This document shows positions 1 to 64,000 of a stretch of 64,000 bases of DNA, in pieces. The stretch's first letter is position 1; each line of letters starts with the position of its first letter. Location of the stretch: IMG/VR virus record IMGVR_UViG_3300027736_000027, positions 1 through 64,000 of that record, one strand, 5' to 3'. The notes below the pieces were generated by a model that was not told the origin of the DNA, did no database searches, and was given only the letters and a program-made list of their open reading frames with translations. A program made the position numbers and the translations under genes. The stretch comes from a virus.

Positions 1-3000
1 GTTGAGGTACTTGGGCATAAGCCGCTAGTTGAAGATGTGGTATGAATTAGGGTTATTGTGCCAGCACCAGATGTATATGGATTAAACATTGATCCAGTAA
101 TACCAAAACCGCTCCATGAACCTGGAAAACTTGCATAGGCATTTAAATTAACAGCTGCACCTGTATTACACATATCTGGTAATTGACTGGATATGGTTGA
201 CGGTACAAATATCTCAACCGTAACTGTTTTTGTTTGTTGTGAGGAACATGTAGCTGTGCCTATCACATATTGTATAAGGTTATTACCAATAGAACACAGT
301 GATGGAGTTAATACACCATTCAGGTTAAGGTACGGTGTTGTCATCCAACTACCTGTACTTGGTGCAACTGACATTTGTATAAGAGCATCTGAACTACATA
401 CTGGTCCAACCGGGGTAATGTTAGGTACCGGTGGATTAAGTACAGATACGGTAATGGTTCTGCTATCAGGACAAATTGTAGTGTTAGGTGTTGAACTTGT
501 ATTGTAAGTTAGTACATAACTGCCTGTACCCAAGCCAGCTGGGTTAAATGCGTTTTGACTAATACTCATACCCGACCAGGTACCCGTTGTATTTTGAACA
601 ATAGACATTAGGTTAAACTGATTATTGGTAACACACATATTAGGAACTACTCCAGTTAATGAAGCTGTATTATAGGTTGATGGAAAAATAGCAAAGGTGT
701 TTGTATTTACACAAGGTCCAACTTGAACCATATATCCAACAATACTACTTGATGGAGAAGATAGGGACGGCGTAACAATACCTAAACTACTAACAGCTGA
801 GTTATTAGACCAGGTCCCGCCAACTGGATTAGCCGCCAATACAAAAGAAGCTGTGTTATTACAAAATGGACCAGCCGATGTCATGGTAGGAATAACCGTA
901 TTTGTTACGGATATGTTTAATTGTGTACTTGATGGACAAACAGTAGGATTGGGCGTTGAACTTGTATTGTATGTAATATTATAAATGGCCGTGTTTAAAC
1001 CGGCTGGCGAAAAAGATCCGCTAGAGACTCCTGCACCGCTCCAAACGCCTGTAGTGTTTTGTACAATACCCATTAGGTTAACAGCAGAGCCTGTTACGCA
1101 TAGGTTGTTTATACTACCGGTTAAGGCTGAAGTGTTAAAATAAGAAACTTCGTAACTACCGGTATTAGAGGCTGCACAGGTACTGATTGAAATTGCATAG
1201 GTATAACTATTAACTCCGATTACGGTTGGCGATACTACTCCTAATGTACTTACACCAACTCCAGTAAATACTCCACCGGCTGGAGAAGCAATTATTTGAT
1301 ATGGTGAGCTGTTATTACATAGGTTTGGTATTAAAGATAGGGTCGGAGTAGGTGGATTGATTGCCCATAAGTTAAGTGTACGTGTCATTGGACAATTAAT
1401 CGCAGTTGGTGTGATCACAACTGAGTAAGTTATATTTGACTGAGTACCGACCGCAAGATTAGGTATAAGGATTGTTGACTGTTGAGTATTACCTGCTAAA
1501 AAGAGGTTAGGCGTCCAAGAGTAGGTGTATTGTGATAATGACGGTGGAATACTAAATACCACTCCAGCTGCAATACCGCCGCCTGGACATAGTGTCACTG
1601 ATGATGGACTTAGTGTTGGAGAAAACACATGAGTGAGTATGTTAAACGAAGTTGTGTATGCACATGAACCATCAAACACTCTTACCTGATAATTACCAGT
1701 TCCCATATTTCCAAACACATAACTATTTTGACCAGTTGGAGCCAGTGATGCGTTATAAGCAGGTGTATTATTGGAATTCCATACTGAATATGAATTAGCA
1801 CCTGGCGGAGAACCTGATGCAGGAGTTAAGTTAATAGTTCCACTGCCATTTGCCGAGTTTAAACAAACCGACGTAGTTAGTAATGATATACTGCCAGGCG
1901 GAGATGGTATTAGGGTGAATGAAGCAGCTTCGTTACAATTTTGTAGTGAAGTATAGGTTACGGTGTATACCGAAGCCTGTACTGGATTATTTACGGTGTA
2001 TCCCATTGCCACGCCTAATGGAGCAGAGATAGCGGTATTGTTAGTAGACCATTGAACACTATTACCGGTTACACTTAAATAGGCTTGAGCACCACAATAT
2101 GGTTTTAATAGATTTTGTATTTGCGGTGTACCGGTTCCTACTGAGATGGTTGCAGTTGCTGAGCCACAACCAGCATTTCCAAAACCAGTTATTGTTACAC
2201 TATACGTGCCAGGAAGCAGTCCACTTACTGTTGCTGAGGTACCCACTACTGCACTATTTGAATTTACCCAAGTATAGTTATATCCTGTGCCGCTACCGTT
2301 TCCTTGCACCGTGCCAGTTCCACTTGATCCGCCGGCACAACTTGTTCCTGAACCAATACCTGCAATGTTTACTAGAGTAGGCATGATTGTATTGGTTGCA
2401 ATATAAGAACAGCCCGACGGAGAGTTTAACTGAACTGTATACACTGCTCCTGCGATTACTGGACTTATGGTTAGTGTTGGAGCGGTACCTCCTGCATTTG
2501 CAGGAATTGTTCCTGTGATAGGAGCTATCCATTGATATGAAGAGTATCCTAATGGTGCAGCAATAATAGCTTGATTTGAACCAGCACAAAAACTAACAGG
2601 TCCTGCAATGTTTCCTCCAACCCCACCTAATCCCTGACCAACTAATTGACCACCACATCTTGCATCAAAGTAAGCAGTTCCATGATGTCCAGAATAAGAA
2701 CAATCAGAACACGTTACTACAATTCTAATACATTGACCAATGTAAGGAGTTAAATCAATATATTTTGTTTGCCAGTTAACCCATGAAACCCCACTTGTAA
2801 CTTGATAACCAGGAACTCCACTTTGACAACTTTGTCCAGAAGGAGTTAGGCTCACGTTAGCACAAGGTATTGGGATTAATGAACCTGTACAATTATACAT
2901 ATCAATTCTAAAAGCAGGTTGTCCGCAACACTCATGAACGCCATCCCAAGAACCTGCATAACAAAATTGAAATAAGGTATTTGAATTTGAAACTGGAAAT

Positions 3001-3683
3001 TGCGTCATAATTCGAGTCATCAAACCTGTTGGACAAGAGTTTTGTAGTCTTGCAACTCGGTTACCGCCAAGAGGCGAATTAGGTATTGAGACATTGTCAA
3101 TACTAAATCCTGGTGGATTAGCACAACTAGGTGCAGGTAGTATTGGAGTAGCTACAATAGAAAATTCAGGACTACCTGCATTCCAATTAGCAATAGGATT
3201 AGCAACACATCCAGCACCATATGTAGGATTTCCACAACAAATATTAGAAGTGTTTTGTCCACTTTGAATTGTCCATCCTAAAACAGAATTCATTCCACTA
3301 TAAGCTCCAGGTGCAGTAAGCTCAAAGTCTTCATTCACACAAGCATTACCAGGTGAATTAACTGAGTTAGGACCTCCAATCGGTCTGTTATTTGAATTGA
3401 CCGGTAGTAATGGTTTAATACCGTACTTTTGATTTACCCATGCTCTTTTTACAAGAGCAATATAGTTGATGTATTCTGAGCCAAAGACATTTCGTCTCAG
3501 CAACTCAACCCGCATAGAGGCTTCATCGAATCCTTGTAAGGAGTCTCCATAGTAACTTTTATAATCGGTTAAGGAGTTTTTAGAAAGATAGTCACGATTG
3601 TTTATGTATCGTTCTTTGGCTGGTGTTTGTGCAATTACCGTTAAGGTTAATAGTAATAGACAGTAGGTGATTAGTTTTTTCAT
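1..3683 (-). CDS. Giant exported Cys-rich repeat adhesin, 3' end outside window
   Basis: The frame is open from an ATG at 3683 to the window edge, at least 1227 codons, so the C-terminus is missing. Residues 1-19 form a signal peptide (MKKLITYCLL..., ending near VIAQ). A region with many Cys follows, resembling the N-terminal parts of Bacteroidetes surface proteins, then repeated beta-rich units of roughly 80-100 residues with recurring phrases such as TTGxWSGxGVS, FNPAGLGT and YNTSSTPNPT. These resemble the PKD/Ig-like repeats of Bacteroidetes gliding or type IX secretion adhesins. Role is inferred: a surface or secreted adhesin. It carries no capsid-type leader, unlike the tagged genes next to it. 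The frame was checked by translating the first and last several hundred bases, not every codon. Confidence 0.8.
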   Translation of the reverse strand, partial: MKKLITYCLLLLTLTVIAQTPAKERYINNRDYLSKNSLTDYKSYYGDSLQGFDEASMRVELLRRNVFGSEYINYIALVKRAWVNQKYGIKPLLPVNSNNRPIGGPNSVNSPGNACVNEDFELTAPGAYSGMNSVLGWTIQSGQNTSNICCGNPTYGAGCVANPIANWNAGSPEFSIVATPILPAPSCANPPGFSIDNVSIPNSPLGGNRVARLQNSCPTGLMTRIMTQFPVSNSNTLFQFCYAGSWDGVHECCGQPAFRIDMYNCTGSLIPIPCANVSLTPSGQSCQSGVPGYQVTSGVSWVNWQTKYIDLTPYIGQCIRIVVTCSDCSYSGHHGTAYFDARCGGQLVGQGLGGVGGNIAGPVSFCAGSNQAIIAAPLGYSSYQWIAPITGTIPANAGGTAPTLTISPVIAGAVYTVQLNSPSGCSYIATNTIMPTLVNIAGIGSGTSCAGGSSGTGTVQGNGSGTGYNYTWVNSNSAVVGTSATVSGLLPGTYSVTITGFGNAGCGSATATISVGTGTPQIQNLLKPYCGAQAYLSVTGNSVQWSTNNTAISAPLGVAMGYTVNNPVQASVYTVTYTSLQNCNEAASFTLIPSPPGSISLLTTSVCLNSANGSGTINLTPASGSPPGANSYSVWNSNNTPAYNASLAPTGQNSYVFGNMGTGNYQVRVFDGSCAYTTSFNILTHVFSPTLSPSSVTLCPGGGIAAGVVFSIPPSLSQYTYSWTPNLFLAGNTQQSTILIPNLAVGTQSNITYSVVITPTAINCPMTRTLNLWAINPPTPTLSLIPNLCNNSSPYQIIASPAGGVFTGVGVSTLGVVSPTVIGVNSYTYAISISTCAASNTGSYEVSYFNTSALTGSINNLCVTGSAVNLMGIVQNTTGVWSGAGVSSGSFSPAGLNTAIYNITYNTSSTPNPTVCPSSTQLNISVTNTVIPTMTSAGPFCNNTASFVLAANPVGGTWSNNSAVSSLGIVTPSLSSPSSSIVGYMVQVGPCVNTNTFAIFPSTYNTASLTGVVPNMCVTNNQFNLMSIVQNTTGTWSGMSISQNAFNPAGLGTGSYVLTYNTSSTPNTTICPDSRTITVSVLNPPVPNITPVGPVCSSDALIQMSVAPSTGSWMTTPYLNLNGVLTPSLCSIGNNLIQYVIGTATCSSQQTKTVTVEIFVPSTISSQLPDMCNTGAAVNLNAYASFPGSWSGFGITGSMFNPYTSGAGTITLIHTTSSTSGLCPSTS

Positions 3684-3792
3684 AATTAAGTAGTTATAAT
3701 ATTACTATTATATATTGAATTTTATGAAAAGGGTTCGGTAAATAGTTAATCTAATTATTAGAGTAGATCTTTTAATTATTAAAGAGATTAAT

Positions 3793-4380
3793 TCAGGTTA
3801 ATTTCCGACGGACTTTTGAATTTGGTCGAGAGTCTGAAACCTTTTTGCCTAACTGATTAAATCTTGACTGCACGTCTGATTTTAGGTTCATATACTTCTT
3901 ATCATTTGCCAATCCACGATATTCTTCCATTTCAGTATCTGAAGGAGCTTCGCCGTATTCAACTGTACCGTCTACTACTTGATTAAAAAGGTCAGGTAAA
4001 GGTAAAGTGATAGGTAACTCAGGAATATCAAGTTTATCATGAATACGAATTCCATAAGTTCCATAAGTTGCATCGTACATTGCATGAACAGTATATTCAC
4101 GAGCTGCTAAATCAACACTTATATCAAAATAGGTTTCATCATCCCTAGTTAATTCAGTTTGGATTTGATTAAGTACGTGATCAATCATTGCATTATCTAC
4201 TTCTCCATCGAAATCTTCCATTCTAGCTTCCGTATCTGCATCAGCAGCAAGCTCATCACGTTGAGCATCAGATAAATATCCAAAATTTCGAATTGGTTGA
4301 ACTCCTTTAAGTTTAGCACGTTTAGAACCCATTGATTCATTTACAAATTGCCCAAATCTTTTAACTATTTGATTTTTCAT
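3793..4380 (-). CDS. Leader-tagged hypothetical protein (195 aa)
   Basis: Function is not recognised. The N-terminus MKNQIVKRFGQFVNES is a clear member of the shared leader family, with V-N-E followed by S as a candidate prohead-protease site after residue 15. The remainder is acidic and mixed alpha/beta, with a basic C-terminal tail (SKVRRKLT). It sits downstream of another gene with an almost identical leader (MKKQIVKRFTQFINEG), suggesting leader duplication. Probably a packaged internal protein, by analogy with T4 internal proteins. Confidence 0.75.
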   Translation of the reverse strand: MKNQIVKRFGQFVNESMGSKRAKLKGVQPIRNFGYLSDAQRDELAADADTEARMEDFDGEVDNAMIDHVLNQIQTELTRDDETYFDISVDLAAREYTVHAMYDATYGTYGIRIHDKLDIPELPITLPLPDLFNQVVDGTVEYGEAPSDTEMEEYRGLANDKKYMNLKSDVQSRFNQLGKKVSDSRPNSKVRRKLT

Positions 4381-4395
4381 TAGGTTAATTCTTTT

Positions 4396-4860
4396 TTAAT
4401 AATGTTGTTTAGCGTACATAGTTAATATCTTTGTTATGTGTTCTGGACTAGTACCGCGATGAGTATCACTAGATGAAACGGTTTGAGCTAGTTCATCTAT
4501 TGTCATGCTACCGTCATTCACAAACTCATCAACTATCTCTGCTGCGAGCTGGCTTCCAGGGGTAAAGTATTCGTCTTCTAAAATATGTAATAGCTTTTTT
4601 GGATTGTTACGGTAGTATGTTGGAATCCCTAACTGAGAGCCATGGTCAACATTCTTTTCTCTTGAATTTTTAGTACGCATTGCAATTTTTTTAAAGTGAT
4701 CTTTATCGTCATCAGTCAACTTATTAAACTCTGATTCAAAATCAACTGGTTCTGTGTGTTTACCTGTCATGCGGTTATGGGCAGTCCTTAATAAATTATG
4801 AACTGGATTATCTCCTTCGTTTATAAATTGTGTAAATCTTTTAACTATTTGCTTTTTCAT
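4396..4860 (-). CDS. Leader-tagged hypothetical protein (154 aa)
   Basis: The frame is open further upstream (to 4929), but the ATG at 4860 is preferred because it places the leader MKKQIVKRFTQFINEG at the N-terminus, matching the neighbour at 3793. I-N-E then G is the candidate cleavage site after residue 14. The body is charged and mostly helical, ending in a segment rich in Ser and Thr (TVSSSDTHRGTS). No enzymatic motif is seen. Likely a packaged protein with a processed N-terminus. Confidence 0.7.
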   Translation of the reverse strand: MKKQIVKRFTQFINEGDNPVHNLLRTAHNRMTGKHTEPVDFESEFNKLTDDDKDHFKKIAMRTKNSREKNVDHGSQLGIPTYYRNNPKKLLHILEDEYFTPGSQLAAEIVDEFVNDGSMTIDELAQTVSSSDTHRGTSPEHITKILTMYAKQHY

Positions 4861-4931
4861 TAGTTTAATTCTTTTTTTAATAATGTTATTTATCTGGGTA
4901 TTCAGGTCAGAACTTAAAATATTGTGCATAT

Positions 4932-5912
4932 TTAGCTAAAGTAGATATTTCCATTAACCGTACAGTTATTCTGTTTAAGTTTTTGGTTAAAAATATTGTG
5001 AATTGACTTAAACAGCATACTATTAGTCGGTCCGGCCGCCGCAGCTTCACGATGTATATTATTAATAATTGTAGATCTTGACACATCAAGGTCTCCACCT
5101 ACTACTAAATTTTTTGGTAGTGTAGTAATGGTACTGCCATCTAACATTAAACTGCCGCTTATTGATAAATTATCTGGAAGAGCGGTAATGTGTCTGCAAC
5201 TGGTTAATTTTAAATCTCCAACTACTGATAAGTTTTCTGGTAATTTTTCTATAGCTGAATTTGATAAAAAAATTGATCTTTTAAATTTTGAATTTTCAGG
5301 TAACTCTTTAATTATACTTCCATTTGCTGTAAATATACCGTTTACTGTTAAATTATTTGGTAACTCTTTAATTTTTGAATATGATATTGTTAATGCTCCA
5401 CGTACAGAAAGATTATCAGGTAAACTTTCTAAACTAGTTCCGTATAACTCTAGATTAAACTGACTATTATTTGGTTCAATATAATTTTTTACACGTTTTG
5501 CATCATGCAATAAATTTTTAAACTGATCGACTGTATAGCTATCAACTACACCGATACTATTTAAGTGTATTAGTTCTTCAATATCAAAATTTATTGGATT
5601 CCAAGTATCCGCATTTTCAAAAATCTTTTCACTATCATTAATATAATCAGAAGAGAGTGTTTCTATTTCAGGATTCTTTTTAAATACTTCGCAAACTTCT
5701 TTTAAAATAGAGGTCACAGTTGAGTATGGATCAATTATTCTATTATCAATAAGTTTTTCAACTTTTTTAAATAACTCATCTGGTATTCGTAAGCGTTTAA
5801 GTGCTCTAAGAAATAATTTGAGTTTAACTGAATGTAACTTAATCATTTCATTTAACTGATCTGTATTTTTTATTGGATCTTTCCAACTTTCATATAGTTT
5901 AATATACTTCAT
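4932..5912 (-). CDS. Leader-tagged LRR protein, divergent member (326 aa)
   Basis: Leader MKYIKLYESW (L-Y-E then S). Residues about 12-105 are a helical segment absent from the paralogs. Residues about 105-150 are the helical module shared by the family (WNP..., ELIHLNSIGVVD...). Six degenerate leucine-rich repeats (xxLPxNLxVxGxLxL) follow, and a C-terminal tail. Unlike the paralogs its repeats have almost no Cys and its codon use is more AT-rich, so it looks like the oldest or most diverged copy. The repeats resemble the short LPX-type LRRs of YopM/IpaH effectors; no E3-ligase domain is present. Inferred role: protein-binding internal protein. Confidence 0.75.
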   Translation of the reverse strand: MKYIKLYESWKDPIKNTDQLNEMIKLHSVKLKLFLRALKRLRIPDELFKKVEKLIDNRIIDPYSTVTSILKEVCEVFKKNPEIETLSSDYINDSEKIFENADTWNPINFDIEELIHLNSIGVVDSYTVDQFKNLLHDAKRVKNYIEPNNSQFNLELYGTSLESLPDNLSVRGALTISYSKIKELPNNLTVNGIFTANGSIIKELPENSKFKRSIFLSNSAIEKLPENLSVVGDLKLTSCRHITALPDNLSISGSLMLDGSTITTLPKNLVVGGDLDVSRSTIINNIHREAAAAGPTNSMLFKSIHNIFNQKLKQNNCTVNGNIYFS

Positions 5913-5917
5913 ATCAT

Positions 5918-6550
5918 TTATCTACAAATTTTGCCGTCTACCGATAAATCCTGAGGTAACTCGCCTAAGCTGGTACAATTATATAAGACTAATTCTCCAC
6001 CAACCGTTAGGCCAGCAGGTAAACTCTTTAGGGACCTACAACCATGTAGGCTTAAGCTGCCATTAACCTTTAATCCAGCAGGTAAACTCTTTAATCCGGC
6101 ACAGCCATATAGGCTTAAGTTTCCGGCAACATTTAAGCCGGCAGGTAAACTCTCTAAACTAAAGCAGTTAGATAAGTCTAAGCTTCCGCTAATTTTTAAT
6201 CCAGCAGGTAAACTCTCTAAGCTGGTACAAGCATATAATTGTAAGCTTCCTCCAACCACTAGGTCATCCGGTAAACTCTTTAAGCCCGTACAGTACTCTA
6301 AGTTTAAGTTTTCTCTAACCACTAACCCATTAGGTAAACTCGTCAAAAGGGCACATCCACCTAGGTTTAAGGATTCACCTTCGCACCAACCTTTAATATA
6401 GTTAATAATACGCTGTTCAGCATCCCTAAGTTTCTTTAGATCGGCTAATTCTTTATCTGAAACTACTCCTATCTCATGAAGCCCTTGAGCCTCAGCAAAG
6501 GTATCGGCTGTTATAGGGTTCCATGATTCATATAGTTTAATATACTTCAT
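5918..6550 (-). CDS. Leader-tagged cysteine-ladder LRR protein (210 aa)
   Basis: Leader MKYIKLYESWNP, then the shared helical module (residues 13-55, with LHEIGVVSDKEL) and seven 21-residue repeats of the form L-x-S-L-P-A-G-L-x-V-x-G-x-L-x-L-x-x-C-T-x. Each repeat places one Cys at the same ladder position, and the last ends in the family signature ELPQDL. The gap to the gene upstream in transcription (6556) is only 5 bp, the same spacing used between most members, so these genes are co-transcribed. The target is unknown; the LPX-type solenoid suggests protein binding. Confidence 0.8.
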   Translation of the reverse strand: MKYIKLYESWNPITADTFAEAQGLHEIGVVSDKELADLKKLRDAEQRIINYIKGWCEGESLNLGGCALLTSLPNGLVVRENLNLEYCTGLKSLPDDLVVGGSLQLYACTSLESLPAGLKISGSLDLSNCFSLESLPAGLNVAGNLSLYGCAGLKSLPAGLKVNGSLSLHGCRSLKSLPAGLTVGGELVLYNCTSLGELPQDLSVDGKICR

Positions 6551-6555
6551 ATCAT

Positions 6556-7302
6556 TTATCTATAAATTTGACCTACTACGTTTAGGTCCTGCGGTAACTC
6601 GCCTAGGGCAGTACAGCCGTGTAAGTCTAAGTATCCGCGAACTTCTAGATCCGCAGGTAAACTCTTTAAACTCGTACAGCCCGTTAAGGATAGAACGCCG
6701 CCGATCTTTAAGCCAGCTGGTAAACTCTCTAGGTCAGTACAGTTATTTAAATTTAAGGTTGAATTAACTGTTAACCCAGCCGGTAAACGAGTTAGGGACG
6801 TACAGCCACTTGCGTGTATGGAGCCTCCAACCTTTAAACCTTGAGGTAACTCGCCTAATTTGGTACAGCCATTTAAATTTAAGTATGATCCAACCACTAG
6901 GTCATTAGGTAAACTCTCTAAGTTTGTACAAAAATTTAGTTCTAAGCCTCCGCTAATCACTAGACCAGCGGGTAGACTCCTTAAATTGGTACAACCGTTT
7001 GCGTATAGGTAGTCTTTGACCTTTAATCCAGCAGGTAAACTCTCTAAACTTGTACAACCATATAAGCCTAAGTTTCCGCCAACCTTTAAGCCATCCGGTA
7101 AACTCTTTAGCAAGGTACAGTCCCGTAAGTCTAGGCTCCCAACTCCAGAGTAGTGGAGAATCTCCCACTCAGTCGCCATAAGTTTCTCTAGCTGGGCTAA
7201 TTCCTGGTCAGAAACAATTCCTATTGAGTGTAGTTCTTGAGCCTCAGCAAAGGCCTCGTCTGACATGGGGTTCCAGTTTTCGTATAGTTTAAGATACTTC
7301 AT
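6556..7302 (-). CDS. Leader-tagged cysteine-ladder LRR protein (248 aa)
   Basis: Leader MKYLKLYENWNP, shared helical module (EAQELHSIGIVSDQEL) and nine LRR units of 21 residues, ending ELPQDLNVVGQIYR. One internal unit also uses the ELPQGL form usually found only in the last repeat, which suggests an internal duplication or a fusion of two smaller arrays. Same operon as its paralogs on both sides. Likely packaged; binding partner unknown. Confidence 0.8.
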   Translation of the reverse strand: MKYLKLYENWNPMSDEAFAEAQELHSIGIVSDQELAQLEKLMATEWEILHYSGVGSLDLRDCTLLKSLPDGLKVGGNLGLYGCTSLESLPAGLKVKDYLYANGCTNLRSLPAGLVISGGLELNFCTNLESLPNDLVVGSYLNLNGCTKLGELPQGLKVGGSIHASGCTSLTRLPAGLTVNSTLNLNNCTDLESLPAGLKIGGVLSLTGCTSLKSLPADLEVRGYLDLHGCTALGELPQDLNVVGQIYR

Positions 7303-7323
7303 TAGGGTTATTTATTCAGAATA

Positions 7324-8169
7324 TTATGCCGATTTAATTATTTGAGATAGGGTATTTGCTCTATTTTTAACTTGACCAGCCCATTCAGAGTCCAACATTT
7401 CGGTTGAGGCCTTTTTATAATTATTGGATAAAATATACTTTAGAAAATTATTAAATTTAGATAAGCCGGCCTTTCCTAAATTAAATACCATTTCAGTTAA
7501 AACACCCTGTACTGATAATGGTAGTTTTGGCCAAACTGTTGAAATATTTACCGAACGGTCTTGTGATATTAAGGTCTGTGCATCGTTTTTTGCCTGGATT
7601 AAATCATTGTTTAATAGAGTAGATATTTGAGCATCAGTAAGCTTGGCTTTTCCAGCTTTAATTTTAACCGGATTTGCTCCAACACTTTTAAGTAGTACAC
7701 TTGAATCTTCTCGGTTTAGGTTAAAGCCAACTCCAATCGTTGGATTTTTTTTAGTATCTAAATACTTAATATATTTTTTACCTTCATGCTGAATTACCCG
7801 GTCTTTAATTGAACTAACCACCTGGTCAGTAGACGGCGGTGGAGCAACAAATGTCCCTAAGCTGTTTTGAACCTGGATATTAGCAATATGATTATCAATT
7901 TGAGTTTTATAGCTTTGGTCAAAAATACCAAGTTCACCATTAATTGCATCGCCGACACTCGCATAGGCCCAATCTTTAGTTTTAAAGCCTGAGTTTAAAG
8001 CCTGATTTACCTTATTCATTGTTAATACATCAGGTATTGATAAAATGGCCTTTGCTAAGTTAGGTTCGGTTGTTCCAAGACCAGCACAGGCAACCTGAAT
8101 TTCATTTGCTATTTGATCAGAGGTTAAGGCCTCATTGATCCAACCTTCAAATACTTGTAAATACTTCAT
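7324..8169 (-). CDS. Leader-tagged T4-type lysozyme (GH24)
   Basis: Cleaves the glycan chain of peptidoglycan. The catalytic triad of T4-type lysozymes is readable as E129 (HEGKK), D138 (YLDTKK) and T144 (PTIGVGFNL), followed by the family's C-terminal helices (MVFNLGKAGLSKFNNFL... near residues 228-250). Residues 1-14 are a leader (MKYLQVFEGWINEA) with both V-F-E and I-N-E candidate sites. Residues 15-115 form a helical N-terminal domain not recognised with certainty. The leader and the position inside the LRR operon suggest a virion-packaged entry lysozyme rather than the cytoplasmic endolysin; that is inference. Confidence 0.85.
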   Translation of the reverse strand: MKYLQVFEGWINEALTSDQIANEIQVACAGLGTTEPNLAKAILSIPDVLTMNKVNQALNSGFKTKDWAYASVGDAINGELGIFDQSYKTQIDNHIANIQVQNSLGTFVAPPPSTDQVVSSIKDRVIQHEGKKYIKYLDTKKNPTIGVGFNLNREDSSVLLKSVGANPVKIKAGKAKLTDAQISTLLNNDLIQAKNDAQTLISQDRSVNISTVWPKLPLSVQGVLTEMVFNLGKAGLSKFNNFLKYILSNNYKKASTEMLDSEWAGQVKNRANTLSQIIKSA

Positions 8170-8174
8170 ATCAG

Positions 8175-8915
8175 TTATCTATAAATTTTGCCGCCAATCT
8201 TTAAGCCGGCAGGTAAACTCTCTAGGCCAAGGCAACCACCTAAGGTTAAGTCGCCATCAACAACTAGATCAGCAGGTAGACTCTTTAAGCCCGTACACCG
8301 ATTTAGGCTTAAGGTTCCACCGACCTTTAAGCCAGCTGGTAAACTCTTTAGCTGATAACAGTCAGTTAAGTATAAGTTTCCTCTAACCTCTAGACCAGCC
8401 GATAAACTCTCTAAACTCGTACAGCCTCTTAAGTCATCGCCAACCACTAAGCCAGCCGGTAAACTCGTTAAGCCCGTGCAGTTTGCTAAGTCTAATTGGC
8501 CACCAACCACCAGGCCAGCAGGTAAACTCGTTAAGGAAGAGCAGCCGAATAAAGTTAAGTCATCTTCAACCTTTAAGTCAGCCGGTAAACTCGTTAAGCT
8601 TGTACAGCCAGTTAGGTCTAAGTAGTCTCCAACAACTAGGCCAGCCGGTAAACTCCTTAAGCCAGTACAGTAATTTAGGTCTAAGAAGCCATCGACCTTT
8701 AAGCCAGCCGGTAAACCCGTTAATAAGGCACAGAAACTAAGATCTAAGTTGCCAAATCCTTTAAAATTAAGTATTTGGTGTTGAGCCTGCTTTAAACTAA
8801 CCAAGTCCTCTAATTCCTGACTTGAAACAACTCCTATTTGGTGCAGTTCCTGAGCTGACTCTAACTCTTGATCAGACAGAGGGTTCCATGATTCATATAG
8901 TTGCAGATACTTCAT
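8175..8915 (-). CDS. Leader-tagged cysteine-ladder LRR protein (246 aa)
   Basis: Leader MKYLQLYESWNP, helical module (SAQELHQIGVVSSQEL) and nine LRR units. The fifth unit is two residues short (VVGDDLRGCTS), a small deletion inside one beta-strand position, and the sixth has LESLSAGL in place of LESLPAGL. The protein ends with KIYR like its relatives. Spacing to the lysozyme gene downstream is 5 bp, so the lysozyme lies inside the LRR operon. Confidence 0.8.
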   Translation of the reverse strand: MKYLQLYESWNPLSDQELESAQELHQIGVVSSQELEDLVSLKQAQHQILNFKGFGNLDLSFCALLTGLPAGLKVDGFLDLNYCTGLRSLPAGLVVGDYLDLTGCTSLTSLPADLKVEDDLTLFGCSSLTSLPAGLVVGGQLDLANCTGLTSLPAGLVVGDDLRGCTSLESLSAGLEVRGNLYLTDCYQLKSLPAGLKVGGTLSLNRCTGLKSLPADLVVDGDLTLGGCLGLESLPAGLKIGGKIYR

Positions 8916-8920
8916 TAAGG

Positions 8921-9973
8921 TTATTTATAAATTTTGGCTCCAACCTTTAGGTCCTCGGGTAACTCGGCTAAGCTTGGACACGATCGTATGTATAGACTTG
9001 CAGAAACCTCTAGACCAGCAGGTAAACTCTTTAGTGAGGTACAGCAGTCGAGGTCTAAGTTGCCGTCGACCTTGAATCCAACCGGCAAACTTTCTAGGGC
9101 CGTACAGCCTTCTAAGTAGACTCCGCTTTCGACCTTTAAGTCAGCCGGTAAACTCTTTATACCGGTACAGCCTTCCATGTCAAGTTGACCGCCAACCACT
9201 AGGCCAGCAGGTAGACTCTCCAAGCCCGTACACCTTTTTATGTCTAGACCTCCGCCAATCTTTAAGCCATCAGGTAAACTCCTTAAGCCCGTACAGCCCC
9301 TTAAGTCTAATTCTCCCAGCACCTCTAAATCTGCCGGTATACTCTCTAAGCTCGTACAGCCATTTAGCTCTAATCGGCCATTGATCTTTAAGCCAGCAGG
9401 TAAACTCTTTAGTAGAGTACAGTAGTCTAGGATTAGGCTGCCAACCCCGTTATATTTAATAATACGCTGTTCAGCATCTCTAAGGATCTTTAGCTCGGCT
9501 AATTCCTGGCTTGACACAACTCCTATTTGGTGCAGCTCCTGAGCACTGGCAAGATCCTCAACGGATACTGTGTTCCAATTTTCATATAGTTTCGGCCCGC
9601 CTATTATTCGGCCGGCTACCTTTAGGTCTTGAGGTAAACTCTTTAAACCAGTACAGCCGTATAAGTATAGGTCACCGCCAACCTCTAGGCCAGCCGGTAA
9701 ACTCTTTAAACCCGTACAGGCAGTTAAGCCTAAATTTGCTCCAACTTTTAGGCCCTGAGGTAAACCAGTTAACAGAATAGTGTAACTTAAGTTTAGGTCC
9801 CCAACTCCTTTATAGTCGAGTATCCGTTTTGAACTGATTTTTAAATCATTTAGATCGGCTAATTCCTGATCAGAAATAACCCCTATCTTGTGCAGTTTCC
9901 TAGTCTCAGCAAAGTCCTTATCAGATAGAGGGTTCCAGTCCTCAAATTTTTCGAATAGTTTAATATACTTCAT
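8921..9973 (-). CDS. Double LRR protein: in-frame fusion of two family members (350 aa)
   Basis: Residues 1-14 are the leader MKYIKLFEKFEDWN; three LRR units follow (to about residue 122). Then, at about residues 125-133, a second partial leader (KLYENWNTV) occurs in mid-protein, followed by a second helical module (ASAQELHQIGVVSSQEL) and eight more LRR units ending ELPEDLKVGAKIYK. This is what one would get if the stop codon, the short spacer and the next start were lost, joining two adjacent family genes; the junction near 9590-9600 is a short GC-rich stretch encoding GGP. Confidence 0.85.
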   Translation of the reverse strand: MKYIKLFEKFEDWNPLSDKDFAETRKLHKIGVISDQELADLNDLKISSKRILDYKGVGDLNLSYTILLTGLPQGLKVGANLGLTACTGLKSLPAGLEVGGDLYLYGCTGLKSLPQDLKVAGRIIGGPKLYENWNTVSVEDLASAQELHQIGVVSSQELAELKILRDAEQRIIKYNGVGSLILDYCTLLKSLPAGLKINGRLELNGCTSLESIPADLEVLGELDLRGCTGLRSLPDGLKIGGGLDIKRCTGLESLPAGLVVGGQLDMEGCTGIKSLPADLKVESGVYLEGCTALESLPVGFKVDGNLDLDCCTSLKSLPAGLEVSASLYIRSCPSLAELPEDLKVGAKIYK

Positions 9974-9978
9974 ATCAT

Positions 9979-10725
9979 TTATCTATAAATTTGGCCGCCG
10001 ACCTTTAAGTCAGTCGGTAAACTCTCTAGGCGGGTACCACCCAAGAGTAAGTCTCTTTTAACCACTAGCCCAGCCGGCAAACTTGTTAAGCCGGTACAAC
10101 CATATAAGTCTAAGTTTCCGCCAACCTTTAGGCCAGCAGGTAAACTCCTTAAACCTGTGCAGTTTGCTAAGGTTAGGTTGCCAACCGCTATGTCAGCCGG
10201 TACACTCTCTAAGCGGGTACAGCCATCTAGGCTTAAGGTGTTGCCAACCTCTAGGCCAGCAGATAAATTCTTTAGGCTGGTACAGCCGTATAGGCTTAAG
10301 TTTCGGTCAACGATTAATCCAGTAGGTAAACTCTCTAGGGACGTACAGCCAATTAAGGTTAAGTCTCTGACCCTTAAGTTAGCCGGTATACTGGTTAGGG
10401 CCGTACAGCCACCTAATGCTAAGTATCCAATAACCTGTAGATCAGCAGGTAGACTCCTTAAGCCTGTACACTTATTTAGGTTTAACATGCCGTTAACCTT
10501 TAAGCCAGCCGGTAAACTCTTTAGTAGAGTACAGCTGTCTAGGTTTAGGTTGCCAACTCCAGGGTATTGAAGAATTTCCCGTTCAACATGCCTAAGTCTT
10601 CTGAGCTCGCTCAATTCCTTGTCGGACACAACTCCTATTTCATGAAGATCCTGAACATCTGAATAGGCCTCATCGGATACTGTTTTCCAGTCTTCAAATT
10701 TTTCATATAGTTTAATATACTTCAT
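9979..10725 (-). CDS. Leader-tagged cysteine-ladder LRR protein (248 aa)
   Basis: Leader MKYIKLYEKFEDW, helical module (SDVQDLHEIGVVSDKEL) and nine LRR units. Three units are one or two residues shorter than the 21-residue consensus (RVRDLTLIG, AVGNLTLAN, KRDLLLGGT), so the solenoid is less regular here. The N-terminus is nearly identical to those of the genes at 8921 and 10731, showing recent exchange or duplication of the 5' end. Part of the same minus-strand operon. Confidence 0.8.
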   Translation of the reverse strand: MKYIKLYEKFEDWKTVSDEAYSDVQDLHEIGVVSDKELSELRRLRHVEREILQYPGVGNLNLDSCTLLKSLPAGLKVNGMLNLNKCTGLRSLPADLQVIGYLALGGCTALTSIPANLRVRDLTLIGCTSLESLPTGLIVDRNLSLYGCTSLKNLSAGLEVGNTLSLDGCTRLESVPADIAVGNLTLANCTGLRSLPAGLKVGGNLDLYGCTGLTSLPAGLVVKRDLLLGGTRLESLPTDLKVGGQIYR

Positions 10726-10730
10726 ATACT

Positions 10731-11234
10731 TTATCTATAAATTCTACGGCCGACCTTTATGTCTTGAGGTAACTCGCCTAAGCTCGTACAGCGGAATAGG
10801 TTTAAGTCGCCGTCAACCACTAGCCCAGCCGGTAAACTTGTTAGCGAGGTACACCCGTTTAAGAATAGGTCTCTGCCAACGATTAAGCCCTGAGGTAGAC
10901 TCTTTAAGCGGGTACAGCCATATAGGCTTAAGCTGCCGCTAACAGTTAACTCATCAGGTAAACTCTCTAAGCTGTTACACCAATTTAGGTTTAAGTCTCC
11001 GCCAACCTCTAGGCCAGCCGGTAAACTTTTTAGCAGGGTGGAGTCAGCTAGGTCTAGGCTGCCAACTCCAGAGTAGTGCAGAATCGCTTGTTCAGCCCTC
11101 ATCAGTCTCTTTATCTCTCTAAATTCCTGATCTGAAACGACTCCTATTCCATGAAGCTCCTGAGCACTGGCAAGGTCCTCAACCGATACGGTTTTCCAGT
11201 CCTCAAATTTTTCATATAGTTTAATGTATTTCAT
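10731..11234 (-). CDS. Leader-tagged cysteine-ladder LRR protein, shortest member (167 aa)
   Basis: Leader MKYIKLYEKFEDWKTVSVEDL shares its first residues with the gene at 9979, while the stretch VSVEDLASAQELH is shared with the second half of the fusion at 8921, pointing to mosaic origin. Only five LRR units follow, ending ELPQDIKVGRRIYR. Same likely role as the paralogs: packaged binding protein with a solenoid of different length. Confidence 0.8.
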   Translation of the reverse strand: MKYIKLYEKFEDWKTVSVEDLASAQELHGIGVVSDQEFREIKRLMRAEQAILHYSGVGSLDLADSTLLKSLPAGLEVGGDLNLNWCNSLESLPDELTVSGSLSLYGCTRLKSLPQGLIVGRDLFLNGCTSLTSLPAGLVVDGDLNLFRCTSLGELPQDIKVGRRIYR

Positions 11235-11241
11235 TATCTTT

Positions 11242-11820
11242 CTATCTTAAAATTTGGCCGCCTACCCTTAGGTCTTGAGGTAACTCGGCTAGGGAGGTAC
11301 AGTCTCTTAAATTTAAGTCGCCCATAACCACTAGTCCAGCAGGTAAACTCGTTAGTGAGGTACAGCCGCCTAGCGATAAAAAGCCTAACACTTTTAACCC
11401 AGCCGGTAGACTCCTTAAGCCCGTACACCCGTTTGCATAAAAGTCTCCCATCACTTTGAATCCAGCAGGTAAACTCCTTAAGCCTGTGCAGTCAACAATA
11501 TTTAAACCTCCTCCAGGTTTTAAACCAGCAGGTAAACTCTCTAATCCAGTACAGCCGCTTAGAGTTAAGTAGCCAGTAACGGTTAAGTCGGCAGGTAAAT
11601 GTGTTAGACCCGTGCAGCCTCTTAAATTAGCGGACCCATTAACCTTTAATCCAGCGGGTAAACTCTTTAGCAGGGTACAGCCATCTAAGTTTAAGAAGCT
11701 CGACCCGAATTCAACACAGTTACGAAGTTGTTCCTCAGCCGCTTTTAGTTTTTTAAGCTCTGCACCTTCCACAGCTTCGGTAATTAAGTTAAATGAACGA
11801 TATGGGGTTAGGTACTTCAT
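11242..11820 (-). CDS. Leader-tagged cysteine-ladder LRR protein, variant N-terminus (192 aa)
   Basis: The N-terminus differs from the other LRR genes: MKYLTPYRSFNLITEA has I-T-E then A as the candidate cleavage site after residue 15, and the 40-residue helical module is replaced by a shorter helical stretch (GAELKKLKAAEEQL). Seven Cys-ladder LRR units follow, ending ELPQDLRVGGQILR. This is the first LRR gene of the run in transcription order. Confidence 0.8.
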   Translation of the reverse strand: MKYLTPYRSFNLITEAVEGAELKKLKAAEEQLRNCVEFGSSFLNLDGCTLLKSLPAGLKVNGSANLRGCTGLTHLPADLTVTGYLTLSGCTGLESLPAGLKPGGGLNIVDCTGLRSLPAGFKVMGDFYANGCTGLRSLPAGLKVLGFLSLGGCTSLTSLPAGLVVMGDLNLRDCTSLAELPQDLRVGGQILR

Positions 11821-11824
11821 GGTT

Positions 11825-12778
11825 TTAAAAAGAATAACTACGATTTACCATAACGTTTTCTTCAGCAACCGGATCATATATAGAAAATTCAATTTTACCA
11901 CCATGATAAAGTTGATAATCGACGTTATAAGTTGGATTAATTTCTTTTACTTTTATGTCTGCCACAAACGCAACATTATTTAAATACTCTCGAGGCTCTT
12001 CTTCAGGAATAAAAGAGTCTGCAGCCTGTGACCATGCATCGCTTAATATTTCGTCAAATGTATCTTCAGAAATATCAAGATTTTCTTTTAATAGCCTACG
12101 ATATCTGCGTGATACAGTTTCGGTTACTGAGTCTGTAAGTAATGGGCTGGTTGGGTCTACTATAAAATAAAAGCCGGCAGCCGCAAACTCGCCGCGGTTC
12201 ATTGGTATTTCGGTACCATCAATACTCGCTCCACCTGGAAATAGTGTAATTAGGCTAAGTGCCTTTTTGCCATTGGTTAGTGTACCTAGTTCAGCAGTAA
12301 TTAAATTTACTCGGCTGGTTGGTTTTCTTTTACCTGGGGCTATTTTAACAGCCTCTTTTCTTCCATCGGGCATTGTGTAATCCTGCATCATAGCTACTTC
12401 CTCTGGCCCGGCCTTTGCTACACCCATTTCTCCAACCTTACCGCCATTAGCGGCTAACCATTTTACTCGGCCACTGGCCTCTTCGGTTGGTGGAGTATTA
12501 AGTAATTTTTTAGCAACCTGTCTAAGGTCTACACCGGTTTTGAATAATGAACCTGGTTTTGCCCCATCTAAGTGTCTTTCCGCAATATGACCGGCTGTCT
12601 CTTCAGAAAAAAGTAGGACAAAATTATCTGCTTCAATTAGGTCTGACCCGGTTGCTTTTACTTTACCTTTTAAAAATTCATTTTTGTCTATTAGAGCCTG
12701 GATCTCTTGTGAAATATCTGCGGCTTCAGTATGTGATTCATTGATATATTGACTAAACAATTTAATATGTTTCGGCAT
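11825..12778 (-). CDS. Leader-tagged protein, possible BECR-type nuclease (317 aa)
   Basis: Leader MPKHIKLFSQYINES (I-N-E then S after residue 14). Residues 60-85 contain HIAERH (H64, R68, H69) followed by GSLF. An H-[ILV]-x-x-R-H motif near a strand-rich C-terminal region (NLITAELGTLTNGKKALSLITLFPGG) recalls phage-associated BECR-fold RNase toxins; the match is by eye and weak. The C-terminal 100 residues are acidic and unrecognised. It is the first gene transcribed into the LRR operon, starting next to the GC-rich array. If the reading is right this would be a packaged RNase effector. Confidence 0.6.
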   Translation of the reverse strand: MPKHIKLFSQYINESHTEAADISQEIQALIDKNEFLKGKVKATGSDLIEADNFVLLFSEETAGHIAERHLDGAKPGSLFKTGVDLRQVAKKLLNTPPTEEASGRVKWLAANGGKVGEMGVAKAGPEEVAMMQDYTMPDGRKEAVKIAPGKRKPTSRVNLITAELGTLTNGKKALSLITLFPGGASIDGTEIPMNRGEFAAAGFYFIVDPTSPLLTDSVTETVSRRYRRLLKENLDISEDTFDEILSDAWSQAADSFIPEEEPREYLNNVAFVADIKVKEINPTYNVDYQLYHGGKIEFSIYDPVAEENVMVNRSYSF

Positions 12779-13004
12779 GGGTTCTTATTTTTTTATTATT
12801 TATCTTCTTTATTGCCCAGGTTCTGGCTCTTTTTGTGCACATAAACACAGGTGCGCGCCTACCCTTACAATATAAAATATACCTAAACTATACACTATAC
12901 CAGGTCTACCTATCAGAAAAAAAAAAGAAATATACCAGGCTACCTAGCCAGGTACCAGACCCTCAACCCTATTCAAGATACCCGTCTACACTAGCCTGCA
13001 GACC
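12779..13004. other. Noncoding stretch between the tagged operon and the 58-bp array
   Basis: No credible gene. It begins AT-rich just upstream of the gene at 11825, where the promoter of the tagged operon should lie, and becomes CT- and GC-rich towards the array. Short runs such as CCAGG and TACC recur (for example 12931-12960), resembling degenerate versions of the array spacers. Confidence 0.5.
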
Positions 13005-13294
13005 GGGACTAGGGAGTACCTGGTACCTGTATAGAACAGACTCTAACCGGACCCGGCCCAGTGGGACTAGGGAGTCCCGGCCAGCCCGGACCAGCCGGCC
13101 CAGGAGCAATCTGCCCAGGTGGGACTAGGGAGTAAACCGGACCCTTGCCCCGGCCACCGGACCCCAACCTGACCAGGTGGGACTAGGGAGTACCCCGGCC
13201 GGGCTCTGTCCTGTGGGTACCAACCCGGCTTGCTCAAAGACTAGGGAGTACGGTGGCCCTCGACTCCGCGGCTCTACCGGATTCCCAGGGGTCT
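13005..13294 (+). repeat. Five-unit tandem array with exact 58-bp spacing, core GGGACTAGGGAGT
   Basis: The 10-mer ACTAGGGAGT starts at 13008, 13066, 13124, 13182 and 13240, so every step is exactly 58 bp. The first four copies are the 13-mer GGGACTAGGGAGT; the fifth is AAGACTAGGGAGT. Units 3 and 4 extend leftwards to CCAGGTGGGACTAGGGAGT. The 45 bp between cores are GC-rich and differ from unit to unit except for short shared ends. The array lies in the region leading into the recombinase gene at 13441. Candidate functions are an iteron-type binding array, a recombination or partition site, or an origin. Confidence 0.85.
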
Positions 13295-13440
13295 CGAGAG
13301 GGCCCGGCAGTTGGACACTAGTAGCAGGCTGCGGGACACGGGCAGGCCAGGCTTCCCGACAGGTAGCCGAGGCCCAGATAGATAAAACCATGGAAGAAGA
13401 AGAAATAGGGTCCCTGAAGCCTTTTCCGTCAGGGGAGTTG

Positions 13441-14025
13441 ATGTATAAGAAGGATGCAGCCAAGTTTGCTGGGGTCTCGTTGAAGACACTGGAGGGTTAT
13501 GTAGCTAAGGGTGTAATAAACAAGTGGAAGAATATTGTAAACGGCCGGACCTACTATGACAAGCAGGAGCTCTTGAAGATGATAGGCAGTCGCTTGCCGC
13601 AGAAGAGGCTCGTGATCGCCTACTGCCGGGCAGCACCGTTCCCGGATCGAGGAGCGGCCGGGGTTTCGGTACTGGCCAGGTTACAGGCACAGACGGACCG
13701 GGTACTCGGATATTGTACCGCAGCTGGGGTCCGGGTTGACGAGATAATCCAAGATACGGGTAAGGCTGGTAGCCTAGCTGGCCGATCAGGTCTCGATAGG
13801 CTCTTTGAGACCGTGCTTCGCAAGCAGGTAAGTATGGTTATAGTTGAGACTCCGGACCGGCTGGCCAGGTTTGCAGGTGCCGAGATTCTAGAGAGATTCC
13901 TGACCTGGCACGGTGTTGAACTGCATATAATACAGAAAGGATTACATCTAGAAGAGTACAGGGAAGAATTAAAAGAGGATCTATCTTATCTTATATTAGA
14001 GTCAAGAGCCCTGATTGGGGATTAA
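13441..14025 (+). CDS. IS607-type MerR-HTH / serine recombinase protein, probably catalytically impaired (194 aa)
   Basis: Residues 1-50 are a MerR-like helix-turn-helix (KKDAAKFAGVSLKTLEGYV, with NGRTYYDKQEL). Residues about 57-190 are the serine-recombinase catalytic fold (VIAYCRAA..., LARLQAQTDRVLGYC, a divergent match to LAGRSGLDRL, VIVETPDRLARF). The usual Y-x-R-V-S motif reads Y-C-R-A-A, so the nucleophilic serine appears replaced by alanine. Start 13441 was chosen because AGGGGAG lies just upstream; an in-frame ATG at 13390 is possible. The gene is markedly more GC-rich than the neighbourhood and is the only plus-strand gene in the first 32 kb. No partner TnpB is seen. It may bind the adjacent 58-bp array. 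Confidence 0.8.
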   Translation: MYKKDAAKFAGVSLKTLEGYVAKGVINKWKNIVNGRTYYDKQELLKMIGSRLPQKRLVIAYCRAAPFPDRGAAGVSVLARLQAQTDRVLGYCTAAGVRVDEIIQDTGKAGSLAGRSGLDRLFETVLRKQVSMVIVETPDRLARFAGAEILERFLTWHGVELHIIQKGLHLEEYREELKEDLSYLILESRALIGD

Positions 14026-14051
14026 CCGGATTTAGGAAATATTCTTTTTAT

Positions 14052-14504
14052 TTATAAAAATTTCAAACATTTAACTTTACCGTCAGTCGTTGTGTATATT
14101 ACAAAGTTTACACCATTACCATCATAAAATCCAATACTCGGACTTTCAGGATTATAATTATTATCAGCTGGAGTTTTCTTTATTTCCGTAAACATATTTT
14201 TTGCAGTCTCACTAATAATGTCACCCGCTACCATAAATTGTGAGTTAATTATACCTGGAACGCCAGTACAATCCCATACATAATTAACACCATTAAACGT
14301 ACCTCCAAAACTGGAGGCGTTATAGTTTCCCTTAAATTGTTCGGATGACATCATTGCAGGTGTTACATTTTTTATTCCCTCAGATGCAACTTTATTTATA
14401 ATAGGTTTTATATTTTGGTTTACGGCCTGGTCGGTTGGCTCCGCTGGCATGATAGCAGCTTCAAATCCTTCATTCACAAACTGTTCAAATAATTTTAATT
14501 TCAT
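14052..14504 (-). CDS. Leader-tagged hypothetical protein (150 aa)
   Basis: Leader MKLKLFEQFVNEG (V-N-E then G after residue 12). The rest is strand-rich with Gly/Asn turns (SSFGGTFNGVNYVWDCTG, GFYDGNGVNFVIYTTTDGKV) and has two isolated Cys, with no recognised family. It follows the metalloprotease gene 14526 by about 20 bp on the same strand and is convergent with the recombinase gene. Likely a packaged protein. Confidence 0.7.
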   Translation of the reverse strand: MKLKLFEQFVNEGFEAAIMPAEPTDQAVNQNIKPIINKVASEGIKNVTPAMMSSEQFKGNYNASSFGGTFNGVNYVWDCTGVPGIINSQFMVAGDIISETAKNMFTEIKKTPADNNYNPESPSIGFYDGNGVNFVIYTTTDGKVKCLKFL

Positions 14505-14525
14505 TTCTATATTTGTTTTTTTTAT

Positions 14526-14903
14526 TTATTTTTGGAAAATTTGTGGATTTAACCGGCCGTACTCTCTGAGTATTACGGCAGCCTGACTGTTAGCCTCGTT
14601 CTCAATTGTAGATCCATCTGCTCCATCCAGTGTCTGTCCACTGTCGCGCTGGGCATGGTGTACCAATTCATGAGCCAAGGTTCGGTACCAGTCTGCTGTT
14701 AAACGATCACCTCGCAAGACCCTGATCTCTCCGGTACGGGGATTAAATGCTCCCATTGACTTTACGGACTCGGCCTCGGCATGGTCATCAGTTACAATAA
14801 TAACTGGTTTAGATGTCCACTGTAGTTTACTCCAGCAAAATTGACAAAACTGTTCAACTTCTGTTGTTGCCTGCCACTCACTTGACTCCTTGATATATTT
14901 CAT
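14526..14903 (-). CDS. Leader-tagged zincin metalloprotease (125 aa)
   Basis: Contains H-E-L-V-H at residues 78-82 (TLAHELVHHAQ), the zinc-binding and catalytic motif of gluzincin-type peptidases, followed by ENEAN at 101-105 whose Glu is a good candidate third zinc ligand. The N-terminus MKYIKESSEW has I-K-E then S, fitting the leader family. At 125 residues it is a minimal catalytic domain. Inferred: a small protease carried in the virion and released into the host, or acting in head maturation. Substrate unknown. Confidence 0.8.
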   Translation of the reverse strand: MKYIKESSEWQATTEVEQFCQFCWSKLQWTSKPVIIVTDDHAEAESVKSMGAFNPRTGEIRVLRGDRLTADWYRTLAHELVHHAQRDSGQTLDGADGSTIENEANSQAAVILREYGRLNPQIFQK

Positions 14904-15164
14904 ATAGATTAAATATTTAGCGTGCCACCTGGCTGACGTCTGCTGTAACTTATTTATGTTATTTATATCCCATAAAAACCCGTTTTGTTTATAAATTCAC
15001 ATAGCGAACCTGGTCCGGAGTTCTCCCCAGCTCGAGCGGAGGTCCAGAACCCATGGGGGTCGGCACGGGCCCGGGGCTGCAAACTGTAGTCCACTAGCGG
15101 ATAGAGCCCAAAAAAGGGAACCATTACGGTTCCCTCTTCATTGCTAACCAATTAACCAATTAAC
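14904..15164. other. Noncoding stretch upstream of the metalloprotease gene
   Basis: No credible gene; a minus-strand frame inside it is GC-rich, has no leader and lies between a terminator and a promoter region. It holds the terminator of the gene at 15165 at its right end and a GC-rich segment (about 15005-15105) with short inverted stretches. I looked for a tRNA and could not close a cloverleaf. Confidence 0.5.
15110..15135 (-). terminator. Intrinsic terminator after the DUF932-like gene
   Basis: On the minus strand GGGAACC-GTAAT-GGTTCCC is followed by a run of six T. It lies about 30 bp downstream of the stop of the gene at 15165. Confidence 0.8.
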
Positions 15165-16280
15165 CTAGATAGCAGCTAAGCTTGCGTGTTCAAGGTCCCA
15201 GCTCTTTGCAAAAAGATTTCCACCTTCTACTTTAAACTTTTTAGGGGCTTGAAAATTAAATGTTGTTGCATGACTTCCAATCCATGTTAACTCGTTAACC
15301 AGATCCCAAACGCTTGAGTCAGTTTTGATAAACTTTTTCTGAGCATCGGTTAAGAACTGTGGATTGTGGCCATTTTTAAAAATTCGTTTTGATGTGATAT
15401 CAAACTCTGGAAAGAACTGTTGTTGAGCGGCTCTGATATAGTGCGACTCGACATTTACATCCTCATCATGAATTTGACCAATTACAGAGTTCATTACTCT
15501 TTCAAGTTCTCCATAGCTTGCCTTTGTTCGGATTGCGCCTTCAAGACGGGTTTCAAAAGTTCGTGGTACAAAACCGGCTTTAGACCAACCTGTCATACTC
15601 TCTAATAGTTTACGAAAGGCATCTTGACCTTGGCCAAATTCAAAAGCCGTATTTAAGTTACGGGCGACCGCACCATTTGCACAACTTAGTCTCAAGAAGA
15701 AGTCATCCACTCTGGAATTTGTTGCTGAATTTACCAGTGATACTCCAAATCTGAATACCTCGTCCTTACCGATTTTATCGAAACCTACTTGACTGCCATG
15801 GATAAGGTTTATACTTACACCTCCACCACTATTGTCAATTGACTCAACATGCATATCAGGTACTTCATTAAGAATAAGCCCAGCCGTATCGAATAGGGTT
15901 TCATTTGATAGTCTGTGATACTTATCAGCCTTTACAATATTGGTTACTTCTTTTGCATTACCATCACCGATTAACAAAAACTCTTTGTCACCGTCACGAG
16001 TCTCTGAATAAGACTTTACGGCCTGCAATAATTTTGTCTGTACTGAATGATCGGCATTCTTGTCCATTCGATTTAATAAACTTGTCTGTAAGTTTACAAC
16101 TTGGCCAAGTCTGTTAAAAAATTTGTTTGAGACTGGGATCTTTGAGTCCCCAATCAGGATATTACCTGTCTTTAAGGAGTTATCATCTATCTTGATATCA
16201 GATAACTTTACCTTTTTAATTAGTGGATCTTTTCCGCTACTGTCGGCTTTCGCCTTGTCAAATTGCTCTTGTGAAATCAT
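15165..16280 (-). CDS. DUF932-like phage/plasmid protein (371 aa)
   Basis: The central part (VFRFGVSLVNSATNSRVDDFFLRLSCANGAV, residues about 180-215) resembles the conserved core of DUF932 proteins found in phages and plasmids. The N-terminal 30 residues are Lys/Asp-rich. There is no leader and no catalytic motif. It is transcribed just after the RecA-like ATPase gene (about 48 bp gap), suggesting a link to DNA replication or recombination. The family assignment rests on pattern memory. Confidence 0.6.
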   Translation of the reverse strand: MISQEQFDKAKADSSGKDPLIKKVKLSDIKIDDNSLKTGNILIGDSKIPVSNKFFNRLGQVVNLQTSLLNRMDKNADHSVQTKLLQAVKSYSETRDGDKEFLLIGDGNAKEVTNIVKADKYHRLSNETLFDTAGLILNEVPDMHVESIDNSGGGVSINLIHGSQVGFDKIGKDEVFRFGVSLVNSATNSRVDDFFLRLSCANGAVARNLNTAFEFGQGQDAFRKLLESMTGWSKAGFVPRTFETRLEGAIRTKASYGELERVMNSVIGQIHDEDVNVESHYIRAAQQQFFPEFDITSKRIFKNGHNPQFLTDAQKKFIKTDSSVWDLVNELTWIGSHATTFNFQAPKKFKVEGGNLFAKSWDLEHASLAAI

Positions 16281-16328
16281 GGTTATCTTGGTTTTTTTGG
16301 TTTATATTAATATACTATTTAGTTAAAC

Positions 16329-17429
16329 TTATTGGCTGATGATAGGCTCAGAGTCAGAGTCAGTATCCGGTTCTTCAACCTCAGCTGGTCTGCCAACTGA
16401 CATAAAAAGATCAGTAAACTTGGACTCAAGTTCAGAACGCTTGTCCCTCTCTTGGTCGGCCAATTCGGCAACTTGGGTCTCTTGTCTCCATGAAGTTGCA
16501 TCCCAACGTACTTCACCTTCTACTAGGGAGTAGTATAGTCGCTTACCGATTAGGCTGCCTCCACGACGGTTCTTCGAGAACTCTACATATCTTCGACCGG
16601 CATCATCAAACTTAATCTCCATCATTGATGTTGTTGCATGTTTAAGGTAGGTACTTCCAACATATTGACCGCCTTTAGTCATGTGCTGAATTGCAAAGAT
16701 TGTTTTGCCTTTCTTATCAGCGGCTTCAATAATTAAGTTAGTTAACCAGGTCATGGCTCTGGTACTTTTCCAGCCAAGGATATCTGCTAATTTTACAATA
16801 ATATCTTGATGCGAGTCAATTAAGATAACATCATAGTCACCATTAATTGTGTCCTCCAATATCTTATCAAAGCGACCCATAACATAGTCCATCACGAGTA
16901 AGGTTGGCACATTTGCAATAATAGGGGTTTTTTGATAATAGAAGTAGAGGTCATTACGTGTCATCTCACTAGAGATATAGAGTATCTTTGCCTCAGGCTG
17001 AACTCGCTTAATCTTAGCCAAGATATCAAGTGTGACTGTTGATTTACCAACACCACTTTCGCCGATTACAATATTTGCAGTACCTGAATAGATACCACCG
17101 TCTTCCGTATGGTCAGAAAATAACTGGTCAATAAGATCGCCAGATTTCCAGGCAGTAAATGGCGGAAACTCCATATTGCCAATTTCAATTACTTCAGCCA
17201 CCATTTCGGTTGGTATAACTGGTTGAACCGGTACTAGGGAGTTCGGCTCGGTGCCGTCTTTTAACTTCTTTACAACTCCATTAAAGAGACCATAACTTAC
17301 CCCGGTCTCGGTTGAGGTTGTCATATACTGAGTATATAACTGTTGAACACTGCGGTCATGTGGTACTTGACCTTCATAAGCTTCTGTAAAGAATGCTCGT
17401 ACATCTAATTCTTTTTTGCCGATTTGCAT
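16329..17429 (-). CDS. RecA-fold DNA repair/recombination ATPase (366 aa)
   Basis: Walker A is GESGVGKST at residues 123-131 and Walker B is VILIDSH at 201-207. The motif SKNRRGG (about residue 290) recalls the KNRFG motif of RadA/KaiC-like ATPases. Residues 1-110 are a leader-less N-terminal domain, and the C-terminal 60 residues are charged and acidic. Likely a phage recombinase, or a RadA-like or DnaB-like motor used in replication-coupled recombination. Two copies of the ACTAGGGAGT motif (16522, 17233) lie inside the coding sequence and are read as S-L-V in the same frame. Confidence 0.75.
   Translation of the reverse strand: MQIGKKELDVRAFFTEAYEGQVPHDRSVQQLYTQYMTTSTETGVSYGLFNGVVKKLKDGTEPNSLVPVQPVIPTEMVAEVIEIGNMEFPPFTAWKSGDLIDQLFSDHTEDGGIYSGTANIVIGESGVGKSTVTLDILAKIKRVQPEAKILYISSEMTRNDLYFYYQKTPIIANVPTLLVMDYVMGRFDKILEDTINGDYDVILIDSHQDIIVKLADILGWKSTRAMTWLTNLIIEAADKKGKTIFAIQHMTKGGQYVGSTYLKHATTSMMEIKFDDAGRRYVEFSKNRRGGSLIGKRLYYSLVEGEVRWDATSWRQETQVAELADQERDKRSELESKFTDLFMSVGRPAEVEEPDTDSDSEPIISQ
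16522..16531 (+). repeat. Dispersed ACTAGGGAGT motif, inside the RecA-like gene
   Basis: Exact copy of the array core on the plus strand; on the coding (minus) strand it encodes Y-S-L-V. Confidence 0.7.
17233..17242 (+). repeat. Dispersed ACTAGGGAGT motif, inside the RecA-like gene
   Basis: Exact copy on the plus strand, in the context GTACTAGGGAGTTC that is shared with the copy inside the sigma-factor gene; encodes N-S-L-V on the minus strand. Confidence 0.7.
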
Positions 17430-17531
17430 AGGTTTTCTGTTTTGGTTAATTGGTTTATACTATATTATTATACTACAGTTTGCCACAATTGGCTTAAGTA
17501 CTTCAGTTTTTATTATTTATTCGACATCAGT

Positions 17532-17541
17532 ACTAGGGAGT
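17532..17541 (+). repeat. Dispersed ACTAGGGAGT motif, intergenic
   Basis: Exact copy 8 bp beyond the stop codon of the minus-strand gene at 17550, that is, just downstream of that gene. Confidence 0.7.
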
Positions 17542-17549
17542 CCAACCGG

Positions 17550-17765
17550 CTAGAAGTCTTGGCCTAATATATCGGTTACTTCAAAGGTAAACGTGTCAAA
17601 GTTGTCGTTTAACATGTCATAGTCAAAGCCGAAATCCTCGCCGGCCATGTAGTCAATAATTGCCTGTTCAGCATGGTCCAGCGTTTCGTTCATTGAATGA
17701 ATTACCAATGGGGACTCTAGTGTATCGTCAATAGACGTAATCACTGTACAAAATAATCTTTTCAT
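17550..17765 (-). CDS. Small acidic early-region protein (71 aa)
   Basis: Not recognised. Starts MKRLFCTVIT, then helical and acidic (EQAIIDYMAGEDFGFDYDML). It is the last cassette of the early-type region in transcription order and is preceded by its own conserved promoter element (17791-17838). Probably a host-takeover or regulatory protein. Confidence 0.6.
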   Translation of the reverse strand: MKRLFCTVITSIDDTLESPLVIHSMNETLDHAEQAIIDYMAGEDFGFDYDMLNDNFDTFTFEVTDILGQDF

Positions 17766-17790
17766 AATCTATAGGGGTTAGTTGGTTAGA

Positions 17791-17838
17791 GTAAATATAA
17801 GTATAATTTTTGACATCTAAAAATAAAGTTATTAACAA
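17791..17838 (-). promoter_or_regulatory. Early promoter element, short-spacer class
   Basis: Minus strand: TTGTTAATAACTTT, short A/T spacer, GTCAAAAATTATACTTATATTTAC; upstream of the gene at 17550. The distal box begins right at the stop codon of the gene at 17839. Confidence 0.75.
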
Positions 17839-18096
17839 TTATCGGACCTCACCGCTAGTAATAATTCCTTCAAAGGTTGTGAGCTTCTTAAACTCTTTAG
17901 TTGGAAAATAGGCTCTGCCGTCTTCTAAATCAAAGTTTCCATTAAAGTTTTCAAGAATTGCTTCAACATTATCTTTATCTGACTCTATTACTAAGAACCT
18001 GGAACCTGGAACAGGAACATCGTCGTCACCTAATAATTTTTCAATAAGATCGCTGTCATCAGTGATCTGAAATACTGAGAATTTTTCTATTTTCAT
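17839..18096 (-). CDS. Small early-region protein (85 aa)
   Basis: Not recognised. MKIEKFSVFQITDDSDLIEKLLGDDD..., alternating strands and helices, with an ASP-rich centre. It has a typical cassette position with a promoter element at 18122-18158 and a 5' sequence (CTATAGGGGTTA) shared with the genes at 17550 and 18159. Confidence 0.6.
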   Translation of the reverse strand: MKIEKFSVFQITDDSDLIEKLLGDDDVPVPGSRFLVIESDKDNVEAILENFNGNFDLEDGRAYFPTKEFKKLTTFEGIITSGEVR

Positions 18097-18121
18097 AATC
18101 TATAGGGGTTAATTGATTGGT

Positions 18122-18158
18122 TAAATATAAGTATAATTTTTGACACCTGACAATTTAA
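18122..18158 (-). promoter_or_regulatory. Early promoter element, lacking the distal TTGTTAATAAC box
   Basis: Keeps TGTCAAAAATTATACTTATATTTA and TTGTCAGG, but the distal box is missing and replaced by the 3' end of the gene at 18159. Upstream of the gene at 17839. Confidence 0.65.
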
Positions 18159-18455
18159 TTAAATTAAATCATCAAAATAAAGAGTAAGGGCCCGGTTCTG
18201 GCCGGTTGAGATGTTTATATTATTACTGCCGATTTCGTATCTATTACCTTTTTTAATTAGGCGCTTTGCTCGGGTAAGTCGGGACTCAGTCAGCTGGTCA
18301 TTTACTGGGCTGCGAGGCGCTACATGATACGATGTGGAAGTATATTCTCCACCGCAACCACATCTGCAATGGGCATCTTTGCCGATATAGGTTTGTGATA
18401 TTTGACTTAAGTTAAAGCCTAAAAATTGGTCAACTGTGATTAGCTCAGGTTTCAT
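18159..18455 (-). CDS. Small early-region protein with Cys/His cluster (98 aa)
   Basis: Not recognised as a family. Residues about 28-45 read DAHCRCGCGGEY with a downstream His, which could bind zinc; the pattern HCRCGCGG recalls the C-G-C-G segments of phage M15-like proteins but no catalytic set is present. Preceded by a promoter element at 18481-18539. Confidence 0.6.
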   Translation of the reverse strand: MKPELITVDQFLGFNLSQISQTYIGKDAHCRCGCGGEYTSTSYHVAPRSPVNDQLTESRLTRAKRLIKKGNRYEIGSNNINISTGQNRALTLYFDDLI

Positions 18456-18480
18456 TTGATATAGGGGTTAATTGGTTAGA

Positions 18481-18539
18481 GTAAATATACCAAATTTATT
18501 TGACACCTGACAATTTATTTTCATAAAGTTATTAACAAT
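18481..18539 (-). promoter_or_regulatory. Early promoter element, long-spacer class
   Basis: Minus strand TTGTTAATAACTTT, then ATGAAAATAAATTG, then TGTCAAATAAATTTGGTATATTTAC. The proximal part differs slightly (TTTGGTATATTTA), like the copy at 19626. Upstream of the gene at 18159. Confidence 0.75.
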
Positions 18540-18630
18540 TTGGCTGTTAACAATTCCCTAAATATGTCGTAGGTCGGAGTCTACCTCCCGCTCCTGGTTT
18601 GGACCGTCCCGTCTAGATTAGTTGACAAGG
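18540..18630 (-). ncRNA. Possible small RNA downstream of an orphan promoter element
   Basis: A full promoter element (18631-18688) points into this stretch, but no ORF follows before the next promoter. It contains AGGTCGGAGTCTACC (18571-18585), which is repeated exactly at 30341-30355. Short stems are possible (AGGT/ACCT, GGAG/CTCC). A tiny noncoding transcript is the simplest reading; it could instead be the remains of a deleted cassette. Confidence 0.35.
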
Positions 18631-18688
18631 TAAATATAAGTATAATATTTGACACCTGACAATTTATTTTAGAGAAGTTATTAACAAT
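18631..18688 (-). promoter_or_regulatory. Early promoter element, long class, without a downstream ORF
   Basis: Complete copy: TTGTTAATAACTTC, spacer, TTGTCAGGTGTCAAATATTATACTTATATTTA. The distal box overlaps the stop codon of the gene at 18681. No coding frame follows before 18540. Confidence 0.7.
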
Positions 18689-18908
18689 CTTCTTGCACAG
18701 TAAAATTTACCGGGCCAACTGTTACTCGTTTGCCTATGAGGTCGTCTATACAATATCTCTCATCTGCCGGTCCGCGAAAGATTTGATCGTCTGTCCAATC
18801 GTCCGAATTAAGTAAGAGTTTAAGAGTTTCCCGAGTTGAATACGTCGATTGTCTTCCCCAATTGTCTACGGTCTCGACACAGTCGATAATTTCTATTGAT
18901 GTTTGCAT
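18681..18908 (-). CDS. Small early-region protein (75 aa)
   Basis: Not recognised. MQTSIEIIDCVETVDNWGRQ..., with a strand-rich C-terminus (LIGKRVTVGPVNFTVQEDC). Its stop codon is embedded in the distal box of the next promoter (TGTTAATAAC), showing how tightly gene ends and promoters are joined here. Confidence 0.6.
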   Translation of the reverse strand: MQTSIEIIDCVETVDNWGRQSTYSTRETLKLLLNSDDWTDDQIFRGPADERYCIDDLIGKRVTVGPVNFTVQEDC

Positions 18909-18928
18909 AATTTAATTTTTTAAAAGGG

Positions 18929-19144
18929 TTAGTGTTCAATTATTTCTAGTTCCTGGTCCCCAACTTTTACAATGGAACCAATAAATTCAGAGCTCGAGCC
19001 CATTTTTACCTTGCCCTTATCTAAATAGTCAAGGTCAATATCGGTCTCTAACACTTTAAGTGTTTCATAAATAGTATTAGGGTCCTTGATACATACATCA
19101 GTTGCACCGCCCTTGTTTACGTATATTCTTATAATCTCTATCAT
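18929..19144 (-). CDS. Small early-region protein (71 aa)
   Basis: Not recognised. The start at 19144 (MIEIIRIYVNKGG) is chosen because the longer frame (to 19204) would translate through an inverted repeat. Similar in size and overall pattern to the next gene (an N-terminal strand, acidic middle, VKVGDQELEI C-terminus), and possibly a distant paralog. Confidence 0.6.
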   Translation of the reverse strand: MIEIIRIYVNKGGATDVCIKDPNTIYETLKVLETDIDLDYLDKGKVKMGSSSEFIGSIVKVGDQELEIIEH

Positions 19145-19178
19145 TTTCAATTCTTTTTTAGGTTTATATAACACTGAG

Positions 19179-19202
19179 TAGGGACCTCCATTCAGAGGTC
19201 CC
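19179..19202 (-). terminator. Hairpin after the gene at 19210, weak terminator
   Basis: GGGACCTC-TGAATG-GAGGTCCC forms a strong stem directly after the stop of the gene at 19210, but no T-run follows on the minus strand, so termination is uncertain. Confidence 0.45.
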
Positions 19203-19209
19203 AAATTTA

Positions 19210-19602
19210 TTATACAGTTCCGGCTCTTAAGATTTCAAGTTGAGATGCGGTAAGTGACTCAATTCCGTTTTGACTTATGAGGTCAAGAATATCGTCCAGT
19301 GTCCATCTTGGATTTACAGGTTGTGGTGTAACTTCTGAATTTCCTGTTAGCTTATTAATCGCCTCCATTAATCCCTCGGGTAAATTCTGGTTTAGTGCGC
19401 CTTCTTCGATTAGGAAGAATAGTGCCCCAGTTTTTGATAACTGCTGGGTGATCGTGGAAGGATCTGACTCGGTGTTAAATACTGAAAGAATTGCTCCAGG
19501 AATTGGACCGGCAAAAGCTCGGCCGCTAATGTGTTTAGCTAATACATTAGTAACCTCTGGGTTTGGAACATTTCCAAAACGAATTAAAAATAATTTTTTC
19601 AT
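19210..19602 (-). CDS. Early-region hypothetical protein (130 aa)
   Basis: Not recognised. The start at 19602 (MKKLFLIRFGNVPNP) is preferred over the longer frame to 19653, which would run back into the promoter. An N-terminal alpha/beta part is followed by a C-terminal helical segment (TLDDILDLISQNGIESLTASQLEIL). Preceded by a promoter element at 19626. Confidence 0.6.
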   Translation of the reverse strand: MKKLFLIRFGNVPNPEVTNVLAKHISGRAFAGPIPGAILSVFNTESDPSTITQQLSKTGALFFLIEEGALNQNLPEGLMEAINKLTGNSEVTPQPVNPRWTLDDILDLISQNGIESLTASQLEILRAGTV

Positions 19603-19625
19603 GTCTGCTTGGTTTAATTGGTTAA

Positions 19626-19684
19626 GTAAATATACCAAATTTATTTGACACAAAAAAATTTATTTAGGGAAAGTTATTAACAAT
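19626..19684 (-). promoter_or_regulatory. Early promoter element, long class
   Basis: TTGTTAATAACTTTCC, spacer, GTGTCAAATAAATTTGGTATATTTAC on the minus strand, upstream of the gene at 19210. Same proximal variant as the copy at 18481. Confidence 0.7.
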
Positions 19685-20479
19685 TTACAGACCAGCGGTT
19701 GCAGTTGCGGTATAGGCATTACCTGCTGCCACGGTAACAGTACCGGTTATTTGGCTGCCCAGCCCTGAACTTGTCGAGAGAACCGTTGCTCCGGATCTTA
19801 TTTCGGCAACTCCATTGCGGTCCGCCGTTGTTATTACCTGAACTTTAAATGTATCGCCAGCAACTATCGAATAGTACGTACCTGAATCTGTGCCGTATCT
19901 GGTCTCGACTACTACATTATTTTTATATAGTTTAAAGGTTGCAGATGTATTTTCAGCCTTGGTGAAGTTCCATTGAATACTTGGCAAGAAGAGTGTTGTT
20001 GTGGTAGTGGTTGCTGGACCAGGCGCAGCCGTTGTTGTTGAAGTGGTAGATGTTGAAGAGGTTGTTGTTGATGTTGGTACCAGTGCACCGGTCCTGATAT
20101 TACTCAGGGTAAACGGAGTTACTCCATTTATTATTGAACTATTTAAGGCAGTGGCAAAGGCATTTAGCTCATTCCTAGAAGGAAAAGAGATCATAATTGG
20201 TGCCCTTTCTCTAATTGATATAAAGGCATCGGTCGATTCGCTTACGGTTTCCAGCGATATAATATTTTGGCCAGGGTTGAATACTGTAATTTCTCGAGTC
20301 TTTCCTGCTTCCAGAATCTGCAACTTCATCTGCCCAGCGGGTCCAATTAGTTTGGTAGTCGTTGTGGTTGTTGACGTTGAAGAGGTTGTTGTTGACGTTG
20401 AAGAGGTTGTTGTTGAGGTAGGAGCAATTGTAGTTGTTGTTGTAGGAGCAATTGTAGTTGTTGTTGTTATGGCAGCCAT
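19685..20479 (-). CDS. Thr-rich low-complexity protein with beta domains (264 aa)
   Basis: Residues 1-42 are runs of Thr and Ser with IAP breaks (TTTTTIAPTTTTTIAP), then a beta-rich domain (about 43-130), a second Thr/Ser linker (about 137-165) and a C-terminal beta-rich domain (about 168-264). Such Thr-rich linkers join beta domains in phage fibre-like or decoration proteins. The trinucleotide repeat DNA (GTT/GTA runs) would allow slippage. It stands out from the small early genes around it and lacks the standard promoter element. Confidence 0.65.
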   Translation of the reverse strand: MAAITTTTTIAPTTTTTIAPTSTTTSSTSTTTSSTSTTTTTTKLIGPAGQMKLQILEAGKTREITVFNPGQNIISLETVSESTDAFISIRERAPIMISFPSRNELNAFATALNSSIINGVTPFTLSNIRTGALVPTSTTTSSTSTTSTTTAAPGPATTTTTTLFLPSIQWNFTKAENTSATFKLYKNNVVVETRYGTDSGTYYSIVAGDTFKVQVITTADRNGVAEIRSGATVLSTSSGLGSQITGTVTVAAGNAYTATATAGL

Positions 20480-20538
20480 TTGGTTAAATATATTTTATAA
20501 TCAATTGATATTATCTTATCTATTATATCTATTAAATG

Positions 20539-20568
20539 AAAAAGGGTCTACCCTCTCGAGCAGACCCT
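20539..20568 (-). terminator. Intrinsic terminator after the gene at 20596
   Basis: AGGGTCT-12 nt loop-AGACCCT followed by five T on the minus strand, about 30 bp downstream of the stop. Confidence 0.75.
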
Positions 20569-20595
20569 ACGGAATTAAACCAATTAAACCGCCAT

Positions 20596-20922
20596 TTAAA
20601 CTCTTTTTACCTCAACCTTTTCTAATTTTGCAGCCTTACCAAGTGGAGACCATAAGGCCTCTTCCACTGTTTCAAACTCCAAAGTATTCCATATCCAAAC
20701 CAGACCCTGCCCTTTTGCCTGTTCTCGAGCAGCACGCTCCCCAATATTAGGGCTTGCGATACTCAACTTAAACAGTGCAAGTTGATATGCTGATTTAAAT
20801 GTACCTGCAACATAAACTGGTCTATGTGTCTCAACGATCCTTTCGGTCAAGAGCCATACCCATTTTTTATTTCTTAGTGGGCTAGGCACCGCGCTCTGTT
20901 GTAAAGATACAGTATATTCCAA
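20596..20922 (-). CDS. Early-region hypothetical protein (108 aa)
   Basis: Not recognised. It contains a Trp-rich N-terminal strand region (KWVWLLTERIVETHRPVYVAG), a helix (SAYQLALFKLSI) and a basic C-terminus (KAAKLEKVEVKRV). It is followed by a good intrinsic terminator. Precedes the Thr-rich protein gene in transcription. Confidence 0.6.
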   Translation of the reverse strand: MEYTVSLQQSAVPSPLRNKKWVWLLTERIVETHRPVYVAGTFKSAYQLALFKLSIASPNIGERAAREQAKGQGLVWIWNTLEFETVEEALWSPLGKAAKLEKVEVKRV

Positions 20923-20976
20923 ACAGAATCGATCCGATTATTACTATTCCACACATATTGATTGGGATTAAATAGG

Positions 20977-21237
20977 TTAAGGTTTTTCTTTTATCTCTTC
21001 AACTAACTTCTTTAAGTCAGCGCACTTCTCGTACTGTTCCTTTGTTTCAAAGTACTTTATCATAGTCCATATTGCCTCACGTTTTTCAGTGACCGGGGAT
21101 TTATCATGGGCAATCGATCTAAACTCGCCGGCCAAGGCATCGTATAGTCTGTCCATAAATGCATCATAGTCAGTTTCTCGAAGAGTAATTAACTCTAATA
21201 GGATATCTTCGTATTTTATTGTGGGCTTCTTTGCCAT
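20977..21237 (-). CDS. Small helical protein (86 aa)
   Basis: MAKKPTIKYEDILLELITLRE... All-helical and charged, with a C-terminal KEQYEKCADLKKLVEEIKEKP segment similar to helices seen in many phage proteins and in UvrB/UvrC-type motifs. A related segment (KLEKYEYCQVL) occurs in the small protein at 42817. Function unknown. Confidence 0.6.
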   Translation of the reverse strand: MAKKPTIKYEDILLELITLRETDYDAFMDRLYDALAGEFRSIAHDKSPVTEKREAIWTMIKYFETKEQYEKCADLKKLVEEIKEKP

Positions 21238-21270
21238 AGGTCTTTGTTTATTTATTATGTAATTAATATA

Positions 21271-21381
21271 CTAAAAAAAATAGGTCCAGACAAGACAGGC
21301 AATAAAGCTGACAGTTAAACCTGCAAGCGCAAGCATTATTATCCATTCAGAGTCCTGTTTGTTTTTATCGTTTAGATTCAT
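21271..21381 (-). CDS. Single-pass membrane micro-protein (36 aa)
   Basis: MNLNDKNKQDSEWIIM then a hydrophobic helix (LALAGLTVSFIACLVWTYFF) ending at the stop: an N-terminal soluble part and one membrane span. One of several tiny membrane proteins in this region; such proteins are common among phage early genes acting on the host envelope. Confidence 0.5.
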   Translation of the reverse strand: MNLNDKNKQDSEWIIMLALAGLTVSFIACLVWTYFF

Positions 21382-21420
21382 ACCATTAAGATTTATAATA
21401 TTATATTGCCGAGCGACCGC

Positions 21421-21582
21421 TTAGTTTTCAGCTAAATGGATACTCAACGCGGATTTAATTGTACCCTGTAGATATCCTATTATTGCTGCATGGGATTTCT
21501 CGCCCTCTTTCCAGTCTTTTTCACTGGTATCTAGTGCACTGCTTAGCAGTTTTATCAGTCGGTCTTTTTCTACTTGTGTCAT
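21421..21582 (-). CDS. Small helical protein (53 aa)
   Basis: MTQVEKDRLIKLLSSALDTSEKDW..., helical and charged with no Cys. The start codon is followed by a typical coding pattern, and the frame fills the gap between neighbours with no overlap. Function unknown. Confidence 0.5.
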   Translation of the reverse strand: MTQVEKDRLIKLLSSALDTSEKDWKEGEKSHAAIIGYLQGTIKSALSIHLAEN

Positions 21583-21603
21583 GGGTTATTTGGGGTTATA
21601 TTA

Positions 21604-21834
21604 TTAATATGAGTATGAATCGAATTTACCATCGCAGAATAGAATAAAGATTGTTTCATTTTTTCTACCATCTTTTACTTCGATAGAAACGTTGGCATAT
21701 CCTTTATCAGTATCAAGAAGATTATCGATATCTTCAAAAGTTAATAGGTCACTAAATTCGTTAAGGAACTCAGTAGCCGTCATTTCTTCGGCAAATTTTA
21801 AAATTTTGGATTTGAATGGTGTTTTTGTTTTCAT
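21604..21834 (-). CDS. Small early-region protein (76 aa)
   Basis: MKTKTPFKSKILKFAEEMTATEFL... is preferred over a longer frame starting at 21861. A helical first half, with a strand-rich C-terminus (VSIEVKDGRKNETIFILFCDGKF). Not recognised. Confidence 0.55.
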   Translation of the reverse strand: MKTKTPFKSKILKFAEEMTATEFLNEFSDLLTFEDIDNLLDTDKGYANVSIEVKDGRKNETIFILFCDGKFDSYSY

Positions 21835-21864
21835 ATGTTTATTATTAAATGGTATATACAAAGG

Positions 21865-22146
21865 TTAATCATTAATGAATAGGAACTTAAAACTTTTTCC
21901 ATTTTGCGGGTTGAAGCCACGGTACCACCAGCCTGCAATATCTTCTCCACCGTCACTAGAGTCAACTGAGGTTCGGGTCATTCTGATCTGGTTGCCAGTT
22001 GCTGGATTCTTTACATAGATTGGCGTTGCCTGGTAGCACAGATCCGTTATTTCAAACCGGGTCTGCTCTAGAGAAGAGAGCTCGGCTACAAAGGTAGAGT
22101 CTTCTTTATTGAAGCTAATTGCTGGATGATTTATTTCTATTATCAT
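21865..22146 (-). CDS. Small early-region protein (93 aa)
   Basis: Strand-rich, not recognised (MIIEINHPAISFNKEDSTF..., WWYRGFNPQNGKSFKFLF). The start codon overlaps the TGA stop of the gene at 22143 (ATGA), the classic arrangement for translational coupling. Confidence 0.6.
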   Translation of the reverse strand: MIIEINHPAISFNKEDSTFVAELSSLEQTRFEITDLCYQATPIYVKNPATGNQIRMTRTSVDSSDGGEDIAGWWYRGFNPQNGKSFKFLFIND

Positions 22147-22286
22147 GATCTGGTTTTTTTAAATGTTTCTAATTTCTCAACTCCATGGATATCAATAAAC
22201 TCTTGAATAGGAATCAATTCTGTTTCTGAATCGTCAATCCATAGGATTTCTACAAACTCATTGTTTAGGATATTTAAGATTTTCAT
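22143..22286 (-). CDS. Small protein translationally coupled to its neighbours (47 aa)
   Basis: MKILNILNNEFVEILWIDDSETELIPIQEF... Its start overlaps the stop of the gene at 22283 and its stop overlaps the start of the gene at 21865, so the three form a coupled set. Not recognised. Confidence 0.55.
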   Translation of the reverse strand: MKILNILNNEFVEILWIDDSETELIPIQEFIDIHGVEKLETFKKTRS

Positions 22287-22483
22287 GCAAACATCTTCCT
22301 TCCCATCTCAATAAACAAATCATACTCTGACTCGCCCATTAACTCTTTTAATTCCGCAACATGTGCATGGTATTCTGCTGCTTTTTTGCAAGCCTCTGCC
22401 CATTTACCGGCAGACTGCAATTCTTTAAATTCCCAATTGGTATCTATTACCTTGGAAAATATTTTACTTTCAGCGTTTGTCAT
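22283..22483 (-). CDS. Small helical protein (66 aa)
   Basis: All-helical (ESKIFSKVIDTNWEFKELQSAGKWAEACKKAAEYHAHV). Similar in style to the helical protein encoded at 22495, upstream of it. First gene of the coupled trio 22283 / 22143 / 21865. Function unknown. Confidence 0.55.
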   Translation of the reverse strand: MTNAESKIFSKVIDTNWEFKELQSAGKWAEACKKAAEYHAHVAELKELMGESEYDLFIEMGRKMFA

Positions 22484-22494
22484 TTTATCTAGTG

Positions 22495-22671
22495 TTAAGC
22501 GTTAACTATTTCATTTATTTGGTCCTGTACTCTGTTGGCCCACTCATCGTATTTTGCAGCATTATCCAAATCATTCTTGGTGCCTGTTGCATTTCTGAAG
22601 AAGTTGGCAGTTTGTTTAAAGTATTCTAATTCTTTAAGTAATCTTTTTGGAGCAGTCTTTGGTTTTTTCAT
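22495..22671 (-). CDS. Small helical protein (58 aa)
   Basis: MKKPKTAPKRLLKELEYFKQTANFFRNATG... Basic N-terminus, then helices. It fills the interval between the genes at 22283 and 22700. Not recognised. Confidence 0.5.
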   Translation of the reverse strand: MKKPKTAPKRLLKELEYFKQTANFFRNATGTKNDLDNAAKYDEWANRVQDQINEIVNA

Positions 22672-22699
22672 TGTTGATTGGGGTTAATTGATTAATATA

Positions 22700-22909
22700 T
22701 TAGTCTCCTATAACGTTAGTTGTAATTTGTACAAAGTCTCCGTCGTCACTATATGCTTCAGTTGGGTCTTTGTCGTTGTTAAGTTCAAAATCATTCTCTT
22801 CAGCAAGTTCCTTTAGATAAGCAACAGCAGACTTGTTTGTCTTAAATAAAGACACTTCAACACCGTCCGGGTGGTGGTACAATACCACAAATACTTTTTC
22901 ATCTTTCAT
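22700..22909 (-). CDS. Small early-region protein (69 aa)
   Basis: MKDEKVFVVLYHHPDGVEVSLFKTNKSAVAYLKELAEEN... An N-terminal strand pair and a helix, resembling in outline the proteins at 26312 and 26621 (strand, HH near residue 12, TNKSAVAYL versus TTKSSALDAM). Probably a distant member of that small family. Own promoter element at 22932. Confidence 0.6.
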   Translation of the reverse strand: MKDEKVFVVLYHHPDGVEVSLFKTNKSAVAYLKELAEENDFELNNDKDPTEAYSDDGDFVQITTNVIGD

Positions 22910-22931
22910 ATTAATAGTTTAATTGGTTTAA

Positions 22932-22990
22932 GTAAATATAAGTATAATTTTTGACACGGAAAAATTTATTTTGGAGAAGTTATTAACAAT
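22932..22990 (-). promoter_or_regulatory. Early promoter element, long class
   Basis: Canonical copy: TTGTTAATAACTTC, long spacer, GTGTCAAAAATTATACTTATATTTAC. The distal box abuts the stop of the gene at 22983. Upstream of the gene at 22700. Confidence 0.75.
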
Positions 22991-23246
22991 CTGCTATGGT
23001 AAAAACGGTCTCTTCCAAATGAAGTCCTTCTTCTGTCTCCAGTCCAAGTTCATGTATGATTGGCATAAAAACCCCTGGATTTCTTAAAATAAGAAACCAT
23101 GCCAGCCGATCTGACTCATCAAGAAGATCGGGTCCAACGTTTAAGAAGCCTAAATATCTTTCATCTTCTTTATTGAACTGGTAGTCTGTTCTAAATTTTT
23201 CCAAGAGGTCTATTGCCTCCTTAAATTCTGTTGCTGTTATTCCCAT
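22983..23246 (-). CDS. Small early-region protein (87 aa)
   Basis: The start at 23246 (MGITATEFKEAIDLLEKF) is preferred because a longer frame (to 23360) would span the promoter at 23276. Helical and acidic, with a hydrophobic middle segment (LAWFLILRNPGVFMPII). Not recognised. Confidence 0.6.
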   Translation of the reverse strand: MGITATEFKEAIDLLEKFRTDYQFNKEDERYLGFLNVGPDLLDESDRLAWFLILRNPGVFMPIIHELGLETEEGLHLEETVFTIADC

Positions 23247-23275
23247 CTTAAGTTTGGTTTTAATTGGTTTATAGA

Positions 23276-23324
23276 GTAAATATAAGTATTTTATTTGACA
23301 CGAAAAAATAAAGTTATTAACAAT
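23276..23324 (-). promoter_or_regulatory. Early promoter element, short class
   Basis: TTGTTAATAACTTTATTTTT then CGTGTCAAATAAAATACTTATATTTAC; lacks the 10-bp insertion of the long class. Directly follows the stop of the gene at 23324. Confidence 0.75.
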
Positions 23325-23542
23325 TAGTTTAATCGAGTCTTCATGCACTGGGCAACGCACTGATTAAATTCTTCTTCACTAAGCTCTGAGGTATCCTCTT
23401 CTAGCAACTTCTTTAGGGTTGTATTATATAGAATATCAACTAGTCGAGTCTTGTCTACCTTGCCGCTAAATGGGTCGCCTTCGGAAAATAGGATCTCGAC
23501 ACCGGTCTCTGCCCAGAAACGGGCTTCAGTTGTGGTTAGCAT
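23324..23542 (-). CDS. Small protein overlapping the sigma-factor gene (72 aa)
   Basis: MLTTTEARFWAETGVEILFSEGDPF..., helical with an acidic C-terminal half (LLEEDTSELSEEEFNQCV). Its start overlaps the 3' end of the sigma gene by 7 bp, so it is co-transcribed and probably translationally coupled. A regulator of the sigma factor is possible but nothing in the sequence proves it. Confidence 0.6.
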   Translation of the reverse strand: MLTTTEARFWAETGVEILFSEGDPFSGKVDKTRLVDILYNTTLKKLLEEDTSELSEEEFNQCVAQCMKTRLN

Positions 23543-30340: not shown

Positions 30341-30383
30341 AGGTCGGAGTCTACCCTCTGCGATCCCGGCCAGGAATCGAACC
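30341..30383 (-). other. tRNA-like 3' fragment next to a repeated 15-mer
   Basis: On the minus strand TTAGGTTCGATTCCTGG reads like a T-arm with the TTCGATT loop, followed by CCGGGATCGCA, like the 3' acceptor strand of a tRNA. No 5' half is present: upstream is a terminator (30384-30407). AGGTCGGAGTCTACC (30341-30355) is shared exactly with 18571-18585. A tRNA remnant or a chance T-arm mimic. Confidence 0.35.
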
Positions 30384-30407
30384 TAAAAAAACCGGGCGAA
30401 CCCGGTT
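30384..30407 (-). terminator. Intrinsic terminator after the gene at 30426
   Basis: AACCGGG-TTCG-CCCGGTT with a stable TTCG tetraloop followed by seven T on the minus strand. Confidence 0.85.
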
Positions 30408-30425
30408 CTGATAGTGGGTTGAGGT

Positions 30426-30569
30426 TTAGAACTCGAACGCGGCCGTTGAGGTATTGCTACCCGCTACCGCATTTATGATTACGACCGCGATTCCAATAAT
30501 TGCGATTCCAGCTAGACACACGGTCCAGGTTTGCAGTGCACGTAGTGCGATCATTTCAGTTTTGCTCAT
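30426..30569 (-). CDS. Single-span membrane micro-protein (47 aa)
   Basis: MSKTEMIALRALQTWTVC then a membrane span (LAGIAIIGIAVVIINAVAG) and a short tail. It has its own promoter (30599) and terminator (30384), so it is a complete one-gene transcription unit. Confidence 0.6.
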   Translation of the reverse strand: MSKTEMIALRALQTWTVCLAGIAIIGIAVVIINAVAGSNTSTAAFEF

Positions 30570-30598
30570 GGTTGATTTGGTTAATTGGTTTATATAGA

Positions 30599-30655
30599 GT
30601 AAATATAAGCAATTAGTTTGAACTAAAAAAATTTATTTTCAAGAAGTTATTAACA
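30599..30655 (-). promoter_or_regulatory. Early promoter element, long class, diverged
   Basis: TTGTTAATAACTTC, spacer, AGTTCAAACTAATTGCTTATATTTAC; the usual TGTCAAA reads GTTCAAA. Upstream of the gene at 30426 and abutting the end of the gene at 30650. Confidence 0.65.
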
Positions 30656-30880
30656 ATCCTGGCCCAACCAACTGCGTAACTTTTCTCCGAATTCCTGGTC
30701 ATTTGGATACTTAACCATGATCTCGACAACTCGGTCTAAACTCCGGGCCGGTCGGAAGCGGGCCGTTTGATAACGTTGGATTGGCCAAGGCTCTGCAGTG
30801 GATATAAAGTTTCTGGCCTGCTTGCCGAATTCAGAATCATTGTGCTGGTCTCGAGAAAGTTGTTGTAATGTGGGTAACAT
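30650..30880 (-). CDS. Small early-region protein (76 aa)
   Basis: The start at 30880 (MLPTLQQLSRDQHNDSEFGKQ) is preferred over a longer AT-rich frame to 30952. Two similar halves can be seen: xQHNDSEFGKQARNFI and YPNDQEFGEKLRSWL, so the protein is an internal duplication of a ~40-residue helical unit. Not recognised. Confidence 0.6.
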   Translation of the reverse strand: MLPTLQQLSRDQHNDSEFGKQARNFISTAEPWPIQRYQTARFRPARSLDRVVEIMVKYPNDQEFGEKLRSWLGQDC

Positions 30881-30917
30881 ATGTTTTATATTTCTTTTTT
30901 TATTATTATTATTATAG

Positions 30918-31445
30918 CTATTCAAAAAATACCAGTCCATGCTGGGCTCCAAGCCGGAAGTGCACGGTCAAGACCCCCATTATCTCTAAAAAATCTTCGG
31001 CATCCGGTTGTAGTACTCCGCCCAGTGCCTGAGCCTGGTAATCAGAAAGTAGATGAGCCTTAAATATTGGAGCCAGTCTTTCTAATTCTCGAGCCAAGAC
31101 ACCGCAGGTTCGGGTACTAAATCCGCAGCCTGAATCGGTATGGTCCAGTAGTGGAGCAAGTTTATGTGGCTGCCCGGCCAGGGTTGCCGAACACAGTTCT
31201 GCACAGTACCTGCGCCAGCGGTGCCAAACACTATAGCTGCAGAGCCTGGCTCTTGACTCCTCGGAACCAGGTGTCTGGAACCAGGTTCCGGGTTTTAAAC
31301 CGTGCCAGTGCCTGGCTGAGTGCTCATCCAGGTCAAGTATCTCAACCAGCTGGCCGACTCCAATCTCTTCAACCAGCCTGAGCGCCGCCATTCGTTTATC
31401 TCGTGCCTCTATGCAGTTGCTCACTGCCCATATATCAAGTCCCAT
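30918..31445 (-). CDS. Hypothetical protein, MGLDIWA family-like (175 aa)
   Basis: Begins MGLDIWAVSN. A middle block GLKPGTWFQTPGSEES followed by CSYSVWHRWR resembles a group of small bacterial and phage proteins with MGLDxY starts and a Ser-Tyr-Ser motif, but I cannot name the function. The gene is more GC-rich than the early genes to its left. Confidence 0.6.
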   Translation of the reverse strand: MGLDIWAVSNCIEARDKRMAALRLVEEIGVGQLVEILDLDEHSARHWHGLKPGTWFQTPGSEESRARLCSYSVWHRWRRYCAELCSATLAGQPHKLAPLLDHTDSGCGFSTRTCGVLARELERLAPIFKAHLLSDYQAQALGGVLQPDAEDFLEIMGVLTVHFRLGAQHGLVFFE

Positions 31446-31468
31446 TTCTTATCGCTTTTTTTGATCCC

Positions 31469-31497
31469 AAAAAAGGGCCGTGCCTACAGGCCGGCCC
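31469..31497 (-). terminator. Intrinsic terminator after the gene at 31525
   Basis: GGGCCG with inner GCCT/GGC and CGGCCC closing stem, followed by six T on the minus strand. Confidence 0.8.
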
Positions 31498-31524
31498 AAT
31501 CTATTAAGGTGGTGTCTGACCGGA

Positions 31525-31761
31525 TTATCCAATCAGGCTTGAGTTACGGATACGTCCGCGAGTCATATCGTATGCTCTGTTTAAGATACGACTGTTTGTG
31601 CCTAGGCCAGCTAAGACTTCGCTTGTCCAGTTTGGACTGAAACCTGTTGCTGTTGCTACTCGGCTTACATCACCGTGACGTTTTCTCGAAGCGACTACTG
31701 CTAACTTTGCACCTGTGCTTAACTTGCGGTATTTCATACCGATTTTGCTTGCATTTTTCAT
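31525..31761 (-). CDS. Small helix-turn-helix-like protein (78 aa)
   Basis: The middle (RHGDVSRVATATGFSPNWTSEVLAGLG) fits a helix-turn-helix with the recognition helix SPNWTSEVLAG; the flanks are basic. Likely a DNA-binding protein, possibly a transcription regulator of this region. Ends in a strong terminator. Confidence 0.6.
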   Translation of the reverse strand: MKNASKIGMKYRKLSTGAKLAVVASRKRHGDVSRVATATGFSPNWTSEVLAGLGTNSRILNRAYDMTRGRIRNSSLIG

Positions 31762-31795
31762 TGTATATATTTTATTTTGTTTAATTATAAGGTAC

Positions 31796-32068
31796 CTAAC
31801 CTTTATCCGATTTGGCCTGCCCGGTCGGGGCGAGACTTCTGGGAATCAATAACTGAGCCAGTAGGATAAGTCCCCAGGCCTGGGCAACACTGATCTGAAT
31901 TCCACCGAATATTCCCGGTACGAGCCAGTTCCATAACCATTTTACTGGCCAGGCCAGGATAATACTTGCAACAAAGGCAACTGTTACTGTCAAGACTAGA
32001 GTAGATAGTGTTTGAGCCAGCCCGGTCTTACGGCCTGCTGAGCCTCCTAATTTAGGTAGATTTTTCAT
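31796..32068 (-). CDS. Two-span membrane protein (90 aa)
   Basis: A basic N-terminus, one span at about residues 20-42 (LSTLVLTVTVAFVASIILAW), a second at about 58-75 (ISVAQAWGLILLAQLLI), and a basic C-terminus. Function unknown. Confidence 0.6.
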   Translation of the reverse strand: MKNLPKLGGSAGRKTGLAQTLSTLVLTVTVAFVASIILAWPVKWLWNWLVPGIFGGIQISVAQAWGLILLAQLLIPRSLAPTGQAKSDKG

Positions 32069-32095
32069 TGTTATATTTCTTTTTTTATATTATTA

Positions 32096-32401
32096 TTATA
32101 CCGATAAACAGTATCGGTGGCCGTACCTTGTCAACACCTCTGCCCATTCATACTCACCGTGCTCCACGGCCTGCTCAACCGTCTCTAAGAAGAGGCTACT
32201 GATTCTCGACCTTAACCAGACCCGGTACTCTGCAGCCCAAGGCTCGGTACCTATACCCCGTTCCAAGTCAACAATATATTGTCCGACTGCCCGGTCCAGT
32301 AAGAGCCAGTCGCGACCGGCGGTCTCTAACCTGATCAGCAACTCGGTCCGCATCTGGGCCAGGTCGCCTAATTCTAAATACTCATTGTAATCTGCTTTCA
32401 T
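32096..32401 (-). CDS. Hypothetical helical protein (101 aa)
   Basis: The start at 32401 (MKADYNEYLELGDLAQMRTEL) is chosen because the longer frame (to 32629) runs through repetitive GC-rich DNA and has a Gly/Gln/Ala composition unlike a protein. Helical, with LEPVEQAVEHGEYEWAEVLTRYG-like C-terminal helices. Not recognised. It is the most upstream gene of the minus-strand early block. Confidence 0.65.
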   Translation of the reverse strand: MKADYNEYLELGDLAQMRTELLIRLETAGRDWLLLDRAVGQYIVDLERGIGTEPWAAEYRVWLRSRISSLFLETVEQAVEHGEYEWAEVLTRYGHRYCLSV

Positions 32402-32687
32402 ACCTATATTATATCCTACCTGCAGACTAAGTTTTAGCCCTACTCTCGACTGGCCAGCCTGCAGCCAGCCTACCTGGCCTGCCTGGATAGAGCCTACCTG
32501 GCCTGCCTGCCGGCAGCCTGTACCGGCTCCTGGCCAGTACCCCTGGCTAGCCCTGGCTGCTGCCTGGATAGAGCCCGGCCTGCTGCCAGGGTCACTCCTG
32601 GAGTCAATACCAGGCAGCCCTGGGACCACTCCTGGAGTCAGCCAGGGTCACTCCGGGAGGTGCCCCGGTAGTGAACTATGCCCCTAT
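32402..32687. repeat. GC-rich imperfect repeat region upstream of the early block
   Basis: No gene. Short units recur: CCTGGCCTGCCTG, CCTGGATAGAGCC (twice), and CTCCTGGAGTC (three forms between about 32585 and 32660). CTCCTGGAG is itself palindromic. The composition is far more GC-rich than the flanking genes. May hold the promoter or origin-related elements. Confidence 0.6.
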
Positions 32688-32724
32688 AAAAAAAGTCTCC
32701 AGGAGCAGAACTCATGACTTTTTT
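32688..32724. terminator. Bidirectional hairpin with A/T tails
   Basis: AAAAAAGTC-18 nt-GACTTTTTT (32689-32697 with 32716-32724), T-run on both strands. It separates the two repeat tracts and the divergent gene blocks. Confidence 0.6.
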
Positions 32725-32740
32725 ATATTTTACCTGGTGC

Positions 32741-32940
32741 CCCCAGGTCCAGGAACCGTCTCAGGAGCAATTTGCCCTTTTATCGGGCTCGTGGATCTTC
32801 CCCCAGGTACGGGGACTCTTCCGGGTTAATTTGCCCTTTTATCTGGTTCGGGGATCTCCCCAGGTACGGGGCCTCTGCCTGGCTAATTTGTCCTAAGTGC
32901 TGGTTCCTGGATTCCCCCAGGTCCAGGGCCGGTTTGGAAC
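32741..32940 (+). repeat. Four-unit tandem repeat, CCCCAGGT core every 57-60 bp
   Basis: CCCCAGGT starts at 32741, 32801, 32858 and 32915 (steps 60, 57 and 57). Between cores the units share GGG-A-TCT, a TTTGCCCTTTTATC segment (units 1 and 2) and GGCTAATTTG (unit 3). The unit length is close to the 58-bp array at 13005, but the sequence is different. It precedes the plus-strand gene at 32999. Confidence 0.7.
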
Positions 32941-32998
32941 TAAATTTAGCCAGGTCTGTTGCTGTATAAATAAATTTATAAAAAAGTAGAAAAAAGTT

Positions 32999-33589
32999 AT
33001 GAAGTTTACAAAGGAACAAGTTGAAGCTGCCGTAAAGGCTAAAGGTTATGCCTGGTTTGAAGGCGCAGAGGACTATGACCTTAATATTGTAGGGGTCCGA
33101 AATGCCTCAACTGGCCAAGTTGTAACCAATGTATTTGATGACGTGCTAACCGTATCCTATAAAGTTGCCGGGGTTTGGAAATTTGAGAGCTGGCCAGCAA
33201 CAACTGACCCAGGTAAAAAAGGTGTCTTGGAATATCATAATGCGGCCGGGGTTGCCCGACTGGTTGAAGGCCAGTACCGGGGATCTCATACGATTAGATT
33301 GCATCAAGGCAAATACGAGGCTCTGGGGCAGGCCAAAAACGTAAAAGTATATCGTGACTCAAACAAGGATCTTACCTATAACGAGGATACCATCCAAGAA
33401 GGTATATTTGGAATCAATATTCATAAAGCGGGTGCCGACTCTACCTATGTTGAAAACTGGTCCGAAGGCTGTCAGGTATTTAAGAGGTCTGCTGACTTTG
33501 ACAAGTTCATGGCAATTTGTAGACTTGCAGCCTCAATCCATAAAAACTCTTTTAGCTATACCCTAATCCGGTCAACTGATATCAAATAA
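32999..33589 (+). CDS. Peptidoglycan-active protein candidate, SxGCQ motif (196 aa)
   Basis: The C-terminal half contains GINIHKAG (residues about 140-147) followed by NWSEGCQVF (about 155-163). A His-x(13-17)-Ser-x-Gly-Cys arrangement is like the catalytic motif of L,D-transpeptidase (YkuD-like) domains. The remainder matches a pattern I associate with phage cell-wall proteins (FDD, EGQYRGSHTIRLHQGKYEALGQ, KVYRDSNKD). No leader. Likely acts on host peptidoglycan; exact reaction uncertain. Confidence 0.6.
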   Translation: MKFTKEQVEAAVKAKGYAWFEGAEDYDLNIVGVRNASTGQVVTNVFDDVLTVSYKVAGVWKFESWPATTDPGKKGVLEYHNAAGVARLVEGQYRGSHTIRLHQGKYEALGQAKNVKVYRDSNKDLTYNEDTIQEGIFGINIHKAGADSTYVENWSEGCQVFKRSADFDKFMAICRLAASIHKNSFSYTLIRSTDIK

Positions 33590-33602
33590 ACAATAAACAA
33601 CT

Positions 33603-34076
33603 ATGAAACACATTAAACTATTTGAAGGTTTCTCTAAAGAAGAGAATATGGCTAAGTCATATACATTAGAATTCCTGCCTAAATTCTGGGAGGATCTGGG
33701 TATTAAACGACCTGCTTTTGGTGCTGAGGCTGGTCATAGTCTTCTCAATAGAGACAATACTATAAAATTAACGGTAGGGAATGATCCAACTATTATTTAT
33801 AGAAGAGATACTCGTATGTATGATGATAAAGGTCGAAAGGCAGGTAGAGATGATGATAGTATATGGTATTCGATTAATTTATACAAAACTCCCAATGGCT
33901 TTATTTCCAAATCTGATAATAATATGCTAAAATATTCTCTTGATTTTCAAGAGGACAAAGATGCTAAGATAGGTGGTAATATGAATTTGATACCAATAGG
34001 TGTAGGAGAATTCGCATCAGAAGAAGTCGGTAGTATGGATAATAGGGAATTTTTTAAGATAGTAGCTGTTGACTAA
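33603..34076 (+). CDS. Leader-tagged hypothetical protein (157 aa)
   Basis: Leader MKHIKLFEGFSKEEN (L-F-E then G). The first 45 bases are almost identical in DNA to the start of the next gene (34090), while the bodies are unrelated. Beyond the leader: strand-rich, charged, with no recognised motif. First of a four-gene tandem set of tagged proteins. Confidence 0.7.
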   Translation: MKHIKLFEGFSKEENMAKSYTLEFLPKFWEDLGIKRPAFGAEAGHSLLNRDNTIKLTVGNDPTIIYRRDTRMYDDKGRKAGRDDDSIWYSINLYKTPNGFISKSDNNMLKYSLDFQEDKDAKIGGNMNLIPIGVGEFASEEVGSMDNREFFKIVAVD

Positions 34077-34089
34077 AAATAAATACAAT

Positions 34090-34560
34090 ATGAAACACAT
34101 TAAACTATTTGAAGGTTTCTCTAGAGAAGAGAATAGCTTAATATTAGAGTTTGATTATGAAAAACATAAACAAGAAGATCTAGACATAATTGATAGATTT
34201 ATTATCTCTATTAATCCAGGTACGGCTGATGTTCTTGAAGTGGAAGGACTTTTAGCAAGGACTAAACACCATAAGTTAGTATTTAAACCGTTAACCAATA
34301 CCAAGATATTTAAAAGTTCTGATTCTAGAAAACTACTCAAAGATGAGGAAATTAATTTGAATCAGGCTAGTCGAAACACAGATAACGCGGTAAACCATCT
34401 AAACACCAATATCAACAACTGGTTAGCTATCAAAACTGATTATGATAATTTAGTTCATGAAATACGGGTTGGTAAAATTATAGATGTTGCAGGATATGGA
34501 ACTTCTACTATCGGTGGTTTAAACTGTATATTTAATACTATAAAATTTGATAAAATATAA
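34090..34560 (+). CDS. Leader-tagged hypothetical protein (156 aa)
   Basis: The start at 34090 is chosen over an upstream ATG at 34069 because it yields the leader MKHIKLFEGFSREEN. The body is helical/charged (DYEKHKQEDLDIIDRFIISINP). Function unknown; likely packaged. Confidence 0.7.
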   Translation: MKHIKLFEGFSREENSLILEFDYEKHKQEDLDIIDRFIISINPGTADVLEVEGLLARTKHHKLVFKPLTNTKIFKSSDSRKLLKDEEINLNQASRNTDNAVNHLNTNINNWLAIKTDYDNLVHEIRVGKIIDVAGYGTSTIGGLNCIFNTIKFDKI

Positions 34561-34573
34561 AATAAATACAATT

Positions 34574-35155
34574 ATGAAACACATTAAACTATTTGAAGGC
34601 TTTGTTGATGATCACGAAAGAATCTATAATAAGATTAGCCATTCACCAAGTAAGATAACTATAGAGTTAACTGAAAAGGGCAAAGACCTTATAGAAGGCC
34701 TACTACACGGTTGGGTGGAATCGTCAAGACCTGCTATTCAAACCGGCGGTTATAAACCACATACTATTATAGATATCAAAGATGCGGTAACAGTCTCAGC
34801 AAGTTATGGTGATGATGATAATAGTCGTCGTACTGTAGTGATTGGTCAGATTGAAATTAGAGGTAACTATGATAGTTGGGAGGGTATCTCACCGTTAACT
34901 AAATTATTACCAGATGAAAGTGGTAAAGAATACACAACGGGGTATTTCCAAATCTTTGTTAAATATTACCCGTTAGAAGATGAAGCTAGGACAGGAGCGA
35001 GTATAAGTATTCTGCAAGGTCTTAGGGCCAGTGAGAAGGATCAATATAAAGAACTAAAGAGAGGAAAATACCCTAAATACAATTGTGACTTTGATAAGGT
35101 TGAACCCGGCGAAGTAGATGATAGAGGTTACTTTAAGATAGTAGATATAAAATAA
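34574..35155 (+). CDS. Leader-tagged hypothetical protein (193 aa)
   Basis: The start at 34574 gives the leader MKHIKLFEGFVDD; an upstream ATG at 34547 is less likely. The body is strand-rich (ITIELTEKGKDLIEGLLHGWV, VVIGQIEIRGNYDSW). The C-terminus (DDRGYFKIVDIK) resembles the C-terminus of the gene at 33603 (DNREFFKIVAVD), so the two are related at both ends. Confidence 0.7.
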   Translation: MKHIKLFEGFVDDHERIYNKISHSPSKITIELTEKGKDLIEGLLHGWVESSRPAIQTGGYKPHTIIDIKDAVTVSASYGDDDNSRRTVVIGQIEIRGNYDSWEGISPLTKLLPDESGKEYTTGYFQIFVKYYPLEDEARTGASISILQGLRASEKDQYKELKRGKYPKYNCDFDKVEPGEVDDRGYFKIVDIK

Positions 35156-35169
35156 AATAAAGGATAATT

Positions 35170-35949
35170 ATGAAACACATTAAACTATTTGAAAGTTTCT
35201 CTGAAGAGTCAGGGTCAAGTCCAATTGAGGATTTTTATAAAAAGTATTATCCATCATCTTTAACGGCATCGCTAGACCCAAACTCCCAAGAAGCAAAGGA
35301 TCTACTGCTATATATTGACCTAAATTTAGGTCGACTAAGATCATCCGATGACACTGAGTTTTTACAAATACAAAAGAAATCTGGCTGGGGAGATATATTT
35401 CCAACCTATACAGAAATATTGAAAACTGATGATGCAGAACTTACTAAACTGGTTGATAACATTTATAAAAATGAAATTGCAGCCGTTAAGTCAATTTATA
35501 ATAACAAAAGCGATACGCAATTAACTGAAAGTTTTGATTTATCAAATGATAGCTGGAGAAATTGGGCTATTAGTAAAACTAAAAATCTGACATATGATGA
35601 TTTAGATAGTCATGAACAATCTTTTGTTGACCAAATATCTGATTTTATTAATGATACCTATTCTTATAAATTTCAAGAGTATAATGTTAATAGATATTCT
35701 AACGCGCCGCCCGCTGGGTTTAATAAACAATTGTTAAGGGTTGAAAATGGGCTAAGCCGAAAAGATATCGTTAATTTATCTGAAGATCTTGATACACGGT
35801 TTAATAAAGATAAATTTCTAACAATAGATGAATCTGGAACTCATTTTATAAAACTCGAACAAATTCTTGGAGATTACTATAAGTTGATATTAGACCCGCT
35901 TTTTATAAAAAAATATGAAAAAGAAGCCAAAGACTTTTATCGTAACTAA
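35170..35949 (+). CDS. Leader-tagged hypothetical protein (259 aa)
   Basis: Leader MKHIKLFESFSEESG (L-F-E then S). An acidic helical body containing a segment (GWGDIFPTYTEILKTDD) that resembles FGKWRDVFPTYSDAIKFKID in the large tagged protein at 46879, so the two may share a domain. Function unknown. Confidence 0.7.
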   Translation: MKHIKLFESFSEESGSSPIEDFYKKYYPSSLTASLDPNSQEAKDLLLYIDLNLGRLRSSDDTEFLQIQKKSGWGDIFPTYTEILKTDDAELTKLVDNIYKNEIAAVKSIYNNKSDTQLTESFDLSNDSWRNWAISKTKNLTYDDLDSHEQSFVDQISDFINDTYSYKFQEYNVNRYSNAPPAGFNKQLLRVENGLSRKDIVNLSEDLDTRFNKDKFLTIDESGTHFIKLEQILGDYYKLILDPLFIKKYEKEAKDFYRN

Positions 35950-36054
35950 CCCGGTTCCTGTCACCTGGCCCCTGGGCCCCCTTAAATTATTATCTGGTCC
36001 CGGCCCAAAACTTTAAGGATTCGGCGCGTATAGTTTTATAAATAACTCTATACT

Positions 36055-36273
36055 ATGGAACTACTTACGCAATTGGCCCTACTGTGGCCCCAGCTCTTGA
36101 CACTTGCCGCGATTGGTGTAACTATATCGCTCTTAATTGGGTGGGCCAGACGTCAACCAGAGTCTATTGAGTTCATTGACTCGGGTGATATGACCCGTAC
36201 TGAAATTATATTAACTGTACTTGTTGCACTTGGTGCTGGGCTGTTTACTGCCTGGCTCTTTTGGATTATTTAA
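36055..36273 (+). CDS. Two-span membrane protein (72 aa)
   Basis: Spans at about residues 7-28 (LALLWPQLLTLAAIGVTISLL) and 50-70 (IILTVLVALGAGLFTAWLFWI), with a polar loop (RRQPESIEFIDSGDMTR). A holin-like topology, and it lies near cell-wall genes, but nothing proves it. Confidence 0.6.
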   Translation: MELLTQLALLWPQLLTLAAIGVTISLLIGWARRQPESIEFIDSGDMTRTEIILTVLVALGAGLFTAWLFWII

Positions 36274-36298
36274 AAAAACTTAAAAAAACCCATACGCT

Positions 36299-36592
36299 AT
36301 GATTGGTTCACTATACTACAAAAAAGGCAAACCCTGGATTAATTTCGGCGATGATGACTCAATTGCAGTGACACCTGGCGAATTTGATATCTCAAATCTT
36401 AAACCGGGTATCTTGGTCCGGTTTGCAGTGGTTACAAATCTAAAAGGCAAACGCTCGGCCTCTATTATCGAGGTGTTTTACCGAAACCCAGAAGACGACT
36501 CTACCCTAATAGGCCTGGTTAAAAACTGGTTCAAGACCATAAACTGGCACCTAGGTAACATACTAAACCGTGGCTTTGGCCCAAAGTCATAA
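36299..36592 (+). CDS. Small OB-like protein (97 aa)
   Basis: Strand-rich first 65 residues (INFGDDDSIAV, LKPGILVRFAVVTNLKGKRSASIIEVF) suggest a cold-shock/OB-like fold; a basic helical tail follows. Could bind nucleic acid. Not certain. Confidence 0.5.
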   Translation: MIGSLYYKKGKPWINFGDDDSIAVTPGEFDISNLKPGILVRFAVVTNLKGKRSASIIEVFYRNPEDDSTLIGLVKNWFKTINWHLGNILNRGFGPKS

Positions 36593-36640
36593 ACTGTACC
36601 AGATAAATAACTCTACAAGTTTATAAAAAAAGAAGATACC

Positions 36641-36988
36641 ATGACAAATAGAATAATTAAAGATTTTAGTGGCTGGAACCACATTACTGAAACCAGTGAT
36701 ATGGCTGATACTGCACCAGTTGCAGCCCCGGCCACTACTACTGGAACCACTGGAACCACTACACCGACTACACCAACCGGTACAGCTGCAACTAATGGAT
36801 CAGCTGGAACCTCTGGAACCGCTGGAACGGGTGGAACCTCTGCACCCGCTGCAACCTCTGCACCCGCTGCAACTAATGGATCAGCTGGAACTGCTGGAAC
36901 CTCTGCACCCACTGGTGTTGTTTATAATGGTGGAGCCCCGCCGGCTCAAACCCCGGCTCCTGCACCATACAGTCTACTTAGACAGTAA
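36641..36988 (+). CDS. Leader-tagged low-complexity Gly/Thr/Ala protein (115 aa)
   Basis: The leader MTNRIIKDFSGWNHITETSD has I-T-E then T. Residues about 25-100 are low complexity (TTGTTGTTTPT, GTSGTAGTGGTSAPAATSAPAAT), of the Gly-x-Thr kind seen in phage fibre or linker proteins. First of three genes with closely related leaders. Likely a packaged or virion-surface extended protein. Confidence 0.65.
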   Translation: MTNRIIKDFSGWNHITETSDMADTAPVAAPATTTGTTGTTTPTTPTGTAATNGSAGTSGTAGTGGTSAPAATSAPAATNGSAGTAGTSAPTGVVYNGGAPPAQTPAPAPYSLLRQ

Positions 36989-37032
36989 GTTAAAGAAGAC
37001 TAATTAAAGAGTTTATAAAAAAGAAGATAAAT

Positions 37033-37638
37033 ATGCCAAATAGAATAGTTAAAGACTTTAAGAACTGGAACCTCATTACTGAAACCACTGATATTGTTGG
37101 TGCTACACAGGTCCTAGGTACTGGTACAGTTGGTGGTGGTTCACCCGGTTCCGATATTCCTACCGGTGGAGCCGAGGTAAAGGCTCCTGCTGGAACGTCC
37201 GGAACGTCTGGAGGATCCAACCGCGGTACAAGTTATCAAGCGGTAACGGCCGGAACTGATGGAACTGCCGCAACTTCTGCCCAGTTATTGCCGGCAGCGG
37301 TTGATAAACTGTCAAAAGAAATTGCTGAAATGATTGTTGCCTTATTTGCAAAGACTAGAGCATTTTGGGCTGGACAAAATGACCTTAACCTAAATGCAAC
37401 CGGTATGGTTGATGACAATGAAGAAACTGGAGTCAAAATATTTGAGGACTATTGGACTAAAAATATTTTACCAAAAATTTATATGCTACCTGTAGAAAAT
37501 AAAAATAAAGCAAGTCTTACTGCTCTCAAGACTCAAATTTCAGCTGCGATTACTGCTAGAAACACGAGTTTTACGTTTCAAATCTTCACAAGTGCAAGTA
37601 ATATTCCTACCAGCTACACAATAAACCCGGATTTTTAA
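37033..37638 (+). CDS. Leader-tagged protein with Gly/Thr linker and helical domain (201 aa)
   Basis: Leader MPNRIVKDFKNWNLITETTD (I-T-E then T), Gly/Thr/Ser-rich linker (residues about 25-85), then a helical domain (about 90-185: KLSKEIAEMIVALFAKTRAFW...). Shares leader style with the genes at 36641 and 37654. Function unknown. Confidence 0.7.
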   Translation: MPNRIVKDFKNWNLITETTDIVGATQVLGTGTVGGGSPGSDIPTGGAEVKAPAGTSGTSGGSNRGTSYQAVTAGTDGTAATSAQLLPAAVDKLSKEIAEMIVALFAKTRAFWAGQNDLNLNATGMVDDNEETGVKIFEDYWTKNILPKIYMLPVENKNKASLTALKTQISAAITARNTSFTFQIFTSASNIPTSYTINPDF

Positions 37639-37653
37639 AAAATAATAAATAAT

Positions 37654-38952
37654 ATGTCAAATAGAATAATTAAAGACTTTAAAGGCTGGAGCCTTATTCA
37701 TGAAAATAAAGGTCCAAATCCTGGTCCAAATCCTTTTCCACCCGGAACCAAAGATTGGGAGGATTGGCAAATGAACGTAGGAGGTGATGTTGAGGACGCG
37801 AACAGAACAGCAGCAGAGGCAGAGGTCGCGAAACAAGCAGCGGCAGAGGCAGAGGCTGCAAAAACTGCCGCTGCAAAAACTGCGGCTGCTGCTGGAACCT
37901 CTGGCACGGCTGGAACATCTGCTGTCACGAAAGCAGTCACATCAGTACCAGCTGCCCCGATTGTACCAACACCGGACTTAACAAAAGCAAATGCGGCTGC
38001 CTTAACTCGTAATGACTGGGCTGCAATACAAACTAAACTAAATGCGGCTGAACTAGCTTTACAGCAGACAACTCTAGTTAACCAGAGTAATCCTGCAAAT
38101 TTTAGTTTTGATAAAAAACCTAACCTAAATCCATTAATTAAAGAGTCTAGGTCAATGACTAAGCTATATGAAGAGCAATTAGTACCAGACGGCTTAGTTG
38201 GCCCAAAAACTTTATCCGCAATTGACACCTTTGTCTCCAACTATAATTCAAATCCGATAAATACCACAAAGCTCCCAGCCGATCCACTTAAGGATAAAGC
38301 GACGGCTACTACAATTAACCCGCTAGTATTAGCTGCAATTATTGCAGCAAGTACCGCACCAACTACTCAGCCGCCATCCGGACCAACCGGACCGGCCGCT
38401 ATTGCAGGTTCAGTATTTGGACCATCTGCAAATATTACAGAGGCTGATTGGGAGCCACAAATGACTAAAGACGCTCAAGGTAAGGACCAATCTACTTATT
38501 TAGAACCTACTTCACTACTACTCCAGGCCGCTAAACTGTTTATCTCTTCAACTTATAAACTGCTTGGCACGAACGAGGACAACATAATTAAAATTATTGA
38601 AAAGTGTGGATCCGCATCTGACTTTTATAAACTTAATGCACTAATATTTCAGTATTTAACTGTAACAGCTAAAAAGGCAGGTATGGATATTGCATATATA
38701 ATAAATGATGAGCTAGAAGGTGATAACAATGACGAAATTAAATTAATTAAAGATGCACTTACTAAATTAAATGTGCAATCGAGTTATGAGCTATATGCTG
38801 AAGGAACCGCTGAAGAAGGGTTTAAAAAGAATAGTTTTAAGATTACTATACCGTCAGGATCTGATCCAGAAACGGTATTACCGACTGCTGTGTATAAAAA
38901 ACTTGAGACTCAATACTTTAATCGGACAGCATCAACTGATATATTTTTATAA
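37654..38952 (+). CDS. Leader-tagged protein with Ala-rich linker and peptidoglycan-binding-like segment (432 aa)
   Basis: Leader MSNRIIKDFKGWSLIHENKG (I-H-E then N). Residues about 45-100 are Ala/Glu/Lys-rich helical and Gly/Thr low complexity. Around residues 175-195 the stretch LVPDGLVGPKTLSAIDTFV resembles a peptidoglycan-binding (PG_binding_1) repeat (D-G-x-x-G-P-x-T). The C-terminal 150 residues are helical and acidic. Likely virion-associated, cell-wall directed. Confidence 0.7.
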   Translation: MSNRIIKDFKGWSLIHENKGPNPGPNPFPPGTKDWEDWQMNVGGDVEDANRTAAEAEVAKQAAAEAEAAKTAAAKTAAAAGTSGTAGTSAVTKAVTSVPAAPIVPTPDLTKANAAALTRNDWAAIQTKLNAAELALQQTTLVNQSNPANFSFDKKPNLNPLIKESRSMTKLYEEQLVPDGLVGPKTLSAIDTFVSNYNSNPINTTKLPADPLKDKATATTINPLVLAAIIAASTAPTTQPPSGPTGPAAIAGSVFGPSANITEADWEPQMTKDAQGKDQSTYLEPTSLLLQAAKLFISSTYKLLGTNEDNIIKIIEKCGSASDFYKLNALIFQYLTVTAKKAGMDIAYIINDELEGDNNDEIKLIKDALTKLNVQSSYELYAEGTAEEGFKKNSFKITIPSGSDPETVLPTAVYKKLETQYFNRTASTDIFL

Positions 38953-38965
38953 CCCAATAAACACT

Positions 38966-40573
38966 ATGAATTACTCCCCAATAATTAAAAGTTACACCAG
39001 TTGGTTAAATGAAAACCTGTTAATAACAGAAGCTGGCGAAGTTGATATTGATCAACTATATAGAGATGGAAACAGCTCAGCAATTATAGACTCTACAGTT
39101 GCCGCAGCCTCTGCTCAAGTTAAAGCTCATCCGGCCTATGCCGAGACACTGAATTGGTGGCGACGCGGTGGCGGAGATACTAATTTATTTCAGTCAATTT
39201 TTAAAAAGCCCTCAGCCCGCAAAAGTGACCGAGCCAATTCATTAAAATCTGCATACTATTGGGCCGGTTCAGGTTCAAATGTAAATATGGGTGCTCAACT
39301 TGCAACATTCTATAAAGTAGCAGACTCAATTATTACAAATGGTGCAAAACTTGGACTTGACGCAACCAAGATAGCTGGTCTCAGCTCTGCGGTTACCGGT
39401 TTAAAACAGGATCAAGCTGCTGGCTTTTTACTTAAAACCACTAGTTTACTTGGAGCATTTATTCCACTGCCGTTGGTTAAAGGTACAGTTACGGTGAGTG
39501 ATGCTGGCCAAGTTGATGTTGCAGCCTCTCTTGCCTCAGCTACACCAAATGCATTTATTTTAAGCCAACTAAAAACCTGGCAAGTTGCAGCAAACGCTGA
39601 TCCTGAACTAGCAAAGGATCCAGCAACTTCATATAAAACTTTAAAATCATATCAAGCAGATCCAGCTAAACTTAACAGCACCTGGCAAGGTAGTTTAAAC
39701 CTAACCGATCCTCAAAGATTAGAAATACTTGATGCTATTAGTGTCAAAACCGCTAATTATATTAAAAAAAATCCAACAATTGAATTAGCTAAGGCCATCT
39801 CAATTGCAACCGACCTGTACATTGTACCAAGGGCCCAGGAATTTAATATACAGCAACAGGCTGCTCAACCAGCGGCAGCTCCAAAAGTAATAATCGCTTC
39901 TTATCCTGGGATTCCAAAGGCTACAGGCGATCCAAATGTACAAAGTGGGCTTAGTTTTTTTCCAGATAATGGAATTACCGTAACTCCAGCAGCCTTGGCT
40001 GGAATAAATGAACTTATTAAAACCGCACTTGCTACCATCACACAAGCTGGTGGAACAATCACTGCGGTTAAAACATATGGTAAGTCATCAACTAGTAAAG
40101 TTGGAACAGATTATAAGTCAGCTTCAGGCACCGGCAATCCAGCTCTTGCAACTGACCGACTTGCTTCAATTAATACTGCTCTCGCTAATGCCCTAACTGC
40201 TAATGGTGTAACGGTTGCTCCAACTATTAATACCGCAGAGAATTTAGCAAAGCCTAACCAGGGACCTGACTGGACAGACAAAGATAAGACTGATCCTAAA
40301 TTTGGTAAACCTGGTGCCAGAACACCTGAATATGATAAGATATATGGTCCATATCGTTTTGCAATGGCATTTATTGAATTAACATATACGGTTCAATCGA
40401 CCGACCCGACTCAACCTGAAGTTACTGCAACTGCAAGTGGCACATGGAAAGTTTATATGAAGTGGGACAATGAATCTATTGAAATAAAATGGCCGCCTAT
40501 TCGAATTGGAGAGTGGCACGTTACTTTACCTAAACTAGGATCAATTGTGGTAGATGCATGTCCAATATTTTAA
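38966..40573 (+). CDS. Leader-tagged large protein with OmpA-like C-terminal region (535 aa)
   Basis: The start at 38966 is chosen because it gives MNYSPIIKSYTSWLNENLLITEAGE, which has L-N-E then N and I-T-E then A; an upstream in-frame ATG at 38771 overlaps the previous gene. The middle is helical and Ala-rich. Near residues 330-430 (FFPDNGITVTPAALAGINELI, TYGKSS, LATDRLASINTALANALTANGV) the spacing resembles an OmpA-like peptidoglycan-binding domain. Fold assignment is tentative. Likely a virion protein. Confidence 0.65.
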   Translation: MNYSPIIKSYTSWLNENLLITEAGEVDIDQLYRDGNSSAIIDSTVAAASAQVKAHPAYAETLNWWRRGGGDTNLFQSIFKKPSARKSDRANSLKSAYYWAGSGSNVNMGAQLATFYKVADSIITNGAKLGLDATKIAGLSSAVTGLKQDQAAGFLLKTTSLLGAFIPLPLVKGTVTVSDAGQVDVAASLASATPNAFILSQLKTWQVAANADPELAKDPATSYKTLKSYQADPAKLNSTWQGSLNLTDPQRLEILDAISVKTANYIKKNPTIELAKAISIATDLYIVPRAQEFNIQQQAAQPAAAPKVIIASYPGIPKATGDPNVQSGLSFFPDNGITVTPAALAGINELIKTALATITQAGGTITAVKTYGKSSTSKVGTDYKSASGTGNPALATDRLASINTALANALTANGVTVAPTINTAENLAKPNQGPDWTDKDKTDPKFGKPGARTPEYDKIYGPYRFAMAFIELTYTVQSTDPTQPEVTATASGTWKVYMKWDNESIEIKWPPIRIGEWHVTLPKLGSIVVDACPIF

Positions 40574-40587
40574 AAATTAATAAATAC

Positions 40588-41235
40588 ATGAAAACTTTTA
40601 AATTTTTATCAATTGCCGTACTTACTATACTGTTGTTTACGGATTCAGTTAAAGAAGCTAGTCCAATAAAATTAGAACACAAAGGCTACACTGCATATTA
40701 CAGTAAAACTCTACACTATTCGGTTAATATTGAATGGTGGGATACCCGAGCCAGACTTGTTTGCCCAGAGTCAAAGGTTCCTAGAAAAGATGCATTTGCA
40801 CCTGATCCATTACTGCCTGCTGAAACTGACCTAATGGGCGACTATAAAGGTTCTGGATTTGACCGAGGTCATATGTGTCCAGCTGCAGATAATCAGTGCA
40901 GTTCTGAATTACAAGCAGAGTGTTTTTATTTTTCAAATATGTCACCACAATACCATTCACTAAATGCTGGTATCTGGAAAACACTAGAGTCTAGAACTCG
41001 TGAACTTGCTACCCAATTTGACTCAGTTAAAGTTTGGTGTGGATCGTTAGGTAGTGCTGGTAAAATTGGAACAGTTACAATTCCAACTCATTGCTGGAAA
41101 GTGATTTTTATTAAAAAAACCAAGGTTTGGGAAGCTTATCTTTTTGAAAATACTAAAGTTCAACCTAAAGACCTAGAGAGTAAATTAACACCGCTTTCAA
41201 AAATCGAAACAATTACCCGTATTAAATTTAAATAG
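40588..41235 (+). CDS. Secreted DNA/RNA non-specific endonuclease (NUC family, 215 aa)
   Basis: Degrades DNA and RNA in a metal-dependent manner. The active-site signature D-R-G-H is present (GFDRGHMCPAADN, residues about 92-104), followed by FYFSNMSPQYHSLN, which supplies the conserved Asn for metal binding. The N-terminus MKTFKFLSIAVLTILLFTDSVKEA is a signal peptide, so the enzyme should leave the cytoplasm. The start at 40588 is preferred over 40558 for that reason. No capsid leader. May degrade DNA in the periplasm or outside the cell. Confidence 0.9.
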   Translation: MKTFKFLSIAVLTILLFTDSVKEASPIKLEHKGYTAYYSKTLHYSVNIEWWDTRARLVCPESKVPRKDAFAPDPLLPAETDLMGDYKGSGFDRGHMCPAADNQCSSELQAECFYFSNMSPQYHSLNAGIWKTLESRTRELATQFDSVKVWCGSLGSAGKIGTVTIPTHCWKVIFIKKTKVWEAYLFENTKVQPKDLESKLTPLSKIETITRIKFK

Positions 41236-41259
41236 TAGAGACTAAACTCCCCTAATTAA

Positions 41260-41294
41260 AAATGGGTCAGTATTTTTTAGATATTGACCCATTT
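41260..41294. terminator. Bidirectional terminator between convergent genes
   Basis: AAATGGGTCA-15 nt-TGACCCATTT, a perfect 10-bp stem between the nuclease gene (plus) and the gene at 41317 (minus); T-rich on the minus-strand side. Confidence 0.75.
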
Positions 41295-41316
41295 GATATT
41301 TTAAAAGAAGTGTATT

Positions 41317-41952
41317 TTACTTTTTACCAGATAAAAATGCAGGTTTTCCGCCTTTTAGTGGCATTTTATTAGTTTCAGGCTTTGCAGATTTAACTGGCTT
41401 ACCGAATAACATTTTAGGCTTCATTGAAGATTCTTCTTCCTCTTCTTCTTCCATTTCCATGTTCTTCTTTGTCATTGGCTTCATTGGCATAGACTTCTTT
41501 GCTGGTTTCATTTTTGCAAATTTCTTGTCAATTGCATCAAGTGCCTCAATTTTTTCCTGCTTCTTAGCCTCAGATAATTCGCTAGCTGACATATTATCCA
41601 TTCTACCCATATTATGTCTGTCGATTTGACGATCTATTTTAGACCGTTGATAGGCATCTGCTTGACCATATAAGGTACGATCCATTTGACGTCCCATACC
41701 CTCAGGCTCTCCACATTCTATACAGTCACCATTATCATCAAACTTATAACAGTCACATGTTGCTAAATCATTACCTTCGTCATCATATCCACTTTCTAAA
41801 TCATTACCTTCGTCATCATATCCACTTTCTTCATAGCGATCATAACGGTTTTGCTTAGGTAACATATTATCATCTCCAGCATTTGGACTAAACATAGAAT
41901 CATGGTGACCTTCATTTACGAATTGACCAAATCTTTTTACTAAATTTTTCAT
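41317..41952 (-). CDS. Leader-tagged acidic protein with Lys/Met-rich tail (211 aa)
   Basis: Leader MKNLVKRFGQFVNEGHH (V-N-E then G), close to the leaders at 3793 and 4396. An 11-residue acidic unit, ESGYDDEGNDL, is repeated in tandem (DNA repeat CTTTCTAAATCATTACC...). A Cys-x-Cys ... Cys-x2-Cys cluster (CDCYKFDDNGDCIEC) may bind zinc, and the C-terminal third is rich in Lys, Met and Pro (KPAKKSMPMKPMTKK) with an E-run. Likely an internal DNA- or scaffold-associated protein. Confidence 0.7.
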   Translation of the reverse strand: MKNLVKRFGQFVNEGHHDSMFSPNAGDDNMLPKQNRYDRYEESGYDDEGNDLESGYDDEGNDLATCDCYKFDDNGDCIECGEPEGMGRQMDRTLYGQADAYQRSKIDRQIDRHNMGRMDNMSASELSEAKKQEKIEALDAIDKKFAKMKPAKKSMPMKPMTKKNMEMEEEEEEESSMKPKMLFGKPVKSAKPETNKMPLKGGKPAFLSGKK

Positions 41953-41981
41953 TTTATTTTTATTTTTTTTTTAATTTTATA

Positions 41982-42416
41982 TTATGGCTCAATATCCTCA
42001 GCCTCTATTCCAGGAATTTCAACTCCTAATCCTAGGGCTTCATCATTAAATTTATTAAAAGCAGCCTCAGCATCTTTCATTGTTTTATTTAATATAATAA
42101 GCGAGTCTTTAAGGGTTTTAACCTTTTCTTTGTCTTCATCAGTTACTGGAGACTTACGAGTTTCAACATCAATTGCCAAAAATTCTTTTTGTTTATCTTT
42201 AAACGCCTTTACTGCAGTTTTACGATCCTGATCTAATTTTTGAAATTTACCGATTTCAGTAGTTTCATCAAATGTTTCAAGATCAGCAGCCGGTGGTTCA
42301 GATTCCATAGAATCGCTAGGTACAGCAGGTACAGCAGGCTGAGCTGCTGGGTCCATTACTGGTGGAGCCTCAACTGTTTCAGATTCTTTAATCCATTCGG
42401 AATATTTATAAATCAT
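41982..42416 (-). CDS. Leader-tagged coiled-coil protein (144 aa)
   Basis: MIYKYSEWIKESE has I-K-E then S. A Pro/Ala-rich linker (about 15-45) is followed by a long charged helix, likely a coiled coil (residues about 55-135). Function unknown; scaffold- or tail-like by shape. Confidence 0.7.
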   Translation of the reverse strand: MIYKYSEWIKESETVEAPPVMDPAAQPAVPAVPSDSMESEPPAADLETFDETTEIGKFQKLDQDRKTAVKAFKDKQKEFLAIDVETRKSPVTDEDKEKVKTLKDSLIILNKTMKDAEAAFNKFNDEALGLGVEIPGIEAEDIEP

Positions 42417-42470
42417 TTTAACTTGACTTTTTATTTATTTATCCAAGAACTTTTATAAATAATTTAGAAT

Positions 42471-42815
42471 ATGAAACATATTACTCTATTTGAAAATTGG
42501 AATACCCAGATTCAGCCAAGTGTGGCCAGTGATAGACCTCTTCGTAAATTAAGTGAATTAGGTATTAATCGACTCTTTAAAGATGAACGCTATGAATATG
42601 AACTATTTCCTAGATTTCGTAGACTGCAGCTTCAACACGATGAGTTTGAAAAGAAACCTAATTTAGCACAATGGTTTATTATGATGCAGAATTCGGATGC
42701 TGAATTTTATACACTGGTTCAAACTGGAGCTCTTGGTCAACCTGATGTTAGAGAACTATTTAGAGACTTAACTCGTCGACGTGCATCTAAAATGAAAAAG
42801 TATAACTTATCATAA
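42471..42815 (+). CDS. Leader-tagged small helical protein (114 aa)
   Basis: Leader MKHITLFENWN (L-F-E then N). The rest is helical and basic (RFRRLQLQHDEF, RDLTRRRASKMKKY), suggesting nucleic-acid binding. The only plus-strand gene in this stretch. Probably packaged. Confidence 0.65.
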   Translation: MKHITLFENWNTQIQPSVASDRPLRKLSELGINRLFKDERYEYELFPRFRRLQLQHDEFEKKPNLAQWFIMMQNSDAEFYTLVQTGALGQPDVRELFRDLTRRRASKMKKYNLS

Positions 42816-42816
42816 G

Positions 42817-43014
42817 TTAACCAGTAATGGACTTAGTGTAATAAGACCATAGTACTTGACAATACTCATACTTTTCTAATTTTTGAAATTCTTTAATTAT
42901 TGGTAAAATATCAACCCAATATTTAGAAGACGTGCCATTATTTAGCAAGTCCCTATACTTGAGTATAAGTTCTAAATTTAAGTCTTCTTTTTCTTTTTCG
43001 TGAATAGTGTACAT
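42817..43014 (-). CDS. Small protein overlapping the deacetylase gene (65 aa)
   Basis: Start at 43014 (MYTIHEKEKEDLNLELILKYRDLL), overlapping the 3' end of the HDAC-like gene by about 60 bp in another frame. The pattern IIKEFQKLEKYEYCQVLW resembles the helical protein at 20977. Probably real given the coding character beyond the overlap. Confidence 0.5.
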   Translation of the reverse strand: MYTIHEKEKEDLNLELILKYRDLLNNGTSSKYWVDILPIIKEFQKLEKYEYCQVLWSYYTKSITG

Positions 43015-43972
43015 GAGAATTTTTATTTTTTCTAGGTTTAACCTCAAGCCGGTAGTCAATATTAATTCCAAGTAGCCGATTAATACATGCAACTAAATCA
43101 TAAGTATGTAAACTTAAGACTGTTGTATAGTCATCGGATCGGTATCCACCAAATAGGGCACATGAAACTGGTAGTGGTCGCCCTAACTTTTCATCCATTA
43201 CTTTTACCCAAGCCCAAAAAAAGTCAGCACATTTAGTCCAATACTCAGTACTACACTGATGGCCTAATTCATCGTCACAATGCGAATCTGCACCATGACA
43301 CCAAACTACATAGCTAATTTTACCCGATAAAATAGCTGGTTCCAAGGTATTTTTAATAAAGTCTACTAAATTTTCATAATATGAATAGTCAATTCCAGTT
43401 GGATTAAAATTAAAATTCTCTGGAATAGCCTCATTTATCTCAGGCTGAAATTCCCGACTGTCCTCTATTGAATTACCGAAGTGGCCGTCTAGGTCTAAAT
43501 AACAACCTCTTTTATTAAATTCTCTCCATATTTTAACTGATGCAATTACCTGTCCACTAAATGTACAAAATCCACTACCACCAGTTGGTCTAGCATGGTG
43601 AAACCCGCTGGTTGGACTGAAACTAACGGTTTCCGGCTCCACTATTGAATTTTTTATAGCTGAATATAGAGAGGCATTTGTGTATCTAACTGAGTTAGCA
43701 AATTGCGGACTCCATTCTAAGCCGTTTGATCTAGATAAGTATCCTCCACTAAAAAAATCATCAACATAATTATCGGTATGGGCTAATTTAAAATCAGCAT
43801 TACCGAATATATTAAAATTTTTAGTTATTGAAAAGTTACTTAATAAATTATTGTCTCTAAGATATTCAATTAATAATTTTGGTTTTAGCGGGCTCTTACT
43901 AAAATTTAAACTGGAATTATTTTCTAAAACCTGTTTTTCGTTATAAAATATTTTAATTAGGTTATTCCTCAT
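42953..43972 (-). CDS. Histone-deacetylase-like (AcuC/HDAC superfamily) enzyme (339 aa)
   Basis: Predicted zinc-dependent amide hydrolase. The HDAC signature is readable: the two active-site histidines in GFHHARP (H125, H126), a metal-binding D-x-D-x-H (LDLDGHFGN, D160/D162/H164), an Asp in CHGADS (D229), and the GGY loop (about 275-277) with the catalytic tyrosine. GSGFCTF also matches. The C-terminus is basic (SRKRKRRLKFR). The substrate could be acetylated host protein, polyamine or other acyl-amide. It is followed by the small gene 42817 on the same strand. Confidence 0.85.
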   Translation of the reverse strand: MRNNLIKIFYNEKQVLENNSSLNFSKSPLKPKLLIEYLRDNNLLSNFSITKNFNIFGNADFKLAHTDNYVDDFFSGGYLSRSNGLEWSPQFANSVRYTNASLYSAIKNSIVEPETVSFSPTSGFHHARPTGGSGFCTFSGQVIASVKIWREFNKRGCYLDLDGHFGNSIEDSREFQPEINEAIPENFNFNPTGIDYSYYENLVDFIKNTLEPAILSGKISYVVWCHGADSHCDDELGHQCSTEYWTKCADFFWAWVKVMDEKLGRPLPVSCALFGGYRSDDYTTVLSLHTYDLVACINRLLGINIDYRLEVKPRKNKNSHVHYSRKRKRRLKFRTYTQV

Positions 43973-43985
43973 AGTATTATTATAC

Positions 43986-44023
43986 CAAAAAAAATGAGCT
44001 AATTTGAGTTAGCTCATTTTTAA
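43986..44023. terminator. Terminator after dnaK, bidirectional
   Basis: AAAAATGAGCTAA-6 nt-TTAGCTCATTTTT, a perfect 13-bp stem with T-runs on both strands, directly downstream of the dnaK stop. Confidence 0.85.
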
Positions 44024-44040
44024 TTACTAAAAAAGTTATA

Positions 44041-45909
44041 TTATTTTACCTCTTCAAAATCGGCATCTGCAACTGGCTCATCAGCAGTAGGCGAAGTAGG
44101 TTCGGCCTGATTGGCTTTATACATATCTTCACTGGCTGCTGTCCAGGCTGCATTTATTGCAGCTAGAGCAGAGTCAATTTTTGAAAGGTCTTTAGCTGAA
44201 TACGCCTCCTTTAACTCAGTTAAAGCGGTTTCAATACCTGTCTTTTTCTCGGCAGGTATTTTATCTCCATATTCATTTAACTGTTTTTCGGTTTGAAAAA
44301 CCATACTATCAGCTTCATTTAATTTCTCAACTTCTTCTTTTACTTTTTTATCAGAATCTGCATTCATTTCAGCCTCACGTTTCATGCGATCAATTTCTTC
44401 TTTGCTTAAACCGCTTTTTGCCTCAATCCTGATATTATGTGATTTACCGGTTGCTTTATCTTTTGCACTTACATTTAAGATACCATTTGCATCAATATCC
44501 AAAGTAACTTCAACCTGAGGTACACCTCTTTGAGCTGGCGGAATTCCATCTAAATTAAATTCACCTAACTTTCTGTTATCTTTTGCCATTGGTCTCTCAC
44601 CTTGAAAAACAACTATTTGAACTGATGGCTGGTTATCCGCCGCTGTACTAAAATCTTGCGATTTTTTAGTTGGAATAGTTGTATTTGACTCTATTAATTT
44701 GGTAAATACTCCACCAACGGTTTCAATACCTAATGATAATGGAGTAACATCTAATAATAATACATCCTTTACATCACCAGATAAAACTCCTCCTTGAATT
44801 GCGGCGCCTAGTGCAACCACTTCATCTGGATTTACACTTCTATTTGGGGCTTTACCAAAGAATTTTTCAACTGCTGCTTGAATGGCTGGAATTCGGGTTG
44901 ATCCACCGACCAGGATAATTTCATCAATATCAGCCGTTGATAAACCTGCATTTTTTAGAGCAGATTTACATGGTTTAATTGTACGCTTAATCAAACTATC
45001 TGATAACTGTTCAAATTTAGCACGAGTAAGTGTTTTAACTAGGTGTTTAGGTATTCCATTTACCGGCATTATATACGGTAAATTAATTTCGGTACTGGTT
45101 GAACTAGATAATTCAACTTTTGCTTTTTCGGCCCCTTCCTTTAATCGTTGCAGAGACATTGGGTCGTGACGCAAATCTAAACCTTCTTCTTTTTTAAATT
45201 CATCGGCTAACCAGTCAATAATTACCTGATCAAAATCATCTCCACCTAGGTGAGTATCTCCATCGGTACTTTTAACCTCAAATACTCCATCACCTAGTTC
45301 AAGAACAGAAACGTCGTGTGTACCGCCTCCGCAATCAAACACAACAATTTTCATCTCTTTGCCTTTTTTATCCATACCATAGGCAAGAGCTGCAGCGGTA
45401 GGCTCATTGATAATTCGCTTTACCGTTAAACCTGCAATTTCGCCGGCCTCTTTGGTTGCCTGACGCTGAGCATCATTAAAGTAAGCAGGTACAGTAATAA
45501 CCGCTTCAGTTACTTCGGTTCCTAAATATTCTTCGGCTGTTTTTTTCATTTTTTGTAAAATGATAGCCGAAATTTCTTGAGCCGTATATTTTCTATCGTC
45601 AATTTCTACACGTGGGCTATTGTTTTCGCCTTTTACTATTAGATAAGGAACTTTTGCAATTTCCTTTACAATCTCAGCATACGTGTGGCCCATAAAACGT
45701 TTAATTGAATAAACTGTTTTTTTAGGATTAGTGATTGACTGTCGTTTTGCTGGATCTCCAACCTTACGTTCGCCGCCTTCTATAAAGGCAACAATTGAAG
45801 GCGTGGTACGTTTTCCTTCATTATTTGCAATAACCACAGGTTCATTACCTTCCATGACTGAAACACAACTATTAGTTGTTCCCAAGTCTATTCCTATTAT
45901 TTTTCCCAT
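44041..45909 (-). CDS. dnaK: DnaK chaperone (Hsp70), Bacteroidetes-like
   Basis: ATP-dependent chaperone, full length (622 residues). The N-terminus [16 protein letters not shown] is the phosphate 1 motif; other Hsp70 blocks are intact ([14 protein letters not shown]-type segment, [45 protein letters not shown]). It ends in an acidic tail (ADADFEEVK) like the bacterial EEVK/EEVD tail. The sequence is clearly of Bacteroidetes type, suggesting capture from a host. The phage copy may support virion assembly or takeover. No grpE or dnaJ is seen in the window. Confidence 0.97.
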
Positions 45910-45953
45910 TTTAATAAATTATTTTTAAGTAAATGTACTTTAACTTTAATAAA

Positions 45954-45971
45954 ATTGGCAAGCCTGCCAAA
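45954..45971. promoter_or_regulatory. Inverted repeat upstream of dnaK, possible operator
   Basis: ATTGGCA-AGCC-TGCCAA(T-like) arms, centred about 55 bp upstream of the dnaK start. It is not the CIRCE sequence. Confidence 0.4.
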
Positions 45972-46071
45972 ATTATAAGCCACTTTTTTTAATTTTTGAT
46001 TTTTTGTTGATTTTTGCATAATTTGTCTTTTTAATATACTATATAACAAATTCTATGCCAGTGTATTAAAT

Positions 46072-46086
46072 ATGACAAATTGTCAT
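46072..46086. promoter_or_regulatory. 15-bp palindrome at the end of the gene upstream of dnaK
   Basis: ATGACAA-A-TTGTCAT, perfect arms with one centre base; overlaps the stop codon of the gene at 46083. Possible operator. Confidence 0.35.
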
Positions 46087-46790
46087 GCTTCTTTAAAATA
46101 TTTGTCAATATCGTCAATCCATGAAAATAATTCAGAAACAATAATTGGTCCACCTGTATTAACGGATTGAAATTCTTCTGGATGGTCTTTTATCTTGGTA
46201 AAGGTAATACTATTTGTTATTTGAGAAAAAATACAAGAAAGAGCCTCATATAGGGTCCATTGAATTATTCCTTCAAATTCAACCTCATTTTTTTCGGTAT
46301 CCATATACTCTAAATAGTCATCAATCTGTATAGTTAAGGTACACCAGTCATCAAACTTAATATCAGTTAATGAGTACAGAACATCTTCATCACCAGTCTC
46401 GCCAATCACCTCTAATCCCATTAGAGTTGGATAGCTAATAATATATGGAATCGATATTTCAGATTTTCTAATTTCGCCTAACTTAATTAAATACAGTTCA
46501 GTTGGCTCAATTAAACTAAGCCCAACCGGCTTATTAATAATTGATAAAATTTCATCAAATGGTACAATTAATAGAGATTTACTAAATGCAAACTCTAAGT
46601 CTTCTTGATACTGTGCAAAAAGTAATAATAAGTCAGTAATGGTTAAAAATTCTTCAATTTCTATACTATATTGAAAATACCAAGTAATTGGTAAATCTGA
46701 ATCAGAGATAAGTCTATCATTCCAGGAGAGGGTAGATTCATCCCAAAATGAAAAATATAGACCTGATTTTTTTATTATAATCTTTTCCAT
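46083..46790 (-). CDS. Acidic hypothetical protein (235 aa)
   Basis: MEKIIIKKSGLYFSFWDESTLSWNDRLI... Acidic, mixed alpha/beta, with no leader and no recognised family. It is directly upstream of dnaK in the same direction (173 bp gap with two inverted repeats), so it may share regulation. Function unknown. Confidence 0.6.
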   Translation of the reverse strand: MEKIIIKKSGLYFSFWDESTLSWNDRLISDSDLPITWYFQYSIEIEEFLTITDLLLLFAQYQEDLEFAFSKSLLIVPFDEILSIINKPVGLSLIEPTELYLIKLGEIRKSEISIPYIISYPTLMGLEVIGETGDEDVLYSLTDIKFDDWCTLTIQIDDYLEYMDTEKNEVEFEGIIQWTLYEALSCIFSQITNSITFTKIKDHPEEFQSVNTGGPIIVSELFSWIDDIDKYFKEA

Positions 46791-46878
46791 TCTATATTAT
46801 TTATTTAGTATAACTATATTACACCAATTAATATTAAAGATCTCTTAAATAAATAAAACAAATAAATATATTAATTAT

Positions 46879-48843
46879 ATGATAAATTCATTTATTGAAT
46901 TAGTTAATGAATCAAATACACCTACTGGTCTAGTTGATGAAATGGGGATTAAAAGGGTTGAACGATTAAGCGGCAGCGACATGGGTGCAATGAGACAGGC
47001 CTCTCTTGATTTACGTAATAGACAACCGGTTAAGCCTAAAATATTTGAAGAAGTTGCTGGTGAATTAATATTAAAATTAAGACAAATTAACAGGTCTGAT
47101 ATTATAGTTGAGCCTATTTCAAATACTCGAAACTATTATATTAAATTTCCAACTGATATCGTTGAGTTAATGAAGTCTCTTAAATCAATTAATGAGTCTA
47201 AATTTGTTGATCTATTTGGAAAATGGAGAGATGTATTTCCAACCTATTCAGATGCAATTAAATTTAAAATTGATGATGAAGACTCATTTCAAAGAAGCCA
47301 TTTTCCCGGTGGAGGAATTCCACCTTCATTACGAGGTATTGGTCTAGGCTATAAAATGTACAGACAAGTATTAAAAACACTTGGCTATATTTCATCAAAT
47401 CCATCTGGCTCAACTGAAAAGGATAAGGCTTGGGGTTCTCTACTTTCATTTAAAGGAACCAATGGTATTGCAAATGAAGATGATGCTCATGCAATAATTG
47501 GAGTAAGAAATTGGTTAGCAATGGACAAAGCCTTGCCAACCGCTAAAAAAATTAAAGTTGCTGACTCTTTTATAGCTTCACTAGGTGGAACCAGCAGTAC
47601 TTCACCAACTAAATTTGATATAGATGATGAGCTATTAGAAATTTTACCAAATACTGTATTAGTTAAATTAAACAGTGACTATATTCGATCGCTAGTTACA
47701 GATTCACGAATATCTAGAGAAAAGGCTGAGCAAATTGAGTCAAGTAGAGATGAAGCGGATCGCCTTGCTCAAGAACGCCAAGCTAGACAACAGCAAGTCG
47801 ATCGAGAGAGACAAGCTAGAGAAGAAGTGGAAGTTCGCGAAAGACTTGCTGACCGAATCAGACAATATGGTGCTGATCCAGATGCAGATTGGGATATTGG
47901 TGATTTTATTGTTGTGAAGACCTATCTATACGATGCAAACTATTCAGGGCTGCCAATTCGTAGAGTTGTTTCCAGAAATAATACAGAGTATCGAGCTGCC
48001 AAAATATCAGATGCAATCAGAATAGATAATGGAGAAATTACTCCAACTCAATCAAATGATTCCAGAACAACAACCACAAAATCTTCATGGGTTAAGGTTA
48101 ATATTAATCAAATACCTGACCTAACTAGAGTTAATTTATCAACTGCTGAAATTAGATACGTTGAGGCCCTATTAAATCCAGAACTGGTTGCAGCTAGACA
48201 GGCTGAAGTAGAAGCGGCAACTGCCCGTAGATTAGAGACCGAGCGTACTCAAAATGCTGAGCGTGCTCAAAGTTTAGCTACATTTGGAACATTTCCGCCA
48301 ACTGGTGCAGAACTTAAGCGCGACATGGCAAACCGGTCAGCGCTTAGAAATTTTGAACTAGTAAAGAAATTTAAGTCACAAGATTTTACTAGAAATTTAC
48401 AGTTTATTGTATTAGGCCCAGCACAAAGAGACATGTTTAGAAATAATTGGGGAATTCCAGTTTTTATTCCATGGAAAGGATCACAATATAACCCTAGACC
48501 AATTAGCAGCCTGGCTGAATTAACTGAGTCTAATGCTCAAAATATTACACTAACCAATCCAGTAAATGGAGTTACCATAAATTATCCGTATGTTGGACTG
48601 GGTTTAACTGGCTATCAATTAAGTGAAGTTACAATGGATGATAAATTATCTGCAAGATCTGGTCAACACTATTATATTGCAGGTCACCAAAATGCATTTG
48701 GAATTATTGCGAAAAGTGAGTATGGTGCACGAAATACATCTGATCAGAAATTTATTTATGTAAAAGCATATGGTTGGGGAGATCGTAGCGTGTCAGTTAG
48801 ACTTGATCTACTTAGAAAGATTGGCGAGCCTATTCAAATTTAA
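46879..48843 (+). CDS. Large leader-tagged protein (654 aa)
   Basis: Leader MINSFIELVNESN (V-N-E then S after residue 11). Residues about 275-330 are a highly charged Arg/Glu/Gln-rich coiled coil (RQARQQQVDRERQAREEVEVRERL), and a second short charged helix follows at about 440-475. The C-terminal 150 residues are beta-rich. An N-terminal segment (FGKWRDVFPTYSDAIKF) matches part of the tagged protein at 35170. Probably a large internal or ejected virion protein. Confidence 0.7.
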   Translation: MINSFIELVNESNTPTGLVDEMGIKRVERLSGSDMGAMRQASLDLRNRQPVKPKIFEEVAGELILKLRQINRSDIIVEPISNTRNYYIKFPTDIVELMKSLKSINESKFVDLFGKWRDVFPTYSDAIKFKIDDEDSFQRSHFPGGGIPPSLRGIGLGYKMYRQVLKTLGYISSNPSGSTEKDKAWGSLLSFKGTNGIANEDDAHAIIGVRNWLAMDKALPTAKKIKVADSFIASLGGTSSTSPTKFDIDDELLEILPNTVLVKLNSDYIRSLVTDSRISREKAEQIESSRDEADRLAQERQARQQQVDRERQAREEVEVRERLADRIRQYGADPDADWDIGDFIVVKTYLYDANYSGLPIRRVVSRNNTEYRAAKISDAIRIDNGEITPTQSNDSRTTTTKSSWVKVNINQIPDLTRVNLSTAEIRYVEALLNPELVAARQAEVEAATARRLETERTQNAERAQSLATFGTFPPTGAELKRDMANRSALRNFELVKKFKSQDFTRNLQFIVLGPAQRDMFRNNWGIPVFIPWKGSQYNPRPISSLAELTESNAQNITLTNPVNGVTINYPYVGLGLTGYQLSEVTMDDKLSARSGQHYYIAGHQNAFGIIAKSEYGARNTSDQKFIYVKAYGWGDRSVSVRLDLLRKIGEPIQI

Positions 48844-48846
48844 CCT

Positions 48847-49593
48847 TTAGATAATTGGATGTAGTTTGTAAAATTTAGCAAGACGTTCCCTAAATTTAAA
48901 ATAATATTCCTTCATTTCACTAGGACTAATTGAAAAGTGCTGAGGCTTATCAGTAACCTCATTTGATATCCAAATTTTACAGGTGGTAGATTTAATATTA
49001 AGTCTATCCCAAATTGCAACTGAATAGGCTGCAACTTGATGTTTATAATCCTCTATCCATTTCTCGTCCTTTGGTTTTTTTGCAGTTTTAAAATCAACTA
49101 CTCCAATATCTCCAGTTATTAACTCGGATACATTATCGACTGTTCCAGCATAGCCGCCATCCCTAGAGGTCCATAGAAATTTTTCTTGAGCAATTACTTT
49201 GTGAATTTCATTAAATGAATTGGCCTTGATAAAATTGTAAAAGAGCATTCCGCCAACAATCTTAGCTCGGGTATCAAATTTTTCAATTTCGTCATCTAGT
49301 CTTGAAATTGATAGAGTCTCATCTAATCGGTCTTTTTGGCTTAGCGAACTTGGTAAATTTAGATAGAGTTCGCATAGTCTGTGCATCACAGTACCTCGAT
49401 TTGCTGCATCCTGGCCAATTTGGTCAGCTTTTGCATGGCCAATTCGGTCTCTCCATTGATTGAGCCCGGTTTTGTCAGAGGTTTCCCCCAATACTGTTGT
49501 AACACTAGGAAAGGTTCCAACTATTCCAGACTCATTAATTACTTGATAATATCTGAATCCGTTTATTACTACTCTTTTTATTTTGTCGGCCAT
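48847..49593 (-). CDS. PD-(D/E)XK nuclease, RecB/Cas4-like (248 aa)
   Basis: The catalytic signature is GTVDNVSELITGDIGVVDFKTAKK (residues about 150-172), with D153 and D-F-K at 167-169, plus an upstream His (H71 in RGTVMHRLCE) typical of RecB-type exonucleases. The Gln/Tyr of HQVAAYSVAI (about 185-194) fits motif III. Likely a 5'-3' exonuclease used in recombination, DNA degradation or head-end processing. No leader. Confidence 0.85.
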   Translation of the reverse strand: MADKIKRVVINGFRYYQVINESGIVGTFPSVTTVLGETSDKTGLNQWRDRIGHAKADQIGQDAANRGTVMHRLCELYLNLPSSLSQKDRLDETLSISRLDDEIEKFDTRAKIVGGMLFYNFIKANSFNEIHKVIAQEKFLWTSRDGGYAGTVDNVSELITGDIGVVDFKTAKKPKDEKWIEDYKHQVAAYSVAIWDRLNIKSTTCKIWISNEVTDKPQHFSISPSEMKEYYFKFRERLAKFYKLHPII

Positions 49594-49650
49594 GTGTTGA
49601 TAAATAGATATAATTAATACTCTAATACAAAAAATATAGTTAAAGTTTAT

Positions 49651-50013
49651 ATGCTTAAGAAATTTGATGAATTTAATCAGGAATTAAATGAAGGATTTTG
49701 GGATTGGTTAACTGGAAAATCTGAAACAGGTGACGCTAAAAAACCTAAAAAGAGCAAGGACGATGGCCCCGGTATAACCGATTCAACTACTAACGACTAT
49801 TATAAAACACTACAAGACTTTGCTGATTCAGGAAAGTCAATCGCAGTTCAAAAATATGGCAGTATGGAATATTCTAAAATGGTTGAAGATATTCAAATTG
49901 CTCTGAAATTTTTAGGATATCCACTTCCCAAATATGGAGTAGATGGATACTTTGGTAAAGAGACATTTGACTCAATTGCTAAGTTTAACACTGATACTAT
50001 AAGTAAAAAATAA
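49651..50013 (+). CDS. Leader-tagged peptidoglycan-binding protein (120 aa)
   Basis: The leader MLKKFDEFNQELNEGFW has L-N-E then G. After a Lys-rich linker, residues about 75-118 are a peptidoglycan-binding repeat (VEDIQIALKFLGYPLPKYGVDGYFGKETFDSIAKF). It lies directly in front of the lysin gene at 50023 and probably helps anchor or target that lysin to the cell wall. Confidence 0.85.
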   Translation: MLKKFDEFNQELNEGFWDWLTGKSETGDAKKPKKSKDDGPGITDSTTNDYYKTLQDFADSGKSIAVQKYGSMEYSKMVEDIQIALKFLGYPLPKYGVDGYFGKETFDSIAKFNTDTISKK

Positions 50014-50022
50014 ATAAATTAA

Positions 50023-51273
50023 ATGATACGCAGTTTTAGCAAATTTATAAAAACACTTAATGAGTCAACCCTAATGTCACCATTGCCTGTCTTTAATGTA
50101 ACTCACCCATTTGGAGAACCCAGGACATCACGTCCGCATAATGGTGTTGATTTGGCGACATATAGAGATGGAAAAATTGCATCTGGAGTGCCAGTTACTT
50201 CACCAGCTGACGGAGAGGTAATTGTTGCTAATATAAATGGTAATAGTATGTGTGGCGGAACTATTAGAATTAAACATGCTAATAATATTGTAACCGGTTA
50301 TTGTCATATTAAACAAGTTGATGTAAAAACCGGGGACCAAGTTAAACAGGGCCAAGTTATTGGATTAAGCGGTGGTGGAGCTGGTGATATAGGAAAAGGC
50401 AATTCAACCGGACCGCATTTACATTTTACCGTTACTGTAAATAATGAGGTGGTTGATCCAGCTGAATATATTGATAAACTTAATTTGCCACAATCTACTG
50501 AAAAAGTTGATGATAACACTGTATTAATTAATGCTGATTTAATTAACAGATTAATTAAAAAGTTGAAGGAGAAGAATTTTAGCCAAAGCGATTTAAGCGC
50601 CTATTCTAAATCTAGCGATTCCAAATCTAGTGGTGGATCACAGTCTACTGGTAATATTAATATTAGTTCTGGAAACTTTGACACAAATCAAAAAGAAAAT
50701 ATTTCATTATTAATTAGTTCAATGACAGCTAAAGGAATAACTGATCCACTTACCCAAATAGGTATATTATCCGTAATTTCAAAAGAGTGTAATTTTAAAC
50801 CTAAAAGTGAAGTTGGATATGACACAACCTCAAACTCAAGAATTAAAGGAATATTTGGAAGTAGAGTTAGCAGCTTATCTGATTCAGAATTAGATGCTCT
50901 TAAGAGTAAGCCTGAAGATTTTTTTAATTTGGTTTATGCAAATATTATTGGTAATGGACCAGCGTCAAGTGGAGACGGTTGGACATATAGAGGTCGTGGA
51001 TTTAACCAGTTAACCGGTAGAGCTAATTATAAAAAATACGGAAATATAATAGGTAAAGACCTAGTTGGCAATCCGGATTTGGTAAACGATCCTAAAATAG
51101 CTGCAGATATTGCAATAGCATTTGCAACAAAAGGAAAACCTGCATCAAACTTTCCAACCTTTACTGATAAAACTGCCGCTGCTGAATTTTTTGCAGATAT
51201 TAACGCAGGCGGCGGAGTAAGTAGCCATCGAAGTCATGCAGTTGCTGCCACTAATAAGTTTAATATTGCATAA
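50023..51273 (+). CDS. Leader-tagged dual lysin: M23 peptidase plus GH19-like glycosidase (416 aa)
   Basis: Leader MIRSFSKFIKTLNEST (L-N-E then S). Residues about 25-150 are an M23/LytM zinc endopeptidase (H39-x3-D43 in HNGVDL; H132-x-H134 in PHLHF), which cuts peptide cross-links. Residues about 215-416 resemble a GH19 chitinase-like lysozyme (YRGRGFNQLTGRANYKKYG; FADINAGGG), which cuts glycan strands. A Ser/Lys linker joins them. Both bonds of peptidoglycan could thus be cleaved by one virion-packaged protein, fitting an ejection-stage wall-degrading role. Confidence 0.85.
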   Translation: MIRSFSKFIKTLNESTLMSPLPVFNVTHPFGEPRTSRPHNGVDLATYRDGKIASGVPVTSPADGEVIVANINGNSMCGGTIRIKHANNIVTGYCHIKQVDVKTGDQVKQGQVIGLSGGGAGDIGKGNSTGPHLHFTVTVNNEVVDPAEYIDKLNLPQSTEKVDDNTVLINADLINRLIKKLKEKNFSQSDLSAYSKSSDSKSSGGSQSTGNINISSGNFDTNQKENISLLISSMTAKGITDPLTQIGILSVISKECNFKPKSEVGYDTTSNSRIKGIFGSRVSSLSDSELDALKSKPEDFFNLVYANIIGNGPASSGDGWTYRGRGFNQLTGRANYKKYGNIIGKDLVGNPDLVNDPKIAADIAIAFATKGKPASNFPTFTDKTAAAEFFADINAGGGVSSHRSHAVAATNKFNIA

Positions 51274-51367
51274 TATTTAGTATTTCAGATACTATTCCAA
51301 TAACTACTACCGTAATCATTAATGTAATACCGATACAGTCAACTGCTTTATTTAGGAAAGTTTTCAT
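51260..51367 (-). CDS. Single-span membrane micro-protein, overlapping the lysin end (35 aa)
   Basis: MKTFLNKAVDCIGITLMITVVVIGIVSEILNIMQY; one span (about residues 12-29). It overlaps the 3' end of the lysin gene by 14 bp on the opposite strand. A holin-like role is possible from size and location, but a longer frame to 51457 exists and the gene is uncertain. Confidence 0.4.
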   Translation of the reverse strand: MKTFLNKAVDCIGITLMITVVVIGIVSEILNIMQY

Positions 51368-51377
51368 ATGTTTTTTA

Positions 51378-51737
51378 TTAAAGATTAATTTCTCTCCATG
51401 GAGTCTCTTGACCGAACCATTCCCGAATCTCTCCAGGTTTAGGCTGCGAACTTTCATAATTTGACCGCTCTTTATCTAAATATTTTTTTACATTAGCAGC
51501 TTTCATTGATTCAGAAATAGTGGTCCAAGTATTAGCCAGGTCAGCCAATACAGAATCTTCAAAATTATATAGTAGACCATCTCGGTCAATCAGCACCCAT
51601 TTTGCTGAATCTAATATAGCCCATCTGGTTGAAGTGGTTACCCCATATAAAAATAGCATACGCGACTCTTCAAGTTCACCGTGCTCTTTAACTAGTTGAG
51701 TGAACACTAAGTTCCCCAAGTCTATTAAGTCCTTCAT
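51378..51737 (-). CDS. Hypothetical protein (119 aa)
   Basis: The start at 51737 (MKDLIDLGNLVFTQLVKEHG) is preferred; it still overlaps the phosphoesterase gene by about 50 bp. Helical with a Trp-rich middle (TRWAILDSAKWVLIDRDG). Not recognised. Co-transcribed with the phosphoesterase. Confidence 0.55.
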   Translation of the reverse strand: MKDLIDLGNLVFTQLVKEHGELEESRMLFLYGVTTSTRWAILDSAKWVLIDRDGLLYNFEDSVLADLANTWTTISESMKAANVKKYLDKERSNYESSQPKPGEIREWFGQETPWREINL

Positions 51738-52329
51738 TATGTTTCTGTATTGTTTGTTTAACCCATTCAAAATTTACTGGCGTATAATCCGTCAAGCAGG
51801 TACACACTGAATAGGCATTTTTTATTGGGTGCACAATTGTGTGTGAGTGACCGTATAAATGATATGCACCATGGTGCTTTCCATTAAATTCAAGAATTGG
51901 ATAGTGGAATAAGACAATTCTTCGATAACCAATTTGTTGGTCAGAATCAGGAAAGAAAATCTCATCATACTCTTTAAACTCTATAATCTTTGCGGCTTCA
52001 CTAAGTTCTCTAAACCACATGTCGGTTATATGAGTATCGTGATTACCCTTTAACCAAATAATATTTCCATTAAGCTGACTAAAAATCCATTTAAGATAAC
52101 TCAATTTAATTCGATACATTGAAGCATCACCTAGGAAAAAAACAGTATCGTCTTCCTGTACAACTGAATTCCAACGAGCAATTATTTCAGTATCATGCTC
52201 TTCAATTGACTTAAAGTTATGGAAACCTTCCTCAAATCTTAAAACATTACTATGATCAAAATGTGGATCACTTATAAACCAGGTCTTGGCTGGGTCGTAT
52301 ATTTTATTGGGCGGTATTTGTATGCTCAT
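51688..52329 (-). CDS. Calcineurin-like metallophosphoesterase (213 aa)
   Basis: The metallophosphoesterase signature is present: D-x-H (SDPHFDH, residues 20-26), G-D (FFLGDAS), G-N-H-D (KGNHDT), H (LFHYP) and G-H-S-H (YGHSHT). Two-metal phosphohydrolases of this family act on nucleotides, phosphoproteins or nucleic acids. It overlaps the start of the NTase gene at 52326 by 4 bp (ATGA-type), so the two are probably translationally coupled. Confidence 0.85.
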   Translation of the reverse strand: MSIQIPPNKIYDPAKTWFISDPHFDHSNVLRFEEGFHNFKSIEEHDTEIIARWNSVVQEDDTVFFLGDASMYRIKLSYLKWIFSQLNGNIIWLKGNHDTHITDMWFRELSEAAKIIEFKEYDEIFFPDSDQQIGYRRIVLFHYPILEFNGKHHGAYHLYGHSHTIVHPIKNAYSVCTCLTDYTPVNFEWVKQTIQKHNEGLNRLGELSVHSTS

Positions 52330-53390
52330 GCTAGTTTTTTACTAACATACTCAAAAGCGGTTTCGGCATCACTCATAACCTTAGCTCGTTGTTGATGGGC
52401 TAGATCAGTTTCAGCCTTATTATATTTAGACGAAGACGTGTGCTTGTCTATTTTTATTTTGTAAATATTAACGACTTCCTGTAAGAATTCTTGAGAGTTC
52501 TTGTATTTAGATTTAGGCAGCTCAAATGTACCATTTTGCTCTAGCGTTCTGGCAAATCCCAAAATACCATTGCAAATCTGTTCAAGACTTAATGCAGTCA
52601 CATCAATACCAGGGTGCTGTTGCAAGTATTGATCAAGCTGAACTGCTCGCTTCTCTCCACGCGTAAATTCATCAGTGAATTCTGCAAGCTGGGCTAGGAA
52701 CCGGTTAAAATCTCTGGTGACAATTCTCTCTTCAACTCCCTTACGTAATAATGGATTAACCAGCTCTCCGCCTTTAATCTTGGCAACAACACCTCGATCA
52801 GTTACCGAAACATCAAGCGCATTACCAAATGCTTGATATAAGAAACCTACAACAAATCCTTTAATACCCCGAATTGGCGTATATCTGGCTTTTGCCCAAT
52901 CTGATGAGTAATTAAATGTTGAAATAATATCGACTTGTACAGGTCCATCCTTTAAATTTATGACTAACTTAAGGGTACCTTCAGAGATGGCACTGGTTTC
53001 TTCTTTATCTAGGTCAGGTCGAGTTGTCTTGGCTAACCACTGTAAAAAAAGACCATTATATTTTTTAAGAGTATCAATTTCAGCTTGACGGCCTTGAGGC
53101 TCATTGAGCGGATACATTACAATAATATCAACATCACCATATGCCTTTTCAGGATTCTCTTCAAGATCCTTTTTGAAATAGACGCCTGATCCGCCAGGAC
53201 CAACTACGGTTAATGAATCAAATCCATGAGCCTGTGCCCATTGATTAAAATCGTTAAAAATATTTTCAAGAACCCCAATTGCCTCCTGTAAAACAGCCGG
53301 CGTTATTTTGGTTCCCTGCGTTTTAGTTGTTGCCCAGCCACCCATTTCATTTATTTGTAAAAAGTCAGTAAATGATTTAATATTCTTCAA
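52326..53390 (-). CDS. Leader-tagged nucleotidyltransferase-fold protein (354 aa)
   Basis: Leader MKNIKSFTDFLQINEMG (I-N-E then M). The nucleotidyltransferase signature follows: GPGGSGVYF (G67-S68) and, after 16-18 residues, GDVDIIV with D86 and D88 (h-D-x-D-h). A third acidic position may be VQVDIIS (about residue 154). This is the fold of CCA-adding enzymes, kanamycin NTases and toxin AMPylases/NTases. With the leader it could be a packaged effector that modifies host tRNA or protein; that is inference. Confidence 0.75.
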   Translation of the reverse strand: MKNIKSFTDFLQINEMGGWATTKTQGTKITPAVLQEAIGVLENIFNDFNQWAQAHGFDSLTVVGPGGSGVYFKKDLEENPEKAYGDVDIIVMYPLNEPQGRQAEIDTLKKYNGLFLQWLAKTTRPDLDKEETSAISEGTLKLVINLKDGPVQVDIISTFNYSSDWAKARYTPIRGIKGFVVGFLYQAFGNALDVSVTDRGVVAKIKGGELVNPLLRKGVEERIVTRDFNRFLAQLAEFTDEFTRGEKRAVQLDQYLQQHPGIDVTALSLEQICNGILGFARTLEQNGTFELPKSKYKNSQEFLQEVVNIYKIKIDKHTSSSKYNKAETDLAHQQRAKVMSDAETAFEYVSKKLA

Positions 53391-53414
53391 AACTCTTAAT
53401 ATTCTTTTTGTTAT

Positions 53415-54221
53415 TTATCGCTGAAGAGTTGGCACCCAATGTGTAGTACGGCCATCTAGAGTCTCTTCACGAATAACAGTATTTCCGTTGAGATCGGTCT
53501 TTTGTGCATAGACCTCAAACTCAAAAGTAAATCCTCCAGTTTCTCCATTTACTTGTCGATAATTTCTAATACTTGCTCCGCCTTGATCATATGAAGCCTG
53601 CATTATTAATTTACCCCAATTCCATAATTGACAAATCTCATCTTGTGTTAAATCTTGCACCAATCGATGTGGCGATATCAGGCAGCGATAAAGCATTTCA
53701 CATTTAATATAGTTACCTATACCAGCAAATAGAGACTGGTTCATTAGGGCTTCAGCAACCGTTTTTTTCTGAATTTTAGGAATCTCAACTTTTCTAATAA
53801 AATCATAAATGCTCGAAGTTTGATCGTTTAACATATCTAGTCCAAGACTTGACAGTTTTTTTGAAAGCTCTGACTTCAGTGTAAACTTTAAGGTGCCAAA
53901 TCGGCGCTGATCAACAAAGTACAGAGAAGTATCATCGTCAAAACCTATTCGGAAATGACTATGTGGTTTAAGGCCGGTTGACCAATAACCGCTCATGCCC
54001 AGTGTTATCCACAGGCAAGTCTCGTCACTAAATTCCAACCAGATAAATTTACCTTTAACTCCTCCACCGCTCACACGGACTGGCACTGATGTTTTAACCG
54101 TAAGATCTGGTGCCCTTTTTAAGAAACGGCCACCAAGTACCTCAAATTGAGAAATTGTTTTATTTTTAGCGAATTCTGAGATTCCCTCATAAACTCGTCT
54201 GCATTCCGGTCCCTCAGGCAT
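53415..54221 (-). CDS. Fpg/Nei family DNA glycosylase without zinc-finger cysteines (268 aa)
   Basis: Removes oxidised bases by beta,delta-elimination. The start at 54221 is fixed by MPEGPECRRV, because the catalytic residue is Pro2 with Glu3. The conserved loop segments (MSGYWSTGL, DQRRFGTLKF, MNQSLFAGIGNYIKCEMLY) are present. The C-terminal zinc finger of typical Fpg (two C-x2-C pairs) is missing; the segment ends GRTTHWVPTLQR, a zincless finger like those of NEIL1 and some viral Nei proteins. Sits at the left end of the DNA-repair block. Confidence 0.9.
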   Translation of the reverse strand: MPEGPECRRVYEGISEFAKNKTISQFEVLGGRFLKRAPDLTVKTSVPVRVSGGGVKGKFIWLEFSDETCLWITLGMSGYWSTGLKPHSHFRIGFDDDTSLYFVDQRRFGTLKFTLKSELSKKLSSLGLDMLNDQTSSIYDFIRKVEIPKIQKKTVAEALMNQSLFAGIGNYIKCEMLYRCLISPHRLVQDLTQDEICQLWNWGKLIMQASYDQGGASIRNYRQVNGETGGFTFEFEVYAQKTDLNGNTVIREETLDGRTTHWVPTLQR

Positions 54222-54257
54222 TATATAAATAACTTTATAAAAATATACCAAAAACAA

Positions 54258-54725
54258 ATGAAAAAATACGTTGAAATTTTTGAAAAGTTTGAAAAAGCTT
54301 TTGACAATATGCCAATTAAGAAAAAGAAGGTTGATCAAGATGCAGATGGTGATACTGATTTTATTGATGCAAAAGTTGCTCAATATCAAAAGGGCGGTAT
54401 GACAAAAGGGCAAGCAATCGCAAAGGCAAAACAGTTTGCAAAAAAGAATAACATCAAGGACTCTAATAAGTCAGTAAAAGAGGGCCTTTTTAATAGATTT
54501 ATGAAACCTTCTATTGATCAAGCCTCTGATGATTCAGTAAAGGGTCAAGGACACAGCCACCGAGGTAATGATGATTTTGCTACACCCGCTGGAGAATATA
54601 TTATGTTCAACGGTCAAAAATTTAGCCAAGACGAAATTGATTATGCTGATTATAACGATCTTGGCAAAATTCCTAGAGTTGAAGATGGCATGTTAATTAT
54701 TGCCAATCCAAATTGGAATAATTAA
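54258..54725 (+). CDS. Leader-like basic protein with EF-hand-like loop (155 aa)
   Basis: MKKYVEIFEKFEKAF has I-F-E then K, a weaker leader match. Residues about 25-45 (KKKVDQDADGDTDFIDAKVAQYQKGG) form a D-x-D-x-D-G-x-x-D calcium-binding loop common in phage proteins. A basic Lys-rich middle (ANAKAKQFAKKNNIKD) and acidic tail follow. Possibly packaged. Confidence 0.65.
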   Translation: MKKYVEIFEKFEKAFDNMPIKKKKVDQDADGDTDFIDAKVAQYQKGGMTKGQAIAKAKQFAKKNNIKDSNKSVKEGLFNRFMKPSIDQASDDSVKGQGHSHRGNDDFATPAGEYIMFNGQKFSQDEIDYADYNDLGKIPRVEDGMLIIANPNWNN

Positions 54726-54778
54726 TTTAAAACTGGTTAGCCGTTTCAAGTAAAACATATCAAATCAAAACTTAAAAT

Positions 54779-54976
54779 ATGTATTATTTAGCAAAACTAC
54801 GCTTTGAGTCAGAAGATGACAATGGCAAAACAAAAAAAATTAGAGAACAATATTTGGTACAGGCCTCATCAGTTGGGGAAGCTGAACAAAAATTAATGGA
54901 TCGATTTGGTCAAGGAATTTCGCCTTGCCAATTAGAGGCAGTTCAGGAGTCTAAAATATTAGGACTAATTGAGTAA
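54779..54976 (+). CDS. Small hypothetical protein (65 aa)
   Basis: MYYLAKLRFESEDDNGKTKKIREQYLVQASSVGEAEQKLMDRFGQ... An N-terminal strand pair, then a helix, resembling a widespread small phage protein family of unknown function (DUF4494-like by memory). Followed by a strong terminator. Confidence 0.6.
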   Translation: MYYLAKLRFESEDDNGKTKKIREQYLVQASSVGEAEQKLMDRFGQGISPCQLEAVQESKILGLIE

Positions 54977-54980
54977 TTAA

Positions 54981-55004
54981 AAAAAGGGACGTAAGTCCCT
55001 TTTT
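54981..55004. terminator. Bidirectional intrinsic terminator
   Basis: AAAAAGGGAC-GTAA-GTCCCTTTTT, a perfect 10-bp stem between convergent genes 54779 and 55018. Confidence 0.9.
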
Positions 55005-55017
55005 AAGTTTTTAAAGA

Positions 55018-55290
55018 TTACCATAATGGAGTTTCTCCGATTTGATCAAGTGCACAGTGAAAGCCTTGAAGCCGAGTTTTTGCTTCTAAAAAACAGCCAC
55101 ACAGTTTACATCTGGTAAATGTTGAGTCAAAGTGATCACACGTTTTACAAATAGAAAGCCTATGATTTTTAGTAGATTCTGAAACAAATACCTTATTTAT
55201 TATTTTAGAAAGAATTGTTGGCTGTGGAGTCTTTATTGCTGAAGAGCCACCGCATCCGCAGTCTTCAGTCGTTGTGTTAGTTGTATCCAT
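55018..55290 (-). CDS. Small Cys-rich zinc protein (DUF6171-like, 90 aa)
   Basis: Two Cys clusters, DCGCGGSS near residue 12 and CKTCDHFDSTFTRCKLCGCFL near 47-67 (C-x2-C ... C-x2-C-x-C), the pattern of a family common in T4-like and jumbo phages. Probably a zinc-binding accessory protein. Adjacent to the UvdE gene (1 bp apart) and co-transcribed with it. Confidence 0.65.
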   Translation of the reverse strand: MDTTNTTTEDCGCGGSSAIKTPQPTILSKIINKVFVSESTKNHRLSICKTCDHFDSTFTRCKLCGCFLEAKTRLQGFHCALDQIGETPLW

Positions 55291-56265
55291 TTAGGATTGA
55301 TTTTTTTCTAATATACTTTTATCATCAAATGGTAAATAGGTTTCACGTAGATTTGCAAAGTACATTCGATATTTAATTAGGGCAAGGTCTTTCATTTTAC
55401 ACTCAAGCTCGATATCAAACGTACGGTTATAGGTATTTATTTGTTCATAAATATAGTCCGCATGAGACCGCGCAATTACTGATGCATCTTCGTAGGTTTT
55501 TTTGCAACTTGAATAATGAGTTAATTGAGTAGCATTACCCCAAGTGGTTGAGGCTAGAATTAAAGCCTCTTCTTCAGTAAGCCCGCTGGTATTAAATCGG
55601 TGATGGTGAAAGTCAAAGGTAATTGGTGTTGATATTTTTTTATAAATTAAATTATATAGGTCAACTACTGAATATTGAGTTTCTTTATCATCATTTTCAA
55701 CAACAAGCCGCTTTTTTGTATTGGCTGATAACTTTTCAAAGTTAATACAGAATCGCTCAGCTGCTGCCTCTTTATCACCATACGTGCCGCCAACATGGAT
55801 ATTAATTGGAAACTCATGAGTTAACGGCAAGCCCATCAGATCCATAATTTCACAGTGCTGATCCAGATCCTTTAGCGTTTTTCTAACAACTGACTCGTTT
55901 GGAGATGGTAATACATCAAATTGACCAGGGTGCATTGATATGCGTATACCATTTGCGGTAACAAACTCGCCAATCTTTTGTAAATCCTTTAAAATTTCAG
56001 AAAAATTAGGAAGCTTTTGAATTTCATATTCTGACATCCATGGAAAAATATCGCTTGATATTCGATATACATAGATTTCATGTGTTAGATTCCAGCTTAG
56101 AATTGCAAGAACATCTTTTATATTTTGGTGTGCTAATAAACTACAGTAGTCTTGACCTTTTGCCTGAAAGGTCCTCTTAATCATTCCACGATTTGCTGTA
56201 ATTTTTCTACTGGCTAATGATAAATTAATACAACAATAGCCCAAACGTACATTATTATCTTTCAT
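55291..56265 (-). CDS. UV damage endonuclease, UvdE/UVDE family (324 aa)
   Basis: Nicks DNA 5' of UV photoproducts and other lesions. The TIM-barrel motifs of UvdE are readable: RLGYCCINLSLA near the N-terminus, RISMHPGQFDVL (about 110-120), the metal-ligand segments IHVGG (about 162), VENDDK (about 193) and the FDFHHHRF motif (about 220-227). Length is typical. Part of the 53-59 kb repair block, as expected for a phage exposed to sunlight or carrying its own repair set. Confidence 0.85.
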   Translation of the reverse strand: MKDNNVRLGYCCINLSLASRKITANRGMIKRTFQAKGQDYCSLLAHQNIKDVLAILSWNLTHEIYVYRISSDIFPWMSEYEIQKLPNFSEILKDLQKIGEFVTANGIRISMHPGQFDVLPSPNESVVRKTLKDLDQHCEIMDLMGLPLTHEFPINIHVGGTYGDKEAAAERFCINFEKLSANTKKRLVVENDDKETQYSVVDLYNLIYKKISTPITFDFHHHRFNTSGLTEEEALILASTTWGNATQLTHYSSCKKTYEDASVIARSHADYIYEQINTYNRTFDIELECKMKDLALIKYRMYFANLRETYLPFDDKSILEKNQS

Positions 56266-56289
56266 AATATTATTATACTACAAAATATA

Positions 56290-56922
56290 TTAAATTTGAC
56301 CAGTTGATTGGTAATCGGTAGTTGCAGTTCTGATAACTCTAACCACATCTAGTGCATCTTGCAGAGCCTCATGGGCTACTTTACGTGTTAATTTACATCG
56401 ATCCATACAGGTCTGTAAATTAGGTAAACTTTTATCAACCTGCCAATCCATTAATAAGATTGCTGGATCTATAATTCGCTGCCGGATTTGAATTTTATTT
56501 GACCAACCTGATAATTTTTCTAAAAATAATTTATCAAAAGTGGCAAAGTTTTTGCCAGCAACGGTTATACTAATTTGACTGGCGGTTTCATTGACTGGGC
56601 CTAACCCATTTGAGTTTAGCCACATTGAAAAAGACTGGACAACCAGTGATTCAGGTAAAATATTATACTCACTTCTAATTGCAAGACGATCCTCTTTATT
56701 TGAAGTTTGTAATTTTGCTAGAATTGATAAAATAGGTTGATTCATATCTAGAGCAAATGCCTGCCCAGTATATTTAGCGTGCTCAACAATACACTTAAAT
56801 TTAGGCAGTTGATCAAACGGTACCACATTTAAGGTATCTTCAATAACTGCACCAATTTGAAGAATTTGACAATATTCTGGATCTAATCCAGTGGTCTCAA
56901 TATCAATACTAACAAACCGCAT
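56290..56922 (-). CDS. DnaQ-like 3'-5' exonuclease (210 aa)
   Basis: The N-terminal motif MRFVSIDIETTGL contains the D-x-E of exonuclease domain motif Exo I (D7, E9). FDKLF-type Exo II occurs at about residue 130 (GKNFATFDKLFLE), and AHEALQDALDVV near the C-terminus fits Exo III (H-x(4)-D). Likely a proofreading or trimming exonuclease. Together with the ligase and SSB-like protein it forms a replication and repair module. Confidence 0.85.
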   Translation of the reverse strand: MRFVSIDIETTGLDPEYCQILQIGAVIEDTLNVVPFDQLPKFKCIVEHAKYTGQAFALDMNQPILSILAKLQTSNKEDRLAIRSEYNILPESLVVQSFSMWLNSNGLGPVNETASQISITVAGKNFATFDKLFLEKLSGWSNKIQIRQRIIDPAILLMDWQVDKSLPNLQTCMDRCKLTRKVAHEALQDALDVVRVIRTATTDYQSTGQI

Positions 56923-56931
56923 GGTTATATT

Positions 56932-57333
56932 CTAAAAAGGTAAATCATCATCAGTTAACTCATCAAGTAGAGTTGTTGATTTAGTGATAGGTGCTGATGT
57001 ATGAATATCATCAAAGTCGGTATCATCAGAAGAGTTTCCAATTTCTGCTCTTTTTTGACCACTAATTCTCCAAGCTTCAAGAGTTGTGAAATATTTTACT
57101 TGACCCGTTTTATCAGTCCAGTCGCGGCCCTTTGGGTTAAATGATACAGTAACAGTATCTCCGATACCAAATGACTCCAGCATATCGCATTTTTCTTGTA
57201 CTAATTGAAATAGTATTTTTTGTGGGTACTTATCCCCTGTCTCAACGACAAATTCGCGTTTACGAAATCCTTTGTTAAATGTTTGGGCTGGAAATGCCTC
57301 AATGATTACCCCTGTTAATTCAAAATTGCTCAT
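56932..57333 (-). CDS. DUF3127 / SSB-like protein with SSB-type acidic tip (133 aa)
   Basis: The core (ELTGVIIEAF...KREFVVETGDKYPQKILFQLV...GDTVTVSFNPKGRDW) matches the DUF3127 family common in Bacteroidetes, which is thought to be OB-fold and SSB-like. The C-terminus ends DELTDDDLPF, the same acidic tip (D-D-D-[LI]-P-F) that SSB uses to recruit repair and replication partners. Likely the phage single-stranded DNA-binding protein. Confidence 0.75.
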   Translation of the reverse strand: MSNFELTGVIIEAFPAQTFNKGFRKREFVVETGDKYPQKILFQLVQEKCDMLESFGIGDTVTVSFNPKGRDWTDKTGQVKYFTTLEAWRISGQKRAEIGNSSDDTDFDDIHTSAPITKSTTLLDELTDDDLPF

Positions 57334-57334
57334 G

Positions 57335-57817
57335 TTAAAAGTTTTGATTTGTTATTTTTATATTATAGTTTTTAAAGTTTTTAAAATCTTCGCGATCAGC
57401 CTCGAGTCTACGCTCAACTGAATCGCCTGGCATTTTTCTCTCCAGTAATCTCTGTTTTCTTACCTCTTCATCAATGTCTAAATAAATTACAGTTGATGTT
57501 TTTCTATCATCTTCGGATAATTGATTTAGACCAGACGGTGTCATAATAAAAATATCATCATTATAAAACTGCTTTTTAGTTGTTCCATAAATCCATCCAT
57601 TAAATGCAACCCATTCATAAAATTCGCATTTATCAATCATGTCCTGCGCATCAGGCTGTTTAATAAAAAAATAATCTTGACCGCCTATTTCATCTGGTCT
57701 TGGAGGTCTAGTTGTATAGCTCACAGCATATTTAAAACCTTGAGCCTCAAATGTTTTACGAATATAGTCTTTGCCACTTGCAGCCTTACCTACTAATATT
57801 ATTCGTTTGTGTTTCAT
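57335..57817 (-). CDS. Guanylate kinase-like nucleotide kinase (160 aa)
   Basis: Phosphorylates GMP/dGMP to the diphosphate. The P-loop GKAASGKDY is at residues 10-18, the GMP-binding segment SYTTRPPRPDEIGGQDYFFI at about 33-52, and the lid region (RLLERKMPGDSVERRLEADR) near 122-142. Slightly shorter than typical guanylate kinases (about 200 residues). May feed dNTP synthesis for phage DNA or modified bases. Overlaps no neighbours; about 5 bp from the ligase gene. Confidence 0.85.
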   Translation of the reverse strand: MKHKRIILVGKAASGKDYIRKTFEAQGFKYAVSYTTRPPRPDEIGGQDYFFIKQPDAQDMIDKCEFYEWVAFNGWIYGTTKKQFYNDDIFIMTPSGLNQLSEDDRKTSTVIYLDIDEEVRKQRLLERKMPGDSVERRLEADREDFKNFKNYNIKITNQNF

Positions 57818-57821
57818 ATTG

Positions 57822-59117
57822 TTAAAATTCTCTAGCCTTTCCGTATATACCTTTGAATACTGGAAATCTTAATGAATGTGCACCGTGTTGGTCGGTTGTT
57901 TGTTCAAAAAATTGTACCGTTATTATTTTACCTAAAATTTCATTTGGGTTTTGGTGATAGTATCTGCGCTGTTCAAGATTAAAACCTGAACCTACTCTTA
58001 CCGTATTACCCTTATGCTCTACCATTACGGCCTTTAGCATAACCTCTTCAACCTCTTTACCTGCATCAATTATACGATTGACATCTGAATCTAGTCCAGT
58101 TACTGTATACTCAGCATCGTGCATCTTTTTAACTTTTAACAGATTTTTTGAGCGACGGCCTTCATAACCAACATCATGTCTAATCATTATACCTTCATAG
58201 CCCATTGCTGATGCATCAGCTACTAATACTTCAAAATGATCACGACTCTCTACTTTAAACTGATACAGTGGCTCGGCAAATTCAAGTTCTACCTCTTCAA
58301 ATAGTGTACTTATTATTACAAGCCTGGCGGTTAATGATATTTCGCCGGAACCTTTTTCAAATTCATCAAGCGTTAATAGGTCAAATATATGATATTTTGG
58401 CGACTTAATTACGTGATCTTTTTTACCAATTTCTTTTATTACACCCTGAAAATCTTCAAGACCAGACTCTTGCATTAGGCAAACTTCTCCGTCCAGCACA
58501 GTTGACCTTAAGCCTAATTTTTTAAGATCAGTAGCTAGATTAGCCAAGGTTAAAAACTCTTTACCTTGTCTGGAAAAAAACTTTATTTCTCCAACCTTAT
58601 CAATAACGGCAATACACCGGACTCCATCAAGCTTACGACTTGCCCACCAGGTTTGAGTCTCAAAGTCTATCTTTTTTTCAGCAGATTCAAATTTTTCAGC
58701 CAAGGCTACATTAAAAGTTGGAACTGTTCCAGGTAAAACTGAATTAATTAGGGTGGCCGTTGCTCGGGTTTTTATATTACGATCAACAATATCATAGATG
58801 ACATCTGAGAACTCCGGATATGTTGCAATAAAACCATTAACACACTGAATTGCAGTGTGGCCAGTCACATGCTTATCGTTTAGATCATCAAGTAACTGAA
58901 ATAAGTCATTATAGTTATATACTAAAGTTAGATCTGATCGCTTTTTAAGATTAGCAGAGGTTACATGGTACTGTTTAAATGGAGAATATGTATATTCAAA
59001 TATTTTTCTTAAGAACGGAGAATCATATTTTAATAGAATCTGCTTCTTTATAAGGACTGAAGAGTTAGATTTCATCTCTTCAATAAAGTTTTGTAACTGT
59101 ATAAAATCATTTTGCAT
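57822..59117 (-). CDS. ATP-dependent DNA ligase (431 aa)
   Basis: Seals nicks using ATP. Motif I is K-L-D-G (SRKLDGVRC, nucleophilic K162), followed by motif III (DGEVCLMQ), motif IIIa-like (KYHIFDLLTLDEF), motif IV (YEGIMIRH, about residue 308) and motif V (RSKNLLKVKKMHDAEYTVTG). The C-terminal OB domain (TVRVGSGFNLEQRR, KIITVQFFEQT) is complete. The N-terminal 150 residues are a helical domain, the T4-ligase type layout. Confidence 0.92.
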   Translation of the reverse strand: MQNDFIQLQNFIEEMKSNSSVLIKKQILLKYDSPFLRKIFEYTYSPFKQYHVTSANLKKRSDLTLVYNYNDLFQLLDDLNDKHVTGHTAIQCVNGFIATYPEFSDVIYDIVDRNIKTRATATLINSVLPGTVPTFNVALAEKFESAEKKIDFETQTWWASRKLDGVRCIAVIDKVGEIKFFSRQGKEFLTLANLATDLKKLGLRSTVLDGEVCLMQESGLEDFQGVIKEIGKKDHVIKSPKYHIFDLLTLDEFEKGSGEISLTARLVIISTLFEEVELEFAEPLYQFKVESRDHFEVLVADASAMGYEGIMIRHDVGYEGRRSKNLLKVKKMHDAEYTVTGLDSDVNRIIDAGKEVEEVMLKAVMVEHKGNTVRVGSGFNLEQRRYYHQNPNEILGKIITVQFFEQTTDQHGAHSLRFPVFKGIYGKAREF

Positions 59118-59140
59118 AAAACTATTATACTAAATAAAAC

Positions 59141-59170
59141 AAAAAAAGCCGAATTTCTTCAGCTTTTTTA
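59141..59170. terminator. A/T-tailed hairpin between ligase and the gene at 59190
   Basis: AAAAAAGC-12 nt-GCTTTTTT, T-run on both strands. Confidence 0.6.
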
Positions 59171-59189
59171 AAAATTTATTTAAGTAAAA

Positions 59190-60692
59190 CTATTTTTTGT
59201 AAAAATCATTAAACGTTTTTAGTCGAGTAAAGTTAATAGATTCAGTAACTGCAGTGAATCCGCCGGTACCGCCTTGATCAGCTTGAGATGCTTCCTTTTG
59301 CATGCCTTGAGAAATCTTGTCAACTTGTCCAGCGAGAGGTCCTGATCCTGTAATACCTGCCCAATAACCGTTACATAGAGAAAGCATGTCTCCACTAATT
59401 TCAGAAGAAACACAATACTCGTAAAAGTCTCCGTCTTCTCCAAAATTCTTAGCCCATGATTGCATAACCGCCTGTGCTGTTTTTGGACTAAGTGTAGTAA
59501 TCATGAATGTGATTTGTAATTCATTACTACCGTCTGTATAACCTTTTGCTAATTCTTTGATTTGCGTACAAAATGCAAATGCTGCATCTTCTGCTGTAAA
59601 GTTTTGAACTTCTTGTTGTTCTGGATCCTCTGAGGCGGCAGCCGCTAGTCCTTGGCCAGCCGCGAGGCCTGCACCTGCACCTGCACCGATTTTTGCACCG
59701 ACTTTTGCAAAATAACCTGCCTTAGTTATTGCTGAGAAACCTGATTTTGCTAGGTCAGCGTCCTTTGCACCCTTTGCGAGCGTTGCAACGTTTGCCGCTC
59801 CGTTAATTCCAACCCCAGTTACTTTATTTGTTCCTTTTGCTGCAGTTAAGCCGCTTCTAAACCCTCTGAGACCGCCTTTTAATTTATTAATTGATCCAGC
59901 TGCTCTAACCATTTTGGCTCCACTAATAAGTCCTCTAGCAGCGGCACCAACTCCAAATGTACAGAGTCCAATTGCAACGTCTACAACCAATGATTGTAAA
60001 AAATCTACACCTATTGCTGCTGAAATTTCTCCATCGGTAATGGTATCACCATAAACTGCCCGAGCTAAAACTTCAGGAGTTCCAGAGAAGTCTGCTTCAA
60101 CTGCGTCCATTAGAGACTCATTGTATGCGCTCTGATATGCAGTACCTAATGCTTTAAATATTTCAGGTATATCCGCGTTTTTGTCATAACCAATACGATA
60201 AATTGCTCCAGCTAGTGCACCAAGTTTATCTTCATCTGTTCCAAAATTTAATCCAAAAATTGAACTTCCTTCAACTCCTTTTCTAAATTGAGTTGCTAAG
60301 AAATTCATATCTAGTCCTTCAATTACCCGTGCCGTTGAATCAAAATCAATATAAACTCCAGATTTTCCATCTGCTGTTTTACCACCAGCTACATAGATTG
60401 AAATTGCGTATTCTTTATCTCCGATTTTTATAGTAAGTCTATTTGGGCCAGGCGAACGTGCTTCTACTAGATTTGCTGCCTCAGTATTAATTTTTAAAAA
60501 TTCTGGATCTTGAACTGCCTTACCTGCGTTATCAATAATTAATTTCTTAACTGCCTTAACTTCAGGAGAATCCGATTCTTGAATTGAAATAGTGTTTGTA
60601 CTTACGTCACCAGCCGCTTCATTTAGCGAATAGTAGCCTAAAGATTTGTTCTCGTGTAGTAGTGCGTAATTTAATAGGTTAATCTGTTTCAT
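59190..60692 (-). CDS. Large leader-tagged protein with glycine-rich hydrophobic centre (500 aa)
   Basis: The leader is MKQINLLNYALLHENKS (L-H-E then N) with a second possible site at residue 25 (L-N-E then A). Residues about 240-350 are rich in Gly, Ala and Lys (FGVGAAARGLISGAKMVRAAGSINKL..., KIGAGAGAGLAAGQGLAAAA), resembling amphipathic or membrane-inserting segments found in phage ejection proteins. N- and C-terminal parts are acidic and helical. Likely an ejected pilot-type protein; inferred. Confidence 0.65.
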   Translation of the reverse strand: MKQINLLNYALLHENKSLGYYSLNEAAGDVSTNTISIQESDSPEVKAVKKLIIDNAGKAVQDPEFLKINTEAANLVEARSPGPNRLTIKIGDKEYAISIYVAGGKTADGKSGVYIDFDSTARVIEGLDMNFLATQFRKGVEGSSIFGLNFGTDEDKLGALAGAIYRIGYDKNADIPEIFKALGTAYQSAYNESLMDAVEADFSGTPEVLARAVYGDTITDGEISAAIGVDFLQSLVVDVAIGLCTFGVGAAARGLISGAKMVRAAGSINKLKGGLRGFRSGLTAAKGTNKVTGVGINGAANVATLAKGAKDADLAKSGFSAITKAGYFAKVGAKIGAGAGAGLAAGQGLAAAASEDPEQQEVQNFTAEDAAFAFCTQIKELAKGYTDGSNELQITFMITTLSPKTAQAVMQSWAKNFGEDGDFYEYCVSSEISGDMLSLCNGYWAGITGSGPLAGQVDKISQGMQKEASQADQGGTGGFTAVTESINFTRLKTFNDFYKK

Positions 60693-60724
60693 TAGTTATG
60701 TAAGATTTTTTTAATTTTTTTTGA

Positions 60725-61801
60725 CTAGACTGGTTTATTAATATAGATAAAACCGTTTGTACCGGCTGTACCGGCTGTGCCTGCCGTACCTGCAGTACCG
60801 GCAGTACCGGCGGTACCTGCTGTACCAGAGGTACCAGATTTGGTTAACTCAGAGGCATCCCATATTTCTGGTAATCTATTATTACCTGCTGGCTTGCTAG
60901 TTGGCACTAGTAATTTAACTAGTGTACAGTATTTAGCAAGTTTTTCTAGATCAGCGGCTTCAATTGAATTATGTGGAGTATTTAACTTATCATCAAGTAG
61001 AGCACCATATGCCAGTGCAGTTTTTGGTCCGTATGTTCCGTCTGCTGAACCAAGTATAGCTGAAAGTTTTAGATCAGGCAGGGCTTTACTAAATTCAGGA
61101 GCTAATAATATTAACTGAGCAAATTTTACTTCTCTACCCTTTAATCCAGACTTAGCAAGTGTACCGATATTAGGAACACCTTTACTTAACAGCTTATCTT
61201 TTAAAAATGCAAGTACATCAGCATCGGCTGCTGGTAATACAATAGGATCCTTTTTATTTTGATCATCCTTCTTTTCCTCTTCTTTTATTTTTTCCTTATG
61301 CTCTTCCGTTTTAGGATTAACCTTTTGACCGTCTACAACCAGCTTATCCATATCAGTATCTAACCAGACATTTATACCACCAGGTTTCAGATACGGCGGT
61401 ACATTAGGGACCTTTGCCATATCAAAACGATCAGCCATTCTAAACGATAGTACTGCTCTTAATATCGCATTGTCATTATTAAATATTTGAGGTATAACTC
61501 CTCTTTGTTTGAGTGTATCTACTGTAATAAACACAAAGGTACCGGTTGCTGCCTTTTTAAATTTTTCATCACTTGCTAAATATGTTTCAAGATGTGTTTT
61601 AACTAGTGCTAGTGCTTGGTCTTTCGTTGCCTCATTTGGTGGATTAATTTTTGCAACTACTGAAAAGTTAGCTGTCTCACCGGCGTTTTTATCTGGTGTA
61701 TTAAGGTTGAGTTTTACAACTTCGTCTTGTTTTTCGTTAATCGGTGAAAAACTTGCTGAATTTGATTCAGTTAGGAATTGACTAAATGATTTAAATATCA
61801 T
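60725..61801 (-). CDS. Leader-tagged protein with peptidoglycan-binding-like segment and GTA repeats (358 aa)
   Basis: Leader MIFKSFSQFLTES (L-T-E then S after residue 12). The middle is Lys/Asp-rich. Near residues 245-265 (SADGTYGPKTALAYGALL) is a D-G-x-x-G-P-x-T peptidoglycan-binding-like segment. The C-terminus carries a run of GTA repeats (GTSGTAGTAGTAGTAG...), encoded by tandem 9-bp DNA repeats (about 60756-60832) with slippage potential, ending NGFIYINKPV. Related in design to the gene at 37654. Confidence 0.7.
   Translation of the reverse strand: MIFKSFSQFLTESNSASFSPINEKQDEVVKLNLNTPDKNAGETANFSVVAKINPPNEATKDQALALVKTHLETYLASDEKFKKAATGTFVFITVDTLKQRGVIPQIFNNDNAILRAVLSFRMADRFDMAKVPNVPPYLKPGGINVWLDTDMDKLVVDGQKVNPKTEEHKEKIKEEEKKDDQNKKDPIVLPAADADVLAFLKDKLLSKGVPNIGTLAKSGLKGREVKFAQLILLAPEFSKALPDLKLSAILGSADGTYGPKTALAYGALLDDKLNTPHNSIEAADLEKLAKYCTLVKLLVPTSKPAGNNRLPEIWDASELTKSGTSGTAGTAGTAGTAGTAGTAGTAGTNGFIYINKPV
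60757..60832 (-). repeat. Tandem 9-bp repeat encoding Gly-Thr-Ala
   Basis: ACCGGCTGT / GCCTGCCGTACCTGC-type units in a row inside the gene at 60725. Copy number could vary by slippage. Confidence 0.6.
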
Positions 61802-61892
61802 AAATTTATTTACTTTTTTTATAATTAACTAAATAATATATTAGTTATACATAGTTATTTATATAGCATACATTAAGGATAAATAACTCTAT

Positions 61893-63020
61893 ATGAAATA
61901 TCTTTTTGAATTTGCAGAATATTTAGAGTCAACTGCACCGGATCAATCATTTGGAATACTTGGTGATGCTGGCACAGACTCTCAATTTGGTGAACAAACT
62001 GGTTATTTTAAAGAGTTAATTCAGTATGCAGCTGACTCAGGCGTTGATGCCTTTGTATTTACTGACTTTACCTCAACCGACTGTACGGCCTGGACCCTAG
62101 CTAATGATAACTGGACCTCATCCGTTAGAGGATTACCTGCGGTATTTTACGATAGAAGCTTTAAAAATAAAACAGATAAAGGTAAAACTTCAAATACCCG
62201 ATTTTTATTAAATTGTGGGTGTACTCCATTAAACAGTCCAGATTTTAGAAAAGTATCACTTGATAAATATTTAACCCATGAAACCTTAATAAATGAAGAC
62301 CTTGGAAAATTAAAGATTCCATATACTCAAAAATACAGTAAATCAAGTCTTATTAAGTTTATGAGTAATTATCCTGAAGCTATTATTAAACCTAGATTTG
62401 GCTCAGGCGGTAAAGGTATAATTAAGGTATCTAAAAACAAGTCAGGCTATTTAATTAACTATTTAGATAAGTCAACCTCTGCGACTGACTTAAATTTAGC
62501 AAATCGCATTGATGAAGTTCGTAAAAGCATGAGGTCCAATGGCCGAATTTATATTATTCAGGAGTGTATTGCGCTACCTCAATATAATGGTGGAGTATTT
62601 GATGTTAGGGTAATGTATCAAAGGGATAAGGCTAAAAAACCAGTAAGAACCGGCATGGCAGTTAGACTTGCTGCTCCCAGTAAAATTACAGCAAATTTAC
62701 ATCAAGGCGGCAGTAAAGAAACCCTAAGTAATATTTTAAAATCAATATTTAATCAAGACATAGACGGTCCCATTGCCCAGTCAATTAGAGATGCATCACA
62801 GGTAATATTTGATATTTTAGATAAAAAGTGTGGACCGATTGGAGAAATTGGATTGGATTTTTTAATTGATCAAAGCGGCGAAATCCACCTACTAGAGGTA
62901 AATTCAATTCCAGGAAGGAATTTATTTAAAATATTACCGGATATTAGAAAAACTGCAATTCAAAGGCCAGTTGACTATGCCAAACGGTTGTTAAAGGATC
63001 TTACCAAAAAAAGCCGCTAA
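61893..63020 (+). CDS. ATP-grasp enzyme, YheC/YheD-like (375 aa)
   Basis: ATP-dependent ligase fold. The ATP-grasp core is at about residues 160-340: IIKPRFGSGGKGIIKV (ATP-binding Lys and glycine loop), YIIQECIALPQYNGGVFDVRVMYQ, and GPIGEIGLDFLIDQSGEIHLLEVNSIPGR (Mg-binding E and N). The N-terminal 150 residues resemble the domain before ATP-grasp in YheC/YheD-like proteins. MKYLFEFAEYLES has a weak leader-like start. Likely joins an amino group to a carboxylate; substrate unknown. Unusual in a phage. Confidence 0.75.
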   Translation: MKYLFEFAEYLESTAPDQSFGILGDAGTDSQFGEQTGYFKELIQYAADSGVDAFVFTDFTSTDCTAWTLANDNWTSSVRGLPAVFYDRSFKNKTDKGKTSNTRFLLNCGCTPLNSPDFRKVSLDKYLTHETLINEDLGKLKIPYTQKYSKSSLIKFMSNYPEAIIKPRFGSGGKGIIKVSKNKSGYLINYLDKSTSATDLNLANRIDEVRKSMRSNGRIYIIQECIALPQYNGGVFDVRVMYQRDKAKKPVRTGMAVRLAAPSKITANLHQGGSKETLSNILKSIFNQDIDGPIAQSIRDASQVIFDILDKKCGPIGEIGLDFLIDQSGEIHLLEVNSIPGRNLFKILPDIRKTAIQRPVDYAKRLLKDLTKKSR

Positions 63021-63031
63021 TGCGGCTTTTT
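63006..63031. terminator. Intrinsic terminator after the ATP-grasp gene
   Basis: AAAAAGCCGC-TAAT-GCGGCTTTTT, T-run on the plus strand; the gene's own TAA stop codon lies in the loop. Confidence 0.85.
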
Positions 63032-63050
63032 AATTTAAAATAAAACGATG

Positions 63051-63254
63051 TTACATTAGTTTAATTGTATTATAGAGTTTAAGTCTATTTTTAGCATTTC
63101 CATTTGAATATTTATCCCAAATAACAGAGGACTCAGTATCCATAAAGGAATAGGCATCAGCCGCAGTCATGTATTTTTCAAATAATTCATGGCTAGATGA
63201 AGCTGCTGCTAATTTAATTAAGTCAATATCTAATAATCGCCTATGATATCCCAT
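63051..63254 (-). CDS. Small helical protein (67 aa)
   Basis: MGYHRRLLDIDLIKLAAASSSHELFEKYMTAADAYSFMD... Helical and Tyr-rich. Its start overlaps the stop of the gene at 63254 (TAATG-type). Not recognised. Confidence 0.6.
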   Translation of the reverse strand: MGYHRRLLDIDLIKLAAASSSHELFEKYMTAADAYSFMDTESSVIWDKYSNGNAKNRLKLYNTIKLM

Positions 63255-63778
63255 TAATTAGAGGCTGGGGTGGTTTCAGTTTCTCGTAATTTTGCAATTT
63301 CAGAATCTAATGATTTCATTTCCATAATTACAGTATTTAAAGCAATTGCAATTCTAAATACACGCTGTGCAGTATCTAAGCCAGAGCCTTCATATCTATT
63401 TAAAATTAAGGCACAGGCTTCAATTGCAGATGCTGATAAATTTGCAGTAGGATTATCAATTCCACTATTAGTAGCTGCCTCTAGTGTTCCAATTGCAGAC
63501 GAAAAGCCTAAATAGCAAGTCATTAACATAAAAGCCTCATTTGGACCAATAAATGGAAATTTGTTATTACAGCCATTTTTAATCCATTTTAAATCAGTTA
63601 AGTCTAAATTAATAGCCCAATATCCAGTACGCTTATTAATTAATTTGTCAAGTTCTGACATTTCTTTAGCCTCAGGCTCAGTGGTAGTTTCAGTAGATGG
63701 TTCAGAGCCTGCAACTATTTCAGTATCAGGTGAATCCATTACTAGTGAATCAGTAATTAAGTCGGTTGTTTTTTTCAT
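63254..63778 (-). CDS. Hypothetical helical protein (174 aa)
   Basis: The N-terminus is acidic with a Thr/Glu stretch (EIVAGSEPSTETTTEPEAKEMSELDKL), followed by a helical domain (FPFIGPNEAFMLMTCYLGFSSAIGTLEAATNSG). Not recognised. No leader. Confidence 0.6.
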   Translation of the reverse strand: MKKTTDLITDSLVMDSPDTEIVAGSEPSTETTTEPEAKEMSELDKLINKRTGYWAINLDLTDLKWIKNGCNNKFPFIGPNEAFMLMTCYLGFSSAIGTLEAATNSGIDNPTANLSASAIEACALILNRYEGSGLDTAQRVFRIAIALNTVIMEMKSLDSEIAKLRETETTPASN

Positions 63779-63829
63779 AAATTATTTGGTTTGTATTTAG
63801 ATTATCTTACTAAAAAAAATAGGCAAGTT

Positions 63830-64000
63830 TCAGGAAATTCTATCTAAAATTATTCTTTGAGCCGAGGCTATTTTAGAATAGGCTAGCTCAATATCAATAA
63901 ACCCAGCCCAGTCAATTTCGCCACTTTGTAATTGTGATTTAGGCACAGTTAAACCAGTTAAGCCAATTTCAGATAGGCTATTGATATTACAAATTAAATA
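63830..64000 (-). CDS. C-terminal part of a gene cut by the window edge (at least 56 aa)
   Basis: The frame is open from the window edge to a TGA at 63830-63832: ...YLICNINSLSEIGLTGLTVPKSQLQSGEIDWAGFIDIELAYSKIASAQRIILDRIS. The start is outside the window. Not recognised. Confidence 0.55.
   Translation of the reverse strand, partial: YLICNINSLSEIGLTGLTVPKSQLQSGEIDWAGFIDIELAYSKIASAQRIILDRIS

What the first reader, a model, noticed from the sequence alone, without database searches (positions are those of the whole stretch)
13005..13294. Exact 58-bp periodic array of ACTAGGGAGT next to a recombinase-like gene
Five cores at perfectly constant 58-bp steps with variable 45-bp spacers do not fit a CRISPR (repeat only 13 bp) or a simple duplication (spacers differ). 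The constant pitch (about 5.5 helical turns) suggests selection on spacing, as in protein-binding or origin arrays. The adjacent MerR-HTH protein is a natural candidate for the binding factor.
Basis: partly seen in the sequence, partly recalled or inferred. Interest (0 to 1): 0.75.

Follow-up and report, generated by a model that had tools for sequence, protein, structure and literature searches.

The report
Strand-locked phage sites beside dead transposase
In a family of very large uncultured phages, a gene for a transposase that has lost its cutting residue sits beside an evenly spaced row of identical short DNA sites, and more copies of the same site, all facing the same way, are strewn over the next 10 to 25 thousand bases, which looks like a DNA-organising or gene-control system not described before.

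Summary
The array is real: ACTAGGGAGT lies at 13008, 13066, 13124, 13182 and 13240, exactly 58 bp apart. It is the dense end of something larger. The same 10-mer occurs seven more times between 16522 and 29699, always on the + strand; the 110,950-bp record has 12 forward and 0 reverse. Related phages (complete map 271 kb) show the same layout: 164 forward to 1 reverse site in 21 records. Neighbouring sites less than 130 bp apart lie 56, 57 or 58 bp apart in 32 of 37 cases, even inside genes. Synonymous codons are frozen over coding sites. The flanking gene (13390-14025) encodes an IS607-type TnpA fold that lacks the catalytic serine in all 17 relatives checked. A distant branch (protein about 30% identical) uses ACTACGGAGT instead, again on one strand. 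I read this as a domesticated, catalytically dead transposase and its direction-sensitive binding sites: a nucleating array upstream of its own gene plus a one-sided field over the neighbouring block of mostly minus-strand genes. DNA-level selection is well supported. That TnpA is the binder is inferred. Whether the output is gene regulation, genome organisation or replication initiation is open.

The parts
13008..13017 (+). array site 1, ACTAGGGAGT
13066..13075 (+). array site 2
13124..13133 (+). array site 3
13182..13191 (+). array site 4
13240..13249 (+). array site 5; 150 bp before the tnpA-like ATG. The last site lies 143-154 bp before the ATG in the GGG-clade relatives measured
13208..13220 (+). 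mid-spacer element GTCCTGTGGGTAC in the last spacer (GCCCAAAGGGTAC or close variants in relatives)
12779..13389 (.). intergenic control region: conserved GCGCGCC block (12851-12859), A+T-richer stretch with a conserved AGTCTACYTATA-like block, then the G+C-rich array and leader
13390..14025 (+). tnpA-like gene: N-terminal winged-HTH plus IS607-type serine-recombinase domain, catalytic Ser replaced by Ala (residue 82)
13581..13590 (+). GATAGGCAGT, a probably decayed in-gene site (3 mismatches) at +191, where relatives keep an intact one
   Evidence: position by inspection
16522..16531 (+). solitary site inside the RadA/RecA-like ATPase gene (codons TAC TCC CTA GT on the minus strand)
17233..17242 (+). 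solitary site inside the same gene, +196 from its start
17532..17541 (+). solitary intergenic site, 103 bp upstream of the ATPase gene
16329..17429 (-). RadA/RecA-like ATPase gene that carries conserved internal sites in the relatives
24113..24122 (+). solitary site inside the phage sigma factor gene, +145
24361..24370 (+). solitary intergenic site, 103 bp upstream of the sigma factor gene
23536..24258 (-). phage sigma-70-type factor gene
28968..28977 (+). solitary site, 51 bp upstream of a minus-strand ORF; a comparable site lies 52 bp upstream of an ORF in G001
29450..29459 (+). one-base variant ACTAGGGAGA; variants too are only on the + strand
29699..29708 (+). solitary site just after a minus-strand gene end, 51 bp before a TATATTTA promoter-like element

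Best explanation
A catalytically dead, domesticated IS607-type TnpA protein and its asymmetric binding site ACTA(G/C)GGAGT form a polar nucleoprotein system. Dimers bind the 57-58-bp-pitched array upstream of their own gene, where they nucleate and autoregulate, and use the array as an anchor. From there they bridge or extend to identically oriented solitary sites over the neighbouring 10-25 kb of mostly minus-strand genes. The most likely output is control of that gene block (own gene, RadA-like ATPase, sigma factor, small genes) by looping or filament formation. Shown: selection at the DNA level on sequence, orientation and pitch; loss of the catalytic Ser; constant adjacency of array and gene. 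Inferred: that this protein is the binder, that it bridges or polymerises, and that the output is transcriptional.
For: The site occurs 12/0 (forward/reverse) in the window's record and 164/1 in 21 records. The pitch is 56-58 bp in 32 of 37 close pairs, including a pair inside the tnpA gene of G017 and pairs upstream of minus-strand genes. In the RadA-like gene only 16 of 173 invariant residues use one codon in nine relatives, yet the motif codons TAC TCC CTA are all frozen. A site inside tnpA stays 327-365 bp from the nearest upstream site although it falls on different codons in the two branches (LGS versus TTES). The array lies next to tnpA in every record that holds that junction. The protein lacks Ser in all 17 members checked (A, P, N or G) while three active relatives keep RVS; it is nonetheless conserved and folds like IS607 TnpA. 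A diverged protein branch goes with a one-base shift of nearly all sites. IS607 TnpA is known to bind short direct repeats, nucleate there, spread, and pair two DNA ends (PMC6188088). At least 51% of sites are intergenic against 19% of bases.
Against: No binding data exist. Only about 3 of some 20 TATATTTA promoter-like elements in the window region have a site within 80 bp, so it is not a simple operator for each promoter. Orientation is fixed in absolute terms, not relative to gene direction, which ordinary operators do not need. The G/C switch is not perfectly congruent with the protein tree: L122/G024 groups with the GGG-type proteins but mostly has ACTACGGAGT, and several genomes mix both. 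A pitch of about 5.5 turns puts neighbouring sites on opposite DNA faces, unlike the helically phased IS1535 motifs.
Confidence: 0.5

Rival explanations
1. The array is an iteron-type replication origin: the dead TnpA serves as an initiator that binds direct repeats next to an A+T-richer stretch, and the outlying sites titrate or relay the initiator.
For: Direct repeats of constant pitch beside the gene of their likely binder; an A+T-richer conserved segment and a GCGCGCC block just outside the array; evenly spaced iterons are reported at T4 oriE, with unknown role (PMC3016281).
Against: The distant branch keeps only 1-3 upstream sites. DnaB helicase and DNA polymerase B genes lie far away. 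No GC-skew switch at the array in the complete 271-kb map. An 8-26 kb one-sided field is not a feature of iteron origins. T4 oriE repeats have a 24-bp pitch inside gene 5.
Confidence: 0.2
2. The sites are polar guide sequences for a moving machine (KOPS- or Chi-like: translocase, recombination enzyme or fork-directing protein), with the array as loading or stop site.
For: Exact short motif, absolute strand lock, one-sided field at about one site per 1.5-3 kb that becomes dense at one end, tolerance of coding or non-coding position. KOPS are 8-bp oriented guides read by FtsK (PMC2680272).
Against: The field covers under 10% of the 271-kb genome, whereas KOPS and Chi are genome-wide. The 56-58-bp pitch has no place in such models. 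No reader protein is identified.
Confidence: 0.15
3. RNA-level pairing: the tnpA leader transcript (ACUAGGGAGU repeats) pairs with ACUCCCUAGU in minus-strand mRNAs.
For: The strand lock and exactness of the 10-mer would follow from base pairing.
Against: A fixed 56-58-bp pitch in arrays, in leaders of minus-strand genes and inside genes is not explained. tnpA mRNA itself carries the same sense in its coding region. Sites are not at start codons. No conserved leader fold was found (weak alifold consensus).
Confidence: 0.05
4. The array is the left end of a recently inserted, mobile IS607 element.
For: IS607-type TnpA with short direct repeats upstream.
Against: Catalytic Ser missing in all members; conserved synteny with the ATPase gene in all clades; no tnpB partner seen in this locus; the same site recurs far outside the gene.
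Confidence: 0.03

Closest known systems
IS607-family TnpA at its transposon left end (IS1535, eLife 2018, PMC6188088)
   Same: Fold and domain order (N-terminal winged HTH, serine-recombinase domain); short directly repeated binding motifs upstream of the gene; nucleation and pairing of two DNA segments known for the family.
   Different: Here the catalytic Ser is gone, no tnpB or element ends were seen, the pitch is 56-58 bp rather than about 10-11 bp, and the same oriented motif is scattered over 8-26 kb.
MrpR/SPBRE of Bacillus prophage SPbeta (PMC10516654)
   Same: A recombinase fold that lost catalysis became a DNA-binding regulator with repeated short elements dispersed in the phage genome.
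   Different: Tyrosine- not serine-recombinase fold; temperate phage; no constant-pitch array described in the passages read.
T4 oriE iterons (PMC3016281)
   Same: Evenly spaced direct repeats in a lytic phage genome, role unknown.
   Different: T4 repeats measured here: 24-bp pitch, degenerate, inside gene 5 coding sequence; no strand-locked field was looked for or described.
KOPS/FtsK and Chi-type oriented guide motifs
   Same: Short exact motif with strict strand polarity, tolerant of coding context.
   Different: Local rather than genome-wide, with a pitched array and a dedicated adjacent gene.

Membership tests
IS607-type serine recombinase fold (TnpA) | HTH plus resolvase-type catalytic domain homologous to IS607 TnpA | tested here: met
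   Pfam Resolvase 3.1e-12, PHROG 6620 2.4e-26, PDB 6dgc/3ilx/3lhf by sequence and fold
active IS607 transposase | catalytic Ser in Y-x-R-V-S | tested here: not met
   A/P/N/G in all 17 members; S in the three active controls
IS607 mobile element | variable insertion position, element with tnpB | tested here: not met
   same neighbourhood in all clades; no tnpB among the window ORFs read
iteron replication origin | direct repeats beside the initiator gene and an A+T-rich unwinding stretch | tested here: inconclusive
   repeats and an A+T-richer stretch present; array reduced to 1-3 sites in the distant branch
iteron replication origin | replication starts there | not testable with these tools
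   needs infection read depth or nascent-strand mapping
CRISPR array | repeats of about 23-47 bp with unique spacers and cas genes | tested here: not met
   10-11-bp core; solitary copies outside the array; last spacer conserved between phages
MrpR/SPBRE-type dead-recombinase regulator | recombinase fold without catalysis plus dispersed exact elements | tested here: met
   (analogy only: different fold family)
MrpR/SPBRE-type dead-recombinase regulator | protein binds the elements and represses | not testable with these tools
   needs gel shift, ChIP or expression data
KOPS/Chi-like guide motif | strand-locked motif | tested here: met
   164:1; ACTACGGAGT also one-stranded
KOPS/Chi-like guide motif | genome-wide distribution | tested here: not met
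   all 10 sites of the complete G005 lie within 8.2 kb

The most novel reading that the evidence does not exclude
A new kind of phage genome-organising system: a catalytically dead serine transposase reads a strand-locked, one-sided field of exact sites that condenses into a 57-bp-pitched array, giving a polar nucleoprotein structure that marks and controls a defined genome segment.
Probability: 0.35. Interest if true: 0.88.

Novelty: new variant of a known kind. Interest (0 to 1): 0.72.

Why it matters
It would be the first described domesticated IS607-type serine transposase working as a structural or regulatory DNA-binding protein (no such report was found in the searches made), and a rare case of an absolute strand lock on protein-binding sites outside chromosome-segregation and recombination signals. 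The exact, exceptionless motif makes function directly testable with purified protein and simple reporters. It also bears on the open question of what evenly spaced direct repeats do in large lytic phage genomes.

Tried and rejected
CRISPR and simple tandem duplication: rejected (short core, unlike spacers, solitary copies). Assembly artefact: rejected (independent contigs and relatives). Active IS607 element: rejected (no Ser, fixed synteny). T7-like promoter (resemblance to CACTATAGGGAGA): no single-subunit RNA polymerase hit, but the control did not ring either, so that search is uninformative; orientation would give antisense transcripts. Structured leader RNA: weak alifold consensus only. 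GC-skew evidence for an origin: none. AlphaFold model of the RadA-like ATPase: pLDDT 51, not interpreted. T4 oriE iterons as the same thing: 24-bp coding repeat, different. Contigs G014, G018 and G022 with motif pairs at 61, 51 and 61 bp share flanks around both copies and no relative of the protein was found in the stretches fetched, so I treat them as chance. No named phage carries a close relative (best tblastn identity 31%).

Full report
OBSERVATION. The five cores are in the sequence as stated: GACTAGGGAGT at 13007, 13065, 13123, 13181 and 13239, at exact 58-bp steps. No comparable run of any 10-mer arises in 20 Markov-1 resamplings. Spacers are essentially unlike each other. The contig L009, which has small base differences, shows the same five copies, so a collapsed-repeat artefact is unlikely.

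MORE THAN AN ARRAY. The exact 10-mer occurs seven more times in the window (16522, 17233, 17532, 24113, 24361, 28968, 29699), all on the + strand; the whole 110,950-bp record has 12 forward, 0 reverse and 0 of the reversed control. The window belongs to a virus record of IMG/VR. Relatives were fetched by protein and by DNA pattern. One of them, G005, is a complete circular map of 271,160 bp (its contig ends overlap by 130 bp). Each relative carries the sites on one strand only, in a cluster of about 8-18 kb. Over 21 records, 164 sites point one way and 1 the other; some of these records are related, so they are not independent samples. Near variants (ACTAGGGAGA, ACTACGGAGT) in the site regions are also only on that strand.

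PITCH. All neighbouring sites less than 130 bp apart were measured: 56 bp (7), 57 bp (16), 58 bp (9), 63 bp (4), 68 bp (1). The 56-58-bp pitch recurs in places that are not the array: inside the tnpA-like gene of G017, just downstream of it, and in pairs upstream of minus-strand genes in G002, G012 and G015. The last array spacer has a conserved centre, GCCCAAAGGGTAC or close variants, and the last site lies 143-154 bp from the tnpA ATG in the GGG-clade relatives measured.

DNA-LEVEL SELECTION. In nine RadA-like ATPase genes only 16 of 173 invariant residues use one codon throughout; the three codons of the conserved site (TAC TCC CTA) are all frozen, although only 1 of 11 invariant Ser and 1 of 18 invariant Leu are. 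In tnpA itself the internal site falls on different codons in the two branches (LGS against TTES) yet stays about 327-365 bp from the nearest upstream site. About half the sites are intergenic although only 19% of the sequence is; the gene calls were rough and count some array sites as coding.

THE PROTEIN. The gene 13390-14025 encodes a winged-HTH plus resolvase domain, closest by sequence and fold to IS607-family TnpA (model pLDDT 79.9). Three active phage-borne relatives have Y-x-R-V-S; all 17 members of this family checked have A, P, N or G at the Ser position, while DR..R motifs are kept. The family is separated from the active controls with support 100/99, although the long branches there are flagged by the tree tool. 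So it is a conserved, catalytically dead transposase.

CO-VARIATION. Phages with RadA-like proteins 48-53% identical and TnpA-like proteins about 30% identical have no ACTAGGGAGT but 5-15 copies of ACTACGGAGT, again nearly all on one strand (one exception, in G027). In this branch the array is reduced to 1-3 sites and the field reaches about 22-26 kb, roughly one site per 1.5-3 kb. An intermediate record, G024/L122, has seven of the new and two of the old form. The match to the protein tree is good but not perfect, so I take it as support, not proof, that this protein reads the site.

MECHANISM. IS607 TnpA binds short direct repeats upstream of its gene, nucleates there, spreads and captures a second DNA (PMC6188088). 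A protein of this type that cannot cut but can still bind and bridge would explain the direct repeats, the array upstream of its own gene, and the need for equal orientation if the assembly is polar. I therefore favour a polar nucleoprotein structure that controls the adjacent block of mostly minus-strand genes, including its own gene, the ATPase and the sigma factor. Weak points: few promoters have a site, the orientation is absolute rather than tied to gene direction, and a 57-bp pitch is about 5.5 helical turns. An iteron origin (0.2) and a guide-motif function (0.15) remain open.

RELATION TO KNOWN SYSTEMS. It works most like the dead tyrosine-recombinase repressor MrpR with its dispersed SPBRE elements (PMC10516654), but from the serine-recombinase fold and with a pitched array and strand lock. 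It fails the test for an active IS607 transposase. T4 oriE repeats differ in pitch and nature. A literature search for the motif and for such a protein found nothing on this system. The only bacterial-genome hit is a 254-kb contig binned with an uncultured Bacteroidetes genome, probably such a phage, which hints at the host.

Noticed in passing
G005 264458-264823 and 36877-37935; G019 49042-49407 and 94348-94677: Two separate open frames match different parts of family-B DNA polymerase, about 43-45 kb apart, suggesting a split polymerase.
   Followed up: no
32740-32930: G+C-rich imperfect tandem repeat of 57-59 bp between divergent gene blocks, without the ACTAGGGAGT motif; the similar period is perhaps a coincidence.
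   Followed up: partly
5918-11820: A run of minus-strand genes with 63-nt (21-residue) leucine-rich-type repeats (SLPAGL...GGDL).
   Followed up: no
many ORFs, e.g. 33603-35949, 46879, 49651, 60725-61801: Shared N-terminal leader such as MKHIKLFEGF/MIKSFSQFxxE, reminiscent of T4 capsid-targeting sequences of internal head proteins.
   Followed up: no
17800-30600, minus strand: About 20 TATATTTA promoter-like elements upstream of small minus-strand genes, resembling the Bacteroidota -7 box.
   Followed up: partly
44041-45909: Full-length DnaK-like chaperone gene matching a dedicated phage family (phrog_22485).
   Followed up: no
G005, whole record: 10-mers such as CCAGAAGAAC and GTTCCAGAAG occur about 95-104 times, almost all on one strand, probably coding repeats.
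   Followed up: no
L147 (CAIWBA010000291.1): A 254-kb contig with the array and protein is binned in an uncultured Bacteroidetes MAG: a likely phage contig in the bin and a host hint.
   Followed up: partly
G023 2392: The one reverse-oriented ACTAGGGAGT found in a contig (4.5 kb) that also has the paired, 58-bp-spaced forward sites.
   Followed up: no
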